The notes under the pieces were generated by a model, which had not been told where the DNA came from, ran no database searches, and saw only the letters and a list, made by a program, of their open reading frames with translations. Source: Candidatus Desulfofervidaceae bacterium (GTDB lineage Bacteria > Desulfobacterota > Desulfofervidia > Desulfofervidales > Desulfofervidaceae). From it: a stretch of 64,000 nucleotides of DNA. The DNA is taken from assembly GCA_027064585.1 (NCBI GenBank), contig JAMOPI010000033.1, positions 1 through 64,000 of the forward strand, in the 5' to 3' direction. Of this stretch, positions 1 to 64,000 are shown piece by piece. Positions within the stretch are counted from its first letter, which is position 1; each line of letters starts with the position of its first letter. The position numbers and the translations under genes were made by a program.

Positions 1-101
1 GCTTCGGCCAATCTGTATAAAGGATGTTTTGGATTGAGTTGTTCTTTTAACCTTTGTTGAAACAAACTTAGTTGTCCTTTATCAGGTCCTTTCCCTTTCA
101 T
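1..101 (-). mobile_element. IS5-family-like transposase, N-terminal fragment cut by the window edge
   Basis: An open frame on the minus strand begins with ATG at 101 and runs off the window at base 1 with no stop, giving 33 complete codons. The translation contains QLSLFQQRLKEQL followed by NPKHPLYRLAEA. This resembles the conserved N-terminus of IS5-group DDE transposases, which have a short basic start and then an N-P-x-H-P-L-Y-x-L-A motif before the DUF772-like domain. The catalytic DDE residues would lie outside the window. A possible promoter sits just upstream on the same strand: CTGACA and TAAAAA with 17 bases between. No terminal inverted repeat could be identified because the other end is not visible. 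The family call rests on about 33 residues. Confidence 0.6.
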
Positions 102-278
102 TTTGATGTCCCAAATTGCAAGGTTTTAAACTGATTTTTAGCATATCTTTGCATTTTTGTCAGCCTTATTTCAAGAAAAATGTGTGATAAAATGGTAGGT
201 TAGAGCGTTTTTCAGGGATGACTATTATAAGGCAGTCTGGAGTACCGAGAGAAGAATTTGAAACTGATTAATCTCTAA
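102..278. other. Non-coding stretch between the transposase start and the secretion-ATPase remnant
   Basis: I see no convincing gene here. The stretch is AT-rich and probably contains the right end of the insertion sequence plus a few bases of flanking DNA. An 17-codon plus-strand frame (218-271) has no recognisable similarity and no ribosome binding site. Confidence 0.4.
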
Positions 279-428
279 CAACCCACTTCAGGAGGGCAGG
301 ACATAGCAGGAATAAAAAGGGCAATGGTAGAAGAAGGAGTGAAAAGTATGTTTCAAGATGGAATAAGAAAGGTTATTCAAGGCCATACAGACCTTTCTCA
401 ACTGCTAGCAGTGGCTATGGCCGAGTGA
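279..428 (+). pseudogene. Remnant of a GspE/PilB-type secretion ATPase (C-terminus only)
   Basis: Directly after an in-frame stop (TAA at 276-278) an open frame of 49 codons reads to TGA at 426-428. Its translation includes IKRAMVEEGVKSMFQDG and then GIRKVIQGHTDLSQLL. This matches the C-terminal tail of type II secretion / type IV pilus assembly ATPases, where an I-R/K-x-A-x-x-E-G-M-x-T-M-x-x-D-G-x-x-K-x-x-x-G-x-T-x-x-E-V-L pattern closes the protein. The Walker A, Walker B and tetracysteine zinc regions are absent, so only the last ~50 residues of a ~570-residue protein remain. The transposase fragment pointing away at 1-101 suggests that mobile-element activity removed the rest. The ATG at 324 could start a 34-residue peptide, but it lacks a Shine-Dalgarno sequence. 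Confidence 0.5.
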
Positions 429-454
429 GAAGAAATTAATAAAAGAAAGTGTCC

Positions 455-904
455 TTATTTTTCACTCAGTATTTGCTTTACCAAAGCACTGATGTGTTTA
501 CCGTCAGCACGGCCGCTGACGCGGGGCATGATTTCCTTCATAACTCTACCCATGTCTTGAGGGCCTTTAGCCCCCACTTCTGCAATTACTTGGCGCACTA
601 ATTGCTCCAATTCATCATCAGAAAGCGGGGGCGGCATAAATTGCTTTAAGATTTCCAATTCTTTTTCTTCTTTCTCGGCTAGATCTAGACGATTTCCCTT
701 CTTAAACTGCGCAATCGCATCTTCTCTCTGCCGAATTTGCTTGGCCACCAATTGGTAAAATTCAGCTTCAGTCAACTTCCGCTGTAACTCTACCTCTTTG
801 TTCTTAATGGCAGCTCTTAATCCCCGCAGCGTGTCTAAGGTAATCTTATCCTTTGCCTTTAGCGCCTCTTTCAGTTTAGCATCAATCTTCGCATAAAAAG
901 ACAT
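455..904 (-). CDS. yqeY: GatB/YqeY domain-containing protein
   Basis: This 149-residue protein matches the YqeY family. The N-terminal half is helical with the family pattern LDTLRGLRAAIKNKEVE, and the C-terminal helical bundle ends with GRADGKHISALVKQIL. The C-terminal fold resembles the tRNA-binding tail of the GatB amidotransferase subunit, but the role of stand-alone YqeY proteins is not established. I chose the ATG at 904 over a possible start at 919, because a strong ribosome binding site (GGAGAGGAGGG) lies just upstream of 904 and overlaps the longer start. The gene follows rpsU by 16 bases and is probably co-transcribed with it, a pairing common in many bacteria. Confidence 0.9.
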   Translation of the reverse strand: MSFYAKIDAKLKEALKAKDKITLDTLRGLRAAIKNKEVELQRKLTEAEFYQLVAKQIRQREDAIAQFKKGNRLDLAEKEEKELEILKQFMPPPLSDDELEQLVRQVIAEVGAKGPQDMGRVMKEIMPRVSGRADGKHISALVKQILSEK

Positions 905-920
905 GGCCCTCCTCTCCATG

Positions 921-1130
921 TTAATCCTTTTGTAATAAGCCCAACCGCTTTAACCGCTTTAACAGTCTCTTCCGCGCGGCCATTTGTTTCTTCTTCCGGC
1001 GCACACTGGGTTTTTCATAAAACTGTCTCTTCTTCAGCTCCGACAGGATCCCCTCCTTCTCCACCTCTTTCTTAAAACGCTTCAGCGCCAGCTCAAAGGG
1101 CTCGTTTGGTTCTACCCTCACTCCAGCCAT
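921..1130 (-). CDS. rpsU: 30S ribosomal protein S21
   Basis: This 69-residue basic protein belongs to the S21 family, which helps the small subunit engage the mRNA start region. The diagnostic start is [20 protein letters not shown], followed by [15 protein letters not shown] and a lysine/arginine-rich tail. The frame is open further upstream to 1172, but the ATG at 1130 is preceded by GAGAGGAGGGG at good spacing and gives the normal family length. A near-consensus promoter (1171-1199) lies immediately upstream, so rpsU and yqeY form a short independent operon. Confidence 0.95.
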
Positions 1131-1170
1131 GCAAAAATCCCCTCCTCTCTGTTCAAGATTAACAAATGTC

Positions 1171-1199
1171 ATTATAATTTTCCTTGCCTTTTAAGTCAA
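1171..1199 (-). promoter_or_regulatory. Sigma-70-like promoter of rpsU-yqeY
   Basis: On the minus strand the hexamers TTGACT and TATAAT are separated by exactly 17 bases. This would start transcription about 35 bases before the rpsU start codon. The -35 box overlaps the stop codon of trpB2 (TGA at 1196-1198). Confidence 0.8.
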
Positions 1200-2551
1200 G
1201 GAATCTGCGGTAAATCCTTTAAGGCCTCTTTTATCTTCTCTTCAGGATATTCATAATCAGTCAATTTTCCTTGCAAATAGTTCTCATAGGCCGCTAGATC
1301 AAAATGTCCATGGCCACTAAAACCAATCAAAATAGCTTTTTCTTGCCCTGTTTCTTTACATTTTAGGGCTTCATCAATGCCTGCCTTTATCGCATGCGCC
1401 GTCTCTGGGGCTGGCACAATCCCTTCGGTCTGGGCAAATAGGACCGCCGCCTCAAAGACGGGATTTTGAGTATAGGCCCTGGCTTTAATTACTCCTTCCT
1501 CTACTAAGGCGCAAAGAAGAGGAGCGTCTCCGTGGTAACGCAACCCCCCAGCATGGATACCAGGTGGGACAAAGGTATGTCCTAAGGTATACATATAGAT
1601 TAATGGTGTCATACGGGCCGTATCAGCATAGTCATAACGATAAAGTCCTTTTGTTAAAGTAGGACAAGAAGCCGGTTCTACAGCAATAATCTCAGGATCT
1701 TTTTTACCCTCAAGCTTGTCCTTGGCAAAGGGAAAGGCTAGACCGGCAAAGTTGCTTCCTCCCCCTACACAACCAACAATGACATCTGGATAGTCTTCCA
1801 CCAACTTCATTTGTTTCTTCGCCTCTAGACCAATAATGGACTGATGCAAAAGGACATGGTTTAACACACTGCCCAAGGCATAGTTAGTATCTTCGTGTGT
1901 AGCTGCATCCTCTATTGCTTCCGAAATGGCAATACCAAGAGTGCCAGGGCTATCGGGATTTTCTTTTAATACCTGACGGCCAAAGTTTGTCCGCTCACTT
2001 GGTGAAGGAAAGACTTCTCCGCCCCAAATACCCATGAGTACCTTACGATAGGGCTTTTGTTCATAGCTTACTTTCACCATATATACCGTACACCTAAGCC
2101 CAAACAACTTGCAGGCAAAGGAAAGAGCACTACCCCATTGTCCAGCCCCCGTCTCTGTCGCCAGCCTTTCTACTCCTTCTACCTTGTTATAATAGGCCTG
2201 GGCTACAGCCGTATTAGGCTTGTGGCTGCCAGGAGGACTTACGCTCTCGTCTTTATAATAAATGCGGGCTGGTGTGCCTAAGGCCTTCTCCAGCCGATAA
2301 GCCCTCCTTAAAGGCGTAGGGCGCCAGAGCCTATAGACTTCCCTCACTGGCTCAGGAATAGGAATGTAGGGTTCTTGACTTACCTCCTGTTCAATCAGGG
2401 CCTTAGGAAAGATAGGCAAGAGATCTTCAGGTTTAATTGGTTCCTTTGTCTGTGGATGCAAGGGTAGCTTAAGTGGTTTAGGCAAAAAGGGCTGAATGTT
2501 AAACCAAGCTTCTGGCAACTCCTTTTCTGAAAGAATAATCTTTGTATCCAT
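1196..2551 (-). CDS. trpB2: Tryptophan synthase beta chain, TrpB2 type
   Basis: This 451-residue PLP enzyme is of the TrpB2 (TrpB-like, TIGR01415) class, which can condense serine and indole without TrpA. The Schiff-base lysine is K111 in GSHKPNTA, followed by the ETGAGQWG catalytic region and the glycine-rich phosphate loop GCVGGGSNF. The long N-terminal extension before the catalytic core and the overall length match TrpB2 rather than TrpB1 (~400 residues). The frame is open to a TTG at 2563, but GGAG inside that extension is correctly placed for the ATG at 2551, so I use the latter. No other trp genes are nearby. It lies downstream of the alpha operon, separated from rplQ by a hairpin. Confidence 0.93.
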
Positions 2552-2586
2552 TTTTTTCTCCAAAATTTAAGTTCCTAAAAATTTAA

Positions 2587-2609
2587 GCCGCGGTAATTTA
2601 AACCACGGC
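2587..2609 (-). terminator. Terminator-like hairpin after rplQ
   Basis: Read on the minus strand, GCCGTGGT pairs with ACCGCGGC as an 8-bp stem with one G-U pair and a 7-base loop. It is followed by TTAAATTTTT. The position, between rplQ and trpB2, suits termination or partial termination of the ribosomal super-operon. The U tract is interrupted, so read-through into trpB2 is possible. Confidence 0.55.
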
Positions 2610-2639
2610 CTTTCATACAAAATCAAAACAATTCTTGGC

Positions 2640-3026
2640 CTATTCGGCCACTGCTTCCTCTCTCGATTCAGCCTTACGGGTCAACTCAATCAAGGCCGTG
2701 GGAGCACTATCACCTCTTCTTACTCCCACGCGGATGATGCGCGTATAGCCACCATTGACATCCTTAAAACGAGGAGCAATCTCATCAAAGAGCTTCTTTA
2801 CAACCTTTTTACTCCTTACCACCTCTAGCACTTGCCGACGCGCATGTAAGTCACCCCGCTTGGCCAAGGTAATCATCTTCTCGGCCAGAGGCTTCAATTC
2901 CTTGGCCTTAGCCTCAGTCGTCTCAATCCGCTCGTAGGTAAAGAGAGAAGTCACCATATTACGCAACATCGCCTTTCTGTGGCTGGCATTACGCCCAAGC
3001 TTTCTCCCTTGCTTTCTATGCCTCAT
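2640..3026 (-). CDS. rplQ: 50S ribosomal protein L17
   Basis: This 128-residue L17 begins with [20 protein letters not shown], the hallmark start of the family, and includes [21 protein letters not shown]. The C-terminus carries a short acidic extension ending EEAVAE. It is the last gene of the alpha operon, and its start codon lies inside the end of rpoA (11-base overlap), so translation is probably coupled. A hairpin follows the stop codon. Confidence 0.97.
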
Positions 3027-4044
3027 CGCTCTCCTTCCTCACTTTTTCTAGAATTTCTGGATCAGGAAAATTTTCTAACTTCATTCCCAAACCTAGGCCC
3101 AATTGGGCTAAGACATTTTTTATCTCCATCAAGGACTTACGACCAAAGTTTTTAGTTTTTAAAAGTTCGTTTTCTGTCTTTTGCACCAATTCTCCAATTA
3201 AATTTATATCAGCATTCTTAAGGCAATTAAGTGCCCGCACTGATAATTCAAGTTCGTCAATACTCTTGTGTAAAAGCTCTTTGGGAATTTCTTCCTTTTC
3301 CTCTTCTGTCTTTGGTATTTCTTCCTCCGTCTGTCTTACTGCATCCTCTGGCATGAGGAAAAATTCAAGTTGGTCAATCAAGATACGCGCGGCCTGAGAA
3401 ATTGCCTTTTCAGGCGTAATACTTCCATCTGTCCAAACTTCCAAAATTAATTTGTCATAGTCAGTAATCTGACCTACACGGGCATTGCGAACCGTAAAGT
3501 TTACTTTTCTAATGGGAGAAAAAATGGCATCTATTGGTATGGTGCCAATTGGTTGACCTTCTTCCTTATTCCTTTCTGCTGGTACATATCCCCGGCCTTT
3601 ATGCACTGTCATTTCCATGTACAACCGGCCTTCATCTGTCAGTGTGGCAATGTGCTGCTCGGGATTGATCACCTCTATTGTCCCATCACCTATGATATCA
3701 CCCGCAGTCACTTCTCCAGCTCCTTCCTTTTCAATTTTGACCGTCTTAGGGCCTTCTCCTTCCATTCTAAACCGCACCTGCTTCAGATTCAGGATAATAT
3801 CTGTCACATCTTCTAATACTCCCGGCAAGGCAGAAAATTCATGTGCCACACCTTCAATCTTAACGGCGGTAATCGCTGCTCCTTCAATGGAAGAAAGTAA
3901 GATGCGCCGCAAGGCATTGCCAATGGTAATACCATATCCCCTTTCTAAGGGCTCATAGGTAAACTTCCCATAAGTAGGAGAATATGTCTTTTCGTCCTTG
4001 ACGACCTTTTGTGGTCTAATCAATACGGTATAACCTTTTTCCAT
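3016..4044 (-). CDS. rpoA: DNA-directed RNA polymerase alpha subunit
   Basis: This 342-residue alpha subunit nucleates RNA polymerase assembly through its N-terminal dimerisation domain (roughly 1-230, with [20 protein letters not shown]). It contacts UP elements and activators through the C-terminal helix-hairpin-helix domain (roughly 265-325, with [15 protein letters not shown] and [11 protein letters not shown]). The acidic linker around [17 protein letters not shown] is longer than in E. coli. The frame extends to 4086, but the ATG at 4044 has GAGGGA upstream and gives the expected [11 protein letters not shown] start; the longer form would run into rpsD. It sits between rpsD and rplQ as in most bacteria. 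Confidence 0.96.
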
Positions 4045-4066
4045 TGTTGATTCCCTCAAAATTACA

Positions 4067-4699
4067 TTATTTAGAATAGAACTCAACGATCAACTGCTCT
4101 TGGACCGGAATAGCAATTTCTTCTCTCGTTGGTAAGGCCTTTACTGTGCCCTTAAAGTGGTCATGATCCACCTCTAGCCAAGAGGGAATACCCCTTCTAG
4201 GAATACTCTCTATTGCCTCTTTGATAAAGGGAATCTCACGACTTTTTTCTCTAATGGAAATTTCATCTCCTACCTCCACCAGATAAGAAGGAATATCTAC
4301 CTTCTTTCCATTAACCAAGATATGTCCATGTCTGACCAACTGCCTGGCCTGATTCCGAGAATTGGCAAATCCCATGCGGTAGACAACGTTATCCAATCGT
4401 CTTTCTAAAAGAATAAGCAAATTCTCACCCGTAACACCTTTTTGCCTCTCGGCCTCTTCAAAGTAACGCCGAAACTGATTTTCTAAAACGCCATATATCC
4501 TTTTCAATTTCTGTTTTTCTCTTAAAAGCAGGGCGTATTCTGTCTTCTTTCTCCGCATTTGGCCGTGCTGGCCTGGAGGATAAGGCCTCCTTTCCATGGC
4601 ACATTTATCTGTGTAACACCGATCACCCTTTAAAAATAACTTTACGCCCTCACGGCGGCATAAACGACAAACAGGACCTCTATATCTAGCCAAAGCCAA
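4067..4699 (-). CDS. rpsD: 30S ribosomal protein S4, zinc-binding form
   Basis: This 210-residue S4 is a primary 16S rRNA binder and small-subunit assembly protein. Cysteines at 11, 14, 28 and 33 form a C-x2-C-x13-C-x4-C zinc site (the C+ form). The S4 RNA-binding domain lies around residues 95-160 with [21 protein letters not shown]. It lies between rpsK and rpoA in the alpha operon. S4 is the usual autogenous repressor of this operon, but I did not identify a pseudoknot leader. Confidence 0.96.
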
Positions 4700-4717
4700 C
4701 CTCCTTTTGGTAATATT

Positions 4718-5110
4718 TTAAACCCTCCGCCTCTTTGGCGGACGACAACCGTTGTGAGGAATGGGGGTCACATCCTTGATGAGGGTAATCTTCAATCCGG
4801 CTGCTTGGATAGCCCGGATGGCCGATTCTCTTCCAGCGCCTGGTCCCTTTACATATACCTCCACTCGCTTCATTCCATGTTCCATGGCCTTTTTCGCCGC
4901 ATCTTCTGCCGCCAATTGCGCTGCAAAGGGAGTACCCTTACGGGAGCCCTTCATACCCCTCACACCGCCACTTGACCAGGCGATGGTATTTCCTTGCTTA
5001 TCTGTAATTGTCACAATAGTGTTATTGAAGGTTGCCTGGATGTGGGCAATCCCTTCCTCAACCATCTTTTTCTCTTTTTTCTTCCTTCTGCCTCTTACCT
5101 TTCTCGCCAT
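4718..5110 (-). CDS. rpsK: 30S ribosomal protein S11
   Basis: This 130-residue S11 forms part of the 30S platform near the E site. The basic N-terminus ([14 protein letters not shown]) is followed by [22 protein letters not shown], and the protein closes with the family signature [18 protein letters not shown]. It is in the standard rpsM-rpsK-rpsD order with gaps of under 20 bases on each side. Confidence 0.97.
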
Positions 5111-5126
5111 CTTTACTCCTCACCCC

Positions 5127-5507
5127 TTAAGAAGATTTTTTCTTTCTTTTACCCAAAATGGAACCACGCGGTCCCTTCCGCGTCCTCGCATTGGTACGCG
5201 TACGTTGTCCCCTTACTGGTAGTCCCCGCACATGGCGCATACCGCGGTAACAACCTATGTCTATCAAGCGCTTAATATTAGCTGCCACTTCTCGTCTGAG
5301 ATCACCCTCAACCTTATATTCTCGGTCAATGATTTCTCTGATCTTGGTCAGTTCTTCGTCTGTCAGTTCTTCTACCTTTTTGTTAAAATCTACGCCCGCT
5401 TTCTGTAAAATCTTCTGGGAAGAAGAACGCCCAATCCCATAGATATAGGTCAACGCAATCTCTATTCTTTTGCCCTTAGGCATCTCCACGCCTGCTATTC
5501 TAGCCAC
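5127..5507 (-). CDS. rpsM: 30S ribosomal protein S13
   Basis: This 126-residue S13 sits in the head of the 30S subunit and contacts the P-site tRNA and the inter-subunit bridge. It starts [20 protein letters not shown] and contains the helix-hairpin-helix region [13 protein letters not shown]. The conserved [21 protein letters not shown] segment is near the C-terminus. It directly follows rpmJ and precedes rpsK. Confidence 0.97.
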
Positions 5508-5529
5508 TTCTTACCCCCTCACAAATATT

Positions 5530-5643
5530 CTAGCCTTGTCTCTGTTTATGTTTGGGATTTTCACAGATGACCCTTACCACTCCCTTGCGCTTTACAATCT
5601 TACACTTACTGCAAATTTTCTTTACTGACGCCCTTACCTTCAT
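5530..5643 (-). CDS. rpmJ: 50S ribosomal protein L36, zinc-binding form
   Basis: This 37-residue gene starts with ATG at 5641-5643 and ends with TAG at 5530-5532. The protein begins [20 protein letters not shown] and ends NPKHKQRQG. Cys11, Cys14, Cys27 and His32 form the C2CH zinc ribbon of the C+ type. It sits between infA and rpsM, the usual site for L36 at the spc/alpha junction. Confidence 0.96.
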
Positions 5644-5655
5644 CGTTCTCCCCTC

Positions 5656-5874
5656 TTATTTGATGCGGTAAACAATCCTTCCCCGAGTCAGATCATAGGG
5701 CGAAAGTTCTACCTTCACCCTATCCCCGGGCAATATCCGAATAAAGTGCATACGCAATTTACCGGCCACATGAGCCAATACCTTATGCCCATTATCCAAT
5801 TCCACCCTAAACATGGCATTAGGTAAAGCTTCCACTACCTTGCCCTCTACTTCAATGGCATCTTCTTTTGGCAT
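5656..5874 (-). CDS. infA: Translation initiation factor IF-1
   Basis: This 72-residue protein consists of a single OB fold of the S1/IF1 type. It blocks the A site of the 30S subunit during initiation. The recognisable parts are [39 protein letters not shown] and the end [15 protein letters not shown]. It follows map by three bases and precedes rpmJ, an order typical of Gram-positive and many deltaproteobacterial spc operons. Confidence 0.97.
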
Positions 5875-5877
5875 AGT

Positions 5878-6627
5878 TTACACCCTAGACAAAATTTCGG
5901 GGCCATTTTGGGTAATGGCCACCGTATGTTCAAAGTGGGCAGATAGTTTACGATCTTTTGTAACGGCTGTCCACCCATCCGCAAGAATTTCTACCTCATA
6001 AGTACCCTCATTCACCATCGGCTCTATCGCCAGCACCATCCCTTCCTTTAACTTTATCCCCCTGCCTGGTTTTCCAAAGTTGGGCACCTGGGGATCCTCA
6101 TGCAGTGCCCTGCCAATCCCGTGGCCGACAAACTGCCTGACGACCGAATATCCATGTGCTTCTACATACCGCTGGATGGCCGACGAAATATCACCCAACC
6201 GCTTTCCAACAACCGCCTGTTCAATTCCTTTATACAAGGCCTCTTCCGTCACCCGCAGGAGCCGTTTGGCCCTCTCAGAAATTTCTCCTACGGGTACAGT
6301 AATAGCTGCGTCACCATAATAACCATCATACAACACACCAAAATCTAGACTAACAATATCCCCCTCTTTTAATACTCGCTTCTTAGAAGGAAAGCCGTGC
6401 ACCACCTCTTCGTTTATTGAAACACACAAACTAAAGGGATACCCACGGTATCCCTTAAAGGCTGGCTTTGCCCCCTTTTTTCTACACAAATTCTCTGCCA
6501 ACCTATCCAACTCTAAGGTCGTTATCCCCGGTTTAATCGTCTCCCTGAGCCTAGCCAAAACCTCAGCCACAATGGCATTACTCCGCCGCATTTTTTCAAT
6601 TTCCCAGAGAGACTTCAAAAAAATCAT
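5878..6627 (-). CDS. map: Methionine aminopeptidase, type I
   Basis: This 249-residue pita-bread metalloprotease removes the initiator methionine from nascent proteins. The metal ligands are visible: an aspartate in LDFGVLYDGYYGDAAIT (two Asp), the histidine of GHGIGRALHEDP, a glutamate in AIEPMVNEG and a C-terminal glutamate in SAHFEHTVAIT. The HGFPS substrate-pocket motif is present. It lacks the N-terminal zinc extension of type Ia enzymes. The start codon directly follows the adk stop with no gap, and its ribosome binding site lies within the end of adk. Confidence 0.96.
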   Translation of the reverse strand: MIFLKSLWEIEKMRRSNAIVAEVLARLRETIKPGITTLELDRLAENLCRKKGAKPAFKGYRGYPFSLCVSINEEVVHGFPSKKRVLKEGDIVSLDFGVLYDGYYGDAAITVPVGEISERAKRLLRVTEEALYKGIEQAVVGKRLGDISSAIQRYVEAHGYSVVRQFVGHGIGRALHEDPQVPNFGKPGRGIKLKEGMVLAIEPMVNEGTYEVEILADGWTAVTKDRKLSAHFEHTVAITQNGPEILSRV

Positions 6628-8608
<1,981 letters not shown>

Positions 8609-8611
8609 ACC

Positions 8612-9058
8612 CTATATAACCTCTACCTTCCCTCCAGCAGCCTCTATCTTAGCCTTTGCCTGCTGACTGATTTTATGTACCTTAACAATCAGAGGAAAAG
8701 AAATCTCTCCCTCACCTAAAATCTTAACCTTTAATCCTTTTTTCCTTACTAACTTTCTTTCGCGTAGGCTCTCTGGCGTTACCTCTTCATTCTCTTTAAA
8801 CTTCTTTACCAAGTCTTTTATATTTACGATGGCATATTCTTCCTTAAAGATATTCTTAAAGCCCCGTTTGGGCAAACGCCGATAAAGAGGCATCTGACCG
8901 CCTTCAAAATAGGGTGGTACTCCACCACCTGTACGTGCCTTCTGTCCTTTTTGTCCACGGCAAGAGGTATTACCATGTCCGGAACTATCACCCCGCCCAA
9001 CGCGTTTTTTACGATGAATAGCCCCATGCGCTGGTTTTAAGTTAGCTAGCGAAATCAC
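8612..9058 (-). CDS. rplO: 50S ribosomal protein L15
   Basis: This 148-residue late-assembly protein of the large subunit has the glycine/arginine-rich N-terminal extension [22 protein letters not shown] typical of L15. It continues with [17 protein letters not shown] and a C-terminal domain ending VEVI. It is located between rpmD and secY. Confidence 0.97.
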
Positions 9059-9069
9059 GGCTTTCCTCC

Positions 9070-9249
9070 TTACTCTATCACCTGAACTAAGTGCTCAACC
9101 TTCTTAATCATCCCTCGTATCTGAGGGATATCAGGCATTTCCACTACTTTATTTAACTTTGTCAGCTTTAAACTCTTTAAGGTCGCCCGTTGCTTTTTAG
9201 ACCATCCATAACCACTTCTCACCAGTTTTATCTTGATTGTGCCTGCCAT
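9070..9249 (-). CDS. rpmD: 50S ribosomal protein L30
   Basis: This short gene encodes 59 residues, with ATG at 9247-9249 and TAA at 9070-9072. The protein starts [20 protein letters not shown] and contains [18 protein letters not shown] and [12 protein letters not shown], which are diagnostic of bacterial L30. It lies between rpsE and rplO, the normal place for L30. Confidence 0.95.
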
Positions 9250-9261
9250 TTTTTCAAACCT

Positions 9262-9756
9262 CTATAAGGACTTCAAATCTTTTCCTCTTAGTCTAGCTAC
9301 TTCTTCAGCACTTTTCATCTTGGCAAAGGTATTGATGACAGCCTTTACCAAGTTGTGAGGATTCCTAGAACCAATACACTTCGTCAACACATCCTGAATA
9401 CCAGCGGCCTCCATAATTGCCCGTACCGCACCACCAGCCTTAATCCCTGTTCCTTTTGAGGCCGGTTTTAAAATGACCTTGGCCGCCCCAAAATTGGCAA
9501 TAGCCTCATGGGGAATAGTTGTGCCCTTAATAGGCACCTTAATCATATTCCGGCGCGCCTTTTCTATGGCCTTTCTGATGGCATCTGGCACCTCATGGGC
9601 CTTTCCTAGGCCATATCCAACCATACCCTGTCCATTGCCAACAACCGCAAGGGCACTAAAACGGAAACGGCGCCCACCTTTTACAACTTTAGCCACCCTT
9701 CTTATATCCACCACTTTATCAATTAGTTGGTTGGCTTCTATCTTCTCTTCAACCAC
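9262..9756 (-). CDS. rpsE: 30S ribosomal protein S5
   Basis: This 164-residue S5 acts in decoding accuracy and 30S assembly. The double-stranded-RNA-binding-like N-terminal domain contains [21 protein letters not shown], followed by [21 protein letters not shown]. The C-terminal domain has [20 protein letters not shown]. The start codon is GTG at 9754-9756, preceded by AGGAGGGG. Confidence 0.97.
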
Positions 9757-9772
9757 GCTTTCACCCCTCCTT

Positions 9773-10144
9773 TTAAAACTCTAACCCAGCTTCTCTGGCC
9801 CCATCAGCTAGGGCCTTAACACGTCCATGATACTTAAAGCCTCCTCGGTCAAAAACCACTTTCTTTATCCCTTTCTCTAACGCCCTTTCGGCTACTAATT
9901 TTCCTACTAGCCGCGCCGCCTCTACTTTTCCCTTTATATCTTTTAGCTGTTCCCGCAAGGCAGGATCAAGGGTTGAAGCCGCCGCCAAGGTAATCCCCTT
10001 AGTATCGTCTATTACCTGGGCATAAATGTGCTTTAAGCTCCTATACACCGAAAGGCGCGGTCTCTCTGGAGTACCAAATACCTTTTTTCTTACCCGTTTC
10101 TTACGACGCAGTCTTGCCAGTCTCTTTTCTTTAGCCGATATCAT
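9773..10144 (-). CDS. rplR: 50S ribosomal protein L18
   Basis: This 123-residue 5S rRNA-binding protein has an arginine-rich N-terminus ([18 protein letters not shown]) and the family core [20 protein letters not shown]. It closes with [24 protein letters not shown]. It lies three bases after rplF and 16 before rpsE. Confidence 0.97.
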
Positions 10145-10147
10145 AGA

Positions 10148-10687
10148 CTACTTTCCTCCTGCTTTTCCAGCTTTACGGCGCACTTGTTCATCTATGTAAC
10201 GAATACCCTTACCTTTATAGGGCTCTGGTGGCCGGAACCGCCGAATAATGGCCGCCACCTGTCCCACTAATTCCTTATCTATTCCCTCAACGATAATCTT
10301 GTTGGTACCTTCTACCTTTAGCGTAATTCCTTCAGGGGCTTCATATTCTACTGGATGAGAAAAGCCTAGGGACATCACCAACTTCTTACCCTTCATCTCG
10401 GCCCGATAACCAAGCCCCTCTATCACCAGCACCTTTTGAAATCCCTGGGTCACGCCCGTAACCATATTGGCGATAAGCTGACGCATGAGACCATGAAAGG
10501 CCCGGGTGCGTTTGTCTTCACCTTCTCTGATCACCCGCAAGACATTCCCTTCCTGCTCTACTCTGATCTTAGGTAAAAGCTCCCGCTTTAATTCACCCTT
10601 AGGACCCCTTACCTGTACAAGACCGCCTGTAACTGTAACCTGCACTTTATCAGGAATCTCTATCGGTTTTCTCCCTATCCGTGACAT
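10148..10687 (-). CDS. rplF: 50S ribosomal protein L6
   Basis: This 179-residue protein contains two L6 folds and sits near the GTPase centre. Recognisable segments are MSRIGRKPIEIPDKV at the start, RAFHGLMRQLIANMVTGVTQGF in the middle, and the family signature RRFRPPEPYKGKGIRYIDE near residues 150-170. It is in the standard rpsH-rplF-rplR order. Confidence 0.97.
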   Translation of the reverse strand: MSRIGRKPIEIPDKVQVTVTGGLVQVRGPKGELKRELLPKIRVEQEGNVLRVIREGEDKRTRAFHGLMRQLIANMVTGVTQGFQKVLVIEGLGYRAEMKGKKLVMSLGFSHPVEYEAPEGITLKVEGTNKIIVEGIDKELVGQVAAIIRRFRPPEPYKGKGIRYIDEQVRRKAGKAGGK

Positions 10688-10696
10688 AAATCCCTC

Positions 10697-11098
10697 CTAC
10701 CAAATAGAACAAATCCACTCGCCGCCTACACCTAGTTTTCTGGCCTCTTTATCGGTAATTACCCCTTTGGAGGTAGAAAGAATGGCAATACCAAGGCCAT
10801 TTAATACCCGTGGAAGCTGTTTTTTATTTACATAAATTCGCCTACCTGGTTTGCTTACGCGTTTTAGAGAAGAAATAACGCTATTTTTGTTTTCATCATA
10901 TTTGAGAACAATTTTAATAATCCCCTGCTTTCCATCTTTAATCAGCTTATATTGCTCAATAAAACCCTCATCTTTTAAAATGCGGGCAATGGCCAGCTTC
11001 ATCTTAGAGGCCGGCACTTCTACCTCTAGGTGTTTTGCCATAATGGCATTTCTGATGCGTGTTAACATATCAGCAATTGGGTCTGTAATGTTAGACAT
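10697..11098 (-). CDS. rpsH: 30S ribosomal protein S8
   Basis: This 133-residue S8 is a primary 16S rRNA binder. In E. coli it is the translational repressor of the spc operon. The start is [17 protein letters not shown], followed by [16 protein letters not shown], and the C-terminal segment [20 protein letters not shown] holds the conserved STS(K/R)G motif. No S8 regulatory hairpin was identified in rplE. Confidence 0.97.
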
Positions 11099-11110
11099 AT
11101 CCCACTCCCC

Positions 11111-11296
11111 TTACCAACTTGCTTTTCTGACCCCAGGGATCTCTCCCCTTAAGGCCATCATGCGAAAACAGATGCGACAAATCCCAAACTTGCGTAAAAA
11201 GGCCCGTGGCCGTCCACATAAAGGACAACGATTGTATTTTCTTACCTTAAACTTTGGTGTCTTTTGTGCCTTTACCATTAATGCCTTTCTTGCCAT
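11111..11296 (-). CDS. rpsN: 30S ribosomal protein S14, type Z
   Basis: This 61-residue short S14 contains the zinc ribbon [20 protein letters not shown], with cysteines at 24, 27, 40 and 43. The length and the four cysteines identify the zinc-dependent (C+) class rather than the ~100-residue C- form. It lies between rplE and rpsH. Confidence 0.97.
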
Positions 11297-11299
11297 CGT

Positions 11300-11845
11300 T
11301 TATCTCCTAAAGGGCATACCTAATTTTTCTAAAAGTGCCTTGCCTTCTTCATCGGTTTTAGCCGTCGTGACAAAGGTAACATTCATACCTTTAACTTTGT
11401 CAATTTTGTCATAGTTAATTTCAGGGAAAATAATGTGCTCTCTAATGCCCAAGGTATAATTTCCACGTCCATCAAAGGATTTATCTGAAACACCCTTAAA
11501 ATCCCGCACCCTGGGCAGGGCAAAATGTACTAATTTATCAAAGAAGTCATACATACGGGTGCGTCTTAAGGTTACTTTACACCCAATGGGCATCCCTGCC
11601 CGCAGCTTAAAGGCGGCAATGGATTTTCTAGCCCGTCTAATAATCGGCCTCTGGCCTGTAATCAAGGCCAACTCTTCCATGGCCGAGTCTAAAATTTTAA
11701 TGTTCTGCGTTGCTTCTCCTAGTCCCATATTGATTACAATCTTAACTAACCGAGGTACTTGCATTGGGTTTTTATACCCAAATTCTTTAATCAATTGAGA
11801 AACAACTTCTTTCTCATAATATTCTTGCAACCTTGCCTTCATCAT
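11300..11845 (-). CDS. rplE: 50S ribosomal protein L5
   Basis: This ~181-residue 5S rRNA-binding protein contacts the P-site tRNA and forms a bridge to the small subunit. Diagnostic segments are [40 protein letters not shown] and [21 protein letters not shown]. Three candidate starts lie close together: GTG at 11851 and ATG at 11845 and 11842. AAGG sits six bases before 11845, which I prefer. Confidence 0.95.
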
Positions 11846-11853
11846 CCTCACCC

Positions 11854-12186
11854 TTAAACTTTGTCAATAATCTCTCCGCACCTTTTGCAATATCTCACCT
11901 TGCGGCCATCTTCCAAAAATTTCCTACCTACCCTCACTGGCTTCATACATTTATCACACATAATCATAACATTAGAAACATGAATAGGTGCCTCTTTCTC
12001 AATAATACCTCCTTGTCCTGTCGTTGGACTTGGAGGTACATGGCGTTTTACCATGTTAACCTTTTCTACAATAACTCTCTGTTTTTCGGGAAAAACTCGT
12101 AAAACCTTCCCAATCTTTCCCTTTTCTTTCCCCGCAATTACCATTACCTTATCGTCTCTTTTTACATGGAGCTTTGGTCTCGTCAT
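11854..12186 (-). CDS. rplX: 50S ribosomal protein L24
   Basis: This 110-residue assembly-initiator protein has the KOW motif [20 protein letters not shown] near the N-terminus. The C-terminal half carries two CxxC pairs (MCDKCMKP and YCKRCGE), a probable zinc ribbon seen in many L24 proteins of anaerobes and thermophiles. It lies one base after rplN. Confidence 0.96.
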
Positions 12187-12187
12187 C

Positions 12188-12556
12188 TTACACCACCTCA
12201 GGGGCTAAAGATATGATCTTCATAAAGTTTTTGGCCCGCAACTCCCTTGCCACAGGACCAAAGATACGCGTGCCAATAGGCTCTCCGTGTTGATTAATCA
12301 ACACCACCGCATTATCATCAAAGCGTACATAGGTGCCATCAGGACGTCCCAACTCCTTCTTCGTCCTCACCACTACCGCCTTAAGCACCGATCCTTTCTC
12401 CACCTTAGAATCGGGCAAGGCGTCCTTAACCGAGACCACAATTACATCGCCTATCTCGGCATATTTCTTCCCTGAGCCGCCTAAGATACCAATACAACAC
12501 ACCTTCTTAGCCCCAGAATTATCCGCTACATCTAGTTTGGTCTGCCTCTGAATCAT
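12188..12556 (-). CDS. rplN: 50S ribosomal protein L14
   Basis: This 122-residue highly conserved protein starts [19 protein letters not shown]. It contains [16 protein letters not shown]-like and [27 protein letters not shown] segments (visible in part as [11 protein letters not shown] and [13 protein letters not shown]). It forms part of the inter-subunit bridge B8 and binds the ribosome silencing factor RsfS in species that have it. It follows rpsQ by 12 bases. Confidence 0.97.
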
Positions 12557-12568
12557 GGCTACTACTCC

Positions 12569-12823
12569 CTATTTAGCTTTTTCCAGTATTTTTAACACGC
12601 GCCAGCGTTTATGACGGCTAAGTGGTCTGCTCTCTATAATTTGGACACGATCGCCCATTTTACATTCGTTTCTTTCGTCATGTGCCATAAACTTCACCCG
12701 CCGGCGGATATACTTACCCACCCGGGGGTGTTTAACCAGCCTTTCTACCATCACCACCACGGTCTTATCCATCTTGTCGCTGACCACGATGCCCTCAAAG
12801 GTCTTCTTAATTCCCCTTCCCAT
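12569..12823 (-). CDS. rpsQ: 30S ribosomal protein S17
   Basis: This 84-residue OB-fold primary rRNA binder has the core [19 protein letters not shown], followed by [19 protein letters not shown]. It has the conserved [20 protein letters not shown] region. It is located between rpmC and rplN with a one-base gap to rpmC. Confidence 0.97.
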
Positions 12824-12824
12824 A

Positions 12825-13016
12825 TCAAGCTACTCCTTGCTCTCTTAAAATGGTCTTAATCCGAGCAATGTCCTTTTTGACTGCAGGAATCCGGCGCACA
12901 TTTTCCAACTGGCCGGTAGCATGTTGAAAGCGTAACTTGAAAAGCTCTTCCTGCAATTCCTTAAGCTTTGCCTTTAATTCCTCTACCGTCATTTTTCTTA
13001 ATTCACTAGCCCGCAT
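12825..13016 (-). CDS. rpmC: 50S ribosomal protein L29
   Basis: This 63-residue two-helix protein sits near the exit tunnel, next to the binding site of trigger factor and SRP. It starts [18 protein letters not shown] and contains [18 protein letters not shown]. The frame is open to a GTG at 13025, but GCGGAG lies at the right distance before the ATG at 13016. The start overlaps the last codons of rplP. Confidence 0.95.
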
Positions 13017-13428
13017 AGAGCTCACTCCGCTTCACGATTTTTGTCGCAATCGGTAATTTATGGGCCGCCAATCTTAAGGCCTCAAGGGCCACATCTTCTG
13101 GCACACCCTTGATTTCATAAAGCATCCGTCCAGGCTTAACCACCGCTACCCAAAATTCCGGTGATCCCTTTCCACTTCCCATTCTGGTTTCAGCTGGCTT
13201 TTTGGTTACCGGCTTGTCTGGGAAGATGCGTATCCAAATCTTGCCACCCCTTTTTACATGCCTGGTGATGGCAACACGGGCAGCCTCAATTTGTTGGGCC
13301 GTAAGGCGGCCTCGCCCTAGAGCCTTTAGGCCATAGTCGCCAAAAGCCAAGGTATAACCCCGCTGGGCAATTCCCCGGTTACGTCCCTTTTGCTGTTTTC
13401 TATACTTTACCTTCTTTGGTGCAAGCAT
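13006..13428 (-). CDS. rplP: 50S ribosomal protein L16
   Basis: This 140-residue protein contacts the A-site tRNA elbow and the peptidyl transferase region. It starts [19 protein letters not shown] and has the conserved [21 protein letters not shown] and [19 protein letters not shown] motifs. It overlaps the rpmC start by 11 bases and follows rpsC. Confidence 0.97.
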
Positions 13429-13455
13429 CGCCTTCTCCGTCTGTATTGATTATGA

Positions 13456-14103
13456 TTATATTCCCAATTGGAGTTGTTTTTCTAACACTTCTCCTTTAAA
13501 GATCCATACCTTCACCCCAATAACACCATAAATAGTTTTAGCCTCGGCAAAACCATAATCAATATCTGCCCTTAAGGTATGCAGCGGTACCCTTCCTTCC
13601 CGATACCATTCAGTCCTCGCCATTTCAGCTCCACCTAAACGTCCAGAACATTCCACTTTAATACCCTGTGCCCCAAATTTAAGAGCTGTAGCCACAGCCC
13701 GTTTCATAGCCCGTCTAAAGGCCACACGCCTTTCCAACTGGAGAGCAATATTTTCAGCTACCAATTGAGCATCTAGCTCTGGCCTCTTTACTTCAATAAC
13801 GTCTATAAAAGTTTGCCGGTTGATCTTTCTCTCCAAATCTTTTTTTAGCCTTTCTATTTCTGCTCCTTTCTTACCAATGACAATCCCTGGTCTAGCGGTA
13901 TGTATTTTAACCCTCACCCTATTTGCAGCCCGCTCAATTTCTATCTTAGAAATGCCCGCATGATAAAGGCGATCTTTTATAAATTGTCTTATACGCCTAT
14001 CCTCTACGACAAACTGCGGAAATTCTTTTTCCGCATACCACTTAGAATTCCATGTCTTAATAATCCCTAGTCTAAACCCAATTGGATGAACCTTTTGTCC
14101 CAA
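13456..14103 (-). CDS. rpsC: 30S ribosomal protein S3
   Basis: This 215-residue S3 lies at the mRNA entry channel and contributes to helicase activity of the ribosome. It starts [20 protein letters not shown] and carries the KH domain with [22 protein letters not shown]. The C-terminal domain has [21 protein letters not shown]. It is in the S10-operon order rplV-rpsC-rplP. Confidence 0.97.
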
Positions 14104-14117
14104 GACGACCTCCCTCC

Positions 14118-14456
14118 TTATTGCTCTAACTCATCTAAAATGACGGTAATATGGCTTGTCCTTTTTCTAATTAAATAAGCTCTCCCTACTGCTCGAGGGC
14201 GAATGCGCTTAAGTGTTGGACCTTCATCAGCATAGATGCGTTTTATATATAGATTATCTACATCTACATCTGGGTTTTGCTCGGCATTGGCCACCGCTGA
14301 GTGAATCAGCTTTTTTACCACCTTTGCCGCCCGTTTAGTAGTAAATTCTAGAATAGCCAAGGCTTCATCTACTTTTTTTCCCCGCACCAAATCGATTACC
14401 AAACGTACCTTGCGGGGGGCAATTCTAACATATCTAGCTACGGCTCTTGCCTCCAT
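14118..14456 (-). CDS. rplV: 50S ribosomal protein L22
   Basis: This 112-residue protein lines the nascent-peptide tunnel through a long beta hairpin. It begins [19 protein letters not shown], and the hairpin region holds the [21 protein letters not shown] motif. Its start codon shares one base with the stop of rpsS (TAATG arrangement). Confidence 0.97.
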
Positions 14457-14743
14457 TATTTCTTCCCCTTCACCTTACCCTTTTTATCACCTGCATGCCC
14501 GTAAAACACCCGTGTGGGAGCAAATTCTCCCAGTTTATGCCCCACCATGTTCTCCGTTACATATACGGGAATAAACTTCCTCCCATTATGCACGGCAAAG
14601 GTCAACCCAACAAACTCTGGAATAATAGTTGACCGCCGTGACCAGGTCTTAATTACCTTCTTTTCCCCACTCTCTTTTAGCTTCCGCACCTTTTTCAGAA
14701 GCTTTTCGTCAACAAATGGCCCCTTTTTTCTGGATCTACCCAA
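14456..14743 (-). CDS. rpsS: 30S ribosomal protein S19
   Basis: This 95-residue head protein starts [19 protein letters not shown] and contains [21 protein letters not shown] and [20 protein letters not shown]. These motifs are unmistakable for S19. It is placed between rplB and rplV. Confidence 0.97.
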
Positions 14744-14763
14744 CGGGATATCCCTCCCTTATG

Positions 14764-15585
14764 TTATTTTCTTCTCTTAACGATATATTTATCGCTGGGC
14801 TTTCTGCCCCTTGTTTTATAACCCTTGGTCGGCTTACCCCAAGGCGTACATGGGTGTCTACCACCAGAAGTTTTACCTTCTCCACCACCCAGAGGATGGT
14901 CTACTGGGTTCATAGCTACACCTCTAACCTTGGGCCTAAAGCCAAGCCAACGTTTTCTACCAGCCTTACCAAGGGTAATGTGCATGTGATCAATATTGCC
15001 TACCTGGCCAACGGTTGCCCGACATTCTAATCTTATTAACCTTATTTCTCCTGAAGGCAGACGCAAGTGGGCATAAGGCTCTTCCTTGGCCAATATCTGC
15101 GCATATGTACCCGCACTTCTAGCAATTTGACCACCTTTACCTGGCCTTAATTCTATATTGTGTACAATAGTACCGTCAGGAATGTTACGCAAGGGCAAAC
15201 AATTACCAGGTTTTATGTCTACATTCTCTCCAGAAATAACCGTATCTCCAACCGAAAGCCCCAAGGGGGCAAGAATATATCTCTTTTCGCCGTCAGCATA
15301 GTGCAAAAGGGCAATGCGTGCCGAACGGTTGGGATCATATTCAATGGCCGCTACTTTAGCTGGAATGCCATCTTTATCCCGCTTAAAATCAATAATCCGA
15401 TACATACGTTTATGACCACCACCTCTATGTCTACAAGTAATGCGGCCATAAACATTTCTACCACCTGTTTTCTTAAGAGGAACAAGCAAACTTTTTTCTG
15501 GCTCGGTCTTTGTAATCTCCTCAAAGGTTGAATATGTCTGAAAACGCCTTCCTGGTGACGTAGGTTTACACTTTCTAATCGGCAT
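14764..15585 (-). CDS. rplB: 50S ribosomal protein L2
   Basis: This 273-residue protein is near the peptidyl transferase centre and is needed for subunit joining. It starts [16 protein letters not shown] and shows [21 protein letters not shown] and the signature [20 protein letters not shown]. The [21 protein letters not shown] segment near the C-terminus is typical, including the conserved histidine of L2. Confidence 0.98.
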
Positions 15586-15588
15586 CGT

Positions 15589-15879
15589 TTACACTCCCTC
15601 AAAAAATTCTATGTGATCCCCCGGCCGTAAGGTCACAATGGCCTTCTTCCAGTCTTTTTCTTTTCCTTGCAAACGCCCTAATCTTTTCTTTTTTCCCTTC
15701 ACCTTAATTGTGCGGACTTTAAGTACTTTTACATTAAACAACTTCTCTACCGCCTCTTTTATCTCAAGCTTGTTTGCCTTGGGATCTACTTCAAATACCA
15801 CTTGATTCAACTCTTCCTTTAGGACGGTAGATTTCTCTGTTATCACCGGCCTTTTTATAATCTGATATAAGTCCCTCAT
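15589..15879 (-). CDS. rplW: 50S ribosomal protein L23
   Basis: This 96-residue protein docks trigger factor and SRP at the tunnel exit. It shows [17 protein letters not shown] at the start and [21 protein letters not shown] in the core. The start codon overlaps the rplD stop by four bases (ATGA arrangement). Confidence 0.96.
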
Positions 15880-16499
15880 GACCGTAATGACTCCTCAATT
15901 TTTGGAATTGCATTTTGCAAAATCACCAAATGGTCATAACGCAAGATATCATATACATTTAAACCTTCTCTAGGCATCACTTGGAATTCTGACACATTTC
16001 TAGAAGCCAGCTCTAGCTCCTTGTTTCTTTCTGGTGTAACAATAAGAGCTTTTGGTAGGCCCAAATTCTTCATTATGCCTATAAACTTTTTGGTTTTGAT
16101 TTCGTCTAGCTTTATATTATCAACTACCCGCAGGCGGCCACTCTTTAACTTAGAGGTAAGGGCAATTTTTAGCGCCTGTTTTCGCACCTTTTTTGGCAAA
16201 GAATAGGCCCAACTTCTGGGCTTTGGCCCAAAGACAACACCACCACCTACCCAATGTGGTGCTCTAATACTACCCTGACGGGCCCGGCCTGTACCCTTTT
16301 GTCGCCACGGTTTCCTACCTCCACCCCTTACTTCACCCCTGGTCTTGGTAGAAGCCGTTCCTGCCCGTCTACAGGCAAGTTGCCATTTTACTACTTCATA
16401 GATCAAATATGGCTTTATTGGCACATCAAAGATATCATCTGCCAGTGTAATCTGACCTGTTTCTTGACCTTCCTGGTTATAAACTTTCACTTCTGGCAT
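15876..16499 (-). CDS. rplD: 50S ribosomal protein L4
   Basis: This 207-residue protein has a tunnel-lining loop with [21 protein letters not shown] and [17 protein letters not shown]. In gammaproteobacteria L4 regulates the S10 operon, but no such leader was recognised here. It lies between rplC and rplW. Confidence 0.97.
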
Positions 16500-16505
16500 C
16501 CTTCC

Positions 16506-17138
16506 TTAACCTCTTTGGCCAACCTTTTTTATAATCACCAAACTATTCCGGCTCCCTGGCACTGCCCCTTTCACTAAAAGCAAGTTGTGTTCAGGCCGCA
16601 CATCTACTACCTTTAAATTTTTGATCGTCACTGTCTCGTTCCCCATATGTCCTGGCATCCGTTTTCCCTTGATCACTCGTCCTGGGAATTCACAACATCC
16701 AATAGACTTGGGCCTGCGATGATTACGGCTACCATGCGTCTCAGGTCCTCTTTTAAAACCATGCCTCTTGATAACACCAGCAAAACCGCGGCCCTTGCTC
16801 TTACCTGTAACCACCACCAGATCGCCTGGCTTAAACTCCGCTACAGTCACCTGCTGCCCTACTTCTATCTTTTCAATATTCTCCACCCTAAACTCTCTCA
16901 AGTAATAAAAACAGGGCGTGCCTGCCTTTTCAAAATGTCCCAATAGTGGCTTTGGCACACGTGATTTCTTCTTAGGCAAGAAACCCAGTTGCACTGCGTT
17001 ATATCCGTCCTTCTCTACTGTCTTTTTCTGCACTACTGTGCACGGACCTGCTTCTAATAACGTTACGGGCACCACCGTGCCATCCTCAGCAAAGATACGA
17101 GTCATCCCAATCTTTCTTGCTAGAATTCCTCCAACCAT
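16506..17138 (-). CDS. rplC: 50S ribosomal protein L3
   Basis: This 210-residue protein begins [20 protein letters not shown]. The extended loop reaches the peptidyl transferase centre, with [20 protein letters not shown] and [17 protein letters not shown], and holds the conserved glutamine/histidine environment of L3. It follows rpsJ by 14 bases. Confidence 0.97.
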
Positions 17139-17152
17139 TTCACCTAACCCTT

Positions 17153-17464
17153 TTAAAGTTTTATCTCCACATCTACACCTGAAGCTAATTCTAGGTTCAT
17201 CAAGGCATCCACTGTCTGGGCCGTGGGTTCAACAATATCAATTAAACGCTTATGCGTTCTTATCTCAAACTGTTCACGCGATTTTTTATCTTTATGTGGA
17301 GATCTAAGCACTGTCCACCTACTTATCTTAGTGGGCAAAGGAATAGGTCCTACCACCTTTGCCCCTGTCTTTTTAGCCGTGTCTACAATTTGAGTTACGG
17401 CCTGATCTAAAAGCCGATGATCAAATGCCTTCAACTTTATCCGTATTTTCTGCGTTTCTATCAT
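17153..17464 (-). CDS. rpsJ: 30S ribosomal protein S10
   Basis: This 103-residue head protein starts [19 protein letters not shown] and contains [32 protein letters not shown] in part. In the antitermination complex S10 (NusE) binds NusB and NusG. It is the first gene of the S10 operon and follows tuf by 26 bases, so it is probably co-transcribed with the str operon rather than started by its own promoter; I saw none in the gap. Confidence 0.97.
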
Positions 17465-17490
17465 AGCTGCCTGAAACCCTTTTTATTTTT

Positions 17491-18690
17491 TTACTCCAAT
17501 ATCTTGGTTACCACACCTGCACCAACGGTCCTTCCACCTTCTCTAATCGCAAATCGCAATCCCTCTTCCATCGCTATCGGCTCTAACAAATTCACCTCTA
17601 TCCGCACATTATCTCCAGGCACCACCATCTCTACCCCCTCCGGCAATGTAACTACTCCCGTCACATCCGTCGTCCTAAAGTAAAACTGCGGCCTATATCC
17701 ACTGAAAAATGGCGTATGCCTCCCCCCTTCCTCCTTCGTCAATACATATACCTCAGCCTCAAATCGCGTATGCGGCGTTATCGTCCCAGGCGCCGCCAAT
17801 ACCATCCCACGCTCTACCTCATCCTTTCCTATACCACGTAATAACACTCCTATGTTATCTCCTGCTCTGCCCTCATCCAAAATCTTCCTGAACATCTCAA
17901 TGCTCGTCGCTACCGTCTTACGCGTCGGCCCTAACCCCACTATCTCCACTTCCTCTCCAGGATGAATCACCCCTCTCTCTACCCTACCTGTTACTACCGT
18001 ACCCCTTCCACTTATGCTAAATACATCCTCTATCGGCATCAGAAAAGGTTTATCCAACGGACGCACAGGCTCAGGTATATACTCATCCATCGCATCTAAT
18101 AACTCCCATATCTTACCACACCACTGACATTCCCTCTTCCCACATCCACACTCTAACGCCTTCAACGCACTACCCTTAATCACAGGTACATCATCACCAG
18201 GAAATTCATATTTGCTCAAAAGCTCCCTTACCTCTAATTCAACTAATTCTATCAATTCCTCATCGTCTACCATGTCTACCTTGTTAATAAACACAACAAT
18301 ATATGGCACCCCTACCTGTCTCGCTAATAATATGTGCTCCCTAGTCTGCGGCATCGGACCATCATCCGCCGCTACCACTAAAATCGCACCGTCCATCTGT
18401 GCCGCTCCCGTAATCATGTTCTTAATATAGTCCGCATGACCAGGACAATCTATATGCGCATAGTGCCTTTTTTCCGTCTCATACTCCACGTGCGCCGTGG
18501 CAATCGTAATCCCCCTCTCCTTCTCTTCCGGCGCCTTGTCTATCTGCTCAAACGGCACAAAGTCCGCTAGCTTCGCATTCGCTAACGTCCGCGTAATCGC
18601 CGCCGTCAATGTCGTCTTACCATGGTCAATGTGACCTATCGTCCCCACATTTATATGCGGCTTCTTCCTCTCAAATTTCTGCTTCGCCAT
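17491..18690 (-). CDS. tuf: Elongation factor Tu, str-operon copy
   Basis: This 399-residue GTPase delivers aminoacyl-tRNA to the ribosome. The G1 motif GHIDHGKT, the G3 DCPGH and the G4 NKVD are intact. An insertion in the G domain near residues 180-192 contains C-x-C-x4-C-x2-C (in [14 protein letters not shown]), a potential metal site absent from E. coli EF-Tu. The start is the ATG at 18690, directly after a GTG at 18693. The gene differs by eye from the second copy at 33328 at only two bases, one silent (17587) and one giving Val instead of Met at residue 357 (17622). Similarity stops within a few bases outside the coding region, indicating gene conversion. Confidence 0.97.
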
Positions 18691-18721
18691 CACTCAACCC
18701 CCTCAATGTTTTAACAAGTCT

Positions 18722-20794
18722 TTACTTCTTTTCCTTTATCAAGGCCTCAGCAATCTTGGCTGGCACAGGTTCATAATGTGAAAACTGCATCGTGTAAGTT
18801 GCCCGACCCTGTGTCGCCGACCGTAAAGTTGTAGCATATCCAAACATTTCTGCCAAGGGGACATGCGCCCGGATTACCTGCGCATTTTTACGCATTTCTA
18901 TACCAGTCACCTTGCCCCTTCTTGCCGTAATGTCTCCCATGACATCACCAACATACTGCTCTGGCACAATGACCTCTAGAAGCATAATTGGCTCTAAGAG
19001 CACCGGAGCGCCTTTTTTCACCCCTTCTTTAAAGGCCATAGATGCAGCAATGGCAAAGGCCATATCTGAAGAGTCTACTTCATGATAAGAACCATCCACC
19101 AACCGCACCCGGACATCTGTCACCGGATACCCTGCAATCACGCCCTTTTCCATGGCCTCTCTTATGCCCCGTTCCACCGCCGGAATATATTCCTTGGGAA
19201 TCACACCTCCGGTAATAGCATCAATGAATTCAAAACCCTTCCCCGCAGGCAGGGGTTCCATCTCTAACCACACATGACCATACTGACCCCGTCCACCCGT
19301 CTGCTTGATAAACTTACCTTCTACTTTAACAGGTTTAGTAATGGTTTCACGATAAGAAACCTGTGGCCGTCCTACATTGGCCTGCACTTTAAACTCACGG
19401 CGCAAACGGTCAATAATAATTTCTAGATGTAGTTCACCCATACCAGAAATAATAGTCTCTCCAGTCTCCTCATCGTACCTAACCCTAAAAGAGGGATCTT
19501 CTACTGCAATTTTGTGTAAAGCCGTACCCAATTTATCTTGATCATCTTTAGTCTTTGGCTCAATGGCTACTGAGATAACTGGCTCTGGGACTTCAATTGA
19601 TTCTAGTAATATCGGCTCTCTCTCATCACAAAGGGTATCACCCGTCGTAGTCCTTCTAAGACCTACTGCAGCAACAATATCACCAGCATAAACTTCACTT
19701 ACTTCTTCCCGCTTATTGGCGTGCATCTTAAGCAAGCGGCCAATCTTTTCCTTCACCCCTTTAGAGGCATTAAAGACCGTATCACCGCTCTTTAAGTGAC
19801 CTGCATAGACACGCAGGAAGGTCAGATGCCCTACATAGGGATCGGTCATTAATTTAAAGGCTAGTGCCGTAAAGGGAGCATCATCACTAGCCATCCTTTC
19901 TATCTCTTTTCCGTCAGGCGTTTTACCCTTAACTGGTGGAATATCTACGGGTGAAGGAAGATAATCTACAATGGCATCAAGGAGTTGTTGGATGCCTTTA
20001 TTTTTAAAGGCTGATCCACACAGTACCGGCACCAGTTTTAATTCTATTGTTCCCTTCCTTAAGGCCTGATGAATTTCTTCTTCGGTAATTTCTTCCCCCT
20101 CTAGATATTTTTCCATTATCGTCTCGTCAAAGTCCGCTAGAGCCTCAAGCATTTTGTCCCGAAATTCTTCGGCCTTTGCCCGATACTCTTCAGGTATGTC
20201 AATATATTCATAACGGGCACCTTTTGTTTCCTCGTCATAAATAATGGCCTTCATCTTGATAAGGTCAATAACCCCTTGAAAATTCTCTTCCTTGCCTAGT
20301 GGGATCTGGATAGGGACAGGATTAGCCTTTAACCGATCAATCATCATACTAATACAACCCTCAAAATCAGCCCCTACCCGATCCATTTTGTTAATGAAGG
20401 CCAGTCTTGGTACCCGGTATTTATCGGCCTGCCGCCATACCGTCTCTGACTGTGGCTCCACACCTCCAACGGCGCAAAAAATGGCAATTGCACCATCCAA
20501 GACCCGCAGGGCCCTTTCTACTTCAATCGTAAAGTCCACATGCCCAGGAGTATCTATAATGTTAATACGATGTTTCCGCCAGAAGCAGGTAGTAGCGGCT
20601 GAGGTAATGGTAATACCCCGCTCCTTTTCCTGCTCCATGAAGTCCATCGTCGCTGTACCCTCATGCACCTCACCAATCTTATACGTGAGGCCAGTATAGT
20701 ACAGCACCCGCTCAGTCGTTGTTGTCTTACCGGCGTCAATATGCGCCATAAAACCAATATTTCTTACTTTTTCAATTGGAACAATCCTTCCCAC
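18722..20794 (-). CDS. fusA: Elongation factor G
   Basis: This ~690-residue GTPase catalyses translocation and, with RRF, ribosome recycling. The P-loop is [10 protein letters not shown], followed by the switch region [30 protein letters not shown] and NKMDR. Domain IV and V signatures include [14 protein letters not shown] and [12 protein letters not shown]. The frame starts at a GTG at 20803, but AGGTGG is spaced correctly for the GTG at 20794, which gives [14 protein letters not shown]. It follows rpsG by two bases. Confidence 0.96.
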
Positions 20795-20796
20795 GG

Positions 20797-21270
<474 letters not shown>

Positions 21271-21282
21271 TCAATCCCTCAA

Positions 21283-21654
21283 TTATTTTGGCTTTTTAGT
21301 ACCATATCTAGAACGACTTTTCCGTCGATCTTGCACACCCGCTGCATCCAATGCCCCTCTAATAACCTGATAACGCACACCAGGTAAGTCCTTTACACGT
21401 CCACCTCTTACTAAAACCACCGAATGCTCTTGGAGGTTATGACCAATCCCAGGAATATAGGCCGTCACTTCAATTCCATTAGTCAAACGCACACGACAAA
21501 CCTTCCGCAGGGCAGAATTAGGCTTTTTCGGCGTGGTCGTATATACCCTTACACATACACCCCGCTTTTGAGGACAACCTCTTAAGGCCGGAGCAGAACT
21601 CCGGCTCTCAATTTTTTCTCTTCCTTGTCTTACTAGCTGATTAATAGTTGGCAT
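21283..21654 (-). CDS. rpsL: 30S ribosomal protein S12
   Basis: This 123-residue decoding-centre protein starts [15 protein letters not shown]. It carries the streptomycin-determinant regions [17 protein letters not shown] (the lysine of the PKKPNSA loop is wild type) and [17 protein letters not shown]. It is the first gene behind a strong promoter in the rpoC-rpsL gap. Confidence 0.98.
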
Positions 21655-21693
21655 TACCCATCCTCCCTTTTTCTAGGGCACACAAAATCGGAC

Positions 21694-21722
21694 TTATTAC
21701 AGCCTTTCTTTATTTTTGTCAA
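21694..21722 (-). promoter_or_regulatory. Strong sigma-70-like promoter before rpsL
   Basis: On the minus strand a perfect TTGACA (21717-21722) is followed after exactly 17 bases by TAATAA (21694-21699). Transcription would start near 21687, leaving a leader of about 33 bases before rpsL. This is the best promoter I can see inside the ribosomal super-cluster and probably drives the str-S10-spc-alpha genes. Confidence 0.8.
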
Positions 21723-21728
21723 GCCCCT

Positions 21729-24700
21729 TTATGAAGCCATTTGTTCTTTTTCTTCAGGCAAAGGTAAGATTTCCCCTTTGCCTAGCTCTTCCTTTACTTC
21801 TTCTGCCGCGGTTATTTCTATGGAACGATAACGTTCCAGACCAGTACCTGCCGGGATGAGCCGCCCGATAATAACATTTTCTTTCAATCCGCGCAAGTAG
21901 TCCACCTTGCCTTGAACCGCGGCATCGGTTAACACCCTAGTCGTTTCCTGAAAAGAAGCAGCTGAGATAAAGCTTTCGGTACCTAAAGAAGCCTTGGTAA
22001 TACCCACGAGCACAGGCTCAGCCTGGGCTGGTTTTCCACCTTTGGCCATCACCTTCTCGTTTTCCTCCTCAAACCTATATTTTTCTACCAATTCTCCCAC
22101 AATAAAGTCAGTATCACCTGGATCTACGATCTTAACCTTCTTCATCATCTGGCGAATGATGACTTCAATGTGCTTGTCGTTAATCCTCACACCCTGCAAA
22201 CGGTAAACTTCCTGAATTTCGTTTAGAAGGTATTTGGCTGTTTCCTGAATACCTCGCACCCGCAACAGGTCATGCGGATTTATTGGACCTTCGGTTAAGG
22301 CCTCACCAGCTCGCACAAAGTCACCTTCATGTACTGTCACATGTACACCCGGTGGAATAAGATAGGCTCTTGGTTCACCAACCTCTGGAGTAACAACGAT
22401 TTTCCTCTTACCCCTTTCTTCCTTACCAAAAGAGACCCAACCGTCAATTTCGGTAATAATAGCGTGGTTTTTAGGTTTCCTTACTTCAAAAAGATCAGCT
22501 ACTCTAGGCAGACCACCAGTAATATCTTTTGTTTTAGTGGTCTCCCGCAGAATCTTGGCCAGAATATCACCTGCATAGATCTCATCCCCTTCTTCCACCA
22601 CAATGAGAGCCCCTACAGGCAAGTAATAAACGGCTTCACTTCCTGCAGGAGTTTTTACGATATTGCCATCTTCATCTACAACCGTAATACGAGGACGATA
22701 GGGCGTACCTTTGTATTCCATCACCACTTTACTTACCCTACTGGTTACCGGGTCAACCCTTTCCTGAATGGTCACACCCTCAATAATATCTTCAAATTTT
22801 ACCTTTCCACTCGCCTCTGTCAAAATAGGCGAGGCATAAGGATCCCATTCAACCAATAACTGACCTGGCTTGACCTTTTCTCCTTCTCTTACCTTTAGCT
22901 TTGCTCCATAAATAACTGGATAGCGTTCTCTTTCTCTGCCCTCTTCTACAACAGCAATCTCACCGTTACGATTCATCACAACAAGATCACCTTCTTTAGT
23001 TTCTACAACGTTGAGATTAACAAATTTTACCTCTCCGCCATATTTGGTTTCCAAAGTCGTCTGCTCTACTGTCTTTCTGGCCGTACCACCAATATGGAAG
23101 GTTCGCATGGTCAGCTGCGTTCCTGGCTCACCAATAGACTGTGCCGCAATAATACCTACCGCCTCACCGATATTCACCAACTTACCTGTTGCCAAATCAC
23201 GGCCATAACACTTAGCACACACTCCCCATTTTGTCTGGCAAGTCAAGACAGACCGAATTTTCACCTTTTCTATTCCAGCTTCTTCTATCTTCTTAGCCGC
23301 CTCTTCGTCAATCATTTCATTGGCTTTAACAATAACTTCACCTGTATAAGGATCAACAATATCTTCTAAGGCTACCCTTCCTAAAACACGTTGACCAATG
23401 GTCTGGATAATTTCACCTGATTCAACGAGAGGTTCCACTTCAATACCATCAATAGTACCACAGTCTTCTTCCCTTACCACACATTCATGGGCTACATCAA
23501 TTAACCTTCTGGTCAGATAACCAGCATTGGCTGTTTTAAGGGCCGTATCGGCCAATCCCTTCCGGGCACCATGGGTAGAAATGAAGTATTGCAACACCGT
23601 CAATCCTTCTCTAAAGTTGGCCGTAATCGGGGTTTCAATAATTTCTCCTGAAGGCTTAGCCATCAACCCTCGCATACCGGCCAACTGTCTAATCTGATCT
23701 TTACTTCCTCTGGCCCCAGAATCGGCCATCATAAAGATGGGATTAAAGGAAGAAAATTCTACTTTTTCTCCCTTTTCGCTTTCTACTACCTCTACCGAAA
23801 GTTCTTTCATCATCTCGCTGGCTACTTGGCCGGTAACGCGGGTCCAGATATCAATGATCTTGTTATAACGCTCACCATCGGTTATAAGTCCCTTACGATA
23901 TTGATCCTCAATCTCTTGCACTTCTTTTTGGGCCGTTTGTAAAATCTCTTCTTTCCGTTTTGGAATAACTAAGTGGTCTACGGCAATGGATATCCCACCA
24001 CGGGTAGCTTGTTCAAAACCCAAATCTTTCAAGTGATCACAAAGGACTACTGTCCTTTTTAGTCCCACCCGCTGATAGCACTCTTTAATAAGGGCAGCCA
24101 CATCTTTCTTGCGCATAACTTTGTTAATAAAGCTAAATGGAATCTCATCAGGAACACTCTCCTTCAGCAAAATGCGTCCTACAGTCGTTTCCACTAGCCT
24201 CCCATTCATCCGCACCTTGATTTTGGCGTGAAGCTCCACCACACCTTGATCATAGGCCACACGCACCTCTTCGGGAGAAGAAAAGATCATCCCTTCTCCC
24301 TTAGCAAAGGGCCTTTCTTTGGTCATGTAATAGAGCCCAAGGACGATGTCCTGTGTAGGTAGGATAATTGGATCACCGTGAGCTGGGGAAAGGATATTAT
24401 TGGTAGACATCATGAGGACGCGTGCCTCAGTTTGGGCTTCTACCGAAAGAGGCACATGTACAGCCATCTGGTCACCATCAAAGTCGGCGTTAAAGGGTGG
24501 ACACACCAATGGATGTAACTGAATGGCCTTTCCTTCAATCAAAACAGGTTCAAAGGCTTGAATACTGAGACGATGCAAAGTAGGCGCCCGGTTAAGCAGA
24601 ACCGGATGTTCCCTTACCACTTCTTCTAGGGCATCCCAGACTTCTGGGGCCTCTCGTTCTACCATCTTCTTGGCACTTTTAATCGTCGTGGCAAAGCCCT

Positions 24701-25868
24701 TCTTTTCTAGCTGATGATAGATAAAGGGCTTAAAGAGTTCTAAGGCCATCTTTTTGGGTAACCCACATTGGTGCAAACGTAATTCAGGTCCGACGACAAT
24801 GACCGACCGTCCAGAATAGTCTACACGTTTACCCAAAAGGTTTTGACGAAAGCGTCCCTGTTTGCCCTTAAGCATATCACTCAGGGATTTAAGGGGACGT
24901 CCGTTACTGCCGGTTACCGTGCGGCCACGGCGTCCATTTTCAAAAAGAACATCCACCGCCTCTTGTAACATTCGTTTTTCGTTACGGATGATAATTTCTG
25001 GGGCCTCAAGTTCCATCAGCCTCTTCAGACGGTTATTCCGGTTAATTACCCGCCGATACAAGTCGTTTAAGTCAGAAGTAGCAAAACGTCCACCGTCCAA
25101 AGGTACTAATGGTCTTAAATCCGGGGGTAAAACAGGAATGACTTCTAAAATCATCCACTCAGGTTTATTACCAGACTCTAAAAAGGCATTGACAATCCGC
25201 AGCCTTTTGGCCAGTTTTTTACGTGTGCTTTCAGAAGTAGTATTTTTAATCTGCTCCTTGATCTCTTCAGCCAGTTTAGGCAAATCTAAATCGCGCAATA
25301 AATCTCTTATCGCTTCTGCTCCCATACCGGCCTTAAAGTTTTCGCCATACTTAGCCCTTGCCTCATGATACTGTTCTTCAGACAGCACCTCACCTTTGTT
25401 CAAGGGAGTATCACCAGAATCAGTAACGATATAGGATTCATAGTAAATAACCCTCTCTAAATCTTTAACTGTCAGATTAAGCAAGTTTCCAATCTTACTA
25501 GGCACACTCTTGACAAACCAGATATGAGCTACCGGACAGGCCAGTTCAATATGCCCCATCCGTTCCCGTCTGACCTTAGAAGAAATTACTTCTACACCGC
25601 AGCGTTCGCATACAATACCGCGGTGTTTCATCCGGCGGTATTTACCACAAAGACATTCATAATCCTTAATTGGCCCAAAGATCCGGGCACAGAAAAGTCC
25701 GTCTTTTTCAGGTTTAAAAGTTCTATAATTAATGGTCTCTGGCTTCTTTACTTCACCGTAAGACCACTCCCGAATCTGCTCGGGAGAGGCTAAACCAATC
25801 TTTACTCCCTTAATGTCAGCCGGATCCATGGGTTTAGTAAATAAGTTATAAAGATCTTCTAATGTCAT
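21729..25868 (-). CDS. rpoC: DNA-directed RNA polymerase beta-prime subunit
   Basis: This 1379-residue catalytic subunit has the N-terminal zinc site with cysteines 72, 74, 87 and 90 ([19 protein letters not shown]). The absolutely conserved NADFDGDQM magnesium-binding motif lies near residue 460. The trigger-loop/bridge-helix region contains [24 protein letters not shown], and the second zinc site is [16 protein letters not shown]. Its start overlaps the rpoB stop by four bases. A short acidic tail follows the C-terminal [13 protein letters not shown] region. Confidence 0.98.
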
Positions 25869-28800
25869 CTTTTCTTCGCCCCCTTCTCTTCAGTTAATAA
25901 TTCTACATTTAAAGCTAGGGCTTGCAGTTCTTTCACCAACACATTAAATGACTCTGGCAGACCCACTTCTAACGTGTTGTCTCCTTTTACAATCTTTTCG
26001 TACATCCGCGTCCTGCCTGCGACATCATCTGACTTCACTGTCAACATTTCTTGTAAGGTATAAGCCGCACCGTAGGCCTCTAACGCCCACACCTCCATTT
26101 CACCAAACCTTTGTCCACCAAACTGTGCTTTACCACCCAAAGGTTGTTGGGTAATAAGAGAGTATGGTCCAATGGAACGAGCGTGAATCTTATCATCTAC
26201 CAAGTGGTGCAACTTCAGCATATACATATAACCCACAGTTACCTTCTGATCAAAGGGTTCACCTGTACGCCCGTCATAGAGTATTGTTTGTCCACCTTCA
26301 GGCAAACCAGCTTCTCTTAGCCAGGTCTTAATTTCTTCTTCTTTAGCACCATCAAATACTGGCGAGGCTACAGGAATACCCTCTTGAAGCTTTTTTACCT
26401 TTTCTAACAGTTCTTCATCAGTTAAGCTGCCAAAACACTCCTCGTATTGTTCTGGCGGATAGAGTTTTTTCAGCCATTCTCTGATCACTTCTGGTTTCTG
26501 GAAGTGTTCAACCAACTCCCTTATCTTCTTGCCAAGCTCTTTAGAAGCCCAACCCAAGTGAGTTTCCAATACCTGTCCAATATTCATCCGTGAAGGTACA
26601 CCTAAAGGATTAAGCACAATGTCTACCGGCGTACCATCTGGTAGATAGGGCATATCTTCCATCAACACGATCTTAGAAACCACTCCTTTATTTCCATGCC
26701 TTCCAGCCATTTTATCGCCCACAGACAGCTTCCGCTTCATGGCCACATAAACCTTGACCATCTTGATCACACCAGGAGGTAACTCATCTCCTTCTTTAAT
26801 CTTGTCTATTCTCTGTTCATATCTCGTTCGTATCTTATCTACCTCATCAAAGAAACTATCTATCACCTCCGCCACCTTTGCCTGCAAAACGGCATCTTCT
26901 AGTTGAATTTCCTTTAATCGCCGCAAGGGTAAATCAAGGACTTCAGGTGTAATCGTCTCTCCCTTGGCAATAATCACCTCACCCGTAATGTCCTTCAAAT
27001 CCGCTGCGACTACCTGTCCCACTAAAAGTTTCTGCAGCTTCTCTTCTACTACCTTCTTTAAGGTATTAATTTCGGCATCCCGATCGCGTGTTAGCCGTTT
27101 AATTTCCTGTTCTTCAATCCACTTACTTCTAGCATCCTTTTCTCCCTTACGGGAGAATACCTGTGCATCAATGACAATACCTTCAATTCCAGGAGGTACC
27201 CGCAAGGAAGAATCCTTTACATCGCTAGCCTTCTCGCCAAAGATGGCACGTAGAAGTTTTTCTTCGGGAGAATATTGGGTCTCACCTTTAGGGGTAATTT
27301 TACCTACAAGAATATCGCCTGGCTTTACCTCGGCTCCAATGCGTATTATACCGCTCTCATCTAGATTTTTAAGGGCATCCTCGCCTACATTGGGAATGTC
27401 TCGGGTAATCTCTTCTGGCCCTAGTTTGGTCTCCCTGGCTACTACCTCAAATTCTTCTATATGAATAGATGTATAAACATCATCCCTTACAAGTCTCTCA
27501 CTAATGACGATAGCATCCTCAAAGTTATATCCACGCCAGGGCATAAAGGCCACCAAAACATTTTTGCCTAAAGCAAGCTCACCATTTTTTGTCGCGGCTC
27601 CGTCGGCTAGAATTTGACCTTTGTAAATTCGTTCTCCTGGTTTAACTAAAGGCTTCTGATTAAAGCATGTATTTTGATTGCTACGTCTAAATTTATTCAA
27701 TGTGTAGACTTTTACTAAGTTCCCTAAGGGTTTATTTTCATCATCACTAAAATATCTCACCACAATGCGGGTAGAATCTACATCTTCTACCATACCATCA
27801 GCTTCAGCCAAGATACAGACACCACAGTCCCTGCCTACTATTTTTTCCATACCTGTGCCAATTAAGGGAGCCTCAGTCTGCAATAAGGGCACGGCCTGGC
27901 GCTGCATGTTAGAACCCATCAAGGCGCGGTTGGCGTCGTCGTGCTCCAAGAAAGGAATCAAAGAAGAAGATACACTTACCAACTGAGTTGGAGAGACATC
28001 CATGTAGAGCACTTCTTCTGGCTTTACCATTACAAATTCACCTCTCACCCGGGCCGAGACAAGATCATTTAAAAAACGTCCTTGTTCATCTATCGGTGCA
28101 TTTGCTTGCGCAATAGGTTTATCTCCTTCTTCTAAGGCAGTAAGGTAAACAATTTCATCTGTTACGCGCCCATTTTTGACCTTACGATAAGGTGTTTCAA
28201 TAAAGCCAAATTCATTTACCCGCGCATAAGTACTCAAAGAGACAATCAAACCAATATTTGGTCCTTCTGGCGTCTCAATAGGACAAATACGACCATAATG
28301 GGATGGATGCACATCTCGCACCTCAAAACCAGCCCGCTCACGGCTAAGTCCTCCTGGACCTAAAGCACTTAAACGCCGCTTATGAGTCACTTCAGATAAA
28401 GGATTGGTCTGATCCATAAACTGTGAAAGTTGACTGGTGCCAAAAAATTCTTTTACTACTGCCGTTACAGGTTTGGAGTTGACCAAATCGTAAGGCATGA
28501 GGGTTTCTACTTCCTGTAAAGCCATCCGTTCCTTAATGGCCCTTTCCATACGTACTAATCCAATCCGGTATTGATTTTCCAGAAGCTCTCCTACTGACCT
28601 CACCCGCCGATTACCCAAATGATCAATATCGTCTGGTGGACCTTGAGTAGCCTTAAGTTCAAGAAGTTTTTTCACCGCTTCTAAAATATCTTCTTTTAAC
28701 AAAGTACACTGGGTAATGGGGACATCCATTCCTAGCCGTAAGTTCAGCTTAAACCGACCGACACGAGAAAGATTATAGTATTCAGGATTAAAAAAGAGGT

Positions 28801-29980
28801 TATGGAGAAATTCCCTGGCAATCTCTACGGTTGGCGGACTCGTAGGTCGCATACGCCGATAGATTTCTATCAAGGCATCTTCTTCTGTCTCTACCTTATC
28901 TTCCAAAAGGGTATCCCTTAAAGAGGTATCATACCGGTATTCATCAATAAAGAGCACTTCAAACTCAGCAATATTCTTTTCCTTGATTTTTTCTATAATC
29001 TCATCAGTGATATTCTCGTTATGCCGGGCAATAATTTCTCCGGTCTCTGAATCTTTAATGTCTTTAGCCAAAATCTTTGTCTTTAATTCTTCTTCAGTAA
29101 GGGGAATTTCTTTAATACCTAACTGTTCTAACTGCTTAAGATGTAAACGTGTTACTCTTGTATGGGCAGAAATCAAAACCTCACCTGTTTTTGGATGAAT
29201 CAGATCTTCAGATAACCGGGTGCCAAGTAAGAATTCAGGCACCAGCTCTATGTAAAAAAATCCGTCCCGATACTTTACCTTTTGAGTTGGATAGAAATAA
29301 TTGAGAATCTCTTCACTCGTATAACCTAAGGCTTTAAGAAATAAGGTTACTGGGAACCTACGCCGACGATCAATACGCACATAAAGGCGGGCCTTATTGT
29401 CAAATTCAAAGTCCAACCAAGAACCCCGTAAGGGAATAATTCGGGCCATATAAAGAAGTTTACCCCGCACATGGCGCATCTGTTTGTCCAACTCAAAGAA
29501 GATGCCAGGAGAACGATGCAACTGGTTAACAATTACCCGTTCGGTCCCATTGATGATAAAGGTAGCCCGTTCAGTCATTAAAGGAATGGTGCCAAAATAG
29601 ATTTCCTGTTCTTTGATATCCCTAATACTTTTTTGTCCTGTCTCTTTATCTATATCATAAACGACCAGGCGCACGGTCAACCGTACGGGGGCTTCGTAGG
29701 TTAATCCCTTTTCTTGACATTCCCTTTCGTTATATCTGGGTTCGCCAATTTCATATTTAACAAACTCTAATGAGGCTTCACCAGAAAAGTCCGTAATAGG
29801 AAAAACCTCTTTAAAAACGGCCTGCATACCCACATCTTTACGCTTCTCTGGAGGCACATCCTTTTGCAGAAACTGGGCATAGGATTTCTTTTGTAACTCA
29901 AGCAAATAAGGAACGTCCAAAATTTGCTTTATACGGCCAAATTGCCGTCTCAATTTAAAGTCAGGGATGGCTACACCCAT
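25865..29980 (-). CDS. rpoB: DNA-directed RNA polymerase beta subunit
   Basis: This 1371-residue catalytic subunit has the rifampicin-pocket region [34 protein letters not shown] (seen in parts) in standard form, with Asp, His and Ser at the common resistance positions. Other landmarks are [19 protein letters not shown] and the C-terminal [23 protein letters not shown] hairpin between rplL and rpoB may tune its expression. The start is the ATG at 29980. Confidence 0.98.
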
Positions 29981-30022
29981 TGTTAACTCCTCTAAAGACT
30001 AAAAATATAATAAAAACCGAAA

Positions 30023-30056
30023 AAGGAGATGTACCTCTCCTGTCGTACACCTCCTT
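30023..30056 (-). terminator. Hairpin between rplL and rpoB, likely attenuator
   Basis: On the minus strand AAGGAGGTGTAC pairs with GTACATCTCCTT, a 12-bp stem with one G-U pair and a 10-base loop. It is followed by TTTTTCGGTTTTTATTATATTTTTAG. This resembles an intrinsic terminator and sits where E. coli has its partial rplL-rpoB attenuator, which sets the ratio of ribosomal protein to polymerase subunits. Confidence 0.75.
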
Positions 30057-30094
30057 GAGATAGAAGACAAAAGATCTTTTTCTGTTTTTCGGCA

Positions 30095-30490
30095 TTATTT
30101 AATTTCTACGCTTGCTCCTACCTCTTCTAATTTCTTCTTAATCTCCTCGGCCTCTTCTTTAGATACACCTTCCTTGATGGGCTTGGGCACGCTCTCTACC
30201 AATTCCTTGGCCTCCTTCAGACCCAGATTAGTAATGGCCCTTACTACCTTAATAACCTGGATCTTGTTACTACCAACAGCAGTCAAGACAACATCAAATT
30301 CCGTCTTTTCCTCTGCCGGCGCAGCCTCTCCAGCAGGAGCAGCACCAGGCACAGCCGCAACCGCTGCCACAGGAGCAGCAGCCTGGACGCCAAACTTCTC
30401 TTCCAACTCTTTAATGAACTCGGAGAGCTCCAAGACAGTCATATTGGCAATAAACTCTACCACATCCTCCTTTGTAATTTCCTTCGCCAT
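30095..30490 (-). CDS. rplL: 50S ribosomal protein L7/L12
   Basis: This 131-residue stalk protein recruits translation GTPases. The N-terminal dimerisation helices are followed by an alanine/proline-rich hinge (around residues 36-60). The C-terminal domain has [43 protein letters not shown] and the end VGASVEIK. It follows rplJ by 15 bases. Confidence 0.97.
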
Positions 30491-30505
30491 TGCTCTTTAA
30501 CCTCC

Positions 30506-31033
30506 TTATTGTTGTTTTTCTTTCTCTTGTTTAATTGCCTCTAATACATATAAAAACTTGGCAATAATGCCATGCAAAAGGCTGACGAAGTTTTGTGGCA
30601 CCGCATTCATCGTACCTAACAATTGGGCTAGTAACACCTCACGACTAGGCAGTTTCGCCAACTCTTGAATCTTCTCCGGAGCAATGAGTTTTCCTTCCAC
30701 AAAGCCTGTCTTTAATTTAAAAATCTCAAATTTCTTTCCAAACTCCACTAAGGCTTTAGCTAAAGCAACTGGATCTTCATATGTAATGGCTAAGGCATTA
30801 TTTTCTACAATTTTGTCCGTTATTTCTTCTAAAGGGGTATCCTTGGCTGCCAGCCGAATAATAGTATTTTTTACCACCTTGTATTCTACGCCTGCCTCCC
30901 GCAACTTGCGTCTGAGTTCGTTCATATCATTAGATTCCAGGCCTTTAAAATCGGTCAAAACGACTGCCTTTGCCCTTTTTAGTTTTTCATTGAGTTCCTC
31001 TACCATTGCGGCCTTTTGTGCGCGTCGTAACAA
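30506..31033 (-). CDS. rplJ: 50S ribosomal protein L10
   Basis: This 175-residue stalk base binds 23S rRNA, with a C-terminal helix that carries L7/L12 dimers. Recognisable parts are AKAVVLTDFKGLESNDMNELRRKLR and VKNTIIRLAAKDTP. The start is a TTG at 31033, supported by GGAGGG seven bases upstream. Only 25 bases separate it from rplA, so the canonical L10 leader hairpin is absent. Confidence 0.95.
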   Translation of the reverse strand: MLRRAQKAAMVEELNEKLKRAKAVVLTDFKGLESNDMNELRRKLREAGVEYKVVKNTIIRLAAKDTPLEEITDKIVENNALAITYEDPVALAKALVEFGKKFEIFKLKTGFVEGKLIAPEKIQELAKLPSREVLLAQLLGTMNAVPQNFVSLLHGIIAKFLYVLEAIKQEKEKQQ

Positions 31034-31058
31034 CTTTATCCCTCCTTACATGTTTTTA

Positions 31059-31763
31059 TTAGGAAACGAGATCTCTCACCGAAGCCGTATCAACCTTTAT
31101 TCCTGGCCCCATGGTGGAAGAAAGGGTAATACCCTTGATATAAGTACCTTTAGCGCTGGCAGGTTTTAGGCGAATAATAGTTTCCATCAGGGCCTTGAAG
31201 TTATCTAAAAGTTTTTCTGCACCAAATGAAACCTTACCAATAGGGGCGTGAATGACGCCGCCTTTATCTACCTTAAAGTCAATCTTCCCCCCCTTTAACT
31301 CCTTAATTGCCTTTGCCACATCAAAGGTTACTGTCCCTGTCTTAGCACTGGGCATAAGTCCCCGTGGCCCTAAAATGCGTCCAAGTTTGGCCACTTTACT
31401 CATCATATCAGGCGTAGCCACAACTTTATCAAACTCAAGCCAGCCCTCTTCTATTTTTTTAATAAACTCCTCCCCCCCTACATAATCAGCCCCAGCTGCC
31501 TGGGCTTCCTTCTCCTTTTCTCCCTGAGCAAAGACCAACACTTTAACCTGTTTCCCTGTACCATGAGGTAGAACGACTGAACCTCTTACCATTTGATCAG
31601 CGTGGCGAGGATCTACGCCTAGATTGACTGCTACCTCTACCGTCTCATCAAACTTGGCGGTAGCTGTATCCAAAACCAATTTAATTGCTTCTTCTATAGG
31701 ATAGGCTTTTCCTTTTTCTATTTTCTTTTTTGCCTCAATATATCTTTTCCCATGTTTCGCCAT
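31059..31763 (-). CDS. rplA: 50S ribosomal protein L1
   Basis: This 234-residue protein forms the mobile stalk at the E site. It contains [25 protein letters not shown] and the L1 signature region [25 protein letters not shown], followed by [10 protein letters not shown]. It follows rplK by 11 bases. In E. coli L1 represses translation of the L11-L1 mRNA. Confidence 0.97.
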
Positions 31764-31774
31764 CTGCCTACTCC

Positions 31775-32200
31775 TTAGTCAACAATTTCAATGCCCATAC
31801 TTTTCGCCGTACCTTCTATTGTTCTTATGGCTGCCTCAAGGGTAGCTGCGGTTAAATCAGGCATTTTCTTTTTCGCAATCTCTTCCACCTGCTTACGCGT
31901 CACTCTACCAACAACTTCCTTTTTCGTTGCATGAGCCCCTTTTACAATCTTAGCCGCTTGCTTAAGAAGAACAGAAGCAGGCGGTGTTTTCGTAATAAAA
32001 GTAAAAGAACGATCAGCGTAAACGGTAATAACTACCGGAATAATCGTGCCTTCCTGATCTTTAGTCCGCGCGTTAAAGGCCTTACAAAATTCCATGATAT
32101 TTACCCCGTGCTGGCCTAAAGCCGGCCCAACAGGTGGAGAAGGTGTAGCTTGTCCTGCTGGAATTTGTAAGCGTATAGAAGCAATTACCTTTTTTGCCAT
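31775..32200 (-). CDS. rplK: 50S ribosomal protein L11
   Basis: This 141-residue protein lies at the GTPase-associated centre, the site of thiostrepton action and stringent-response activation. Landmarks are [29 protein letters not shown] in parts, the proline pair of the N-terminal domain, and the C-terminal signature [16 protein letters not shown]. It follows nusG by 18 bases. Confidence 0.97.
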
Positions 32201-32218
32201 CTAAATCACCTCTTTCCT

Positions 32219-32773
32219 TTAAATTTTGGCCAATTGGATGGCCTCTAACTCTACTGGGGTCTCACGTCCAAAGATACTGATTAACACACGCACTTTTCCT
32301 CTATCTGGAAAGATTTCATCTACCCTACCTGTAAAGTTAGTAAAAGGCCCATCCACAATTCTAACCTGATCGCCCTTCTCTAGGCTAAATTTGGGTTTGG
32401 GTTTTTTAGTACGCTCTTCCATCTGGGCCTTTATTTTTTCCACCTCTTCATCGGGAATAGGTACCGGATTTTTCCCACCAACAAAGCCGGTTACCTTTGG
32501 TGTTCTTCGCACTAAATGCCATAAGATACTTTTTAAATTTTCATCTTGATCAAAGTCCATACAGATCAAAACATAGCCAGGATAAAATTTACGTGAAGAG
32601 GTTACTTTTTCTCCTTTAACTAATTCTATAACCTTTTCTGTAGGCACTAAAATTTCTTTAAAGCACGCCTTAATTCGCGGATCTTTTTCATTACGGATCC
32701 GTTCTTCTAACCACGCCTTTACCTTTTCTTCAAAGCCTGAATATGTATGGACGATATACCACTTGAAGGCCAT
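32219..32773 (-). CDS. nusG: Transcription termination/antitermination factor NusG
   Basis: This 184-residue protein has the N-terminal NGN domain (KWYIVHTYSGFEEKVKAWLEERI, FYPGYVLICMD) that clamps RNA polymerase. The C-terminal KOW domain (KGDQVRIVDGPFTNFTGRV) contacts Rho or S10. It lies two bases after secE, the near-universal order secE-nusG-rplK. Confidence 0.97.
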   Translation of the reverse strand: MAFKWYIVHTYSGFEEKVKAWLEERIRNEKDPRIKACFKEILVPTEKVIELVKGEKVTSSRKFYPGYVLICMDFDQDENLKSILWHLVRRTPKVTGFVGGKNPVPIPDEEVEKIKAQMEERTKKPKPKFSLEKGDQVRIVDGPFTNFTGRVDEIFPDRGKVRVLISIFGRETPVELEAIQLAKI

Positions 32774-32775
32774 TT

Positions 32776-33060
32776 TTATCCCAACAATTTTCCTATAATA
32801 GCAGTATATATAAAATCAATCAGGCCTAAATAGGCCGCTACAATAAATACAAACACAATTACCACAATCGTTGAGCCAATCAACTCTCTTTTACTGGGCC
32901 AAGTTACCTTCTTCAGTTCAACCTTTACTTCTCTTAAAAATTGCCTCGCCCGATTGACCCAACCAAGGTTAGGCGTTTTAACAGATTTTAAGACCTCTGT
33001 CGATGTCTTAAGCTCAACTTCTTTATTAACAACTTTTTTGTTTTTTTTCTTCTTTGCCAT
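32776..33060 (-). CDS. secE: Preprotein translocase subunit SecE
   Basis: This 94-residue small Sec subunit has a lysine-rich N-terminus, then the conserved amphipathic REVKVELKKVTWPSKREL, then one membrane segment (about residues 66-88, IGSTIVVIVFVFIVAAYLG). The single-span architecture matches most bacteria other than enterics. It lies 24 bases from tRNA-Trp. Confidence 0.95.
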   Translation of the reverse strand: MAKKKKNKKVVNKEVELKTSTEVLKSVKTPNLGWVNRARQFLREVKVELKKVTWPSKRELIGSTIVVIVFVFIVAAYLGLIDFIYTAIIGKLLG

Positions 33061-33084
33061 TATCGTCCTCTAAAGACAATAAAA

Positions 33085-33161
33085 TGGCAGGCCAGGAGGG
33101 ATTCGAACCCCCAACCCCCGGATTTGGAGTCCGGTGCTCTAGCCGTTAGAGCTACTGGCCT
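33085..33161 (-). tRNA. tRNA-Trp (anticodon CCA)
   Basis: The 77-base cloverleaf has acceptor arms AGGCCAG/CTGGCCT, D stem GCTC/GAGC and anticodon stem CCGGA/TCCGG with loop CTCCAAA. The T loop is TTCGAAT. Discriminator G and CCA are encoded. It lies between rpmG and secE, a common location. Confidence 0.95.
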
Positions 33162-33171
33162 GCACTTCAAG

Positions 33172-33321
33172 TTATTTTACTTCTTTATGCAACGTATGTC
33201 TACGGCAAAAGGGACAATATTTTCTAAGCTCTAATCTGTCTGGGGTTCTTTTTTTATTTTTAGTCGTTGTGTAATTGCGCCTTTTGCACTCTGTACATGC
33301 TAAATGGATTATAACCCGCAT
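33172..33321 (-). CDS. rpmG: 50S ribosomal protein L33, zinc-binding form
   Basis: This short 49-residue gene has ATG at 33319-33321 and TAA at 33172-33174. The protein starts [20 protein letters not shown] and ends [16 protein letters not shown]. Cys9, Cys12, Cys36 and Cys39 form the C+ zinc ribbon. It sits just downstream of tuf, as in many deltaproteobacteria and Gram-positives. Confidence 0.96.
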
Positions 33322-33327
33322 TGCCTT

Positions 33328-34527
33328 TTACTCCAATATCTTGGTTACCACACCTGCACCAACGGTCCTTCCACCTTCTCTAATCGCAAATCGCAATCCC
33401 TCTTCCATCGCTATCGGCTCTAATAAATTCACCTCTATCCGCACATTATCTCCAGGCATCACCATCTCTACCCCCTCCGGCAATGTAACTACTCCCGTCA
33501 CATCCGTCGTCCTAAAGTAAAACTGCGGCCTATATCCACTGAAAAATGGCGTATGCCTCCCCCCTTCCTCCTTCGTCAATACATATACCTCAGCCTCAAA
33601 TCGCGTATGCGGCGTTATCGTCCCAGGCGCCGCCAATACCATCCCACGCTCTACCTCATCCTTTCCTATACCACGTAATAACACTCCTATGTTATCTCCT
33701 GCTCTGCCCTCATCCAAAATCTTCCTGAACATCTCAATGCTCGTCGCTACCGTCTTACGCGTCGGCCCTAACCCCACTATCTCCACTTCCTCTCCAGGAT
33801 GAATCACCCCTCTCTCTACCCTACCTGTTACTACCGTACCCCTTCCACTTATGCTAAATACATCCTCTATCGGCATCAGAAAAGGTTTATCCAACGGACG
33901 CACAGGCTCAGGTATATACTCATCCATCGCATCTAATAACTCCCATATCTTACCACACCACTGACATTCCCTCTTCCCACATCCACACTCTAACGCCTTC
34001 AACGCACTACCCTTAATCACAGGTACATCATCACCAGGAAATTCATATTTGCTCAAAAGCTCCCTTACCTCTAATTCAACTAATTCTATCAATTCCTCAT
34101 CGTCTACCATGTCTACCTTGTTAATAAACACAACAATATATGGCACCCCTACCTGTCTCGCTAATAATATGTGCTCCCTAGTCTGCGGCATCGGACCATC
34201 ATCCGCCGCTACCACTAAAATCGCACCGTCCATCTGTGCCGCTCCCGTAATCATGTTCTTAATATAGTCCGCATGACCAGGACAATCTATATGCGCATAG
34301 TGCCTTTTTTCCGTCTCATACTCCACGTGCGCCGTGGCAATCGTAATCCCCCTCTCCTTCTCTTCCGGCGCCTTGTCTATCTGCTCAAACGGCACAAAGT
34401 CCGCTAGCTTCGCATTCGCTAACGTCCGCGTAATCGCCGCCGTCAATGTCGTCTTACCATGGTCAATGTGACCTATCGTCCCCACATTTATATGCGGCTT
34501 CTTCCTCTCAAATTTCTGCTTCGCCAT
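33328..34527 (-). CDS. tuf: Elongation factor Tu, tRNA-linked copy
   Basis: This 399-residue protein is the equivalent of tufB, lying between the tRNA cluster and rpmG-secE-nusG. By eye it differs from the str-operon copy only by a silent change at 33424 and a G-to-A change in the codon at 33457-33459 that puts Met at residue 357 instead of Val. The four-cysteine insertion (C-x-C-x4-C-x2-C near residues 181-191) is shared. The ATG at 34527 follows a GTG in frame; GGGGGGTTGA lies upstream. Near-identity over 1.2 kb with abruptly different flanks points to ongoing gene conversion. Confidence 0.97.
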
Positions 34528-34572
34528 CACTCAACCCCCCTTGCAAAGCTAAAAAGAAAAAAACAAAAAAAA

Positions 34573-34648
34573 TGGAGCCCACGACCGGACTCGAACCGGT
34601 GACCTCTTCCTTACCAAGGAAGTGCTCCACCTCCTGAGCTACGTGGGC
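34573..34648 (-). tRNA. tRNA-Thr (anticodon GGT)
   Basis: The 76-base cloverleaf has acceptor GCCCACG/CGTGGGC and anticodon arm TTCCT/AGGAA around TGGTA. The T loop is TTCGAGT, and CCA is encoded after discriminator T. It is last in the four-tRNA cluster and directly precedes tuf, like thrT in E. coli. Confidence 0.95.
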
Positions 34649-34653
34649 ACCCT

Positions 34654-34730
34654 TGGAGCGGGAGACGGGACTCGAACCCGCAACCCTCAGCTTGGAAGGC
34701 TGATGCTCTAGCCACTTGAGCTACTCCCGC
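34654..34730 (-). tRNA. tRNA-Gly (anticodon TCC)
   Basis: The 77-base cloverleaf has acceptor GCGGGAG/CTCCCGC and anticodon stem CAGCC/GGCTG-type pairing around loop CTTCCAA. The T loop is TTCGAGT and CCA is encoded. It corresponds to glyT in the thrU-tyrU-glyT-thrT-tufB arrangement. Confidence 0.95.
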
Positions 34731-34735
34731 CTAAG

Positions 34736-34820
34736 TGGTGGAGGGGGGAGGATTCGAACCTCCGAAGGCAGCGCCAACGGGTTTACAGCCCGTCCCCTTT
34801 GGCCACTCGGGAACCCCTCC
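34736..34820 (-). tRNA. tRNA-Tyr (anticodon GTA)
   Basis: The 85-base class II tRNA has a long variable arm. The acceptor is GGAGGGG/CCCCTCC and the anticodon stem is CGGGC/ACCCG-type with loop TGTAAA. The T loop is TTCGAAT; discriminator A and CCA are encoded. Confidence 0.95.
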
Positions 34821-34829
34821 ACAGTTCTC

Positions 34830-34905
34830 TGGAGCTGGCGGAGGGACTTGAACCCACAACCTGCTGATTACAAATCAGCCGCTCTGCCGGTTGAGCTACG
34901 CCAGC
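34830..34905 (-). tRNA. tRNA-Thr (anticodon TGT)
   Basis: The 76-base cloverleaf has acceptor GCTGGCG/CGCCAGC and anticodon stem CTGAT/ATCAG with loop TTGTA. The T loop is TTCAAGT and CCA is encoded. It is the first gene of the tRNA-tuf transcription unit. Confidence 0.95.
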
Positions 34906-34964
34906 TCACCATTATATTTAAACTATTTTCTTTAAATGCGCAAGGGCGCACAACCACGCAGCAC

Positions 34965-34993
34965 TTTCTATCATAGTTCAAGCTATTCGTCAA
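34965..34993 (-). promoter_or_regulatory. Candidate promoter of the tRNA-tuf unit
   Basis: On the minus strand TTGACG (34988-34993) is followed after about 17 bases by the weak -10 TAGAAA, some 60 bases before the first tRNA. The region up to the tRNA also contains TATAAT (34911-34916), but that lies too close to the mature 5' end to be the usual choice. Confidence 0.4.
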
Positions 34994-35020
34994 TCCCCTT
35001 AAGCTTTTAAACTTCAACTC

Positions 35021-35050
35021 TTGACGCCTCTCCCCTAAAACTGCTAAATA
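35021..35050 (+). promoter_or_regulatory. Candidate promoter of the 35075 glycosyltransferase
   Basis: TTGACG (35021-35026) and TAAATA (35045-35050) are separated by 18 bases on the plus strand. A strong ribosome binding site GGGGGAG (35064-35070) follows, five bases before the ATG. Confidence 0.55.
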
Positions 35051-35074
35051 TAAGAAATCTTTAGGGGGAGATCA

Positions 35075-36310
35075 ATGGAACACTTTATCGGCAAGGAGAT
35101 AAATCCAAATAATGTAAAAGCAGCAGATATCCTTGTAGGTATTCCTTCTTATAATGAGGCTGCAACCATTGCCTATCCTATTAAACAGGCAGCCGAAGGT
35201 TTAAAGAAGTATTTTTCTGATTACAAATGCGTTATTATCAACTGTGATGCCAATTCTACCGACGGCACAAAGGAAATCTTTTTAAACACCCCTACCGGCA
35301 ATATTCCTAAGATCTACCTCAGCCTTCCTCCTAATCTAACGGGTAAAGGAAACGTATTAAAAATGCTCTTTCACAAGGCTGGGGAATTGGAAGCAAAGGC
35401 CATTATTACAGTAGATGCTGACTTAAAAAGCATTACCCCTAAATGGATTCGCAATCTAGGTGAACCATTATTTCAGGACTTTGATTATGTTACTCCTCTC
35501 TATGTACGCCATAAATATGACGGCACCATCACTAACAGCGTGGTTTATCCTCTCACTAGGGCCCTCTATGGTAGAAGAATCCGGCAACCCATTGGAGGAG
35601 ATTTTGGTTTCTCTGCAAGAATGGCAAAGGTATACCGAGAAAGCAATTTTTGGGATGAGGAAGTAGCTAAATTTGGGATTGATATTTGGATGACAACACT
35701 GGCCATCAATGAAGGTGTACCCATTTGTCAATCCTTTATGGGACGTCCTAAAATTCACCGGGCTAAGGATCCGGCCAAGACATTGGGACCTATGTTTTAT
35801 CAAGTGGTAGGAACAGTGTTCAATCTTATGGAAAGGTTTGAAAACAATTGGAAGGCCGTTAAATGGAGTAAGCCTACAGCCATCTTTGGCTTTGGTCTGG
35901 GCGAAACAGAAATGCCTCCTCCGGTGGAAGTAGATCAAGCTAGTCTTTTGCAAAAGTTTTTAGATGGATTTAAACAATATAAACCTGTTTGGGAAAAGGT
36001 CATTTATCCCCCCAACCTAAATAAGTTAGAGGAAATTAAAACCCTTTCTTTAGAACGATTTGAGTTTCCTGTAGAACTCTGGATAAAAATCATCTATGAC
36101 TTTGCTGTGGGTCATAAGAACAAAGTGGTTGAGCAGCAATTGATCTGCGAGGCCCTTATCCCTCTTTATTTTGGTAAAACACTTTCTTATGTCAAGAAGA
36201 CTGAACGTATGTCCATCCAGGAGGCAGAAGAGTTTATTGATTATGAGTGTGAAATGTTTGAAAAGGCAAAACCATACCTACTGCAAAGGTGGGACGAAAC
36301 TACACATTAA
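35075..36310 (+). CDS. GT2-like (GT-A fold) glycosyltransferase, possibly glucosyl/mannosyl-glycerate type
   Basis: This 411-residue soluble protein has a nucleotide-sugar-binding start (DILVGIPSYNEAATIAYP, residues 18-35) and a metal-binding DAD at 114-116 in TVDADLKSITPKW. An acceptor-side motif RRIRQPIGGDFGFSARM lies at 167-183. The Q-P-I-G-G-D-F-G segment recalls the P-x-(A/G)-G-E region of glucosyl-3-phosphoglycerate synthases (GT81) and related solute-making transferases. The C-terminal third is helical. No membrane segments are present, so a small cytosolic acceptor is plausible. It has its own promoter and stands alone, converging with ychF so that the last 11 bases overlap. A compatible-solute role is inference; the acceptor cannot be read from sequence. 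Confidence 0.6.
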   Translation: MEHFIGKEINPNNVKAADILVGIPSYNEAATIAYPIKQAAEGLKKYFSDYKCVIINCDANSTDGTKEIFLNTPTGNIPKIYLSLPPNLTGKGNVLKMLFHKAGELEAKAIITVDADLKSITPKWIRNLGEPLFQDFDYVTPLYVRHKYDGTITNSVVYPLTRALYGRRIRQPIGGDFGFSARMAKVYRESNFWDEEVAKFGIDIWMTTLAINEGVPICQSFMGRPKIHRAKDPAKTLGPMFYQVVGTVFNLMERFENNWKAVKWSKPTAIFGFGLGETEMPPPVEVDQASLLQKFLDGFKQYKPVWEKVIYPPNLNKLEEIKTLSLERFEFPVELWIKIIYDFAVGHKNKVVEQQLICEALIPLYFGKTLSYVKKTERMSIQEAEEFIDYECEMFEKAKPYLLQRWDETTH

Positions 36311-37400
36311 AACGAAAATAAAGGATGTCACCATCTTGGATAACATAATCCTTCCCTTCAATGCGGACCAAGCCCTTTTCCTTACAGGCATGTAAAGAGC
36401 CTTCCCGCATTAAATCTTCGTATTTTGTCACTTCTACGCGGATAAATCCCCTCTCCATATCCGAGTGTACCTTGCCGGCGGCTTGGGGTGCCTTTGTGCC
36501 CCGTTTAATCGTCCAGGCCCTTACCTCATTCTCACCAGCGGTAAAGAAAGTAATAAGCTGCAGTAAAGCATAACCTTCTCTAATAAACTGATGAAGCCCA
36601 GGTTCCTTTAATCCCAGAGCCTCTAAAAATTCTGCTCTTTCTTCAGGCTCTAATTCCTGCACTTCGGCCTCTATCTTGGCACAAATCTTGACCACCTTTG
36701 CCCCTTCTCTTTGTGCGATTTCTTTTACTTGGGCTACATAAGGATTGTCCTGCTGGATACCTGCCTCGTCTGTATTGGCCACATACATAACGGGCTTTGT
36801 CGTCAAAAGCTGTAATTCTTTAATCAACTGAAGGGCCTCTTGATCAAAACGGTCCAGGTGTATTCCAACACGTTCTCCTTGCTCTAAGATTTCCTTAAGG
36901 GCCAAAAGTACCGGCATGGCCTTTTTTGCCGTCTTTTCACCCACCTTGGCTAGTCTTCCTAACTTCTCAATGCGTCTTTCTACCGTAGCCAGGTCAGCCA
37001 AGATGAGTTCTATATTAATGGTTTCAATATCTCGCTTGGGGTTAATACTACCCTCTACATGCGAGACATTTTCATTTTCAAAACACCTTACTACATGGGC
37101 AATAGCGTCTACACGGCGAATATGGGAGAGAAATTGATTGCCTAACCCCTCTCCTTTACTGGCATTTTTTACCAAACCGGCAATATCTACAAACTCCATT
37201 ACCGTGGGTGTAACCTTTTTGGGTCTAATGATGGCCGCAATTTTATCTAACCTAGCATCAGGAACTTCTACCACTCCTATATTGGGCTCAATCGTACAAA
37301 AGGGATAATTGGCTACTTCGGCTCCTGCCGCTGTTAAGGCATTAAAGAGGGTGGATTTGCCCACATTAGGCAATCCCACAATGCCACATTTAAATCCCAT
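36300..37400 (-). CDS. ychF: Redox-regulated ribosome-associated ATPase YchF/OLA1
   Basis: This 366-residue Obg-family protein has the P-loop GLPNVGKSTLFNAL at residues 8-21, the switch regions around NYPFCTIEPNIGVVEVPD and DIAGLVKNASKGEGLGNQFL, and ANTDE at the fourth nucleotide motif, where GTPases have NKxD. This explains the ATP preference of the family. A coiled-coil arm lies in the middle and a TGS domain at the C-terminus (GTKAPQAAGKVHSDMERGFI). The start has GAGGGG upstream. It may be read from the tRNA-Ala promoter past the intervening hairpin, as no separate promoter was seen. Confidence 0.96.
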   Translation of the reverse strand: MGFKCGIVGLPNVGKSTLFNALTAAGAEVANYPFCTIEPNIGVVEVPDARLDKIAAIIRPKKVTPTVMEFVDIAGLVKNASKGEGLGNQFLSHIRRVDAIAHVVRCFENENVSHVEGSINPKRDIETINIELILADLATVERRIEKLGRLAKVGEKTAKKAMPVLLALKEILEQGERVGIHLDRFDQEALQLIKELQLLTTKPVMYVANTDEAGIQQDNPYVAQVKEIAQREGAKVVKICAKIEAEVQELEPEERAEFLEALGLKEPGLHQFIREGYALLQLITFFTAGENEVRAWTIKRGTKAPQAAGKVHSDMERGFIRVEVTKYEDLMREGSLHACKEKGLVRIEGKDYVIQDGDILYFRFNV

Positions 37401-37435
37401 TTTAGCCCCTCAAGTTTTTATGGCAAAAAAGAAAA

Positions 37436-37460
37436 GGGCTTTCGGCTATTCCGAAAGCCC
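37436..37460 (-). terminator. Intrinsic terminator after tRNA-Ala
   Basis: GGGCTTTCGG and CCGAAAGCCC form a perfect 10-bp stem with a 5-base loop. On the minus strand it is followed by TTTTCTTTTTTG, a good U tract. It lies just 3' of tRNA-Ala and upstream of ychF. Confidence 0.85.
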
Positions 37461-37477
37461 TTTGGCTTTCTTTATCT

Positions 37478-37553
37478 TGGTGGAGCTGACGGGACTTGAA
37501 CCCGTGACCTCGTGAATGCCATTCACGCGCTCTCCCAACTGAGCTACAGCCCC
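37478..37553 (-). tRNA. tRNA-Ala (anticodon GGC)
   Basis: The 76-base cloverleaf has acceptor GGGGCTG/CAGCTCC, including the G3-U70 wobble pair that is the alanine identity element. The anticodon stem is GTGAA/TTCAC with loop TGGCA. Discriminator A and CCA are encoded. A strong promoter lies directly upstream and a terminator directly downstream. Confidence 0.96.
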
Positions 37554-37566
37554 ACTGACCAAATAG

Positions 37567-37595
37567 AATATAACAAATGAACCCTCGCCTGTCAA
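37567..37595 (-). promoter_or_regulatory. Strong sigma-70-like promoter of tRNA-Ala
   Basis: On the minus strand TTGACA (37590-37595) and TATATT (37567-37572) are separated by exactly 17 bases. The predicted start point is a few bases before the tRNA 5' end at 37553. Confidence 0.8.
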
Positions 37596-37875
37596 CTGGC
37601 TACCTAAACCCAAATTGCGCGATTGGCCTAATTCAACTTTGACACCTTAAAATTGCAAGAATTTTTGAACTAATAAAATGCGTTACCCCCTGATGTAGTG
37701 CCACTCAAAAGACCTAGAAAATTATGGGTATGGTTTAGACATGCTTCAAACTTGAGTTAAGATATTTACTGGCTAAATAGAGCTTTCTGGCTTTCTTTTC
37801 TACTCTTTTCTCATTTTCTTGTCTAAAATACCCTTATCCAAAAATCAATCACGGATTTTGGGTTCTTTTTGTGTC
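37596..37875. other. Non-coding stretch between tRNA-Ala and moeA
   Basis: I see no gene here. The stretch is AT-rich (for example the pyrimidine-rich run around 37785-37835) with no ORF that has both a ribosome binding site and recognisable content. It ends at the moeA promoter. Confidence 0.5.
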
Positions 37876-37903
37876 TTGACGGCAATTTTATTTTCTTTAA
37901 AAT
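37876..37903 (+). promoter_or_regulatory. Promoter of moeA, nearly leaderless
   Basis: TTGACG (37876-37881) and TAAAAT (37898-37903) are separated by 16 bases. The start point would be near 37910, only a few bases before the ATG at 37913. No Shine-Dalgarno sequence precedes that ATG, so the message would be leaderless or nearly so. Confidence 0.6.
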
Positions 37904-37912
37904 ACCACTATT

Positions 37913-39148
37913 ATGAAAAAGGACTTTTTTTCTACGAAATTAGCAGAAGATGTCTTAGCCACTTTTTCTAGCTTCTCGCCTATAAATCAAGAGGTCGTTA
38001 CCTTAGAAGAAGGATTAAACCGTGTGCTGGCCAAGGATTTTTATGCCCCAGAGGACTTGCCTGGCTTTTGCCGGTCAACTATGGATGGTTATGCAGTAAA
38101 GGCAGAAGATACCTTTGGTGCGTCAGAGGCTGTGCCGGTTTGGCTTACAGTCGTTGGTGAGATAAAAATGGGAGAGGTACCTTCATTTACCTTAAAAAGA
38201 GGAGAAACCGTCAGGATTTTCACAGGTGGAATGCTACCTGAAGGAGCCAATGCGGTCGTAATGGTAGAACATACACAATTACTAGACGGAACAACGGTTG
38301 AGGTGTTTAAACCGGTTGCCCCCCTGCAAAATGTCATACTTGCCGATGAAGACTTTGCAAAGGATAGCCTTGTGTTACCAAAAGGACATAGACTAAGGCC
38401 CCAAGACTTGGGTGTCTTAGCTGCCTTTGGGCAGCAAAAGATAAAAGTTTACAAAAGGCCGCTTGTGGCTATCATCTCTACTGGTGATGAGGTAATTTCT
38501 ATCCAAGAGAATCCCCGTCCTGGTCAGGTGCGTGATGTCAATTCTTATACCTTGTCGGCCTTAGTAGAAGAAGCCGGTGGTATCCCCTTACGTATGGGCA
38601 TTGTAAGAGATGATCCCAAGGCCCTACGATCTGTTTGCCAAGAGGCAATCGCAAGGGCAGATGTAGTTTTAATCTCCGGCGGTAGCTCTGTCGGCATGCG
38701 AGACTTTACTTTGGACATCATTAAATCTTTTCCTGAAAGTGAAATCCTCTGTCACGGTATTGCCATCAGCCCTGGTAAACCAACCATCTTTGCCCGGGTA
38801 GGAGAAAAAGCCATCTGGGGTTTACCTGGTCAGGTGGCCTCGGCCATCATTGTCTTTTTTGTCTTTGTCAGGCGTTTTATCCAGTGGATCGGAGGGGAAA
38901 GACACTTTCCTTTAAAGGCCTTTAAGACCATAAAGGCACGGATGAAGACAAATGTGCCTTCGGTACAAGGCCGAGAGGACTATTTACGGGTAAGAATTAT
39001 GCAAGAAGATAATACCTTTTGGGCAGAACCAATTCTGGGTAAATCAGGGTTAATCAATACCTTAGTTAAGGCAGATGGATTAGTAAAAATTGATTGGAGC
39101 AGTGAAGGCCTTGATAAAGGAGAAGAGGTAGAGGTAATCCTTTTTTAA
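37913..39148 (+). CDS. moeA: Molybdopterin molybdenumtransferase MoeA
   Basis: This 411-residue enzyme inserts molybdate (or tungstate) into adenylylated molybdopterin. It has STMDGYAVKAEDT near residue 60, the FTGGMLPEGANAVVMVE segment, ISTGDEVI, and the MogA-like domain motif SGGSSVGMRDFTLD. The HGIAISPGKPTIFA and GLPGQVASAIIVFF segments of domain III follow. The C-terminal domain IV is present. It heads a run of plus-strand genes that ends with a second MoeA, fused to a binding-protein domain, at 39895. Pairs of MoeA are common in anaerobes that use both Mo and W. Confidence 0.94.
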   Translation: MKKDFFSTKLAEDVLATFSSFSPINQEVVTLEEGLNRVLAKDFYAPEDLPGFCRSTMDGYAVKAEDTFGASEAVPVWLTVVGEIKMGEVPSFTLKRGETVRIFTGGMLPEGANAVVMVEHTQLLDGTTVEVFKPVAPLQNVILADEDFAKDSLVLPKGHRLRPQDLGVLAAFGQQKIKVYKRPLVAIISTGDEVISIQENPRPGQVRDVNSYTLSALVEEAGGIPLRMGIVRDDPKALRSVCQEAIARADVVLISGGSSVGMRDFTLDIIKSFPESEILCHGIAISPGKPTIFARVGEKAIWGLPGQVASAIIVFFVFVRRFIQWIGGERHFPLKAFKTIKARMKTNVPSVQGREDYLRVRIMQEDNTFWAEPILGKSGLINTLVKADGLVKIDWSSEGLDKGEEVEVILF

Positions 39149-39160
39149 AGGCCCTAAATA

Positions 39161-39529
39161 ATGGAAAACACTCATAAAGAGGCGATTGAAAGATACAAAC
39201 GGCTTATAAAAAAGGCCGTGAAAAAGGTTTTTCCAGAAGAGATACTTATCATTCTGTTTGGTCCATTGGCGAGAGGTATGTTTGATAGACAGTCAGATAT
39301 AGATATAGGCATTTATACAGGTACTGAAATTTCTGGAAAGAAGTATCTTGAGATAGGCGCACTGTTTGAACAGCTGCCTATTTTAAGAGAAATAGATCTT
39401 GTTGATCTTGCCAAAGTAAAAGATGTAAATTTTCTTGAGCAGATTATCAAAGAGGGTAAAATATGGATAGGTTCAGAAAGGCTTTTCAAAGATTTAAAAG
39501 GGCGTTTAGAAAGTATGAAGAGATCATAA
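39161..39529 (+). CDS. mntA: MNT-type nucleotidyltransferase (antitoxin-like)
   Basis: This 122-residue protein has the minimal nucleotidyltransferase fold. The signature reads FGPLARGMFDRQSDIDIGI, with the two catalytic aspartates at 46 and 48. The usual G-S-x-A-R-G start has Pro in place of Ser, which is unusual. MNT proteins of this kind neutralise an adjacent HEPN RNase toxin by adding AMP to a tyrosine next to its active site. The partner HEPN gene overlaps the end of this one by 67 bases. The symbol follows the family and is not proof of function. Confidence 0.8.
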   Translation: MENTHKEAIERYKRLIKKAVKKVFPEEILIILFGPLARGMFDRQSDIDIGIYTGTEISGKKYLEIGALFEQLPILREIDLVDLAKVKDVNFLEQIIKEGKIWIGSERLFKDLKGRLESMKRS

Positions 39530-39883
39530 CTACACCCGTATTTAGAAATCTGTTTAAAAAGGAGTTTTTGGTTGAAATAACCACAAAGAGGTTTGAATAT
39601 ACTTATGAAAGTATGTGGAAATGTGCTAAAGAATACTTACGCTCTCAAGGAATAGAGTGTCATTCTCCTAAATCATGTTTTCAAGCACTGTTTTAAAGAG
39701 GGACTTCTTCCCGAAAAATATGAAGAGACAATAGGTAAATTGGTAGAAGTCAGAAACTGGTTAGTGCATGTTTATGATGAAGAAACAGCAGAAGAACTAT
39801 ATAAAGAAATTGTAGATGAGAAGACATATAAAGCAATAAAGATGGTGTTAGAAAGAATAGAAAAGCATCTAGAAGGAAAATAA
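39463..39883 (+). pseudogene. hepT: HEPN toxin-like gene, interrupted by a +1 frameshift
   Basis: The first frame (39463-39696) encodes 77 residues with helical HEPN content, starting MDRFRKAFQRFKRAF behind GAGGG, and hits TAA at 39694-39696. Skipping one T in the run CTG-TTT-TAA-AGA (39688-39699) joins it to a 62-residue frame ending at TAA 39881-39883. That second part contains RNWLVHVYDE, the R-x4-H catalytic motif of HEPN RNases with the neighbouring tyrosine that MNT partners AMPylate. The reconstructed 139 residues match the HI0074-like substrate-binding/HEPN family. The break could be a natural inactivation, a sequencing indel or a +1 recoding site, since the P-site Phe codon TTT re-pairs perfectly after the slip. 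Confidence 0.75.
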
Positions 39884-39894
39884 GGGAGTAGATG

Positions 39895-41817
39895 ATGCCA
39901 AAACGTCATGTTTATTTGAAAATGACACCATTAGAAGAGGCAAGGCGTATTTTTTTTACGGCCTTTGATTTTAGAGATTATCTAAAGACCGAGTGTGTGC
40001 CCACGACCGAGGCCTTAGGAAGGGTAACGGCCAGGCCCATCTTTACCCGTTTTTCTTCTCCCAATTTTCACTCGGCGGCCATGGATGGTTATGCGGTAGA
40101 GGCAAGCGTTACTTTTGAGGCATCTTTAGAACATCCCAAGGAATTAAAAGTAGGCAAAGAGGCCTTTCCTATAAACACTGGCCATCCCTTACCAGATAAT
40201 ACTAATGCGGTAATTATGATTGAAGACGTGGTAGAAGAAGGGGATAAAATCATCATCCGTAAGGCAGTTTATCCCTGGCAAAATGTGCGCAAGGTAGGCG
40301 AAGATATCGTTGCCACTGAACTTATTTTGCCTCCTTGCCATCAAATCACCCCTTATGACATTGGCGCCCTTTTAGAGGGCGGTATTTTTGAGATAGAAGT
40401 CAAGCAGCGGCCCAAAGTGGTGATTATTCCCACGGGTAATGAAATTGTTCCTATTGAAAAGGTAGACAAAGAAGGACCTAAAAAAGGCGAGGTTATTGAG
40501 TCCAATTCATGGATGTTACGGGCCTTATTAACCAGGGTGGGGGCTATATGCGAAAAGTGGCCAGTGGTGCCAGATGAATATGATTTATTAAAAGAAACAA
40601 TCGCCAAGGCCATAGATAGCGATGCCCATCTCATTATTGTCCTGGCTGGATCCTCAGCTGGTAGCAAGGATTACACCGCCTCGGCCCTGGAAGAACTGGG
40701 TGAAGTCCTGGTGCATGGTGTCACCATTATGCCAGGGAAACCCACAATTTTAGCTAAGGTGAAAAATAAACCCATTATTGGCAATCCTGGCTATCCAGTG
40801 TCTTCTGTTATTTCCTTTGAACAGTTTGCCCTACCTCTTCTTTCGCGTATGCTGGGCATTGTTTATGAAAAAAGGCCAAGAATAAAGGTCTTTCCTGCCC
40901 GGGCCTTGCCTTCAAAACTGGGTATTGAAGAATTTTTACGGGTAAAGCTTGGTAAAGTAGGGAAAAAGGTAATTGCTACATCTCTGCCACGGGCGGCGGG
41001 TTCTATTACCACTCTCACCAAGGCGCATGGAGTTATTCGCATCCCGGCCCAAAAAGAAGGCATTGGGGAAGATGAGCCGGTAGAGGCTGAACTCCTCGTG
41101 CCAGAGGAGGAAATTTTAAATACCATTGTCATTATTGGTAGCCATGATTTAACCATTGACTTACTTGCTTCGGAGCTAAAGAAGGTAAATCCATTTTTAA
41201 ATATCTCTGCCAGTAATGTTGGCAGCCTTGGTGGTTTAATGGCCATAAAAAAGGGAAAGGCACACTTAGCCGGTTCGCACCTTTTTGATCCAGAAACCGG
41301 TATTTACAACCTGACCTACATTGACCGTTATTTAAAGGATGTGCCCGTAAAAGTTGTAAATCTGGTCATCAGACATCAAGGCCTAATCGTCCCCAAAGGT
41401 AATCCCAAGGACATTAAAGGCATTGAAGACTTAACCCGTCCAGACATTACCATGGTCAACCGCCAGCGTGGGGCGGGAACGCGTATTTTGCTTGATTATA
41501 AGCTTAAACAGTTAGGTATTGATCCTAGTCAGATCAAAGGCTATGACCATGAGGAGTTTTCACACATGGCTGTAGCTGTAGATGTACTGAGTGGGCGAGC
41601 CGATGTAGGACTTGGCATCTATGCGGCAGCTAGGGCCCTTGGACTTGATTTTATTCCCATTGCTACTGAAGAATATGACCTTGTTATCCCAGAACAATTC
41701 TGGCATACAGAAAAGATTCAAACGATTTTAGAATTGATAAATTCTTCGGACTTTAAGCAGGCCATAGAAAAGATGGGAGGATACGAAACCACTAAGACTG
41801 GCACCATTAAGCGATGA
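39895..41817 (+). CDS. MoeA fused to a C-terminal periplasmic-binding-like domain
   Basis: This ~640-residue protein has an N-terminal MoeA domain (residues 1 to about 410) with FHSAAMDGYAVEASV, IIPTGNEIVPIEK, LAGSSAGSKDYTA and GNPGYPVSSVISFE. A C-terminal type 2 binding-protein fold (about 415-640) has SHDLTIDLLASELKK, NRQRGAGTRILLDYKLK and the terminal VIPEQFW. This is the known MoeA/PBP-like fusion family, in which the second domain (PF12727) resembles molybdate- and LysR-type ligand-binding domains. There is no signal peptide, so any ligand would be sensed inside the cell. ATG codons occur at 39892 and 39895; GGGAG spacing favours the second. It follows the HEPN gene by 11 bases, and its stop overlaps the smc start. 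Confidence 0.9.
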   Translation: MPKRHVYLKMTPLEEARRIFFTAFDFRDYLKTECVPTTEALGRVTARPIFTRFSSPNFHSAAMDGYAVEASVTFEASLEHPKELKVGKEAFPINTGHPLPDNTNAVIMIEDVVEEGDKIIIRKAVYPWQNVRKVGEDIVATELILPPCHQITPYDIGALLEGGIFEIEVKQRPKVVIIPTGNEIVPIEKVDKEGPKKGEVIESNSWMLRALLTRVGAICEKWPVVPDEYDLLKETIAKAIDSDAHLIIVLAGSSAGSKDYTASALEELGEVLVHGVTIMPGKPTILAKVKNKPIIGNPGYPVSSVISFEQFALPLLSRMLGIVYEKRPRIKVFPARALPSKLGIEEFLRVKLGKVGKKVIATSLPRAAGSITTLTKAHGVIRIPAQKEGIGEDEPVEAELLVPEEEILNTIVIIGSHDLTIDLLASELKKVNPFLNISASNVGSLGGLMAIKKGKAHLAGSHLFDPETGIYNLTYIDRYLKDVPVKVVNLVIRHQGLIVPKGNPKDIKGIEDLTRPDITMVNRQRGAGTRILLDYKLKQLGIDPSQIKGYDHEEFSHMAVAVDVLSGRADVGLGIYAAARALGLDFIPIATEEYDLVIPEQFWHTEKIQTILELINSSDFKQAIEKMGGYETTKTGTIKR

Positions 41818-44800
41818 AGGAAGACATAGTAACCAAAAGAACCACACTTAAGGCCTTAAGATTAAAAGGTTTTAAGTCATTTGCTCGGACCACCACCGTT
41901 CTGTTTTCCCCTGGTATCTCGGCTATTGTTGGGCCCAACGGATGTGGTAAAAGCAATGTTGTAGATGCTATCAAGTGGGTGCTAGGCGAACAGGGATATA
42001 AGCCCCTACGAAGCAAAACAGCTGAGGATTTAATTTTTAGTGGCACTGATCGTTTTAGTCCTGCCTCTATGGCCGAGGTGTCTATCATCCTAGAACAAGA
42101 GGGGAATTCTTCTTCGGTTGAATTCATGTTGACACGACGTATTTTTCGCTCAGGTGAAACAGGTTATTTAATCAACAAACGCCCCTGTCGGCTAAAGGAC
42201 ATAAGGGAAACCCTCTTAAACCTCGGATTTGGTCTTAAAAGCTATGGCATCATTGATCAGGGACAGGTAACAGAACTAATTGAGTTCTCCCCTTTAGAAA
42301 AGAGGCGACTTTTGGAAGAGGCAGCCGGTATTACCAAATATCGGGAAAAGAAGGAAGAAACCCTGCGTAAGCTTGAGGATACTAAACAAAACCTAGTGCG
42401 TCTGGAGGATATCTTAAAGGAAGTAGAGACCCAGGTCCGGCGGCTGGCCCAGCAGGCCAAGCGGGCGAAGGAGTATCTGGAACTAAAGGAAAAATTAAGA
42501 CAGATAGAAATCTCCCTTCTTCTGCAAAGATATAAATCCAAAAAAGAGGCATGGGAAAGACGGCAAAAAGAAGCCACGCAGCTACGGGAAGAAAATAGTG
42601 CCTTACTTTCTAGGCATGCAAGCCTATCCCAGCAGTTAAAAGGGGTTAAACATCAAGTCTTTAACCTGCAAGAACAGCTAAAGACTAAGGAAAAATTCCT
42701 TTGGGAAACACGTACCAAGCTTAAAGAGTTAGAGTTAAAACAAAAAGGACTGGACGAAAAGGAAGAAGCGGCCAAGAAGAGAAAAAAACAATTAGAAGAA
42801 CACTGCAAACGGCTTGAGGTAGAAAAAGAAGAGATAAAAAAACAGAGGGTTGAGGTAGAAAAGGAATTGGCTCAGCTAGAGTCCCAGCTCAAAACGCTGA
42901 AAGAAGAGGGAGAAGGTGTTAAAACAATAGTGGCGGAACTAGAGAATATTTTAAAAGAGAACAGACGCATTTTAAAAGAAAAGAAGCAAGCGCAGGACAA
43001 AATTAAGCAGCGTTTAATCCGGACCGAGACAGAAATAGAACACCTGCAAAGGCAAAAGAGACGGCTGGAAGAAGACAAAAAGGGCATAGCTGAAAAGTTA
43101 AGGCAGGCAAAAAAAAAGGCACTTAAAGCAGAGGAAGAATTAAAGAAAATTTCTGAAAAGCTAGGGGAGTTGAAAGAAAGAATAAATGAACTAACCGCCA
43201 AAAAGAAAGAGGCAGAGGAGGCCTATGAAGGAATTTTAGAGAGGCATCGGCGGTGGCAAAGGGCAGTTTTAAATATGGAAGAGATCCTAATCCGGCGGCG
43301 CTCGCAGTTAAAAACGGTAGAACAATGGCTTAAGGCCCATCAGCCAAGAGAAAAACTAAAAGGGGCCTTAGGGCAGGTAATGGATATTCTGGCTGAGGCC
43401 AAGGGCTATGAGGATGCCGTAGAGGCAGTCCTGCGGTTTAAGGCCAATGATGGGTGGCTAATTCCCGACCTAGAGACAGGTTTACGGCTCTTAAAGGTAA
43501 ACAAGGTCCAAACATTGGTGCCAGTAGAGCTAAAGATAGAAACTCACCCCCTTAACACCCCTTTAGGCTCGCCCCTTCTAGAAAAAATCCGGTTTAAGCC
43601 AGGGTATGAAGAAGTAGGAAAAAGGCTTTTTGCCCAGGTAGTGTTGGTTGAGAAACTTGAAGCTAAACTTTTAAATTATGCTGGTTATCTCTTTGTTACG
43701 CCCATGGGAGAAATCCTGACAAAAGAAGGAATTCTGCATAAAGAGCAAATGCAGGGTGTGCTTAAGGAATATTTAGAAAAACAACAAAAAAAGACCTGGC
43801 TTAAAAGCACTATCAGTGTCTTAGAGACAAAACTGCCGCAGGTAAAGACAATTTCTGAAAGGCTTAAAAGGCAGTTAAAACAACAAGAAGCGTTTGTTAA
43901 GGAAGCAGAAAGGGAAATAAAAAGGCTAGAAAAGGAAAGGCAGCGCCTTAAGGGAGAAGAAATCAGGCAACGGGAATTCCTTAAGTATACCCTTTTACAA
44001 AAAGAGGAAGTGGAAAAACGACAAGTCAAAATAGAAGATGAATGGATCAGACTTGAACAGCAACAGGCAGAAAGGGAAAAGGAAAGGCAGGTTTTAAGAG
44101 AACAAAATGGACAGTTAAGGGAGGAGTTAAGACGATTAAGAGAGAAGCTTGAGAAGGTTGAAAGGTTAAGAAACGAAAAAAAGGAATTTCTCTCCCGTTA
44201 TCAGTGGCAGCAGCAGGAGGGAGAGAAAAAAAGGGTATTTTTACGAAAAGAAAGGCAGCGGCTTGAACGCAGAGAAGGAGAATGTGAAAGGGGGTTAAAA
44301 CAGGCCTTAAAGGAAACCGAGGAACTCACAGCCGAAATTAAAAGAGCTTTCCAAGAAAGAGAAACTATAAAGAGGAATTTAGTTGTATGTAAGGAAAAAT
44401 TAGAAGAAATAGAAGGTATTATAGAGCTGCGCAAAAGGGAACTAGAAGTATCTTTAAAGGAAAAGAAAGACTTAGAACGGCAGATTGAAAGCCTAGAAAG
44501 AGCGATCACTCAAAAGCGAGAAAGACTACAAGTGCTAGAAAGGGAAATGGAAGGGCTACAGGCCGAGGCCAATCTCTTTAAAGAGCGGCTTTTAAAGGAA
44601 TATGAACTTTCTGCTGATAACGAAACACCTCCCTTTGTTCTTTCAGAAAAGGAATTAGAAGAAAAGAGGTTAGAAGTCAATCTACGTCTAGAGAAACTTG
44701 GCCAGGTAAACTTAGGGGCAATAGAGGAATATGAAGAAGTTAAGGAACGATATGAGTTTTTAAAAGCACAACGCGAGGATTTAAGGGCATCTATCAGGGA

Positions 44801-45314
44801 TTTACAAAAGGCCATCTGCACTATTGATCAAACCTCAGCCAAGCTCTTTCTCTCTACCTTAGAGAAGGCCAACCAAGAATTTAAAAGGCTTTTACAATTC
44901 ATCTTTGGAGAGGCTAGGGGAGAAATTGTTTTACTTGATCCAGCCCATCCTTTAACTTCAGGGGTAGATTTTAAGGTTCAATTGCCTGGGAAAAGGGTAC
45001 GGCATCATCTTTTTTCTATGGGCGAACGGAGTTTGATCTCCTTAATCTTTTTGTTTGGGCTTTATTTTATCAAACCAAGTCCTTTTTGCATTCTGGATGA
45101 GGTAGATGCAGGGCTGGATGAAAGGAATGTAGAAAGATTTTGCAATTTGCTTAAGCAGCTTAAGGACACGATGCAACTAATTGTTATTACCCATCACCGG
45201 CGTGTAATGGAGGCGGCGGATCAACTGATTGGGGTAACAATGGAACAAAAAGGCGTTAGCAGTATTGTTTCTATTTCCCTGGAAGGAGGGGAGAAAAATG
45301 TTCAAGTGGTTTAA
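41814..45314 (+). CDS. smc: Chromosome segregation protein SMC
   Basis: This 1166-residue SMC ATPase has the N-terminal Walker A GPNGCGKS at residues 40-47. Long coiled coils rich in E, K and R flank a hinge domain (about 510-660, starting GALGQVMDILAEAKGYEDAVEAVL in parts). The C-terminal Walker B CILDEVDAGLDE is at about 1092-1103. The ABC signature is FSMGERS (1067-1073) instead of the usual LSGGE: Ser and the second Gly remain but the first Gly is Met. The start overlaps the preceding stop (ATGA), so translation is probably coupled. ScpA and ScpB are not in the window. The smc-ftsY neighbourhood is conserved in many bacteria. Confidence 0.95.
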   Translation: MKEDIVTKRTTLKALRLKGFKSFARTTTVLFSPGISAIVGPNGCGKSNVVDAIKWVLGEQGYKPLRSKTAEDLIFSGTDRFSPASMAEVSIILEQEGNSSSVEFMLTRRIFRSGETGYLINKRPCRLKDIRETLLNLGFGLKSYGIIDQGQVTELIEFSPLEKRRLLEEAAGITKYREKKEETLRKLEDTKQNLVRLEDILKEVETQVRRLAQQAKRAKEYLELKEKLRQIEISLLLQRYKSKKEAWERRQKEATQLREENSALLSRHASLSQQLKGVKHQVFNLQEQLKTKEKFLWETRTKLKELELKQKGLDEKEEAAKKRKKQLEEHCKRLEVEKEEIKKQRVEVEKELAQLESQLKTLKEEGEGVKTIVAELENILKENRRILKEKKQAQDKIKQRLIRTETEIEHLQRQKRRLEEDKKGIAEKLRQAKKKALKAEEELKKISEKLGELKERINELTAKKKEAEEAYEGILERHRRWQRAVLNMEEILIRRRSQLKTVEQWLKAHQPREKLKGALGQVMDILAEAKGYEDAVEAVLRFKANDGWLIPDLETGLRLLKVNKVQTLVPVELKIETHPLNTPLGSPLLEKIRFKPGYEEVGKRLFAQVVLVEKLEAKLLNYAGYLFVTPMGEILTKEGILHKEQMQGVLKEYLEKQQKKTWLKSTISVLETKLPQVKTISERLKRQLKQQEAFVKEAEREIKRLEKERQRLKGEEIRQREFLKYTLLQKEEVEKRQVKIEDEWIRLEQQQAEREKERQVLREQNGQLREELRRLREKLEKVERLRNEKKEFLSRYQWQQQEGEKKRVFLRKERQRLERREGECERGLKQALKETEELTAEIKRAFQERETIKRNLVVCKEKLEEIEGIIELRKRELEVSLKEKKDLERQIESLERAITQKRERLQVLEREMEGLQAEANLFKERLLKEYELSADNETPPFVLSEKELEEKRLEVNLRLEKLGQVNLGAIEEYEEVKERYEFLKAQREDLRASIRDLQKAICTIDQTSAKLFLSTLEKANQEFKRLLQFIFGEARGEIVLLDPAHPLTSGVDFKVQLPGKRVRHHLFSMGERSLISLIFLFGLYFIKPSPFCILDEVDAGLDERNVERFCNLLKQLKDTMQLIVITHHRRVMEAADQLIGVTMEQKGVSSIVSISLEGGEKNVQVV

Positions 45315-46383
45315 ATGGAAAAAGAAAAAAGAAGAGGAAGAAAAACCTTTAAAAGAAGAGGAAAAACAGCCTGAAGAGAAAGTTAAAGAAGAGACAGTAG
45401 CCGAAGAAATAACTCCAGTAGCAGAAATACCTCCGGTGGAAGAAAAGGAAGAAAAGGAAGAAAAAAAGAGGCAGTTTGGATTTATCAAACGATTAAAGGA
45501 AAGACTGAGTAAGACCAGACAGGCCTTAACCGAACGCATTGATCAACTCTTTTTGGGGAAAAAGGAGATAGACGAAGAGGTCCTAGAAGAGTTAGAAGAA
45601 GTACTCATCATAGCCGATCTAGGGGTAAAGGCCACACAGGAACTCATCCAGCGGATTACCAAAAAGGTCAGTCGCAAAGAGATTAATAATGTAGAGGAAT
45701 TGAAAAGGGTCTTAAAAGAAGAGATCTTAAGTTTACTACAGCTAGAAACTCCACCTCTAGAAGTAGAAAAGACCAAGCCTTTTATATTTATGATGGTTGG
45801 GGTAAATGGTGTGGGCAAAACAACAACCATCGCCAAACTAGCTAAGTATTATAAAGATATGGGCAAAGAGGTGCTACTTGTGGCAGCCGATACCTTTCGG
45901 GCAGCGGCCATTGAACAGCTAGAAATCTGGGCCAAGCGGGTAGGAGTAGATTTTTACAAGCAACAAAGTGGGGCCGATCCAGCCGCCGTGGCCTTTGATG
46001 GTGTACAGAGGGCCAAGGCAAAAGGAGTAGATGTCGTCTTTATAGATACAGCGGGAAGGCTGCACACTAAAGTCAATCTTATGGAAGAACTTAAAAAGGT
46101 AAAACGGGTAGTGCAAAAGCTTGTTCCTGATGCACCGCATGAGATTATACTTGTTTTGGATGCCACGACAGGCCAAAATGCCACCTCGCAAACCAAACTC
46201 TTTCACGAAGCCCTTGGCGTAACAGGTATTGTTATGACCAAACTGGATGGAACAGCTAAAGGAGGTATTTTGGTGAGCATTGCCCATGAATTTAAAATTC
46301 CCATTCGGTTCATCGGTATCGGCGAAAAGATGGATGATTTAAGACCTTTTGATCCAGAGGCCTTTGTGGAGGCGCTATTTTAA
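45298..46383 (+). CDS. ftsY: Signal recognition particle receptor FtsY
   Basis: This 361-residue SRP receptor GTPase has an N-terminal lysine/glutamate-rich A region with [14 protein letters not shown] that binds membranes, followed by the N domain and the G domain. The G motifs are [15 protein letters not shown], the insertion-box region [32 protein letters not shown] and [10 protein letters not shown]. The frame is open from 45265, but GGAGGGG precedes the ATG at 45298 and gives the expected start. It overlaps the end of smc by 17 bases in a different frame. Confidence 0.96.
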
Positions 46384-46387
46384 ACAA

Positions 46388-46411
46388 AAACCCCACCTTA
46401 AGGTGGGGTTT
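46388..46411. terminator. Bidirectional terminator between ftsY and dsrC
   Basis: AACCCCACC and GGTGGGGTT form a 9-bp perfect stem with a TTAA loop. The plus strand continues with T residues and the minus strand with TTTTTGTTTA, so it can serve both convergent genes. Confidence 0.85.
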
Positions 46412-46438
46412 GCACGCGTGCAATATAGAAGCTTGTCT

Positions 46439-46759
46439 TTACACACAACCAGTGGGCTTGGGTAATCCGGCCATCTTACAGGCTCCCTTACCAGGTCCAG
46501 ACGGAAAGAGCTCGTAAATCTTTTTCAGCTTGAAACCAGTCGCCTTAGAAAACACTCTCACCATCGGAGCAATACCATGCTTCCTGTAATAGTCTTGCAA
46601 GAAGTGGATGCACTTCCAATGATCTGCGGTCAATTCCTTAATACCTTCTTGTTCTTTCACATATTCAACCCACTCAGGACACCACTCATCTAATCCACCA
46701 GCTAAGAAACCATCTTCGTCAACTTCCCATTTTTTACCTTTGTACTCTACTGTTGGCAT
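46439..46759 (-). CDS. dsrC: Sulfur-relay protein DsrC (dissimilatory sulfite reductase gamma)
   Basis: This 106-residue DsrC/TusE-family protein carries sulfur as a trisulfide between its two C-terminal cysteines during dissimilatory sulfite reduction. Both are present, Cys94 (GACKMAGLPKP) and the penultimate Cys105, separated by ten residues. This distinguishes DsrC from TusE, which has only the last one. The helix-rich core WPEWVEY-like segment, DHWKCIHFLQDYYRKHGIAPMVR and the loop FPSGPGKGACK are typical. An optimal AGGAGGTG Shine-Dalgarno sequence suggests high expression. As in many sulfate reducers it is not next to dsrAB. Confidence 0.95.
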   Translation of the reverse strand: MPTVEYKGKKWEVDEDGFLAGGLDEWCPEWVEYVKEQEGIKELTADHWKCIHFLQDYYRKHGIAPMVRVFSKATGFKLKKIYELFPSGPGKGACKMAGLPKPTGCV

Positions 46760-46794
46760 TTATTTCACCTCCTTCTCCCAAATTTTCTCCAGCA

Positions 46795-46824
46795 GATTTA
46801 TCATATAATCCTAAAACTTGTCAA
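46795..46824 (-). promoter_or_regulatory. Promoter of dsrC
   Basis: On the minus strand TTGACA (46819-46824) is followed after 18 bases by TAAATC, preceded by a TG extension (TGATAAATC). It lies 35-65 bases before the dsrC start and just after the acs stop codon. Confidence 0.6.
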
Positions 46825-46834
46825 TAGTTTTTTT

Positions 46835-48757
46835 CTAATCTGCCAAAGTTGTCAAGTCTCCTGGATCTACGCCCATCTCTCTGGCCTTTAATACACGACG
46901 CATGATCTTTCCACTTCTTGTCTTTGGTAAGCTGTTTACAAACTCAATAGATTTCACAATAACAATGGGGCCTAATTCCTTCCGAATGTGTCGCCTAATT
47001 TCTTTGTCCAATTCTTCACTGGGCTCATATCCTTCTTTTAAGATTACAAATACTTTGGCCACTTCGCCCTTAATGGAATCAGGCACACCAATACAGGCAG
47101 CCTCGGCCACAGCTTTATGGCCAACTACGGCACTTTCTATTTCAGCCGTACCAATTCTGTGACCAGCAATGTTTATTACATCATCTGCTCGGCTCTGAAT
47201 CCAAAAATATCCATCCTTGTCTTTACGGGCAATATCACCGCTACAATAAACACCACCTGGAATTTTCTCCCAATAAACTTGCTTATACCGTTCTGGATCA
47301 CGGTAGAGAGTACGGAGCATAGAAGGCCAAGGCTTTTTGATCACTAAAAATCCTCCCTTTCCTTCAGGAACAGAATTACCGTCTTTGTCTACAATATCAG
47401 CGTGGATACCAGGGAAAGGTCTTGTAGCTGAACCAGGTTTTAAAAGGCTTACCGGTAAGGGAGTAATCATAAATGCCCCCGTCTCTGTCTGCCACCAGGT
47501 ATCCATAATCGGACACCTCTCCCGGCCAACATTTTTGTAATACCACATCCAGGCCTCTGGATTAATAGGCTCTCCAACTGAACCCAGTAGTCTTAAGGTA
47601 GAAAGGTTATGTCGCCGCGGGATGGCTGATCCATAGCGCATAAGCATCCGGATAGTAGTGGGAGCAGTATAAAGAATAGTGATGCCAAAGTCCTCTATGA
47701 TCTTCCACATGCGATTGGCCTTAGGATAAAGAGGATGACCTTCATACATAACGGTAGTTGCCCCAGCCATCAAGGGACCGTAGACAATATAGCTATGGCC
47801 GGTAATCCAACCAGGATCAGCGGCACACCAATAGATATCCGTTTCTTTAATATCAAAAACCCATTTTAAAGTACGGTGTACTCCAACCATATACCCGCCG
47901 TGAACATGAACTACACCTTTCGGCTTTCCAGTCGTACCAGAGGTGTAGAGGATAAAAAGCATGTCTTCAGCATCCATAACCTCGGTCTCACATTCTTCTG
48001 GCGCAGCATCCATCAATTCATGGAACCATAAGTAACGGCCATCACTCATATCTATTTCCTCGCCAGTCCTCTGGACAACGATAACATTTTCAACAGTCGG
48101 ACATTCAAGCATGGCCTCATCTACAACATTTTTTAGATTGATAATTTTTCCGTTCCGATAAAGACCGTCAGCGGTAACAATGATTTTGGCCCGGGCATCA
48201 TTTACTCTTTCCTTTAAGGCGGCAGCACTAAAGCCAGCATAGACTACAGTGTGAACGGCGCCAATCTTGGCACAGGCGAGCATGGCAATGGCAATTTCTG
48301 GAATATTAGGCAGATAGATGGCTACCCGATCACCTTTCTTTATCCCTAAGGATTTTAAAACATTAGCAAATTTGTTAACGCGGCGATATAGTTCATAATA
48401 GGTCAATTTTTTTATGTCCTTTAAAGGCTCACCCTGCCAAATAATGGCTACCTTGTTTTTACGAAAGGTATGCACATGCCGATCTAAAGCATTATGCACA
48501 ATATTGCACTTTCCTCCTACAAACCATTTGTAAAAAGGAGGATCAGAGTCATCTAAAACCTTGTCCCATTTCTTATACCACTCAAGCTCTTCAGCTGCTT
48601 CTTCCCAAAAACTAACAAAGTCTTCTTCCCCCTTACGGATGGCCTCTTCATACTCAAGGGGGGTTACATTAGCCTCAATCACAATTTCTGGTAAGGGCCT
48701 AAACACCCTATCTTCTTCCAGCACCACATCTGTAATCTGGCGACCTTCTTCTGCCAT
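46835..48757 (-). CDS. acs: Acetyl-CoA synthetase (AMP-forming)
   Basis: This 640-residue ANL-superfamily ligase activates acetate to acetyl-CoA through acetyl-AMP. The P-loop-like motif [14 protein letters not shown] lies near residues 267-280, [12 protein letters not shown] in the core (A5), and [17 protein letters not shown] before the hinge. The C-terminal lysine in [11 protein letters not shown] is the usual acetylation-controlled catalytic residue. The acetyl-pocket tryptophan of WWQTE is present, consistent with acetate as substrate. It stands alone with its own promoter; in a sulfate reducer it may serve acetate assimilation or oxidation. Confidence 0.93.
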
Positions 48758-48785
48758 ATTTGCCTCCCTTAAAGATTTGAAGAAT

Positions 48786-48814
48786 TTTTTAAACTTTTGT
48801 TAGAAAAAAGTCAA
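48786..48814 (-). promoter_or_regulatory. Promoter of acs
   Basis: On the minus strand TTGACT (48809-48814) and TAAAAA (48786-48791) are separated by exactly 17 bases, about 22 bases before the start codon. GGGAGG precedes the ATG. Confidence 0.6.
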
Positions 48815-48851
48815 GTTTTGACGGCAAACGGTAGGTTGGAAGGAATAAAAG

Positions 48852-50684
48852 TTATTTAGCACAAGATTTTTTTATCTTCTCAACTTCTTCTATTACTTGT
48901 CTTATTTCTTCTTCCTCTGGATGTTTTTCTAAGTATCTCTTGTAAACTTCATAAGCATCTTCTACCTTTCCAAGCCCTATCATGATTTGCCCACAGTTCC
49001 AGATAATGTCTCTGTTATCAGGGGCAAGCTCCACTGCTTTTGTTATGTGATACAGTGCCTTTTCTATATCCTTTTTTTGCCAGTAGATAAAGGCAAGGGT
49101 ATTGTGAGTAAGAGCATGAGACATATTAAGCTTTAAAACTTCTTTAAATCGTTCCAGTGCCCTTTCCGTTTGGCCTTGTTGTAAAAGACTCGTTCCTTCT
49201 TGGAAGAGCAAATTAACTGTTGAGCTTTCCACCAATTGAAAGAGCTTAACTCCGTTTAGAGGCATATTATTTTTAATACTTTCTTCGCAAAGTTGCTTGA
49301 AATAACTAACTTTCAGCAAATCATCCTTACGATAAATGTGAAACGCAGGGTAATACGTATCTACAAATAGCTGAAATCCAAGTGAAACTGATCTTATGCA
49401 AAAGTGCCTATCTTCACCTATAAGACTTATGTTATAAAGAGGGGAAAAATTTACCTTTTTTTTCATTGCTTTTTGAGAAAGCAAGGTGCATGCCCCTAAT
49501 CCCCCTACTTCATAAGTACCTGGCTGAAGGAGCAAGAGATAAATAGCTTCTTTAAGCCGATTTTGTTTATCTTGGGAAGTTATGCTTTCTCTTCTTAACC
49601 GTTTATATAAAGTATAATCATCCATAAACCAGATTTGGGGGAGAGGAGAAGTATCAGGATACCATTTAGTCCAAAAAATATTTGAAATAATGTCCTTTTT
49701 TCTTCTTATTAATCGCTTTAAAGTATATGGATGCAGAATCAAATCTGAATCAACTAAAAAGAGATAATCATAGCCTTTTTTAAAGGCATAAGAGATAATT
49801 TTATTTTTAAACGCTGCTACTCTCCAAATAGTTGTTTCTTTCCAGCTATGATAATTTTCACCGCGTTTATAAGGATTTAAAACGGCAATTTGCCAAATGA
49901 TAGTGGATGGGTGTTTATTTTTAAAATCTAACAATAAGGTTGAGGAGGTTTGATTTTCATTATTGTCAATAAATAAAAAGTCTACTTGAAGTCCAGTTAT
50001 GTCTAATGCCGAAAGAGAAACAAGAAATTCTCTTAATATCTCTGGCTCTTGCCTTACAGGAGAAGCTATTAAGACCTTAGGATTTGCAGATAAGGGTTTT
50101 AAAGGAAACTTTTTGTCTAAAATGGCGACAAATTGGACGCCATCCATACTGACATTGGTAGTAAAATCTTTATGCACGGAAAAGCCCTTTTGGGTAAAAA
50201 ATGACTCTTTAAAGCAAAAGACCTGTTTTTCTGAAGGTTCTTGTTCTGCCCGCACTAAAATAAGAACATATCTCTTAGAGACTTTTATCAATTCTTCTAA
50301 GACCTTCTCAGGCTCATGAAGATGCTCAAGTATATTTGAACACACAACCAGATCAAATCTTTTTTTAGTCTCTTTAGAAAGATCAAAGATGTCTGCGACA
50401 AAAAAGTTTGATCTTAAATAAGGAAACTTCTGCTGGCATTTTTTTATTATCTCTTTAGAAGAATCACATCCATATACTTTGGCAAATGGAAAGTGGATAG
50501 TAAGCAGATTAACCATCTCGCCAGTAGCACATCCTACATCTAAGATGGAAATAGGTGAGGTGGGGAGGAAATAGATGTTTTTAATTACAATTTCAGCCAA
50601 ACGCTGCGTTTGCTGGAGCCCGCCTTTGTGTTCCCAGTCTTTATCAAATCTTGCATCCCAGTAAACCTTTGAGTTAATTTCCAT
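48852..50684 (-). CDS. Fusion protein: SAM methyltransferase, glycosyltransferase, TPR tail
   Basis: This 610-residue soluble protein has three parts. Residues 45-150 form a class I methyltransferase with SAM motif ILDVGCATG (47-55) and VCSNILEHLHEPEKVLEEL. Residues 202-450 look like a GT-A glycosyltransferase, with LIASPVRQEPEILREFL, DFLFIDNNEN, the metal-binding VDSDLILHP (311-319) and SLIGEDRHFC (420-429). Residues 490-600 are TPR repeats with AFIYWQKKDIEKALYHITKA and ELAPDNRDIIWNCGQIM. The TPR tail closely resembles that of the 1110-residue protein at 53265, although the DNA has diverged. It is the last gene of the glycan island, 72 bases downstream of the epimerase gene. The substrate is unknown. 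Confidence 0.75.
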   Translation of the reverse strand: MEINSKVYWDARFDKDWEHKGGLQQTQRLAEIVIKNIYFLPTSPISILDVGCATGEMVNLLTIHFPFAKVYGCDSSKEIIKKCQQKFPYLRSNFFVADIFDLSKETKKRFDLVVCSNILEHLHEPEKVLEELIKVSKRYVLILVRAEQEPSEKQVFCFKESFFTQKGFSVHKDFTTNVSMDGVQFVAILDKKFPLKPLSANPKVLIASPVRQEPEILREFLVSLSALDITGLQVDFLFIDNNENQTSSTLLLDFKNKHPSTIIWQIAVLNPYKRGENYHSWKETTIWRVAAFKNKIISYAFKKGYDYLFLVDSDLILHPYTLKRLIRRKKDIISNIFWTKWYPDTSPLPQIWFMDDYTLYKRLRRESITSQDKQNRLKEAIYLLLLQPGTYEVGGLGACTLLSQKAMKKKVNFSPLYNISLIGEDRHFCIRSVSLGFQLFVDTYYPAFHIYRKDDLLKVSYFKQLCEESIKNNMPLNGVKLFQLVESSTVNLLFQEGTSLLQQGQTERALERFKEVLKLNMSHALTHNTLAFIYWQKKDIEKALYHITKAVELAPDNRDIIWNCGQIMIGLGKVEDAYEVYKRYLEKHPEEEEIRQVIEEVEKIKKSCAK

Positions 50685-50756
50685 TTCTCAACTCCCTTTT
50701 GTAATTTAAAACAAATACAATATGAAGGAACTGGCTTCATACCCAAAAGTCTGCTC

Positions 50757-51881
50757 CTATATTTTATAAAAATCTCTTTTTATAATATTGAAAATCCGTT
50801 CACTGGCATTACCATCTCCATATATATATGAAACCCTTGCCATTTTTTTATAAACACTTTTATCGGAGATTAAAAGAGAGGCCTCTCTAAAGATTAGATT
50901 TTCATCTGTCCCTATAAGTTTGGCTATGCCTGCTTTTATACCTTCAGGCCTTTCGGTTTCTTTTCTTAAAACTAAGATGGGCTTTCCTAAAATAGGAGCT
51001 TCTTCTTGAATACCTCCTGAATCTGTAAGAATGAAATAGCTTTTTTTCATAAACCAGACAAGAACAGGATAGGACACAGGAGGCAATAGATGAATATGAG
51101 GAATGTCTTTTAAAATTGTTTTTACCGTTTCTTCTACCTGAGGATTGAGATGAACAGGATAAATAATCTCTATCTCCTCCGCAAAAGTCAAGGCAAGTTT
51201 TTTTAAGGCCAAACATATCTGTCTAAGCGGTTTACCAAAACTCTCCCGCCGATGGGCAGTAACCAGAAGGAGTTTTTTGGAAAAATCAATAAAGTTAAAC
51301 TCTTTCTGATACTTATCCTCTAATTGATTGTGCTCAATTATCTTTAAAGCCTCTAATAATGCATCAACCACTGTATTACCCACCACAAAAATTCTTTCTT
51401 TTTCCATTCCTTCCCTTAAAAGATTTTCCCTTGCTCCCTTGGTGGGACAAAAGTGATAGTCAGCTAAATGAGAAATAAGCACCCTGTTTATTTCTTCAGG
51501 ATAAGGGGCAAACTTGTTAAAACTGCGAAGACCTGCCTCTATGTGAGCTACAGGTATCTTGTGATAAAAACAACTAAGAGTAGCCGCAAAGGCAGAAGTA
51601 GTATCACCCTGGACAAATATCAATTCAGGTTTTGATTCAGACAAAACCCATTCAATTCCCTGAATTACCTTACAGGTAACCTGGCTAAGGGTCTGTTTTT
51701 TTTCCATTATCTTAAGATCATAATCAACTGGAATTTTAAAAAAATCCAACACTTGTTTTAGCATCTCCATGTGTTGGGAAGTAATACAGACCTTTATCTC
51801 AAAGGTATTTTGAAATCTTCTTATTAGAGGAGCCAGTTTAATCGCCTCAGGGCGGGTGCCAAAAATAAATAGTAAGCTCAT
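50757..51881 (-). CDS. wecB: UDP-N-acetylglucosamine 2-epimerase (non-hydrolysing, WecB-like)
   Basis: This 374-residue GT-B-fold epimerase converts UDP-GlcNAc to UDP-ManNAc or acts on a related sugar. It starts LFIFGTRPEAIKLAPLIRRF and contains FVQGDTTSAFAATL, VAHIEAGLRSFNKFAPYPEE, LVTAHRRESFGKPL and the terminal TDSGGIQEEAPILGKP. These are the standard non-hydrolysing epimerase motifs; a hydrolysing NeuC role is less likely but cannot be excluded. The start overlaps the preceding stop by four bases. It could provide a ManNAc-type precursor in the same island as NeuB. Confidence 0.88.
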   Translation of the reverse strand: MSLLFIFGTRPEAIKLAPLIRRFQNTFEIKVCITSQHMEMLKQVLDFFKIPVDYDLKIMEKKQTLSQVTCKVIQGIEWVLSESKPELIFVQGDTTSAFAATLSCFYHKIPVAHIEAGLRSFNKFAPYPEEINRVLISHLADYHFCPTKGARENLLREGMEKERIFVVGNTVVDALLEALKIIEHNQLEDKYQKEFNFIDFSKKLLLVTAHRRESFGKPLRQICLALKKLALTFAEEIEIIYPVHLNPQVEETVKTILKDIPHIHLLPPVSYPVLVWFMKKSYFILTDSGGIQEEAPILGKPILVLRKETERPEGIKAGIAKLIGTDENLIFREASLLISDKSVYKKMARVSYIYGDGNASERIFNIIKRDFYKI

Positions 51882-53224
51882 TCCGAATACTTCTTTCCTA
51901 ATAATTCAAGCACAGTTTTAGCCCGATGTTTTAAAGTATGACTTTCTATCGCCGTTTTATAAAGTTCTTCTGAAATTGCTTTTCTTTCGTCTTCATGATG
52001 TAAATAATAATCTATTTTTTTTAGCAACTCGTCAACTGTCTTAAAAGTAAACTCTTTGTAACAGGTAGGAAAAAGGTCTTTAAATATCTCTTTATAATCA
52101 GTTAAAAAGAAGGCTTTAGAAAAGATAAACATAAAACTTCTTTCCTGCGTGCTTGTATCAAACACTATGCGGTGAATATTTAAATTAATAGCTGTCATAC
52201 CAAAAATAATAGGCAAAAGTAACCAGTGGGCAGGTCCCCTATATTTTACATTAGGGTGTTCTTTAAATTCCTTAGGGACACAAGTTCCAAATAAAATAAG
52301 GCGGTGGTGGTTTATTATTTCTTTTAAAATAAAATACCGCATATTTTCAAAATTAGCTCCTATCTGATTACAAATTATTTCTAATTTTTCCCAACCTTGA
52401 CTTGGCCACACCGTAAACACTTCTCTCATAAGTTGGTGAATAAAATTGTAACCAAAGTCTTGTTTTTTCAAGATTAAATGTTTGTTTACTATTTCTGTTA
52501 GCTCTTTTGGTAAATGGCAAACTGGTTTATGGAAGTTGCCAACAAAACTTATAGGATAACTTTTAGGCATATTTTCAGTAGGATAACTAAATTCTGCCGG
52601 GGCATAATGAGGAAGAAAGTAAACATTTTTTATTCCAAAATTTTTAAAAAAGCTACACCATTGCTTTTCGTGGCAAAGAATTATAAATAGCTCATTATAA
52701 GCTCTCATTACTTCTAAAGTTTTCAATGAGGTTAAACTTCCATCCTTCCATAAGGGCAATTCTCCAATAAGCACCACGATAGGACACCCAATTTTAAAAA
52801 AATCAACCCGAGGAATAACACCTCTTTTTATAAATTCTTCTTGATTTGCTACCCAATTGTGAGCGTCAAAAATAAAATCAGGATTGATGGTTGTTAAAAT
52901 ATTTTGAAAATCAGAAATACGTTTATTTGCCATATCTATAAGATAAACACTATAGCCCAATTCATAAAAATTTTTAGCCCACATAAGAGAAAAAATGTTA
53001 TGCGCAGGTGCATAGTCAAACCTTTGGGCAGCCTCAAAAATGATTATTTTACCCAATTCTTTCGGATGAATAAGGGGGGTAATCTTTAAATTTTCTTTGG
53101 ATGCCAGATTGAACACAATATCGTTTTTATTAGAGATATATAATTTGTTAAAGATTTCTACAAATTTATCTATCGGCATCTCAAACCGTTTGTTTAAACT
53201 ATCAATAAATATAACCTTTCTCAT
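51878..53224 (-). CDS. CgeB-like GT-B glycosyltransferase, paralogue B
   Basis: This 448-residue protein is clearly paralogous to the 424-residue protein at 56602. Both share a central block with (G)ELPLWK(D/E)GS, IKNVYFLPHYAP, YPISFVGNF, ENMRYFI and NLHR(I/V)V. The C-terminal block runs from QERSFMFIFSKAFFLTDYKE to HTLKHRAKTVLELL. The C-terminal part resembles the Glyco_trans_1_2 / CgeB family, where a nucleotide-sugar-binding loop with FLTDY precedes a helical end. No membrane segments or signal peptide are visible. It sits between the 1110-residue transferase and the epimerase. The donor and acceptor are unknown. Confidence 0.6.
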   Translation of the reverse strand: MRKVIFIDSLNKRFEMPIDKFVEIFNKLYISNKNDIVFNLASKENLKITPLIHPKELGKIIIFEAAQRFDYAPAHNIFSLMWAKNFYELGYSVYLIDMANKRISDFQNILTTINPDFIFDAHNWVANQEEFIKRGVIPRVDFFKIGCPIVVLIGELPLWKDGSLTSLKTLEVMRAYNELFIILCHEKQWCSFFKNFGIKNVYFLPHYAPAEFSYPTENMPKSYPISFVGNFHKPVCHLPKELTEIVNKHLILKKQDFGYNFIHQLMREVFTVWPSQGWEKLEIICNQIGANFENMRYFILKEIINHHRLILFGTCVPKEFKEHPNVKYRGPAHWLLLPIIFGMTAINLNIHRIVFDTSTQERSFMFIFSKAFFLTDYKEIFKDLFPTCYKEFTFKTVDELLKKIDYYLHHEDERKAISEELYKTAIESHTLKHRAKTVLELLGKKYSE

Positions 53225-53264
53225 TTTCGTCCCTTAACTCTCCCCTGTTTTAAAGGCTTGTAAA

Positions 53265-56200
53265 CTACAACATTTCTTTTTCAATCTCTTCAATTATTTT
53301 TTTTATTTCTATTTCTTGAGGATGTTTTTGTAAATATCTTTTATAAATGTCATAGGCATCCTTCGTTCGTCCAAGGGATAGCATAATTTGACCACAATTC
53401 CAAATGATATCTCTATCATCTGGTGCAAGTTCTAGGGCCTTAGTTATGTGATAGAGCGCCTTTTCTACTTCTTTTTTATGCCAAAAAATGAAGGCAAGGG
53501 CATTATGAGCAGGGGCATAAGATGAATTTGATGTTAAGAGATGATCAAGCATCTGAATTGCCTTTTGCTCTTCGCCTTTTTGAAAATGTGCCTCAGCATT
53601 TTCCATAATATTTTTATAATAAAGATCTTTAGCCTCTTCTAGAAAGGCATTAAGATATTCCTGTGAAGTTGGATTAAGGATTAAAAACACTTCTAACACC
53701 TTTAATCTCTCTTTAGGAGGAAGGGTTTTCCAAGAAATAGGTGGATTTTCATGTTTAAGCTCTTCCACTAATGCATCTATTTTATCAAATGATATCTTTG
53801 CCTTGCCTGTCTGGTTGTAAACAAAATCTTCTACTCCTTTAAGATAAGCATAAACTAAAGATAATTTATGGTTAATCATAAAATATGTATTTTTAACTCT
53901 TTCAAAACTTGCTAAAAAAACCTGAGGAAAATGCTTATAGTTAAAAAGTAGTTCATTTCTTACCGCATAGTATATACTAAAAGGAGTTTTAAGCCATCTA
54001 CCTGCAGTTTCTCCCCCTTTATGATATACCTTAGAATATGGATTATACCACACCTCCCAGCCAGTTTTGATGGCTCTAATAACGATATCATTATCATCAT
54101 AATAGAAAAAGTAGTCTTCTTCTAAGAACCCAATTTTTTCTATAAGTTCTTTTTTTAACAAAAGGCTTGTTCCTGAGATAAAATTTACTGGTTTGGGAAA
54201 GTCTTTTGTATCAGGAACTCCTTCTCCATAAGCCACAAATCTTTCTCCCCAAAATTGGACTTTTTGGGGATGGGTATAGCAATAAATTTTACTACCTACA
54301 ATGCCAACCTTTTCATCTTTTTCAGCCAATTTAACAAGCTCTACCAGCGCATCTTTATCTATTTTAGTATCTGGATTTAACAGCCATATATAATCTACCT
54401 TGTTTTTAAGCGCTATTTTAATGCCAATATTAGCTCCACCTGCAAAACCAAGATTCGTTTGGTTGGTAATAAAAACCACTGTCTTCGGTTTAAAACAAAA
54501 CTCCTCTTGGTCTGTATATACATCAATCCCCATTTTACGGAGATGTTCTAAAATAATCTCAATAGAATTATCCTTTGACGCATTGTCAACAAGAATTATT
54601 TGAAAATTCTTATAGGCAGCACTAAAGATACTTTGAAGACAATTGATCGTATCTAGCGGGCATTGATAGTTGACAACAACAATGGCCACTTTTTTGTTTG
54701 GAATGTGAGTATCAAGTGGGGTGCATACCTTCTTTAAAATCAAAGGAAGCTGAGAATAGGTTACTTTTTGGGGTCTTAAGTCAGGTGGAATTTCTAGAGA
54801 TAGGGACTTAAGTTGCTCTTCATCCTCAATTAAATAATGTCCCATACAGATATGAGGTGGGATCAAGCAAGATTTTGTGATCTCATTTAAAGAAGAACAT
54901 TTGAATAAGACAGGCATCTCTATCGTCCAATCAAGTTTAGATGTATATGACTTCCAGTATAAATTTTGTTTTATGCTCCATATAGATATGTCAGGATACT
55001 GAGAAATAAAAGCAAGAGCCTTTTTTAACTCCTCTGGTTCATAGATGATATTTTTGTTGCCAAGCAGATAGTAATCATATCCCTGGATGCTTATTTCTCT
55101 TATGTTTATTTTTCTTATGATTTCTGAAGCTCTATTTACATCATTAGATGGAAAAGTAAAAATTTTTATCTTCTTTTCTAAATCGGGGAAAGAGTAAAGT
55201 CTTTGTAAAAGCTCAAATTTGGAAGAAGTAAGAAGAAAAATTTTATCAACTGGTTTATAACTTGAAAAAATGGAAAGCGGTAAGAGAAAAGGCCTTTGGG
55301 ATATGTGAACATGAGGTAAAAGATATAGGGCGGCAACTTTAGCGTTTTTGTCCTGTCTCGGTAGAAAAAGAGAACCTTCTTCCTTCCAGGAGAAAAATGC
55401 CAGTCCTCCCTTTTTCCCTTTGCTTAATTCACCCTCCACGGTAGCCTCTACAACTCTCTTACACTCCTCCCACTGGGTATGATAGTGAGTATTTGAACCA
55501 ATCAAATCAGGATGAATAATAATAGGTACAACATCACAGATCTTTGCCGTTAATAACACCGTTGACCAAAGACTTACTACATATTTAACTGGTAATTGAA
55601 ATAGAATATCTTCTGTAATCAAAGAGGGTGAAAATAAAAAAACCTTTTCTTTAGGGAATTTTTTTAAGACTTTTTCATATTTTTCAATTTTTTCGGCAGG
55701 ATGTGGTTTTATCCCTATAGTTAAATCTTTCTCTAAGAAGAACTTAATTACCTGTTGTCTAAATTCGTCTGCCTTTAAGGAAGAGGTGTAGTTGTATTCT
55801 TCCAAGGGAGAAGTAGAGAAAAGGACATCTACAGGAGTGAAATTTAAAGGATTTTTTTCTGCCCTTTTTTGAAGAAGTTTTTTGAAAGAATTTGTTATAT
55901 GGGAATTTAACTTAAATTTAGTCCCTTCTCTATCCAATAGGTATCTTTTGGTAATATAAAAGAAATTATCCTGGTTTAATTGCTGAATTTGAGGCGATAA
56001 GACCGAAAAGATTGAATTTACCGCCTGCCAAAAGGTAAAAAGGCCTTTATATTGATTATCTTGAAGGTCTTTTTTATACACTCCTTCTGTCGCTTTGGCC
56101 GAAAGATAACTACCTCCACCTTCGTCATAGGCAACAAATATAGGCTGATAAAGCTTCCAGAGTTTTACATCAAATAACCCGATACATAAATTTAAAGCAG

Positions 56201-56597
56201 AAAGATGAGACAAAGGCGAAAGAAAATATACCGACTTAAGAGGATAGCGAGTGATTTTTTTTATTTCTAACAGGCTGGTTTGGGCATTTTTTATAATACT
56301 CTGGAACAGCCTTTCATCATGTCTTTCAAATGCATGAGGCCGAGCTACGATAAAATTAATGTTTGGATGGTCTTTAAATAGAAAATAAAAGTTTTTTACC
56401 ATTATTCCGTGTTTAAGGTGAGGAATAATAATAATTTCTCCCTGAACATCTGGATTAACTTCTGCTAGTTCGTTCACAAATGCTTCTACATTTAGGGCAT
56501 GAAAGGGAGAAATTAAAAGAGCAATGAAATCTAATGGTTGTTGTGTTAACCGATGCCTTAAATACTCAAAGATGTCTATCGTTCTGATCTCTTCCAT
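53265..56597 (-). CDS. Giant fusion: sialyltransferase-like domain, GT2 domain, TPR tail
   Basis: This 1110-residue protein has at least four regions. Residues 20-380 resemble bacterial GT-B sialyl/polysialyltransferases. They carry FVAYDEGGGS with the D-E-G motif at 158-160, GIKPHP with H-P at 299-300 and SLWST at 342-346, the three motif types essential in that group. Residues 440-600 are of unclear type. Residues 636-900 form a GT2 rhamnosyltransferase-like domain with VAIVVVNYQCPLDT, LVDNASKDNS, NLGFAGGANIGI, LLNPDTKID and YDDNDIVIRAI. Residues 995-1100 are TPR repeats nearly the same as those of the 610-residue protein. No membrane segment is evident. It is flanked by two CgeB-like paralogues. 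It probably adds two successive sugars; identities are unknown. Confidence 0.7.
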   Translation of the reverse strand: MEEIRTIDIFEYLRHRLTQQPLDFIALLISPFHALNVEAFVNELAEVNPDVQGEIIIIPHLKHGIMVKNFYFLFKDHPNINFIVARPHAFERHDERLFQSIIKNAQTSLLEIKKITRYPLKSVYFLSPLSHLSALNLCIGLFDVKLWKLYQPIFVAYDEGGGSYLSAKATEGVYKKDLQDNQYKGLFTFWQAVNSIFSVLSPQIQQLNQDNFFYITKRYLLDREGTKFKLNSHITNSFKKLLQKRAEKNPLNFTPVDVLFSTSPLEEYNYTSSLKADEFRQQVIKFFLEKDLTIGIKPHPAEKIEKYEKVLKKFPKEKVFLFSPSLITEDILFQLPVKYVVSLWSTVLLTAKICDVVPIIIHPDLIGSNTHYHTQWEECKRVVEATVEGELSKGKKGGLAFFSWKEEGSLFLPRQDKNAKVAALYLLPHVHISQRPFLLPLSIFSSYKPVDKIFLLTSSKFELLQRLYSFPDLEKKIKIFTFPSNDVNRASEIIRKINIREISIQGYDYYLLGNKNIIYEPEELKKALAFISQYPDISIWSIKQNLYWKSYTSKLDWTIEMPVLFKCSSLNEITKSCLIPPHICMGHYLIEDEEQLKSLSLEIPPDLRPQKVTYSQLPLILKKVCTPLDTHIPNKKVAIVVVNYQCPLDTINCLQSIFSAAYKNFQIILVDNASKDNSIEIILEHLRKMGIDVYTDQEEFCFKPKTVVFITNQTNLGFAGGANIGIKIALKNKVDYIWLLNPDTKIDKDALVELVKLAEKDEKVGIVGSKIYCYTHPQKVQFWGERFVAYGEGVPDTKDFPKPVNFISGTSLLLKKELIEKIGFLEEDYFFYYDDNDIVIRAIKTGWEVWYNPYSKVYHKGGETAGRWLKTPFSIYYAVRNELLFNYKHFPQVFLASFERVKNTYFMINHKLSLVYAYLKGVEDFVYNQTGKAKISFDKIDALVEELKHENPPISWKTLPPKERLKVLEVFLILNPTSQEYLNAFLEEAKDLYYKNIMENAEAHFQKGEEQKAIQMLDHLLTSNSSYAPAHNALAFIFWHKKEVEKALYHITKALELAPDDRDIIWNCGQIMLSLGRTKDAYDIYKRYLQKHPQEIEIKKIIEEIEKEML

Positions 56598-56601
56598 CTG
56601 A

Positions 56602-57876
56602 TTATTCCTCTCTGTAAGGTAAATTTAATACTTCTAAAATTTCCATCGCTCTATGCCGCAGTGTATGCTTTGAAATGGCTGTTTGAAATAGATATTCAGC
56701 TATTTCCATCCTTTCTCTGTTATGATTTAGGTAATATTCTATTTTGTCTTGGAGTTCTTTTAAATTTTTAAAACAGATTTCTTTATACACTTCAGGGAAA
56801 TAGGTTTTAAAGAGCTCTTTATAATCAGTAAGAAAAAAGGCCTTAGAAAAGATTAACATAAATGTTCTTTCTTGAGTAGAATAGTCATAAACTACACGAT
56901 GAAGATTGAGATTAATTACAGACATGCCGAAGATTACTGGCAAAGACAACCACATTGCCGGCCCTTTATAGTCTACATTAGGATGATATGTAATGTCCCT
57001 AGGGACATTACAACCAAAGAGTGTTAGTTTATATTTCTGAATTAAATTTGAAATAATAAAATATCGCATATTTTCGCACCTACTGCCTAAACAGGAGTAA
57101 ATTTCAGCTATTTTCTGCCAGGAAAGAGAGGGGGCGAGTTCATATAACAAGTTTTTGATCATAGGATAATCAAAAGAAGATTTTTTGTGTTCTAAATGTG
57201 TTTCTATAAAAGCATTAATTTGTGGTACATCTTCTGGTTTGGTAAAGTTACCTACAAAAGAGATAGGATATATTTTAGGTAAAGAGTGAGTAGGATAGCA
57301 AATTTCGTGAGGAGCAAAGTGAGGAATAAAATATACATTTTTAATACCTAATTGTTTACAAATTTCCAGCCAGCTCTTCTCTATACAAAAAAGAAAGAAA
57401 TTTTCTTTTTTACACCTTTCTAAATCTTTTAGAGATATACTTCCTTCTTTCCATAAAGGGATTTCTGTAATTGTTATTACTAACGGACAATGTTTATATT
57501 GCAACCCAAGAGGTGCTCTAAAAATCATACTGGGAGAAGAGCGATTTAAAAGCTCATATAAATTGTTCCATTCCTGCTGATTTTCAGGGGGAGGCAGAAG
57601 GTCCACATTATAACCTAGCTCATAAAATGCCTTTGCCCACATAAAAGGAAATACAGAATACGCAGGGGCAAAGGCAAAATTTATTTTTGAGCTAAACACA
57701 ATAATGGAACCTAGCGGATCAGGATGAGGAAAGTGAAAGTTATATTTGGGCATAGGAAGTTGAAGGACAATATTTTGGTTAGCAGATAAGGTCTGGTGTA
57801 AAAATTTTATAAATTTGTCTAGTTCAATTTCAAACTTATTTTGTTGACAATCAACAATAACCAGTCTAGGTGACAT
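56602..57876 (-). CDS. CgeB-like GT-B glycosyltransferase, paralogue A
   Basis: This 424-residue protein is paralogous to that at 51878. Shared features include an N-terminal half with APAYSVFPFMWAKAFYELGYNVDLL, then ITEIPLWKEGSISLKDLE, IKNVYFIPHFAPHE, YPISFVGNFTKPEDV and ENMRYFII. The C-terminal half has DYSTQERTFMLIFSKAFFLTDYKELF. The fold is probably GT-B with a group-1-like C-terminal half. It lies four bases upstream of the 1110-residue gene, so the two are surely co-transcribed. A weak GAGGAAGG lies upstream of the start, rather far away. The acceptor is unknown. Confidence 0.6.
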   Translation of the reverse strand: MSPRLVIVDCQQNKFEIELDKFIKFLHQTLSANQNIVLQLPMPKYNFHFPHPDPLGSIIVFSSKINFAFAPAYSVFPFMWAKAFYELGYNVDLLPPPENQQEWNNLYELLNRSSPSMIFRAPLGLQYKHCPLVITITEIPLWKEGSISLKDLERCKKENFFLFCIEKSWLEICKQLGIKNVYFIPHFAPHEICYPTHSLPKIYPISFVGNFTKPEDVPQINAFIETHLEHKKSSFDYPMIKNLLYELAPSLSWQKIAEIYSCLGSRCENMRYFIISNLIQKYKLTLFGCNVPRDITYHPNVDYKGPAMWLSLPVIFGMSVINLNLHRVVYDYSTQERTFMLIFSKAFFLTDYKELFKTYFPEVYKEICFKNLKELQDKIEYYLNHNRERMEIAEYLFQTAISKHTLRHRAMEILEVLNLPYREE

Positions 57877-58052
57877 TTATATTAAGTAACCTTCCTCTAA
57901 GGTAAACACACTATAGCCCATTGTGAGTAATAACATGAAGAATTTATAGCAACCTGTACTCCTAAAAATAGAGAAATGATCCATCATAGAGTGCCTTCTC
58001 TTTATTATTTTCCCCTAATAACTTTAATCCTTAACAAAAACACTCCCTCAAT
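57877..58052. other. 176-base gap splitting the glycan island
   Basis: This is the largest gap inside the island. It holds one 36-codon minus-strand frame (57877-57987) that ends directly against the next gene. Its end, with MGYSVFTLEEGYLI, weakly recalls the ELGYSVYLID region of paralogue B. I do not regard it as a proven gene. A weak promoter may lie near 58010-58045 but does not stand out. Confidence 0.35.
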
Positions 58053-59000
58053 TTAATCTTTTTGTAATACTACGAAATTAAAAGCTCCATATCCACCTTT
58101 GGTTTCCTCTAACTCTATCTTAAACAATTCCATAACCAAAGGAAATAATTCTTCACACCATTTTACCTTAACTTCAAATCTCTTTTTAGGAGATAGAGAA
58201 TTTGCCATTTCAATAAGATAAGGGCTAATAGGTCTCAGTCCAACATCCCAAAAAGTTAAGGTAGTTTTACCCAAATAGGTCTCATATTTTTTAATTTTTA
58301 AATTTGTATTCTTTTCAATCTCTTTTTCAAACTCATCTAAATCTTTTACCCACATTAACGTTTCTGCCCTATTTCGATTTATCAACTTCCAAAATTCAGA
58401 TATTTTAGATAACTTATAACTTCTACAAAATTCTAAAAATTTCTTATTAGGAAAAACTATTACTATTTTCCCTTTTCCAACGAGATTTTGTTCCCAATTA
58501 TTCAAAACTCCAATAGGATCTTTCAACCAATATAATATATTAGAATAAACTAAATCAATTTTTTTATCTTGAAAATCAAGAGGATTATTAGCATCTGCTT
58601 TTTTCACTTCCTCAATAAATCCTAATTGATAAGCTTGTTTCAGCAAAGTTTCCTTAATGTCTATTGCTAGAACTATTTTTTTGTCAGGGGTAGAATTTAC
58701 ATAATAGGAAATTTTAACATCATCTTTTACTACATCATAAATATCTTTACCCTTCCAAAATCCTTCAGTATTAACATTATAATACCAATCATATTCTGGT
58801 TTAAATCTCCCTCCCAAAGTCATGAATGTAAAATACCCATTTCCTACTCCTACCTCAAGAATTCTATTTCCCAATAAAAGTTCTTCCCCAATAAGGATAG
58901 ACGCTCTGGTATTCCAAACAACTTTTTCCATCCTCAACCATTCCATATATAAAAATTCTTTTAATCTATTTTCTACTTTCTCTTCTTCTCTAACCCTCAT
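58053..59000 (-). CDS. Class I SAM-dependent methyltransferase
   Basis: This 315-residue protein has the SAM-binding motif ILEVGVGNGYF (47-57) and an acidic motif II region KKIVLAIDIKETLLKQA. The motif IV/post-IV region is KKIDLVYSNILYWLKDP. The N-terminal charged helix and the C-terminal extension differ from ubiquinone-type methyltransferases. It lies 22 bases after the radical SAM gene. A sugar or amino-acid N- or O-methylation in the glycan pathway is plausible but not shown. Confidence 0.65.
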   Translation of the reverse strand: MRVREEEKVENRLKEFLYMEWLRMEKVVWNTRASILIGEELLLGNRILEVGVGNGYFTFMTLGGRFKPEYDWYYNVNTEGFWKGKDIYDVVKDDVKISYYVNSTPDKKIVLAIDIKETLLKQAYQLGFIEEVKKADANNPLDFQDKKIDLVYSNILYWLKDPIGVLNNWEQNLVGKGKIVIVFPNKKFLEFCRSYKLSKISEFWKLINRNRAETLMWVKDLDEFEKEIEKNTNLKIKKYETYLGKTTLTFWDVGLRPISPYLIEMANSLSPKKRFEVKVKWCEELFPLVMELFKIELEETKGGYGAFNFVVLQKD

Positions 59001-59022
59001 CCTACACCTTCCTATAAGCTTC

Positions 59023-60141
59023 CTATTCTCCTATAACTTGTTTCCTTCCTACATAATTTCTTACAAGAATCTCCCGCCCATTTACAATTGCTTTTTCAGA
59101 AACCTCTGTTTTGCGTGGATAATAACATTTTCTACATACCTCTATCTCTTTAAATCCTTGCGGCTTTTTGTGAATATCTCTAACTCTATTTATCTTTTCT
59201 CCGTGCCAAATGTCATACACGCTTTCTTTATTTACATCTCCAATTATATATTCTCCCTCTTCATCATTTGCACAAAGCAATACTTTACCATCGCTACCAA
59301 TAGTAAGCCGTTGATAAATTTGCGGGCAAGAAAAATTCTCTTCATACACAATTTTTTTGTCTTTTCTTAAATAATCTATCAAAGGGTTAAATGCCACCAA
59401 GTCAGTTAGTGGGGCAAATGTATTGTAATATTCTGCAGGGTTTTCCCTTATAGCAGGCCAAATAGTTTGGACCTTTATTACAGGTTTTATTAAATTATGC
59501 TTTTCACGGTATTCTTTTATCTTTTTTAGATTTTCAAGAATCCAGTTAAATTTCAAAGGTTTTCTAATACTTTCATACACTTTACCTATGCCATCTATTG
59601 AAATGCTTATCCAATCTATACCTGCATCTACCATTTTTTTAAAAAAATCTAAAGTTAATTTACTTCCATTTGTAAGGGTTGAAATTTCTTGTATACCTTT
59701 TTCTTTGGCATATTTTATGGCGTTTAAAAAATTAGGATGAAGGGTTGACTCTCCTCTCAAGCTTAGTCTTATGGCGTAAACCTTTCCCGCAATTTCATCT
59801 ATTATTTTTTTAAAAAGTCCAAGGTCCATAAATTGTCTTTTTACTTTCTTTTTAAACTCTTCCGTAATGGTATAACACATAGGACAAGAAAGATTACAGG
59901 CAGATGAGAGTTCTATATCTACCAGAAGAGGATATTCTCTGACTATTTTTTTCTTTGGAAGCTCTATCCAAAGTCTTCGGTATTCTTTATATTCTTCCTC
60001 CCACCCATGGGCAAGTTTTTCAAAAAAGGCCTTTTCTCTCTCTGGCGTATCAAGATTAAAATGACCTTTGCTTATGGGAATAGTAGTATTCCCTTCTTTG
60101 ATTTCTGTATTAAAAAAACTCTGCGAAAGAGGAATAGACAT
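59023..60141 (-). CDS. Radical SAM protein with SPASM-like C-terminus
   Basis: This 372-residue enzyme binds a [4Fe-4S] cluster through Cys82, Cys86 and Cys89 in SACNLSCPMCY (C-x3-C-x2-C). It has a GGE-equivalent LSLRGESTLHP and the ISISIDGIGKVYESIRKPL strand. The C-terminal part holds FSCPQIYQRLTIGSDGKVLLCANDE and EVCRKCYYPR, which matches auxiliary-cluster (SPASM/twitch) proteins. Related enzymes dehydrogenate, epimerise or deaminate sugars and peptides. Its position between the FemAB-like and methyltransferase genes suggests action on a glycan intermediate. The substrate is unknown. Confidence 0.8.
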   Translation of the reverse strand: MSIPLSQSFFNTEIKEGNTTIPISKGHFNLDTPEREKAFFEKLAHGWEEEYKEYRRLWIELPKKKIVREYPLLVDIELSSACNLSCPMCYTITEEFKKKVKRQFMDLGLFKKIIDEIAGKVYAIRLSLRGESTLHPNFLNAIKYAKEKGIQEISTLTNGSKLTLDFFKKMVDAGIDWISISIDGIGKVYESIRKPLKFNWILENLKKIKEYREKHNLIKPVIKVQTIWPAIRENPAEYYNTFAPLTDLVAFNPLIDYLRKDKKIVYEENFSCPQIYQRLTIGSDGKVLLCANDEEGEYIIGDVNKESVYDIWHGEKINRVRDIHKKPQGFKEIEVCRKCYYPRKTEVSEKAIVNGREILVRNYVGRKQVIGE

Positions 60142-60159
60142 TTTTACCTCCTATCTCCT

Positions 60160-61158
60160 TTAAGTTTTATCTTTAGTTTTATCTTTTCTCACCTGAAAAT
60201 ATTTCTTTAAATCCCCTCCAAACGAAAGTTTAAACCAGCCTCTCTGTGGACTGTTCACACCTTCCATATTTACCCGGCAAATTCCTTTCTCCGAAAGAAT
60301 TCTGAATGTTTCCCATATACAAAAGGTAGCATCATGTCTCGTCATTTTATCCCGTAAACCTGCGGCAAAGAGATAAATACTTTCATTTAAAAGGTAGCTA
60401 AATACGGTTATATAGCTCAGCTCTCCTTTATAATTTTTTACTCCTGTCATAATACCTATGTTTTTATTTATGATGTTTTTTATGACATCACAAAGTCTAG
60501 TTAAAAAAGACTCCTTCACTTCTACTCCTTGTTCCTGCATCATTTGGGCATAGTAATCAGTAAAAAGAGAGGTATTTTTACTTTCTAATAATACAATTTG
60601 AGAACCTTTTTTTATGGAATTTTTAACATCTGCTTGTCTTTTATTTTCCATATTTTTAAAAAGTTCCATTTTTTCATAAGACTTTTTTAGAAAGAATTCT
60701 GATATATCAATAAAGCTAGTATATTTTAAGATTAAATTAAATTTGTCCTTTGGATTAGAAGAATGGTAATTATGCCATAAAAAAGGGCGCAAATCTTCAA
60801 AGAATGGGCTTAAACTCATTTCTATTTTGCTGAATTGCTTGTCAAATTCTTCTATGACAAATTCTGTAATCTCAAATTCTTCAAACCTTTTTCTTACAGT
60901 TTTTTTATCAGGAACCGGCAAGAACATAATTCCATTATAAATAACAAGGTCATCTATTTCACATCCACTTTCATCCTCCGTCAATATTACAGAAACACCT
61001 GCTCTTATCTGGTCTCCCTTAAGAACAAAATAATTTTTATATTTCCTACCTACAGCATCCAGATAGCGGATATCACAAAAAACTGTAAATTGAGGAGACT
61101 CTGACATTATTTGATTCCATTTTTCTCTATCTGCCTCAACTAATTTATATTTCGGCAT
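60160..61158 (-). CDS. FemAB/GNAT-type aminoacyl- or acyltransferase-like protein
   Basis: This 332-residue protein resembles the double-GNAT FemAB family, which moves amino acids from aminoacyl-tRNA onto peptidoglycan precursors, and related acyl-CoA N-acyltransferases. The C-terminal half has the characteristic run ESIYLFAAGLRDKMTRHDATF, then WETFRILSEKGICRVNMEG, and ends GWFKLSFGGDLKKYFQV, matching the K-x-x-F-G-G-x-L terminus of the family. Its start shares one base with the stop of the DUF4910 gene. In this island an aminoacyl or acyl group could be put on a sugar amino group. The lysine-rich end KDKTKDKT is unremarkable. Confidence 0.65.
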   Translation of the reverse strand: MPKYKLVEADREKWNQIMSESPQFTVFCDIRYLDAVGRKYKNYFVLKGDQIRAGVSVILTEDESGCEIDDLVIYNGIMFLPVPDKKTVRKRFEEFEITEFVIEEFDKQFSKIEMSLSPFFEDLRPFLWHNYHSSNPKDKFNLILKYTSFIDISEFFLKKSYEKMELFKNMENKRQADVKNSIKKGSQIVLLESKNTSLFTDYYAQMMQEQGVEVKESFLTRLCDVIKNIINKNIGIMTGVKNYKGELSYITVFSYLLNESIYLFAAGLRDKMTRHDATFCIWETFRILSEKGICRVNMEGVNSPQRGWFKLSFGGDLKKYFQVRKDKTKDKT

Positions 61159-62486
61159 TATTTCTCCTCCTTGCGAAGAAGGAGTCCCTTGTTTTCTAAT
61201 TCTACAGCGATTTCATAAATATCTTGTAAATTGATCTTAAGCTTTTTGCTTATATTATACAAGCTTGTGTTTCCGTCACAATAAAACATCAAATAAAGAG
61301 CTATTTCATGTCTTTTCAACCTACTTTCCGGTAAAAATGCCCCTCCTAATTTTGGATAAAGATCATATTTACTTAAAAACACCTCACAGTGTTTTTTAGT
61401 TGCTTCATAAAAAATATTTTTATCAAGATAATTTAAAATAAGATGAAGATATAGATTTAAAGACTGATTTATAAACTCAGCCCTTACAAAGTTTAAATCA
61501 TCCAAAGAAGTATGATAATAGGGATATTCATAATATTTATCTTTTGTAATGGTAATACAGTTGATTCTAAAAGCTTGAGAAGAATACTGCCTTTCATCAC
61601 TTCCAGCTAAAGAAAAAGGATATTTTATAAAATCATTTATGCCCAAATCAGCAAAGACATCCTCCACCATTTGGTTAATTTCATCTTTTTCATCAAAAGA
61701 CATTTTGTACCCAAACTTTCCTGGACCTCCACAGGTTGTAATAACTAAACCCATATCTATGTTCTTCATCTCTTTTTCATTATGGGCACAGTAACTTATA
61801 GCACCTATCGTTTCTGGAACAAAGATAATTCTATACGAATAATTTAGTCTTTTTTGGTGTTTAAGCAGCTCTCTTGCGATAAAAACAGTAGTAATTATGC
61901 CACTTAAGTTATCGTTTGCCAGATTAGGATGGCAGATGTATGTGGAGATAAGATACTCCTTTTTACTTTTTCCTTTTATAAGGACTTCTCCTATACTTAA
62001 AGAGCCTTTTTTAAAAGTTGCATCTATAAAAACCTCATAATTCTCATCTTCTCTGAAGTATTTTTTAAGATGGTTATAACTCAAGCAAAAACCCCAATTT
62101 TGAGTGTAATAAAAAGTTCTATATGGAATAGCTTCTTTTAAATTAGGTAAGTAATAAAGGTGTTTTTGAAGTTCAGAAAAAGATAAAATTTTGTGAACAG
62201 GCTGAGAATAAAACACAACATGAAGGGGATTATTTTTATAGTCAAGGATGACTTCTCCCTTACTGTTTTTTATCCATGCCTCTTTTATTTCCCATTCAGG
62301 TGGAATAACCCAGTCATAAACGTTTTCCCCTGAAGGATATTCAACTATATTTAATTCTGGCACTAACCCTTGTAAAATTTTTAATGTTTTACGCGTTCCT
62401 TCACCCGTAATACTCCTAGGAATGGGAAACAATTTTTTTAAGAGTTCATTTATTTCTTTGGTATAGTCCACCTTTAACAGCTTCAT
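61158..62486 (-). CDS. DUF4910-family zinc-peptidase-like protein with winged-helix C-terminus
   Basis: This 442-residue protein of the DUF4910 family has a fold like M28 zinc aminopeptidases and a C-terminal winged-helix-like domain (about 370-442, TSLYNISKKLKINLQDI). Metal-ligand-type motifs are STYICHPNLANDNLSG, FVPETIGAISYCAHNE and AGSDERQYSSQAFRI. The N-terminus has FPIPRSITGEGTRKTLKIL, conserved in the family. Such genes recur in nonulosonate and other surface-glycan clusters, but their reaction is unknown. The start overlaps the neuB stop by four bases. Confidence 0.75.
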   Translation of the reverse strand: MKLLKVDYTKEINELLKKLFPIPRSITGEGTRKTLKILQGLVPELNIVEYPSGENVYDWVIPPEWEIKEAWIKNSKGEVILDYKNNPLHVVFYSQPVHKILSFSELQKHLYYLPNLKEAIPYRTFYYTQNWGFCLSYNHLKKYFREDENYEVFIDATFKKGSLSIGEVLIKGKSKKEYLISTYICHPNLANDNLSGIITTVFIARELLKHQKRLNYSYRIIFVPETIGAISYCAHNEKEMKNIDMGLVITTCGGPGKFGYKMSFDEKDEINQMVEDVFADLGINDFIKYPFSLAGSDERQYSSQAFRINCITITKDKYYEYPYYHTSLDDLNFVRAEFINQSLNLYLHLILNYLDKNIFYEATKKHCEVFLSKYDLYPKLGGAFLPESRLKRHEIALYLMFYCDGNTSLYNISKKLKINLQDIYEIAVELENKGLLLRKEEK

Positions 62487-63538
62487 TCTTCAAGCATTTC
62501 CCATTTTAGGATTTCATCTTCTCCTATATCCCTTCTTGCCCTTTTTCCTATTACCTCTTCTAAAAATTTTGGACTTATGCCGTAGGCTGGTCGTTTAAAA
62601 ATTAAATCTTCTTTTTGAATAACCTTCCCCTTAGGAATAAAGTTTTTAGCTACAATACTTCTTCTGGCATTTTTACGCGAAATTTCCTCAGAAGAAAGAG
62701 GCTGTTTTTTGAATTGACCAATAATATTAAAGATTCTCTCTAAATTGTGTTTAAACAATTTTAAGTCTCCTTTATCCATGGCGTGATAATGGTCATTACC
62801 TGGCAGTGTTTTATCAAAAGTAAAATGTTTTTCTATCATTTTGGCTCCAAGCAACACGGCTATCTCTAGAACCTTCATATCCTTTGGCAGAGTATGGTCT
62901 GAATATCCTATAATTTTATCTGGGAATTTTCTCTTTAAATCTAAAATCATTCCAAGATTAGCATCTTCTTCTTTAGTGGGATAATTTAACACACAGTGAA
63001 GAAGAGCAAGCGGATTTCCATATTTTTCTATCCATGATACTGCTTCTTCTATTTCCCATAAATAAGAGGCTCCTGTAGAGAGAATAATAGGCTTACCAAA
63101 TTGGCAGATATATTCTATAAAAGGTTTGTTAGTAATATCCGCAGACGCAATTTTAAAAGCAGGCATCAAATCATTTAAAAACTTTGCACTCTCAAAATCA
63201 AAGGGCGTGCTTAAGAACTCTATTCCTACTTTATCACAGTATTTTTTCAATTCCTCGTATTCTTTTTTCCAAAATTTATCGTATTTTTTAAAAAGTTCAT
63301 ATTGACTTGTAGTTGGCTCTTTAGTAGTATCCCAATATGCAGGTGAATATTTAGAAGCAAGTGTTTCTGCTTTGTAACTTTGAAATTTAATCGCGTCTGC
63401 CCCTGCTTCTTTTGCCTCGTCTATCAGCCTTTTGGCTAATTCCATACTACCTTCGTGATTTACACCTGCCTCTGCTATAATGTAAGGAAATGACAAAAAA
63501 GAAGATAATTTACCTTTAAAAAGTTTCTGTATTTTCAT
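62483..63538 (-). CDS. neuB: N-acetylneuraminate/legionaminate/pseudaminate synthase (NeuB family)
   Basis: This 351-residue enzyme condenses phosphoenolpyruvate with a six-carbon amino sugar to give a nine-carbon nonulosonic acid. The TIM barrel contains IIAEAGVNHEGSMELAKRL, GADAIKFQSYKAETL, FLSTPFDFESAKFL, IASADITNKPFI, LSTGASYLWEIEEAV, GYSDHT and the metal-binding GAKMIEKHFTFDKTLPGNDH. A C-terminal SAF/antifreeze-like domain (about 290-351) starts RRSIVAKNFIPKG. Whether the product is sialic, legionaminic or pseudaminic acid cannot be read from the sequence. The adjacent SpsG/PseG-like gene favours a 2,4-diacetamido sugar, i.e. the latter two. Confidence 0.9.
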   Translation of the reverse strand: MKIQKLFKGKLSSFLSFPYIIAEAGVNHEGSMELAKRLIDEAKEAGADAIKFQSYKAETLASKYSPAYWDTTKEPTTSQYELFKKYDKFWKKEYEELKKYCDKVGIEFLSTPFDFESAKFLNDLMPAFKIASADITNKPFIEYICQFGKPIILSTGASYLWEIEEAVSWIEKYGNPLALLHCVLNYPTKEEDANLGMILDLKRKFPDKIIGYSDHTLPKDMKVLEIAVLLGAKMIEKHFTFDKTLPGNDHYHAMDKGDLKLFKHNLERIFNIIGQFKKQPLSSEEISRKNARRSIVAKNFIPKGKVIQKEDLIFKRPAYGISPKFLEEVIGKRARRDIGEDEILKWEMLEE

Positions 63539-63547
63539 TTTTACTCC

Positions 63548-64000
63548 TCAAAATTTTATGTCATTGCCTTGGTCTTTCCAGTCTTCATATTTATCTAAAA
63601 TTAACCTAGAAACTCTATATAGTCCCTTTCTTATCTCTTTAGCTACTTCTTGAAGTTCTTTATTCAATTGCTGGCGGAGACTGTAATTTTCAACTAATTT
63701 AATAATAGTATTTATAATACATTGATCACTTACTTCAGAAGCTATGCCTAAATATCTAATTGCTGGATGGACAGCTGCAAAGGTATGCCCTGCCTCTCTA
63801 ATATTTTGTCCAATTACAATCAAAGGAGTTCCTAACGCAACCACTTCATACACCATCCGTCCATTAGCGATTATAGCTATATCTGCTTCAAATATATAAG
63901 GTGCCATCCAAGTAACATCAGTCACTACTTTTATACATTTACTTAACGTTGACTTTTCTATTAAATTTAAAAGTCTTTTTTTTCTCTCTTCACTATAACC
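63548..64000 (-). CDS. SpsG/PseG-like nucleotide-sugar hydrolase, C-terminal part
   Basis: The frame is open to the window edge and continues outside; about 150 C-terminal residues are visible. The sequence runs from GYSEERKKRLLNLIEK at the edge through MAPYIFEADIAIIANG, RMVYEVVALGTPLIVIGQN and REAGHTFAAVHPAIRYLG. This GT-B C-terminal domain with an S/NGR-x-x-YE-x-x-ALG-x-P pattern matches PseG/SpsG-like proteins. These remove UDP from a diacetamido sugar before NeuB acts, and are often fused behind a CMP-nonulosonate cytidylyltransferase. A GTG at 63925 is an internal codon, not a start. The gene precedes neuB by nine bases. Confidence 0.7.
   Translation of the reverse strand, partial: GYSEERKKRLLNLIEKSTLSKCIKVVTDVTWMAPYIFEADIAIIANGRMVYEVVALGTPLIVIGQNIREAGHTFAAVHPAIRYLGIASEVSDQCIINTIIKLVENYSLRQQLNKELQEVAKEIRKGLYRVSRLILDKYEDWKDQGNDIKF

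Follow-up and report, generated by a model that had tools for sequence, protein, structure and literature searches.

Two enzymes of different chemistry, encoded in one glycan-synthesis gene cluster of the sulfate-reducing bacterium Candidatus Desulfofervidaceae, end in the same short C-terminal tail of three TPRs, and this tail recurs on many other enzymes, both in other genomes of the phylum and in other phyla. Throughout the phylum, genes with such tails lie close to flagellin genes more often than control TPR genes do. As a whole, we give about an even chance to the explanation that the tail docks enzymes onto their substrate in cytoplasmic protein glycosylation, with flagellin as the most likely acceptor.

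Two unlike glycan enzymes with one homologous tail

Both genes are located on the reverse strand of the window, i.e. the whole stretch of 64,000 nucleotides analysed here. Protein A (610 residues, 48852..50684) combines a methyltransferase (Methyltransf_25, residues 47-137, 50274..50546, Pfam E 4e-16) with an Anp1-like/GT2-like glycosyltransferase (Anp1-like match at residues 196-341, 49662..50099, E 2.6e-6, at 27.5 bits just below the Pfam cut-off of 28.8) and the TPR tail (residues 493-605, 48870..49208), delimited by BLASTP, profile and AF2 model. Protein B (1110 residues, 53265..56597) consists of a polysialyltransferase-like domain (A-2_8-polyST, PF07388, residues 25-353, 55539..56525, E 2.3e-15), a GT2 domain (Glycos_transf_2, residues 639-822, 54132..54683, E 5.5e-18) and the tail (residues 996-1109, 53271..53612, BLASTP and profile). 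Both open reading frames and the dissimilarity of their catalytic parts thus agree with a preliminary description of this DNA. A full-length model of A, based on a two-row alignment, reached a mean pLDDT of 51.7 and was discarded.

Residues 493-590 of A and 997-1094 of B are identical at 55 of 98 positions (56%, 134 bits, E 1e-36), and this is the sole significant BLASTP match between the two proteins, with noise-level matches elsewhere. When the A tail was searched in its own genome, the B tail was the next-best match (65% over 93 amino acids, 144 bits), while the third-best reached just 28% and 26 bits and nothing comparable was found beyond A and B, i.e. the two tails are more alike than generic TPRs. 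The nearly identical terminal block noted earlier is therefore one homologous three-TPR module, but with its capping helix it spans about 113 residues rather than the roughly 90 originally given. The DNA of the two tail blocks is identical at 186 of 247 positions (75%, with small gaps), and Nei-Gojobori estimates for the tails (pS 0.69, pN 0.23, dS 1.9) yield a dN/dS of about 0.15, a rough figure because dS is near saturation. Protein likeness maintained by selection despite diverged DNA, as first proposed, is in line with these values.

In the best tail tree, the tails of A and B form the closest pair, albeit weakly (74/37). The tail of the A-type protein in the sister genome (G001) is 71% identical to the GT2-type tail of G004 vs. 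59% to the tail of A, but we do not claim a tail swap between genes because the tree has little resolution there and a clade of A and G001 was not rejected (AU p 0.105).

A specific TPR subfamily on many different enzymes

Applied to 395 genomes of the phylum, a family profile built from eight tails assigned 185-190 bits to the tails of A and B vs. about 97 bits or less to ordinary TPRs. The window family and G043 scored 173-198 bits, G075 169 and G164 158, followed by one match each in G138, G254, G351 and G164 at 103-113 bits. The border near 100 bits is not sharp because a continuum that includes ordinary TPR proteins begins at 97 bits. Matches at E 1e-16 were present in 56 of the 395 genomes. 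Judging from these scores, the tail is a specific TPR subfamily and not a generic TPR. Scanning 84,980 species genomes for a single conserved pattern returned 36 loci, approximately the first 11 of them convincing in length and identity, while PLSDB plasmids gave no match.

The search for the TPR block across related genomes that had been suggested earlier recovered it on many different enzymes, and 17 non-redundant tail proteins were compared. Alignment A2 and the tree leave out L069, L096 and L130 (almost identical to the first protein of L094), L070 (a duplicate of L100) and two TPR-only proteins, from L071 and L072 (in G254 and G351, best copies 105 and 102 bits), the latter two being counted in the flagellin-linkage numbers below. 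Glycosyltransferases are common carriers, e.g. the A-type protein of G001 (55-56% identity to A along its entire length), a GT1-GT2-tail protein in G003 (504-column match to B, 48%), a GT2 fragment with tail in G004, GT9-GT2-tail in L093, GT1-tail in L097 and a 509-aa tail protein in G043 that is GT2-like by eye and by a weak BLAST match. Other fusions involve a sulfotransferase with GT2 and tail (G075), FrhB, a pyruvyltransferase, GT9 and GT2 with tail (L095), and radical SAM with a methyltransferase and the tail inside the chain (G002). Locus L094 encodes two tail proteins, one with radical SAM/SPASM and a methyltransferase and one with radical SAM. Radical SAM is also found in two proteins of L098, the third one there bearing the tail N-terminally with TPRs alone recognised, as in the fragment of L100. 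At L098:3679-13626, in a member of Nitrospirota (Thermodesulfovibrionia), the tail occurs on several genes close to each other, in three strong copies plus a weak fourth, and most of the proteins bearing it are radical SAM.

The tail can also be missing. In G001, one protein resembles B in its GT2 region (40% identity); its alignment with B reaches no further than residue 996, at the start of the tail, and the protein stops 15 residues further on, without a tail, hence the tail behaves as a detachable cassette that enzymes have gained or lost. Homologues lacking the tail, which the preliminary description had named as evidence against its own idea, are represented by this one case.

Conservation of the groove

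The predicted tail structure (AF2, mean pLDDT 95.9) comprises three TPRs and a capping helix with a single groove; among solved structures, designed TPRs, OGT, SPINDLY and peptide-bound Hop TPR1 are some of the closest in fold. We take positions 2, 5, 6, 9, 12 and 13 of standard TPR numbering to line the concave groove. In a 15-row alignment, mean conservation was 0.585 at concave vs. 0.461 at outer positions (p 0.0014). Generic TPR segments of these loci (n = 71) did not show this difference, with values of 0.201 and 0.243, respectively. This contrast is conservative, since selecting the generic segments with the same profile should have favoured family residues. Four residues are invariant in all 15 rows (numbering of A): N528 (TPR2-5), W535 (TPR2-12), R558 (TPR3-1) and N563 (TPR3-6), and generic segments share them in 34/69, 11/70, 4/69 and 37/71 cases, respectively. 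Glu at TPR1-9 is present in 14 of 15 rows, the exception being A itself (Thr). Conservation of the groove beyond that of the outer face points to one kind of ligand that all tail members may bind. Together with the occurrence of the tail on chemically unrelated enzymes, it also lends good support, at the sequence level, to the shared docking partner envisaged in the preliminary description.

The gene cluster of A and B

A and B lie within one run of glycan-synthesis genes, all on the reverse strand, that also contains untailed WecB and GT-B genes. Between A and B are a WecB-type UDP-GlcNAc 2-epimerase (50757..51881, TIGR00236, 471.6 bits, above cut-off) and a GT-B protein of 448 aa (Glyco_trans_1_2/DUF3880-like, 51878..53224), and on the other side of B follows a GT-B paralogue of 424 aa (56602..57876). 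The two GT-B proteins flanking B are 45% identical; gene duplication seems to have enlarged the cluster. Further genes encode a methyltransferase-domain protein (58053..59000), a radical SAM/SPASM protein (59023..60141), a FemAB-like protein (60160..61158, a weak match under the Pfam cut-off), a DUF4910/DUF2172 peptidase-like protein (61158..62486) and a NeuB-type nonulosonic acid synthase (62483..63538, above the Pfam cut-off, with NCBIfam subtype models below theirs). The window ends within a 576-aa fusion of a PseF-like cytidylyltransferase and a PseG-like part (L051:548-2278, NCBIfam scores below cut-off), with its C-terminal part at 63548..64000 and the remainder running on to contig position 65278. 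The cluster appears to encode the synthesis of a nonulosonic acid, and we leave the sugar unspecified because the NeuB, PseF and PseG subtype models score below cut-off.

NeuB was found in the genome containing the window (G000) and not in G001-G005; given that G001-G004 carry the tail without NeuB, the tail is not tied to a nonulosonic sugar. The N-terminal half of the B-like protein is readable in three genomes (G000, G001 and G003), and the polyST domain is present in G000 only. As only this genome has both NeuB and polyST in the position of B, the polyST domain of B might use the CMP-nonulosonate made by the adjacent genes, a suggestion that comes from one genome.

No flippase, polymerase or exporter was recognised among the cluster genes. 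Genome-wide, a single model for Wzx-type flippases (PF01943) gave no match, while 13 of 14 controls have one, and the only ABC2_membrane match is located outside the cluster, beside genes that look Gld-like by eye. A cytoplasmic glycan without a PF01943-type or ABC transporter fits protein glycosylation. Elsewhere in the window, two 400-aa proteins (17491-18693 and 33328-34530) are 99.75% identical and resemble a duplicated EF-Tu pair by eye, and two neighbouring MoeA-type proteins (37913-39148 and 39892-41817) were observed, the second one fused to a PBP-like domain.

Linkage to flagellin genes

Of the 46 genomes that had both a hit and a flagellin match, 23 had their best hit no more than 25 kb from a flagellin/FlgL-type gene; no flagellin was found in 10 of the 56 genomes with a hit and these were dropped from the denominator. 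As a control, the strongest TPR_16 matches from 33 of these genomes were used, and 6 of 96 such genes lay within the same distance. A more inclusive control, restoring 13 TPR genes that had been left out as hits, of which 8 by hand count lay no further than 25 kb from flagellin, gave 14/109 (p 2e-6 vs. 23/46). Linkage did not rise with score, as seen in the counts per class (at least 150 bits, 3/7; 100-150, 2/3; 80-100, 4/10; 70-80, 7/10; 60-70, 7/16). The weaker hits include TPR proteins of flagellin loci, of a sort already known, and the strictest set (at least 150 bits, 3/7) yielded p 0.06 vs. the inclusive and 0.01 vs. the other control, so that this set taken alone is only suggestive of flagellin linkage.

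Individual loci illustrate the association. The GT1-GT2-tail gene of G003 is 7 kb away from flagellin, with FlaG, FliD and FliS adjoining, and in G043 flagellin, FliD and FliS are on the near side of the island, flagellin being within about 10 kb. Similar distances apply to L097 (within about 10 kb) and G002 (within 19 kb), and the L094 island, similar to that of G043, ends at a FliK gene. Tail genes lie in or near a flagellin locus in G002, G003, G043, G254, G351 and L097, but not in the genome under study, where the A/B cluster and flagellin are on different contigs (C33 vs. C15); in the sister genome they are 102 kb apart. The flagellin of our genome (401 aa, L060:8940-10145) has flagellin N and C domains, and its locus already contains a GT2-TPR protein with a TPR region unlike the tail of A and B. 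GT2 gene runs adjoining flagellin in G254, G351 and G187 (L127, L128 and L131, respectively) encode proteins of about 376-397 aa that consist of TPRs only and have tail-like blocks.

Docking, assembly or surface glycan

Docking by TPRs is a mechanism of a known kind. According to PMC7591256, the N-terminal TPR part of Caulobacter FlmG binds flagellins in two-hybrid tests and docks them for a GT-B catalytic part with pseudaminic (nonulosonic) acid as donor. A and B likewise have a TPR region on the same chain as a glycosyltransferase, as found by Pfam, their host has a flagellin gene and their cluster is nonulosonic as well, but the TPRs are a short C-terminal tail of three repeats on two unrelated enzymes, which would bind flagellin by analogy. 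Maf-1 shares the C-terminal position of the TPR. PMC13317340 (citing Unay 2024) states that this region confers flagellin acceptor specificity in nonulosonic acid transfer, and it treats TPR repeats as a marker for flagellin glycosyltransferases of Clostridium. The catalytic part of Maf-1, however, is Maf. For the genome under study and 11 others, PF01973 (MptE-like), a model that presumably covers Maf proteins, gave no match.

The comparison with OGT- or HMW-type systems made in the preliminary description did not hold for the catalytic parts, as no GT41 or HMW1C-type domain was among the best 25 of 33 families for A or among all 23 for B. By sequence, no solved natural TPRs are closer to the tail than those of OGT, which also rank among the closest by fold and share a groove with conserved Asn residues, although OGT has a long superhelix instead of three TPRs; the analogy would thus be confined to the TPR fold and groove. 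Among the titles listed by our literature searches, largely of open-access papers, there was no published account of the shared tail. What seems new is that a single conserved tail is found on enzymes with different chemistry, including two from one cluster.

In the docking explanation, a single groove built from the three TPRs and the capping helix would bind a peptide and thereby recruit unrelated glycan enzymes to a common cytoplasmic partner, on which A and B would add and finish a glycan containing nonulosonic acid. We infer that the ligand is a protein peptide and that A and B share it; the likely partner, given the gene neighbourhoods, is flagellin, which would be modified before export. 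Counting against this explanation are the separate contigs of the A/B cluster and flagellin and their distance in the sister genome, the modest linkage of the strictest set, the different GT2-TPR protein already encoded at the flagellin locus, and the tail-bearing genomes that lack NeuB. A rather unlikely but serious contender is that the tail is an assembly domain by which enzymes dimerise or gather through TPR-TPR or TPR-scaffold contacts without touching the acceptor. Group 2 capsule polymerases of the Cps1B type are also multi-domain transferases with a terminal TPR region, and according to PMC5974469 these regions comprise about 400 aa and serve oligomerisation, which is lost in Cps1B without its TPR domain while the enzyme is still active. 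Unlike in Cps1B-type systems, no capsule ABC export genes accompany the A/B cluster. Tailed A and B share one gene run with untailed WecB and GT-B genes, and more than one tailed protein is encoded at some loci, with three at L098 and two at L094 scoring at least 98 bits, as would be expected from gathering enzymes. However, the conserved positions are concave and not on the outer face, which a peptide ligand fits better than side-by-side contact, and assembly alone would not lead to phylum-wide flagellin linkage.

That the product of the cluster is a surface polysaccharide or lipooligosaccharide, with the tail docking at a membrane or envelope assembly protein, is in our view unlikely. Glycosyltransferases, a 2-epimerase and nonulosonic acid genes are found in many surface-polysaccharide clusters and this one is unlinked to flagellin in its own genome, yet the lack of recognisable flippase, polymerase and exporter genes in the cluster and the genome-wide results for PF01943 and ABC2_membrane argue against it. 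Highly improbable is a passive duplication, in which recombination copied the tail between neighbouring genes and the tail provides generic TPR stability only. The pairing of the A and B tails in the tree is what recent copying would give, and the B-like protein of G001 does without a tail, but dN/dS is low despite near-saturated synonymous change, the same module is found in other phyla on unrelated enzymes, and conservation is specific to the groove.

The docking explanation is directly testable, because the short tail is detachable and nature provides a homologue that lacks it. We further consider it possible, though tentatively and with less confidence than docking itself, that the tail is a standard three-TPR adaptor, passed between genes and phyla, that targets chemically unrelated enzymes to flagellin and turns the flagellar island into a plug-in assembly line, where any enzyme (glycosyl-, sulfo-, methyl- or pyruvyltransferase, or radical SAM) could reach the filament protein by acquiring a tail. 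If true, this would account for the way in which chemically different enzymes reach a single cytoplasmic acceptor, and would provide a sequence signature for flagellin-modifying enzymes, including radical SAM proteins and sulfotransferases, in uncharacterised islands.

Follow-up and report, generated by a model that had tools for sequence, protein, structure and literature searches.

The protein encoded at positions 53265-56597 joins a polysialyltransferase-family (PF07388) head, a segment without recognisable relatives, a GT2 domain and a small TPR tail on a single chain. We consider it an evenly balanced prospect that this protein is a bifunctional cytoplasmic nonulosonate/hexose transferase, whose TPR tail docks it to a protein acceptor (flagellin being the likeliest) or to partner enzymes. 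We infer donor, acceptor, both activities and docking from what could be shown at the level of sequence, namely domain homologies, motif columns, the composition of the gene island, reuse of the tail and its flagellin linkage in relatives. The kind of enzyme is not in itself new: there are known bifunctional chains on the one hand and known nonulosonate transferases docked by TPR on the other. New are the union of PF07388, GT2 and TPR in one chain and the recurrence of one tail, near flagellin, on heads that are unrelated to each other.

The window is the whole stretch of 64,000 nucleotides that was analysed, the first part of an 81-kb contig. The host is a heat-loving deep-sea-vent bacterium from an uncultured group of thermophilic sulfate reducers, the Candidatus Desulfofervidaceae, which includes HotSeep-1, a partner of methane-oxidising archaea (PMC10553843).

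Reading frame and domain layout

The 1110 residues are read from one uninterrupted frame on the minus strand, where the plus strand is rich in stops. The ATG lies 4 bp past the stop of the upstream gene. The preliminary description had given coordinates and length correctly. An assembly chimera as the origin of the frame was ruled out because GC3 is even along the gene (0.25-0.30) and relatives share the same C-terminus. The features of the protein are as follows:

53265..56597, minus strand: whole reading frame, PF07388-type transferase, orphan segment, GT2 domain and TPR tail, 1110 aa (ORF call, Pfam)
55539..56525, minus strand: residues 25-353, PF07388 (A-2_8-polyST), predicted GT-B, CMP-nonulosonate transferase-like (Pfam, Foldseek top match 5wcn)
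56118..56126, minus strand: D158-E159-G160, D/E-D/E-G motif; E159 in the place of MhPST E153, the proposed base (alignment)
55695..55709, minus strand: K297-P-H299-P300-A301, HP motif; Ala301 where MhPST has K293 (23-homologue alignment)
55611..55613, minus strand: E329, in the near-invariant Glu column of the family (alignment)
55560..55565, minus strand: S345-T346, S-S/T motif (alignment)
54696..55310, minus strand: residues 430-634, intervening segment without recognisable relatives (Pfam, PDB, 395 genomes)
54132..54683, minus strand: residues 639-822, GT2 domain (Pfam PF00535)
53277..53603, minus strand: residues 999-1107, TPR tail, signature DxRDIIWNCGQIM (Pfam, signature search)

The head matched PF07388, the GT38/GT52-like superfamily of bacterial sialyl- and polysialyltransferases, over residues 25-353 with E=2.3e-15 and 57.4 bits against a cut-off of 23.3, covering profile positions 2-305 of 316, and residues 1-425 alone gave E=4.4e-16. 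The GT2 domain (PF00535, residues 639-822, E=5.5e-18) and the TPR repeats (TPR_19/TPR_2, best at residues 1028-1101, E=2e-9) were both found over the curated cut-offs. Among NCBIfam subfamilies the GT2 domain is closest to the rhamnosyltransferases of TIGR01556, under the cut-off of that model. It carries NPDT at residues 741-744, and DDND follows at 834-837, just past the Pfam match.

The preliminary description had named a sialyltransferase-like domain, a GT2 domain and a TPR module in this order, with residues 440-600 matching nothing, and had suggested a search with the PF07388 profile. All of this is borne out by the matches above, and for residues ~430-634 we found no credible relative in Pfam, the PDB or 395 genomes of the phylum. 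The best foreign match to this segment (E=0.008) covered a short stretch and was taken as chance. When residues 1-640 were modelled with AlphaFold the middle segment reached a pLDDT of about 29-44 and was uninterpretable. Close relatives outside the own genome were seen neither for residues 1-630 in the genome-contig collection and viral contigs nor for residues 1-433 in plasmids and 148 genomes of the phylum, and a PDB sequence search with the head gave no meaningful match.

The sialyltransferase-type head

We collected PF07388 members, almost all of them in 339 genomes of the phylum to which a Sericytochromatia record belongs, and aligned the head with 23 of them. Several weak PF07388 matches from the phylum (L033-L037) were left out as relatives because the profile match was partial or the score lay near the cut-off. 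Column 159 holds D or E in all 23 homologues and column 160 holds G in 22. K297, H299 and P300 are invariant across the alignment, the columns of E329 and S345 are near-invariant, and 18 of the 23 have Ser or Thr in column 346. D158-E159-G160 (the D/E-D/E-G motif of the family; PMC5517516, PMC2169525), H299-P300 and S345-T346 are in register with the family's motif columns. The preliminary description had pointed to these three motifs at the spacing known from sialyltransferases and had proposed to check the conservation of DEG and HP in homologues; spacing and conservation were both confirmed. Residues 159/299/329/345-346 are spaced nearly as residues 153/291/323/339-340 of the polysialyltransferase MhPST. 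In the crystal structure of MhPST the phosphate of CMP is bound by H291 and S339-T340 and the ribose by E323, and E153 has been put forward as the base (PMC5517516).

A comparison of predicted structures had also been suggested, and its outcome was mixed. The AlphaFold model of residues 1-425, for which the input alignment consisted of family members, had a mean pLDDT of 59.8, with values mostly between 80 and 96 in the second Rossmann half. With this model Foldseek placed MhPST (5wcn) first (E=6.6e-8, prob 1.00) at a TM-score of only ~0.4, followed by other GT-B enzymes, and the matches were GT-B throughout. The model suggests that the head likely adopts a GT-B fold; its only partial confidence counts against the docked-flagellin reading.

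The Kdo transferase KrkA appears among the structural matches. The HP motif and the GT-B fold are common to Kdo transferases, HP being conserved in the beta-Kdo enzymes too (PMC5517516), and the head could be a transferase for CMP-Kdo or another CMP-ulosonate fused to a GT2 domain. We regard this as highly improbable: PF07388, with its DEG and S-T columns, is the profile that fits the head best, and the gene island holds NeuB- and NeuA-type genes, whereas no Kdo gene was seen there.

A feature that the preliminary description had missed is the residue right after HP, which is Arg in 22 of the 23 homologues, Lys in the remaining one and Ala301 in our protein. The corresponding K293 of MhPST is strictly conserved in polysialyltransferases and contacts the polyanionic acceptor, and the K293A mutant is nearly inactive (PMC5517516). 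The basic acceptor-binding residue that marks the GT38 polysialyltransferases proper is thus absent from the head. As Ala301 stands in place of an acceptor-binding Lys/Arg it argues against polysialylation, and transfer to a non-polysialic acceptor is predicted.

Further departures from the family columns were found at R24, G30, D121-E122 and P327 (residue 327 is Ile). Together with Ala301 they count against the docked-transferase reading. They could also mean that one head is inactive and the protein acts in effect as a GT2 transferase, its PF07388 head merely binding donor or acceptor: R301A, P327I, D121-E122 and G30 all depart from near-invariant columns. Moreover, DEG and HP by themselves can mislead on function, because SpsB of B. 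subtilis carries both although legionaminic acid transfer does not depend on it (PMC7439481). We nevertheless think an inactive head very unlikely, since the residues to which MhPST assigns CMP binding and base function are kept at matching spacing and since NeuB, within five genomes of the family, co-occurs in this genome only.

The gene island

The gene belongs to an island at 48852-65278 of the contig, with all genes on the minus strand and intergenic gaps of -4 to 176 bp. The GC content of the island is 29-36%, compared to 44-49% in three housekeeping genes that lie in the window. Besides the 1110-residue protein the island encodes:

48852..50684, minus strand: methyltransferase + GT2/Anp1-like + TPR, 610 aa (Pfam; TPR tail comparison)
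50757..51881, minus strand: non-hydrolysing UDP-GlcNAc 2-epimerase, WecB type (over equivalog cut-off)
51878..53224, minus strand: PF13524 glycosyltransferase (Pfam; 45% identical to 56602-57876)
56602..57876, minus strand: PF13524 glycosyltransferase, paralogue of 51878-53224 (Pfam)
58053..59000, minus strand: methyltransferase (Pfam)
59023..60141, minus strand: radical SAM/SPASM protein (Pfam)
60160..61158, minus strand: weakly FemAB-like protein (E=0.003, under cut-off)
61158..62486, minus strand: DUF4910/DUF2172 protein (Pfam)
62483..63538, minus strand: NeuB-family synthase (PF03102 E=6e-79; NnaB 350 bits, PseI 254 bits, both under equivalog cut-offs)
63548..64000, minus strand: NeuA/PseF + PseG fusion, C-terminal part; 576 aa in full, reaching 65278 of the contig (profile search)

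NeuB lies 5.9 kb upstream on the same strand, as the preliminary description had stated (~6 kb), and its highest profile score was obtained with NnaB, under the cut-off. Directly upstream of NeuB and co-directional with it is the NeuA-PseG fusion, which is interrupted by the window end. Both NeuB and PF07388 occur only in this genome among the five Candidatus Desulfofervidaceae genomes examined. The island has no dehydratase/aminotransferase set for a diamino nonulosonate, which counts against the docked-transferase reading. Neither LegB/LegC nor PseB/PseC was found in it.

We scanned all genes from the 610-residue TPR enzyme to NeuA. None in the island 48852-65278 encodes a flippase, a polymerase or an ABC exporter, as one would expect if proteins are glycosylated in the cytoplasm. 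This bears on the main rival reading, a bifunctional polysaccharide polymerase whose heads would add nonulosonic acid and hexose in turn to a chain that is capsular or lipid-linked, in the manner of the meningococcal W/Y enzymes, and whose TPR tail would serve to oligomerise it. The W polymerase sits in a capsule locus with export genes. In its favour the polymerase reading has the same architectural logic as the ~120 kDa W enzyme (PMC6048754), neuraminic acid capsule pathways reported in Seep-SRB2, another group of sulfate reducers that partner ANME (PMC10553843), and a precedent for the tail, as a TagF-like capsule polymerase oligomerises through its TPR domain and is active without it (PMC5974469). 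Considering the island and the tail family, which is tied to flagellin loci and common to non-polymerase enzymes, we find this polymerase rather unlikely.

The TPR tail and its linkage to flagellin

The tail is a shared module that is reused on unrelated heads, as judged by sequence comparison. Its signature DxRDIIWNCGQIM occurs twice in the genome, both times within the island. The tails of the 1110-residue protein and of the 610-residue enzyme are 58% identical, unlike the rest of the two proteins. One relative (G003) encodes a GT4-GT2-TPR chain and another (G002) a radical SAM-TPR-methyltransferase chain; a third (G001) has a sulfotransferase-methyltransferase-GT2-GT2 chain without the tail at the syntenic place. 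In other records the tail or the GT2 domain preceding it is joined to GT9, pyruvyltransferase, GT4 and sulfotransferase chains. When the tail was searched for with a profile, blind to flagellin, it was detected in 21 of the 395 genomes of the phylum.

We counted flagellin genes up to 10 kb on each side and found one at 6 of 20 tail loci compared to 0 of 12 stretches taken as controls in the same genomes; the count is rough because several loci are shortened by contig ends and about 5 of the 20 resemble generic TPR proteins. In G003 a distance of 7 kb, occupied by nucleotide-sugar genes, separates the GT4-GT2-TPR gene from FliC and FliD. For G002 the tail cluster lies ~18 kb from FliC-FliD, and a glycosyltransferase with a Maf N-terminal domain is encoded between them. 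This shared, flagellin-linked tail had also escaped the preliminary description. Since other enzymes that handle sugars carry the same tail, and flagellin genes often lie next to them, the 1110-residue protein is probably one station of a line decorating a protein such as flagellin.

Other observations count against docking onto flagellin. The tail loci of G001 and G004 are not beside flagellin, no flagellin gene was seen near the island in the examined parts of the contig, and this genome's own flagellin is on another contig (C15), adjoined by a different GT2-TPR gene. The last two points also favour the polymerase. A paper on the flagellin-glycosylation island of Geobacillus makes no mention of TPR or multi-domain transferases.

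Proposed mechanism

Under the docked-transferase reading NeuB and NeuA-PseG would make the CMP-nonulosonate donor, from which the N-terminal GT-B head would transfer the nonulosonic acid. E159 would act as the base, and H299, E329 and S345-T346 would hold CMP, with H299 and S345-T346 on the leaving phosphate. The GT2 head would add a second sugar to the same glycan. The tail would be non-catalytic and dock the enzyme on a common protein acceptor, most likely flagellin, or on partner enzymes. Enzymes with different heads but one kind of tail would in this way work on a single substrate.

A broader version, which we put forward only tentatively, sees the tail as an interchangeable docking tag by which heads of unrelated catalytic type (nonulosonate transferase, GT2, GT4, sulfotransferase, methyltransferase, radical SAM) are brought to a single protein substrate. 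They would form a modular flagellin-decorating line in which the PF07388 head is a protein-glycan nonulosonate transferase. If true, this would connect the PF07388 superfamily, familiar mainly from capsules and lipooligosaccharide, with the glycosylation of proteins in thermophilic sulfate reducers that are uncultured, and would provide a readable code in which the same tail means the same substrate. Bifunctional nonulosonate/hexose transferases from a thermophile might also be of use in enzymatic glycan synthesis. Testable predictions concern Ala301 and the choice of acceptor, and the binding of the tail to flagellin.

Comparison with known systems

The closest counterpart for the docking is FlmG of Caulobacter, whose TPR domain binds flagellin and whose GT-B domain uses nonulosonate (PMC7591256). 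Both proteins combine TPR with a GT-B domain that uses a nonulosonic acid, the fold and the donor being predicted for our protein. However, the TPR region of FlmG is N-terminal and larger, FlmG is without a GT2 domain, and its glycosyltransferase domain is not known as PF07388. An FlmG-type system calls for nonulosonate synthesis and flagellin genes in the same genome, and both are present here (NeuB and NeuA-PseG; flagellin on C15).

The preliminary description, whose observation holds and whose interpretation finds support in part, had considered such a chain an unusual assembly-line transferase. It is not without precedent: single chains of hexosyl- and sialyltransferase are known, and fusions of GT2 and PF07388 occur in the cyanobacterial set. 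The meningococcal W polymerase joins a hexosyltransferase (GT4), an uncharacterised intervening segment and a sialyltransferase (PMC6048754). Our protein likewise has an intervening segment, and by homology only a hexosyltransferase and a sialyltransferase, on one chain. The domain order is reversed, though, the hexosyltransferase is GT4 and not GT2, and no TPR has been reported. TagF-like capsule polymerases such as Cps1B (PMC5974469) are likewise multi-domain transferases with a TPR-rich region, but they have a TagF-like phosphotransferase head and their TPR region is ~400 aa and oligomerising. MhPST (GT38, PDB 5wcn, PMC5517516) shares DEG, HP, Glu and S-T at matching spacing and the GT-B fold predicted for the head; our protein differs by Ala301 in place of K293 and by the fusion to GT2 and TPR.

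In the fusions from the cyanobacterial phylum (L065, L077, L072 and L066) PF07388 is joined to GT2 or GT4, in the opposite order and without a TPR tail. The sole other PF07388-TPR protein found (L032/L178) comes from a genome of a different family (G146) and is not an orthologue: its PF07388 head is followed by TPR, with a radical SAM/SPASM part and not GT2. Its island also contains nonulosonate and flagellin genes, namely FliC, FliD, LegB (over cut-off), three NeuB and a NeuA-like gene, together with a GT41-TPR protein.

Nonulosonate genes and multi-domain chains

Two loci carry nonulosonate genes, one at the end of the window and one in G146, a genome of a different family.

Window 63548-64000, continuing to 65278 of the contig (L024:8548-10278): NeuA/PseF-type cytidylyltransferase and PseG-like UDP-sugar hydrolase in one 576-aa chain
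G146:C3:149001-189000 (L178/L179): large island with FliC, FliD, LegB, three NeuB homologues, GT41-TPR and PF07388-TPR-SPASM

The 576-aa fusion contains the stretch GLGHIYR, which is similar to the PseG motif GxGHxxR. In the G146 island FliC is 804 aa long, one of the three NeuB homologues is fused to a xylose-isomerase-like domain, and the GT41-TPR and PF07388-TPR-SPASM proteins both lie within the 149001-189000 interval.

The TPR tail also occurs, with 52% identity to the bacterial tail, on QMZY01000032.1 (L042), which is labelled Aenigmatarchaeota and is possibly a mis-binned Desulfofervidaceae contig. A single 1769-aa chain (L045:6299-11605) joins F420 hydrogenase beta-like, polysaccharide pyruvyl transferase, GT9, TPR tail, GT2 and TPR parts. 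GT2-PF07388 and GT4-PF07388 fusions were found in the cyanobacterial phylum of G395 (L065, L077, L072 and L066), in small genomes of 1.8-2.1 Mb.

Other genes of the genome

A DegT-family aminotransferase of the genome that holds the window (L087:1054-2622, G000:C31) carries an N-terminal extension of ∼150 residues that by eye appears PIN-like; the relative G001 also has an ORF of similar length. Within the window, a 641-aa fusion of MoeA and a PBP-like domain (39892-41817) lies near a second MoeA (37913-39148). Two 400-aa ORFs share strand and length: the one at 33328-34530 is EF-Tu and the one at 17491-18693 may be a second copy.
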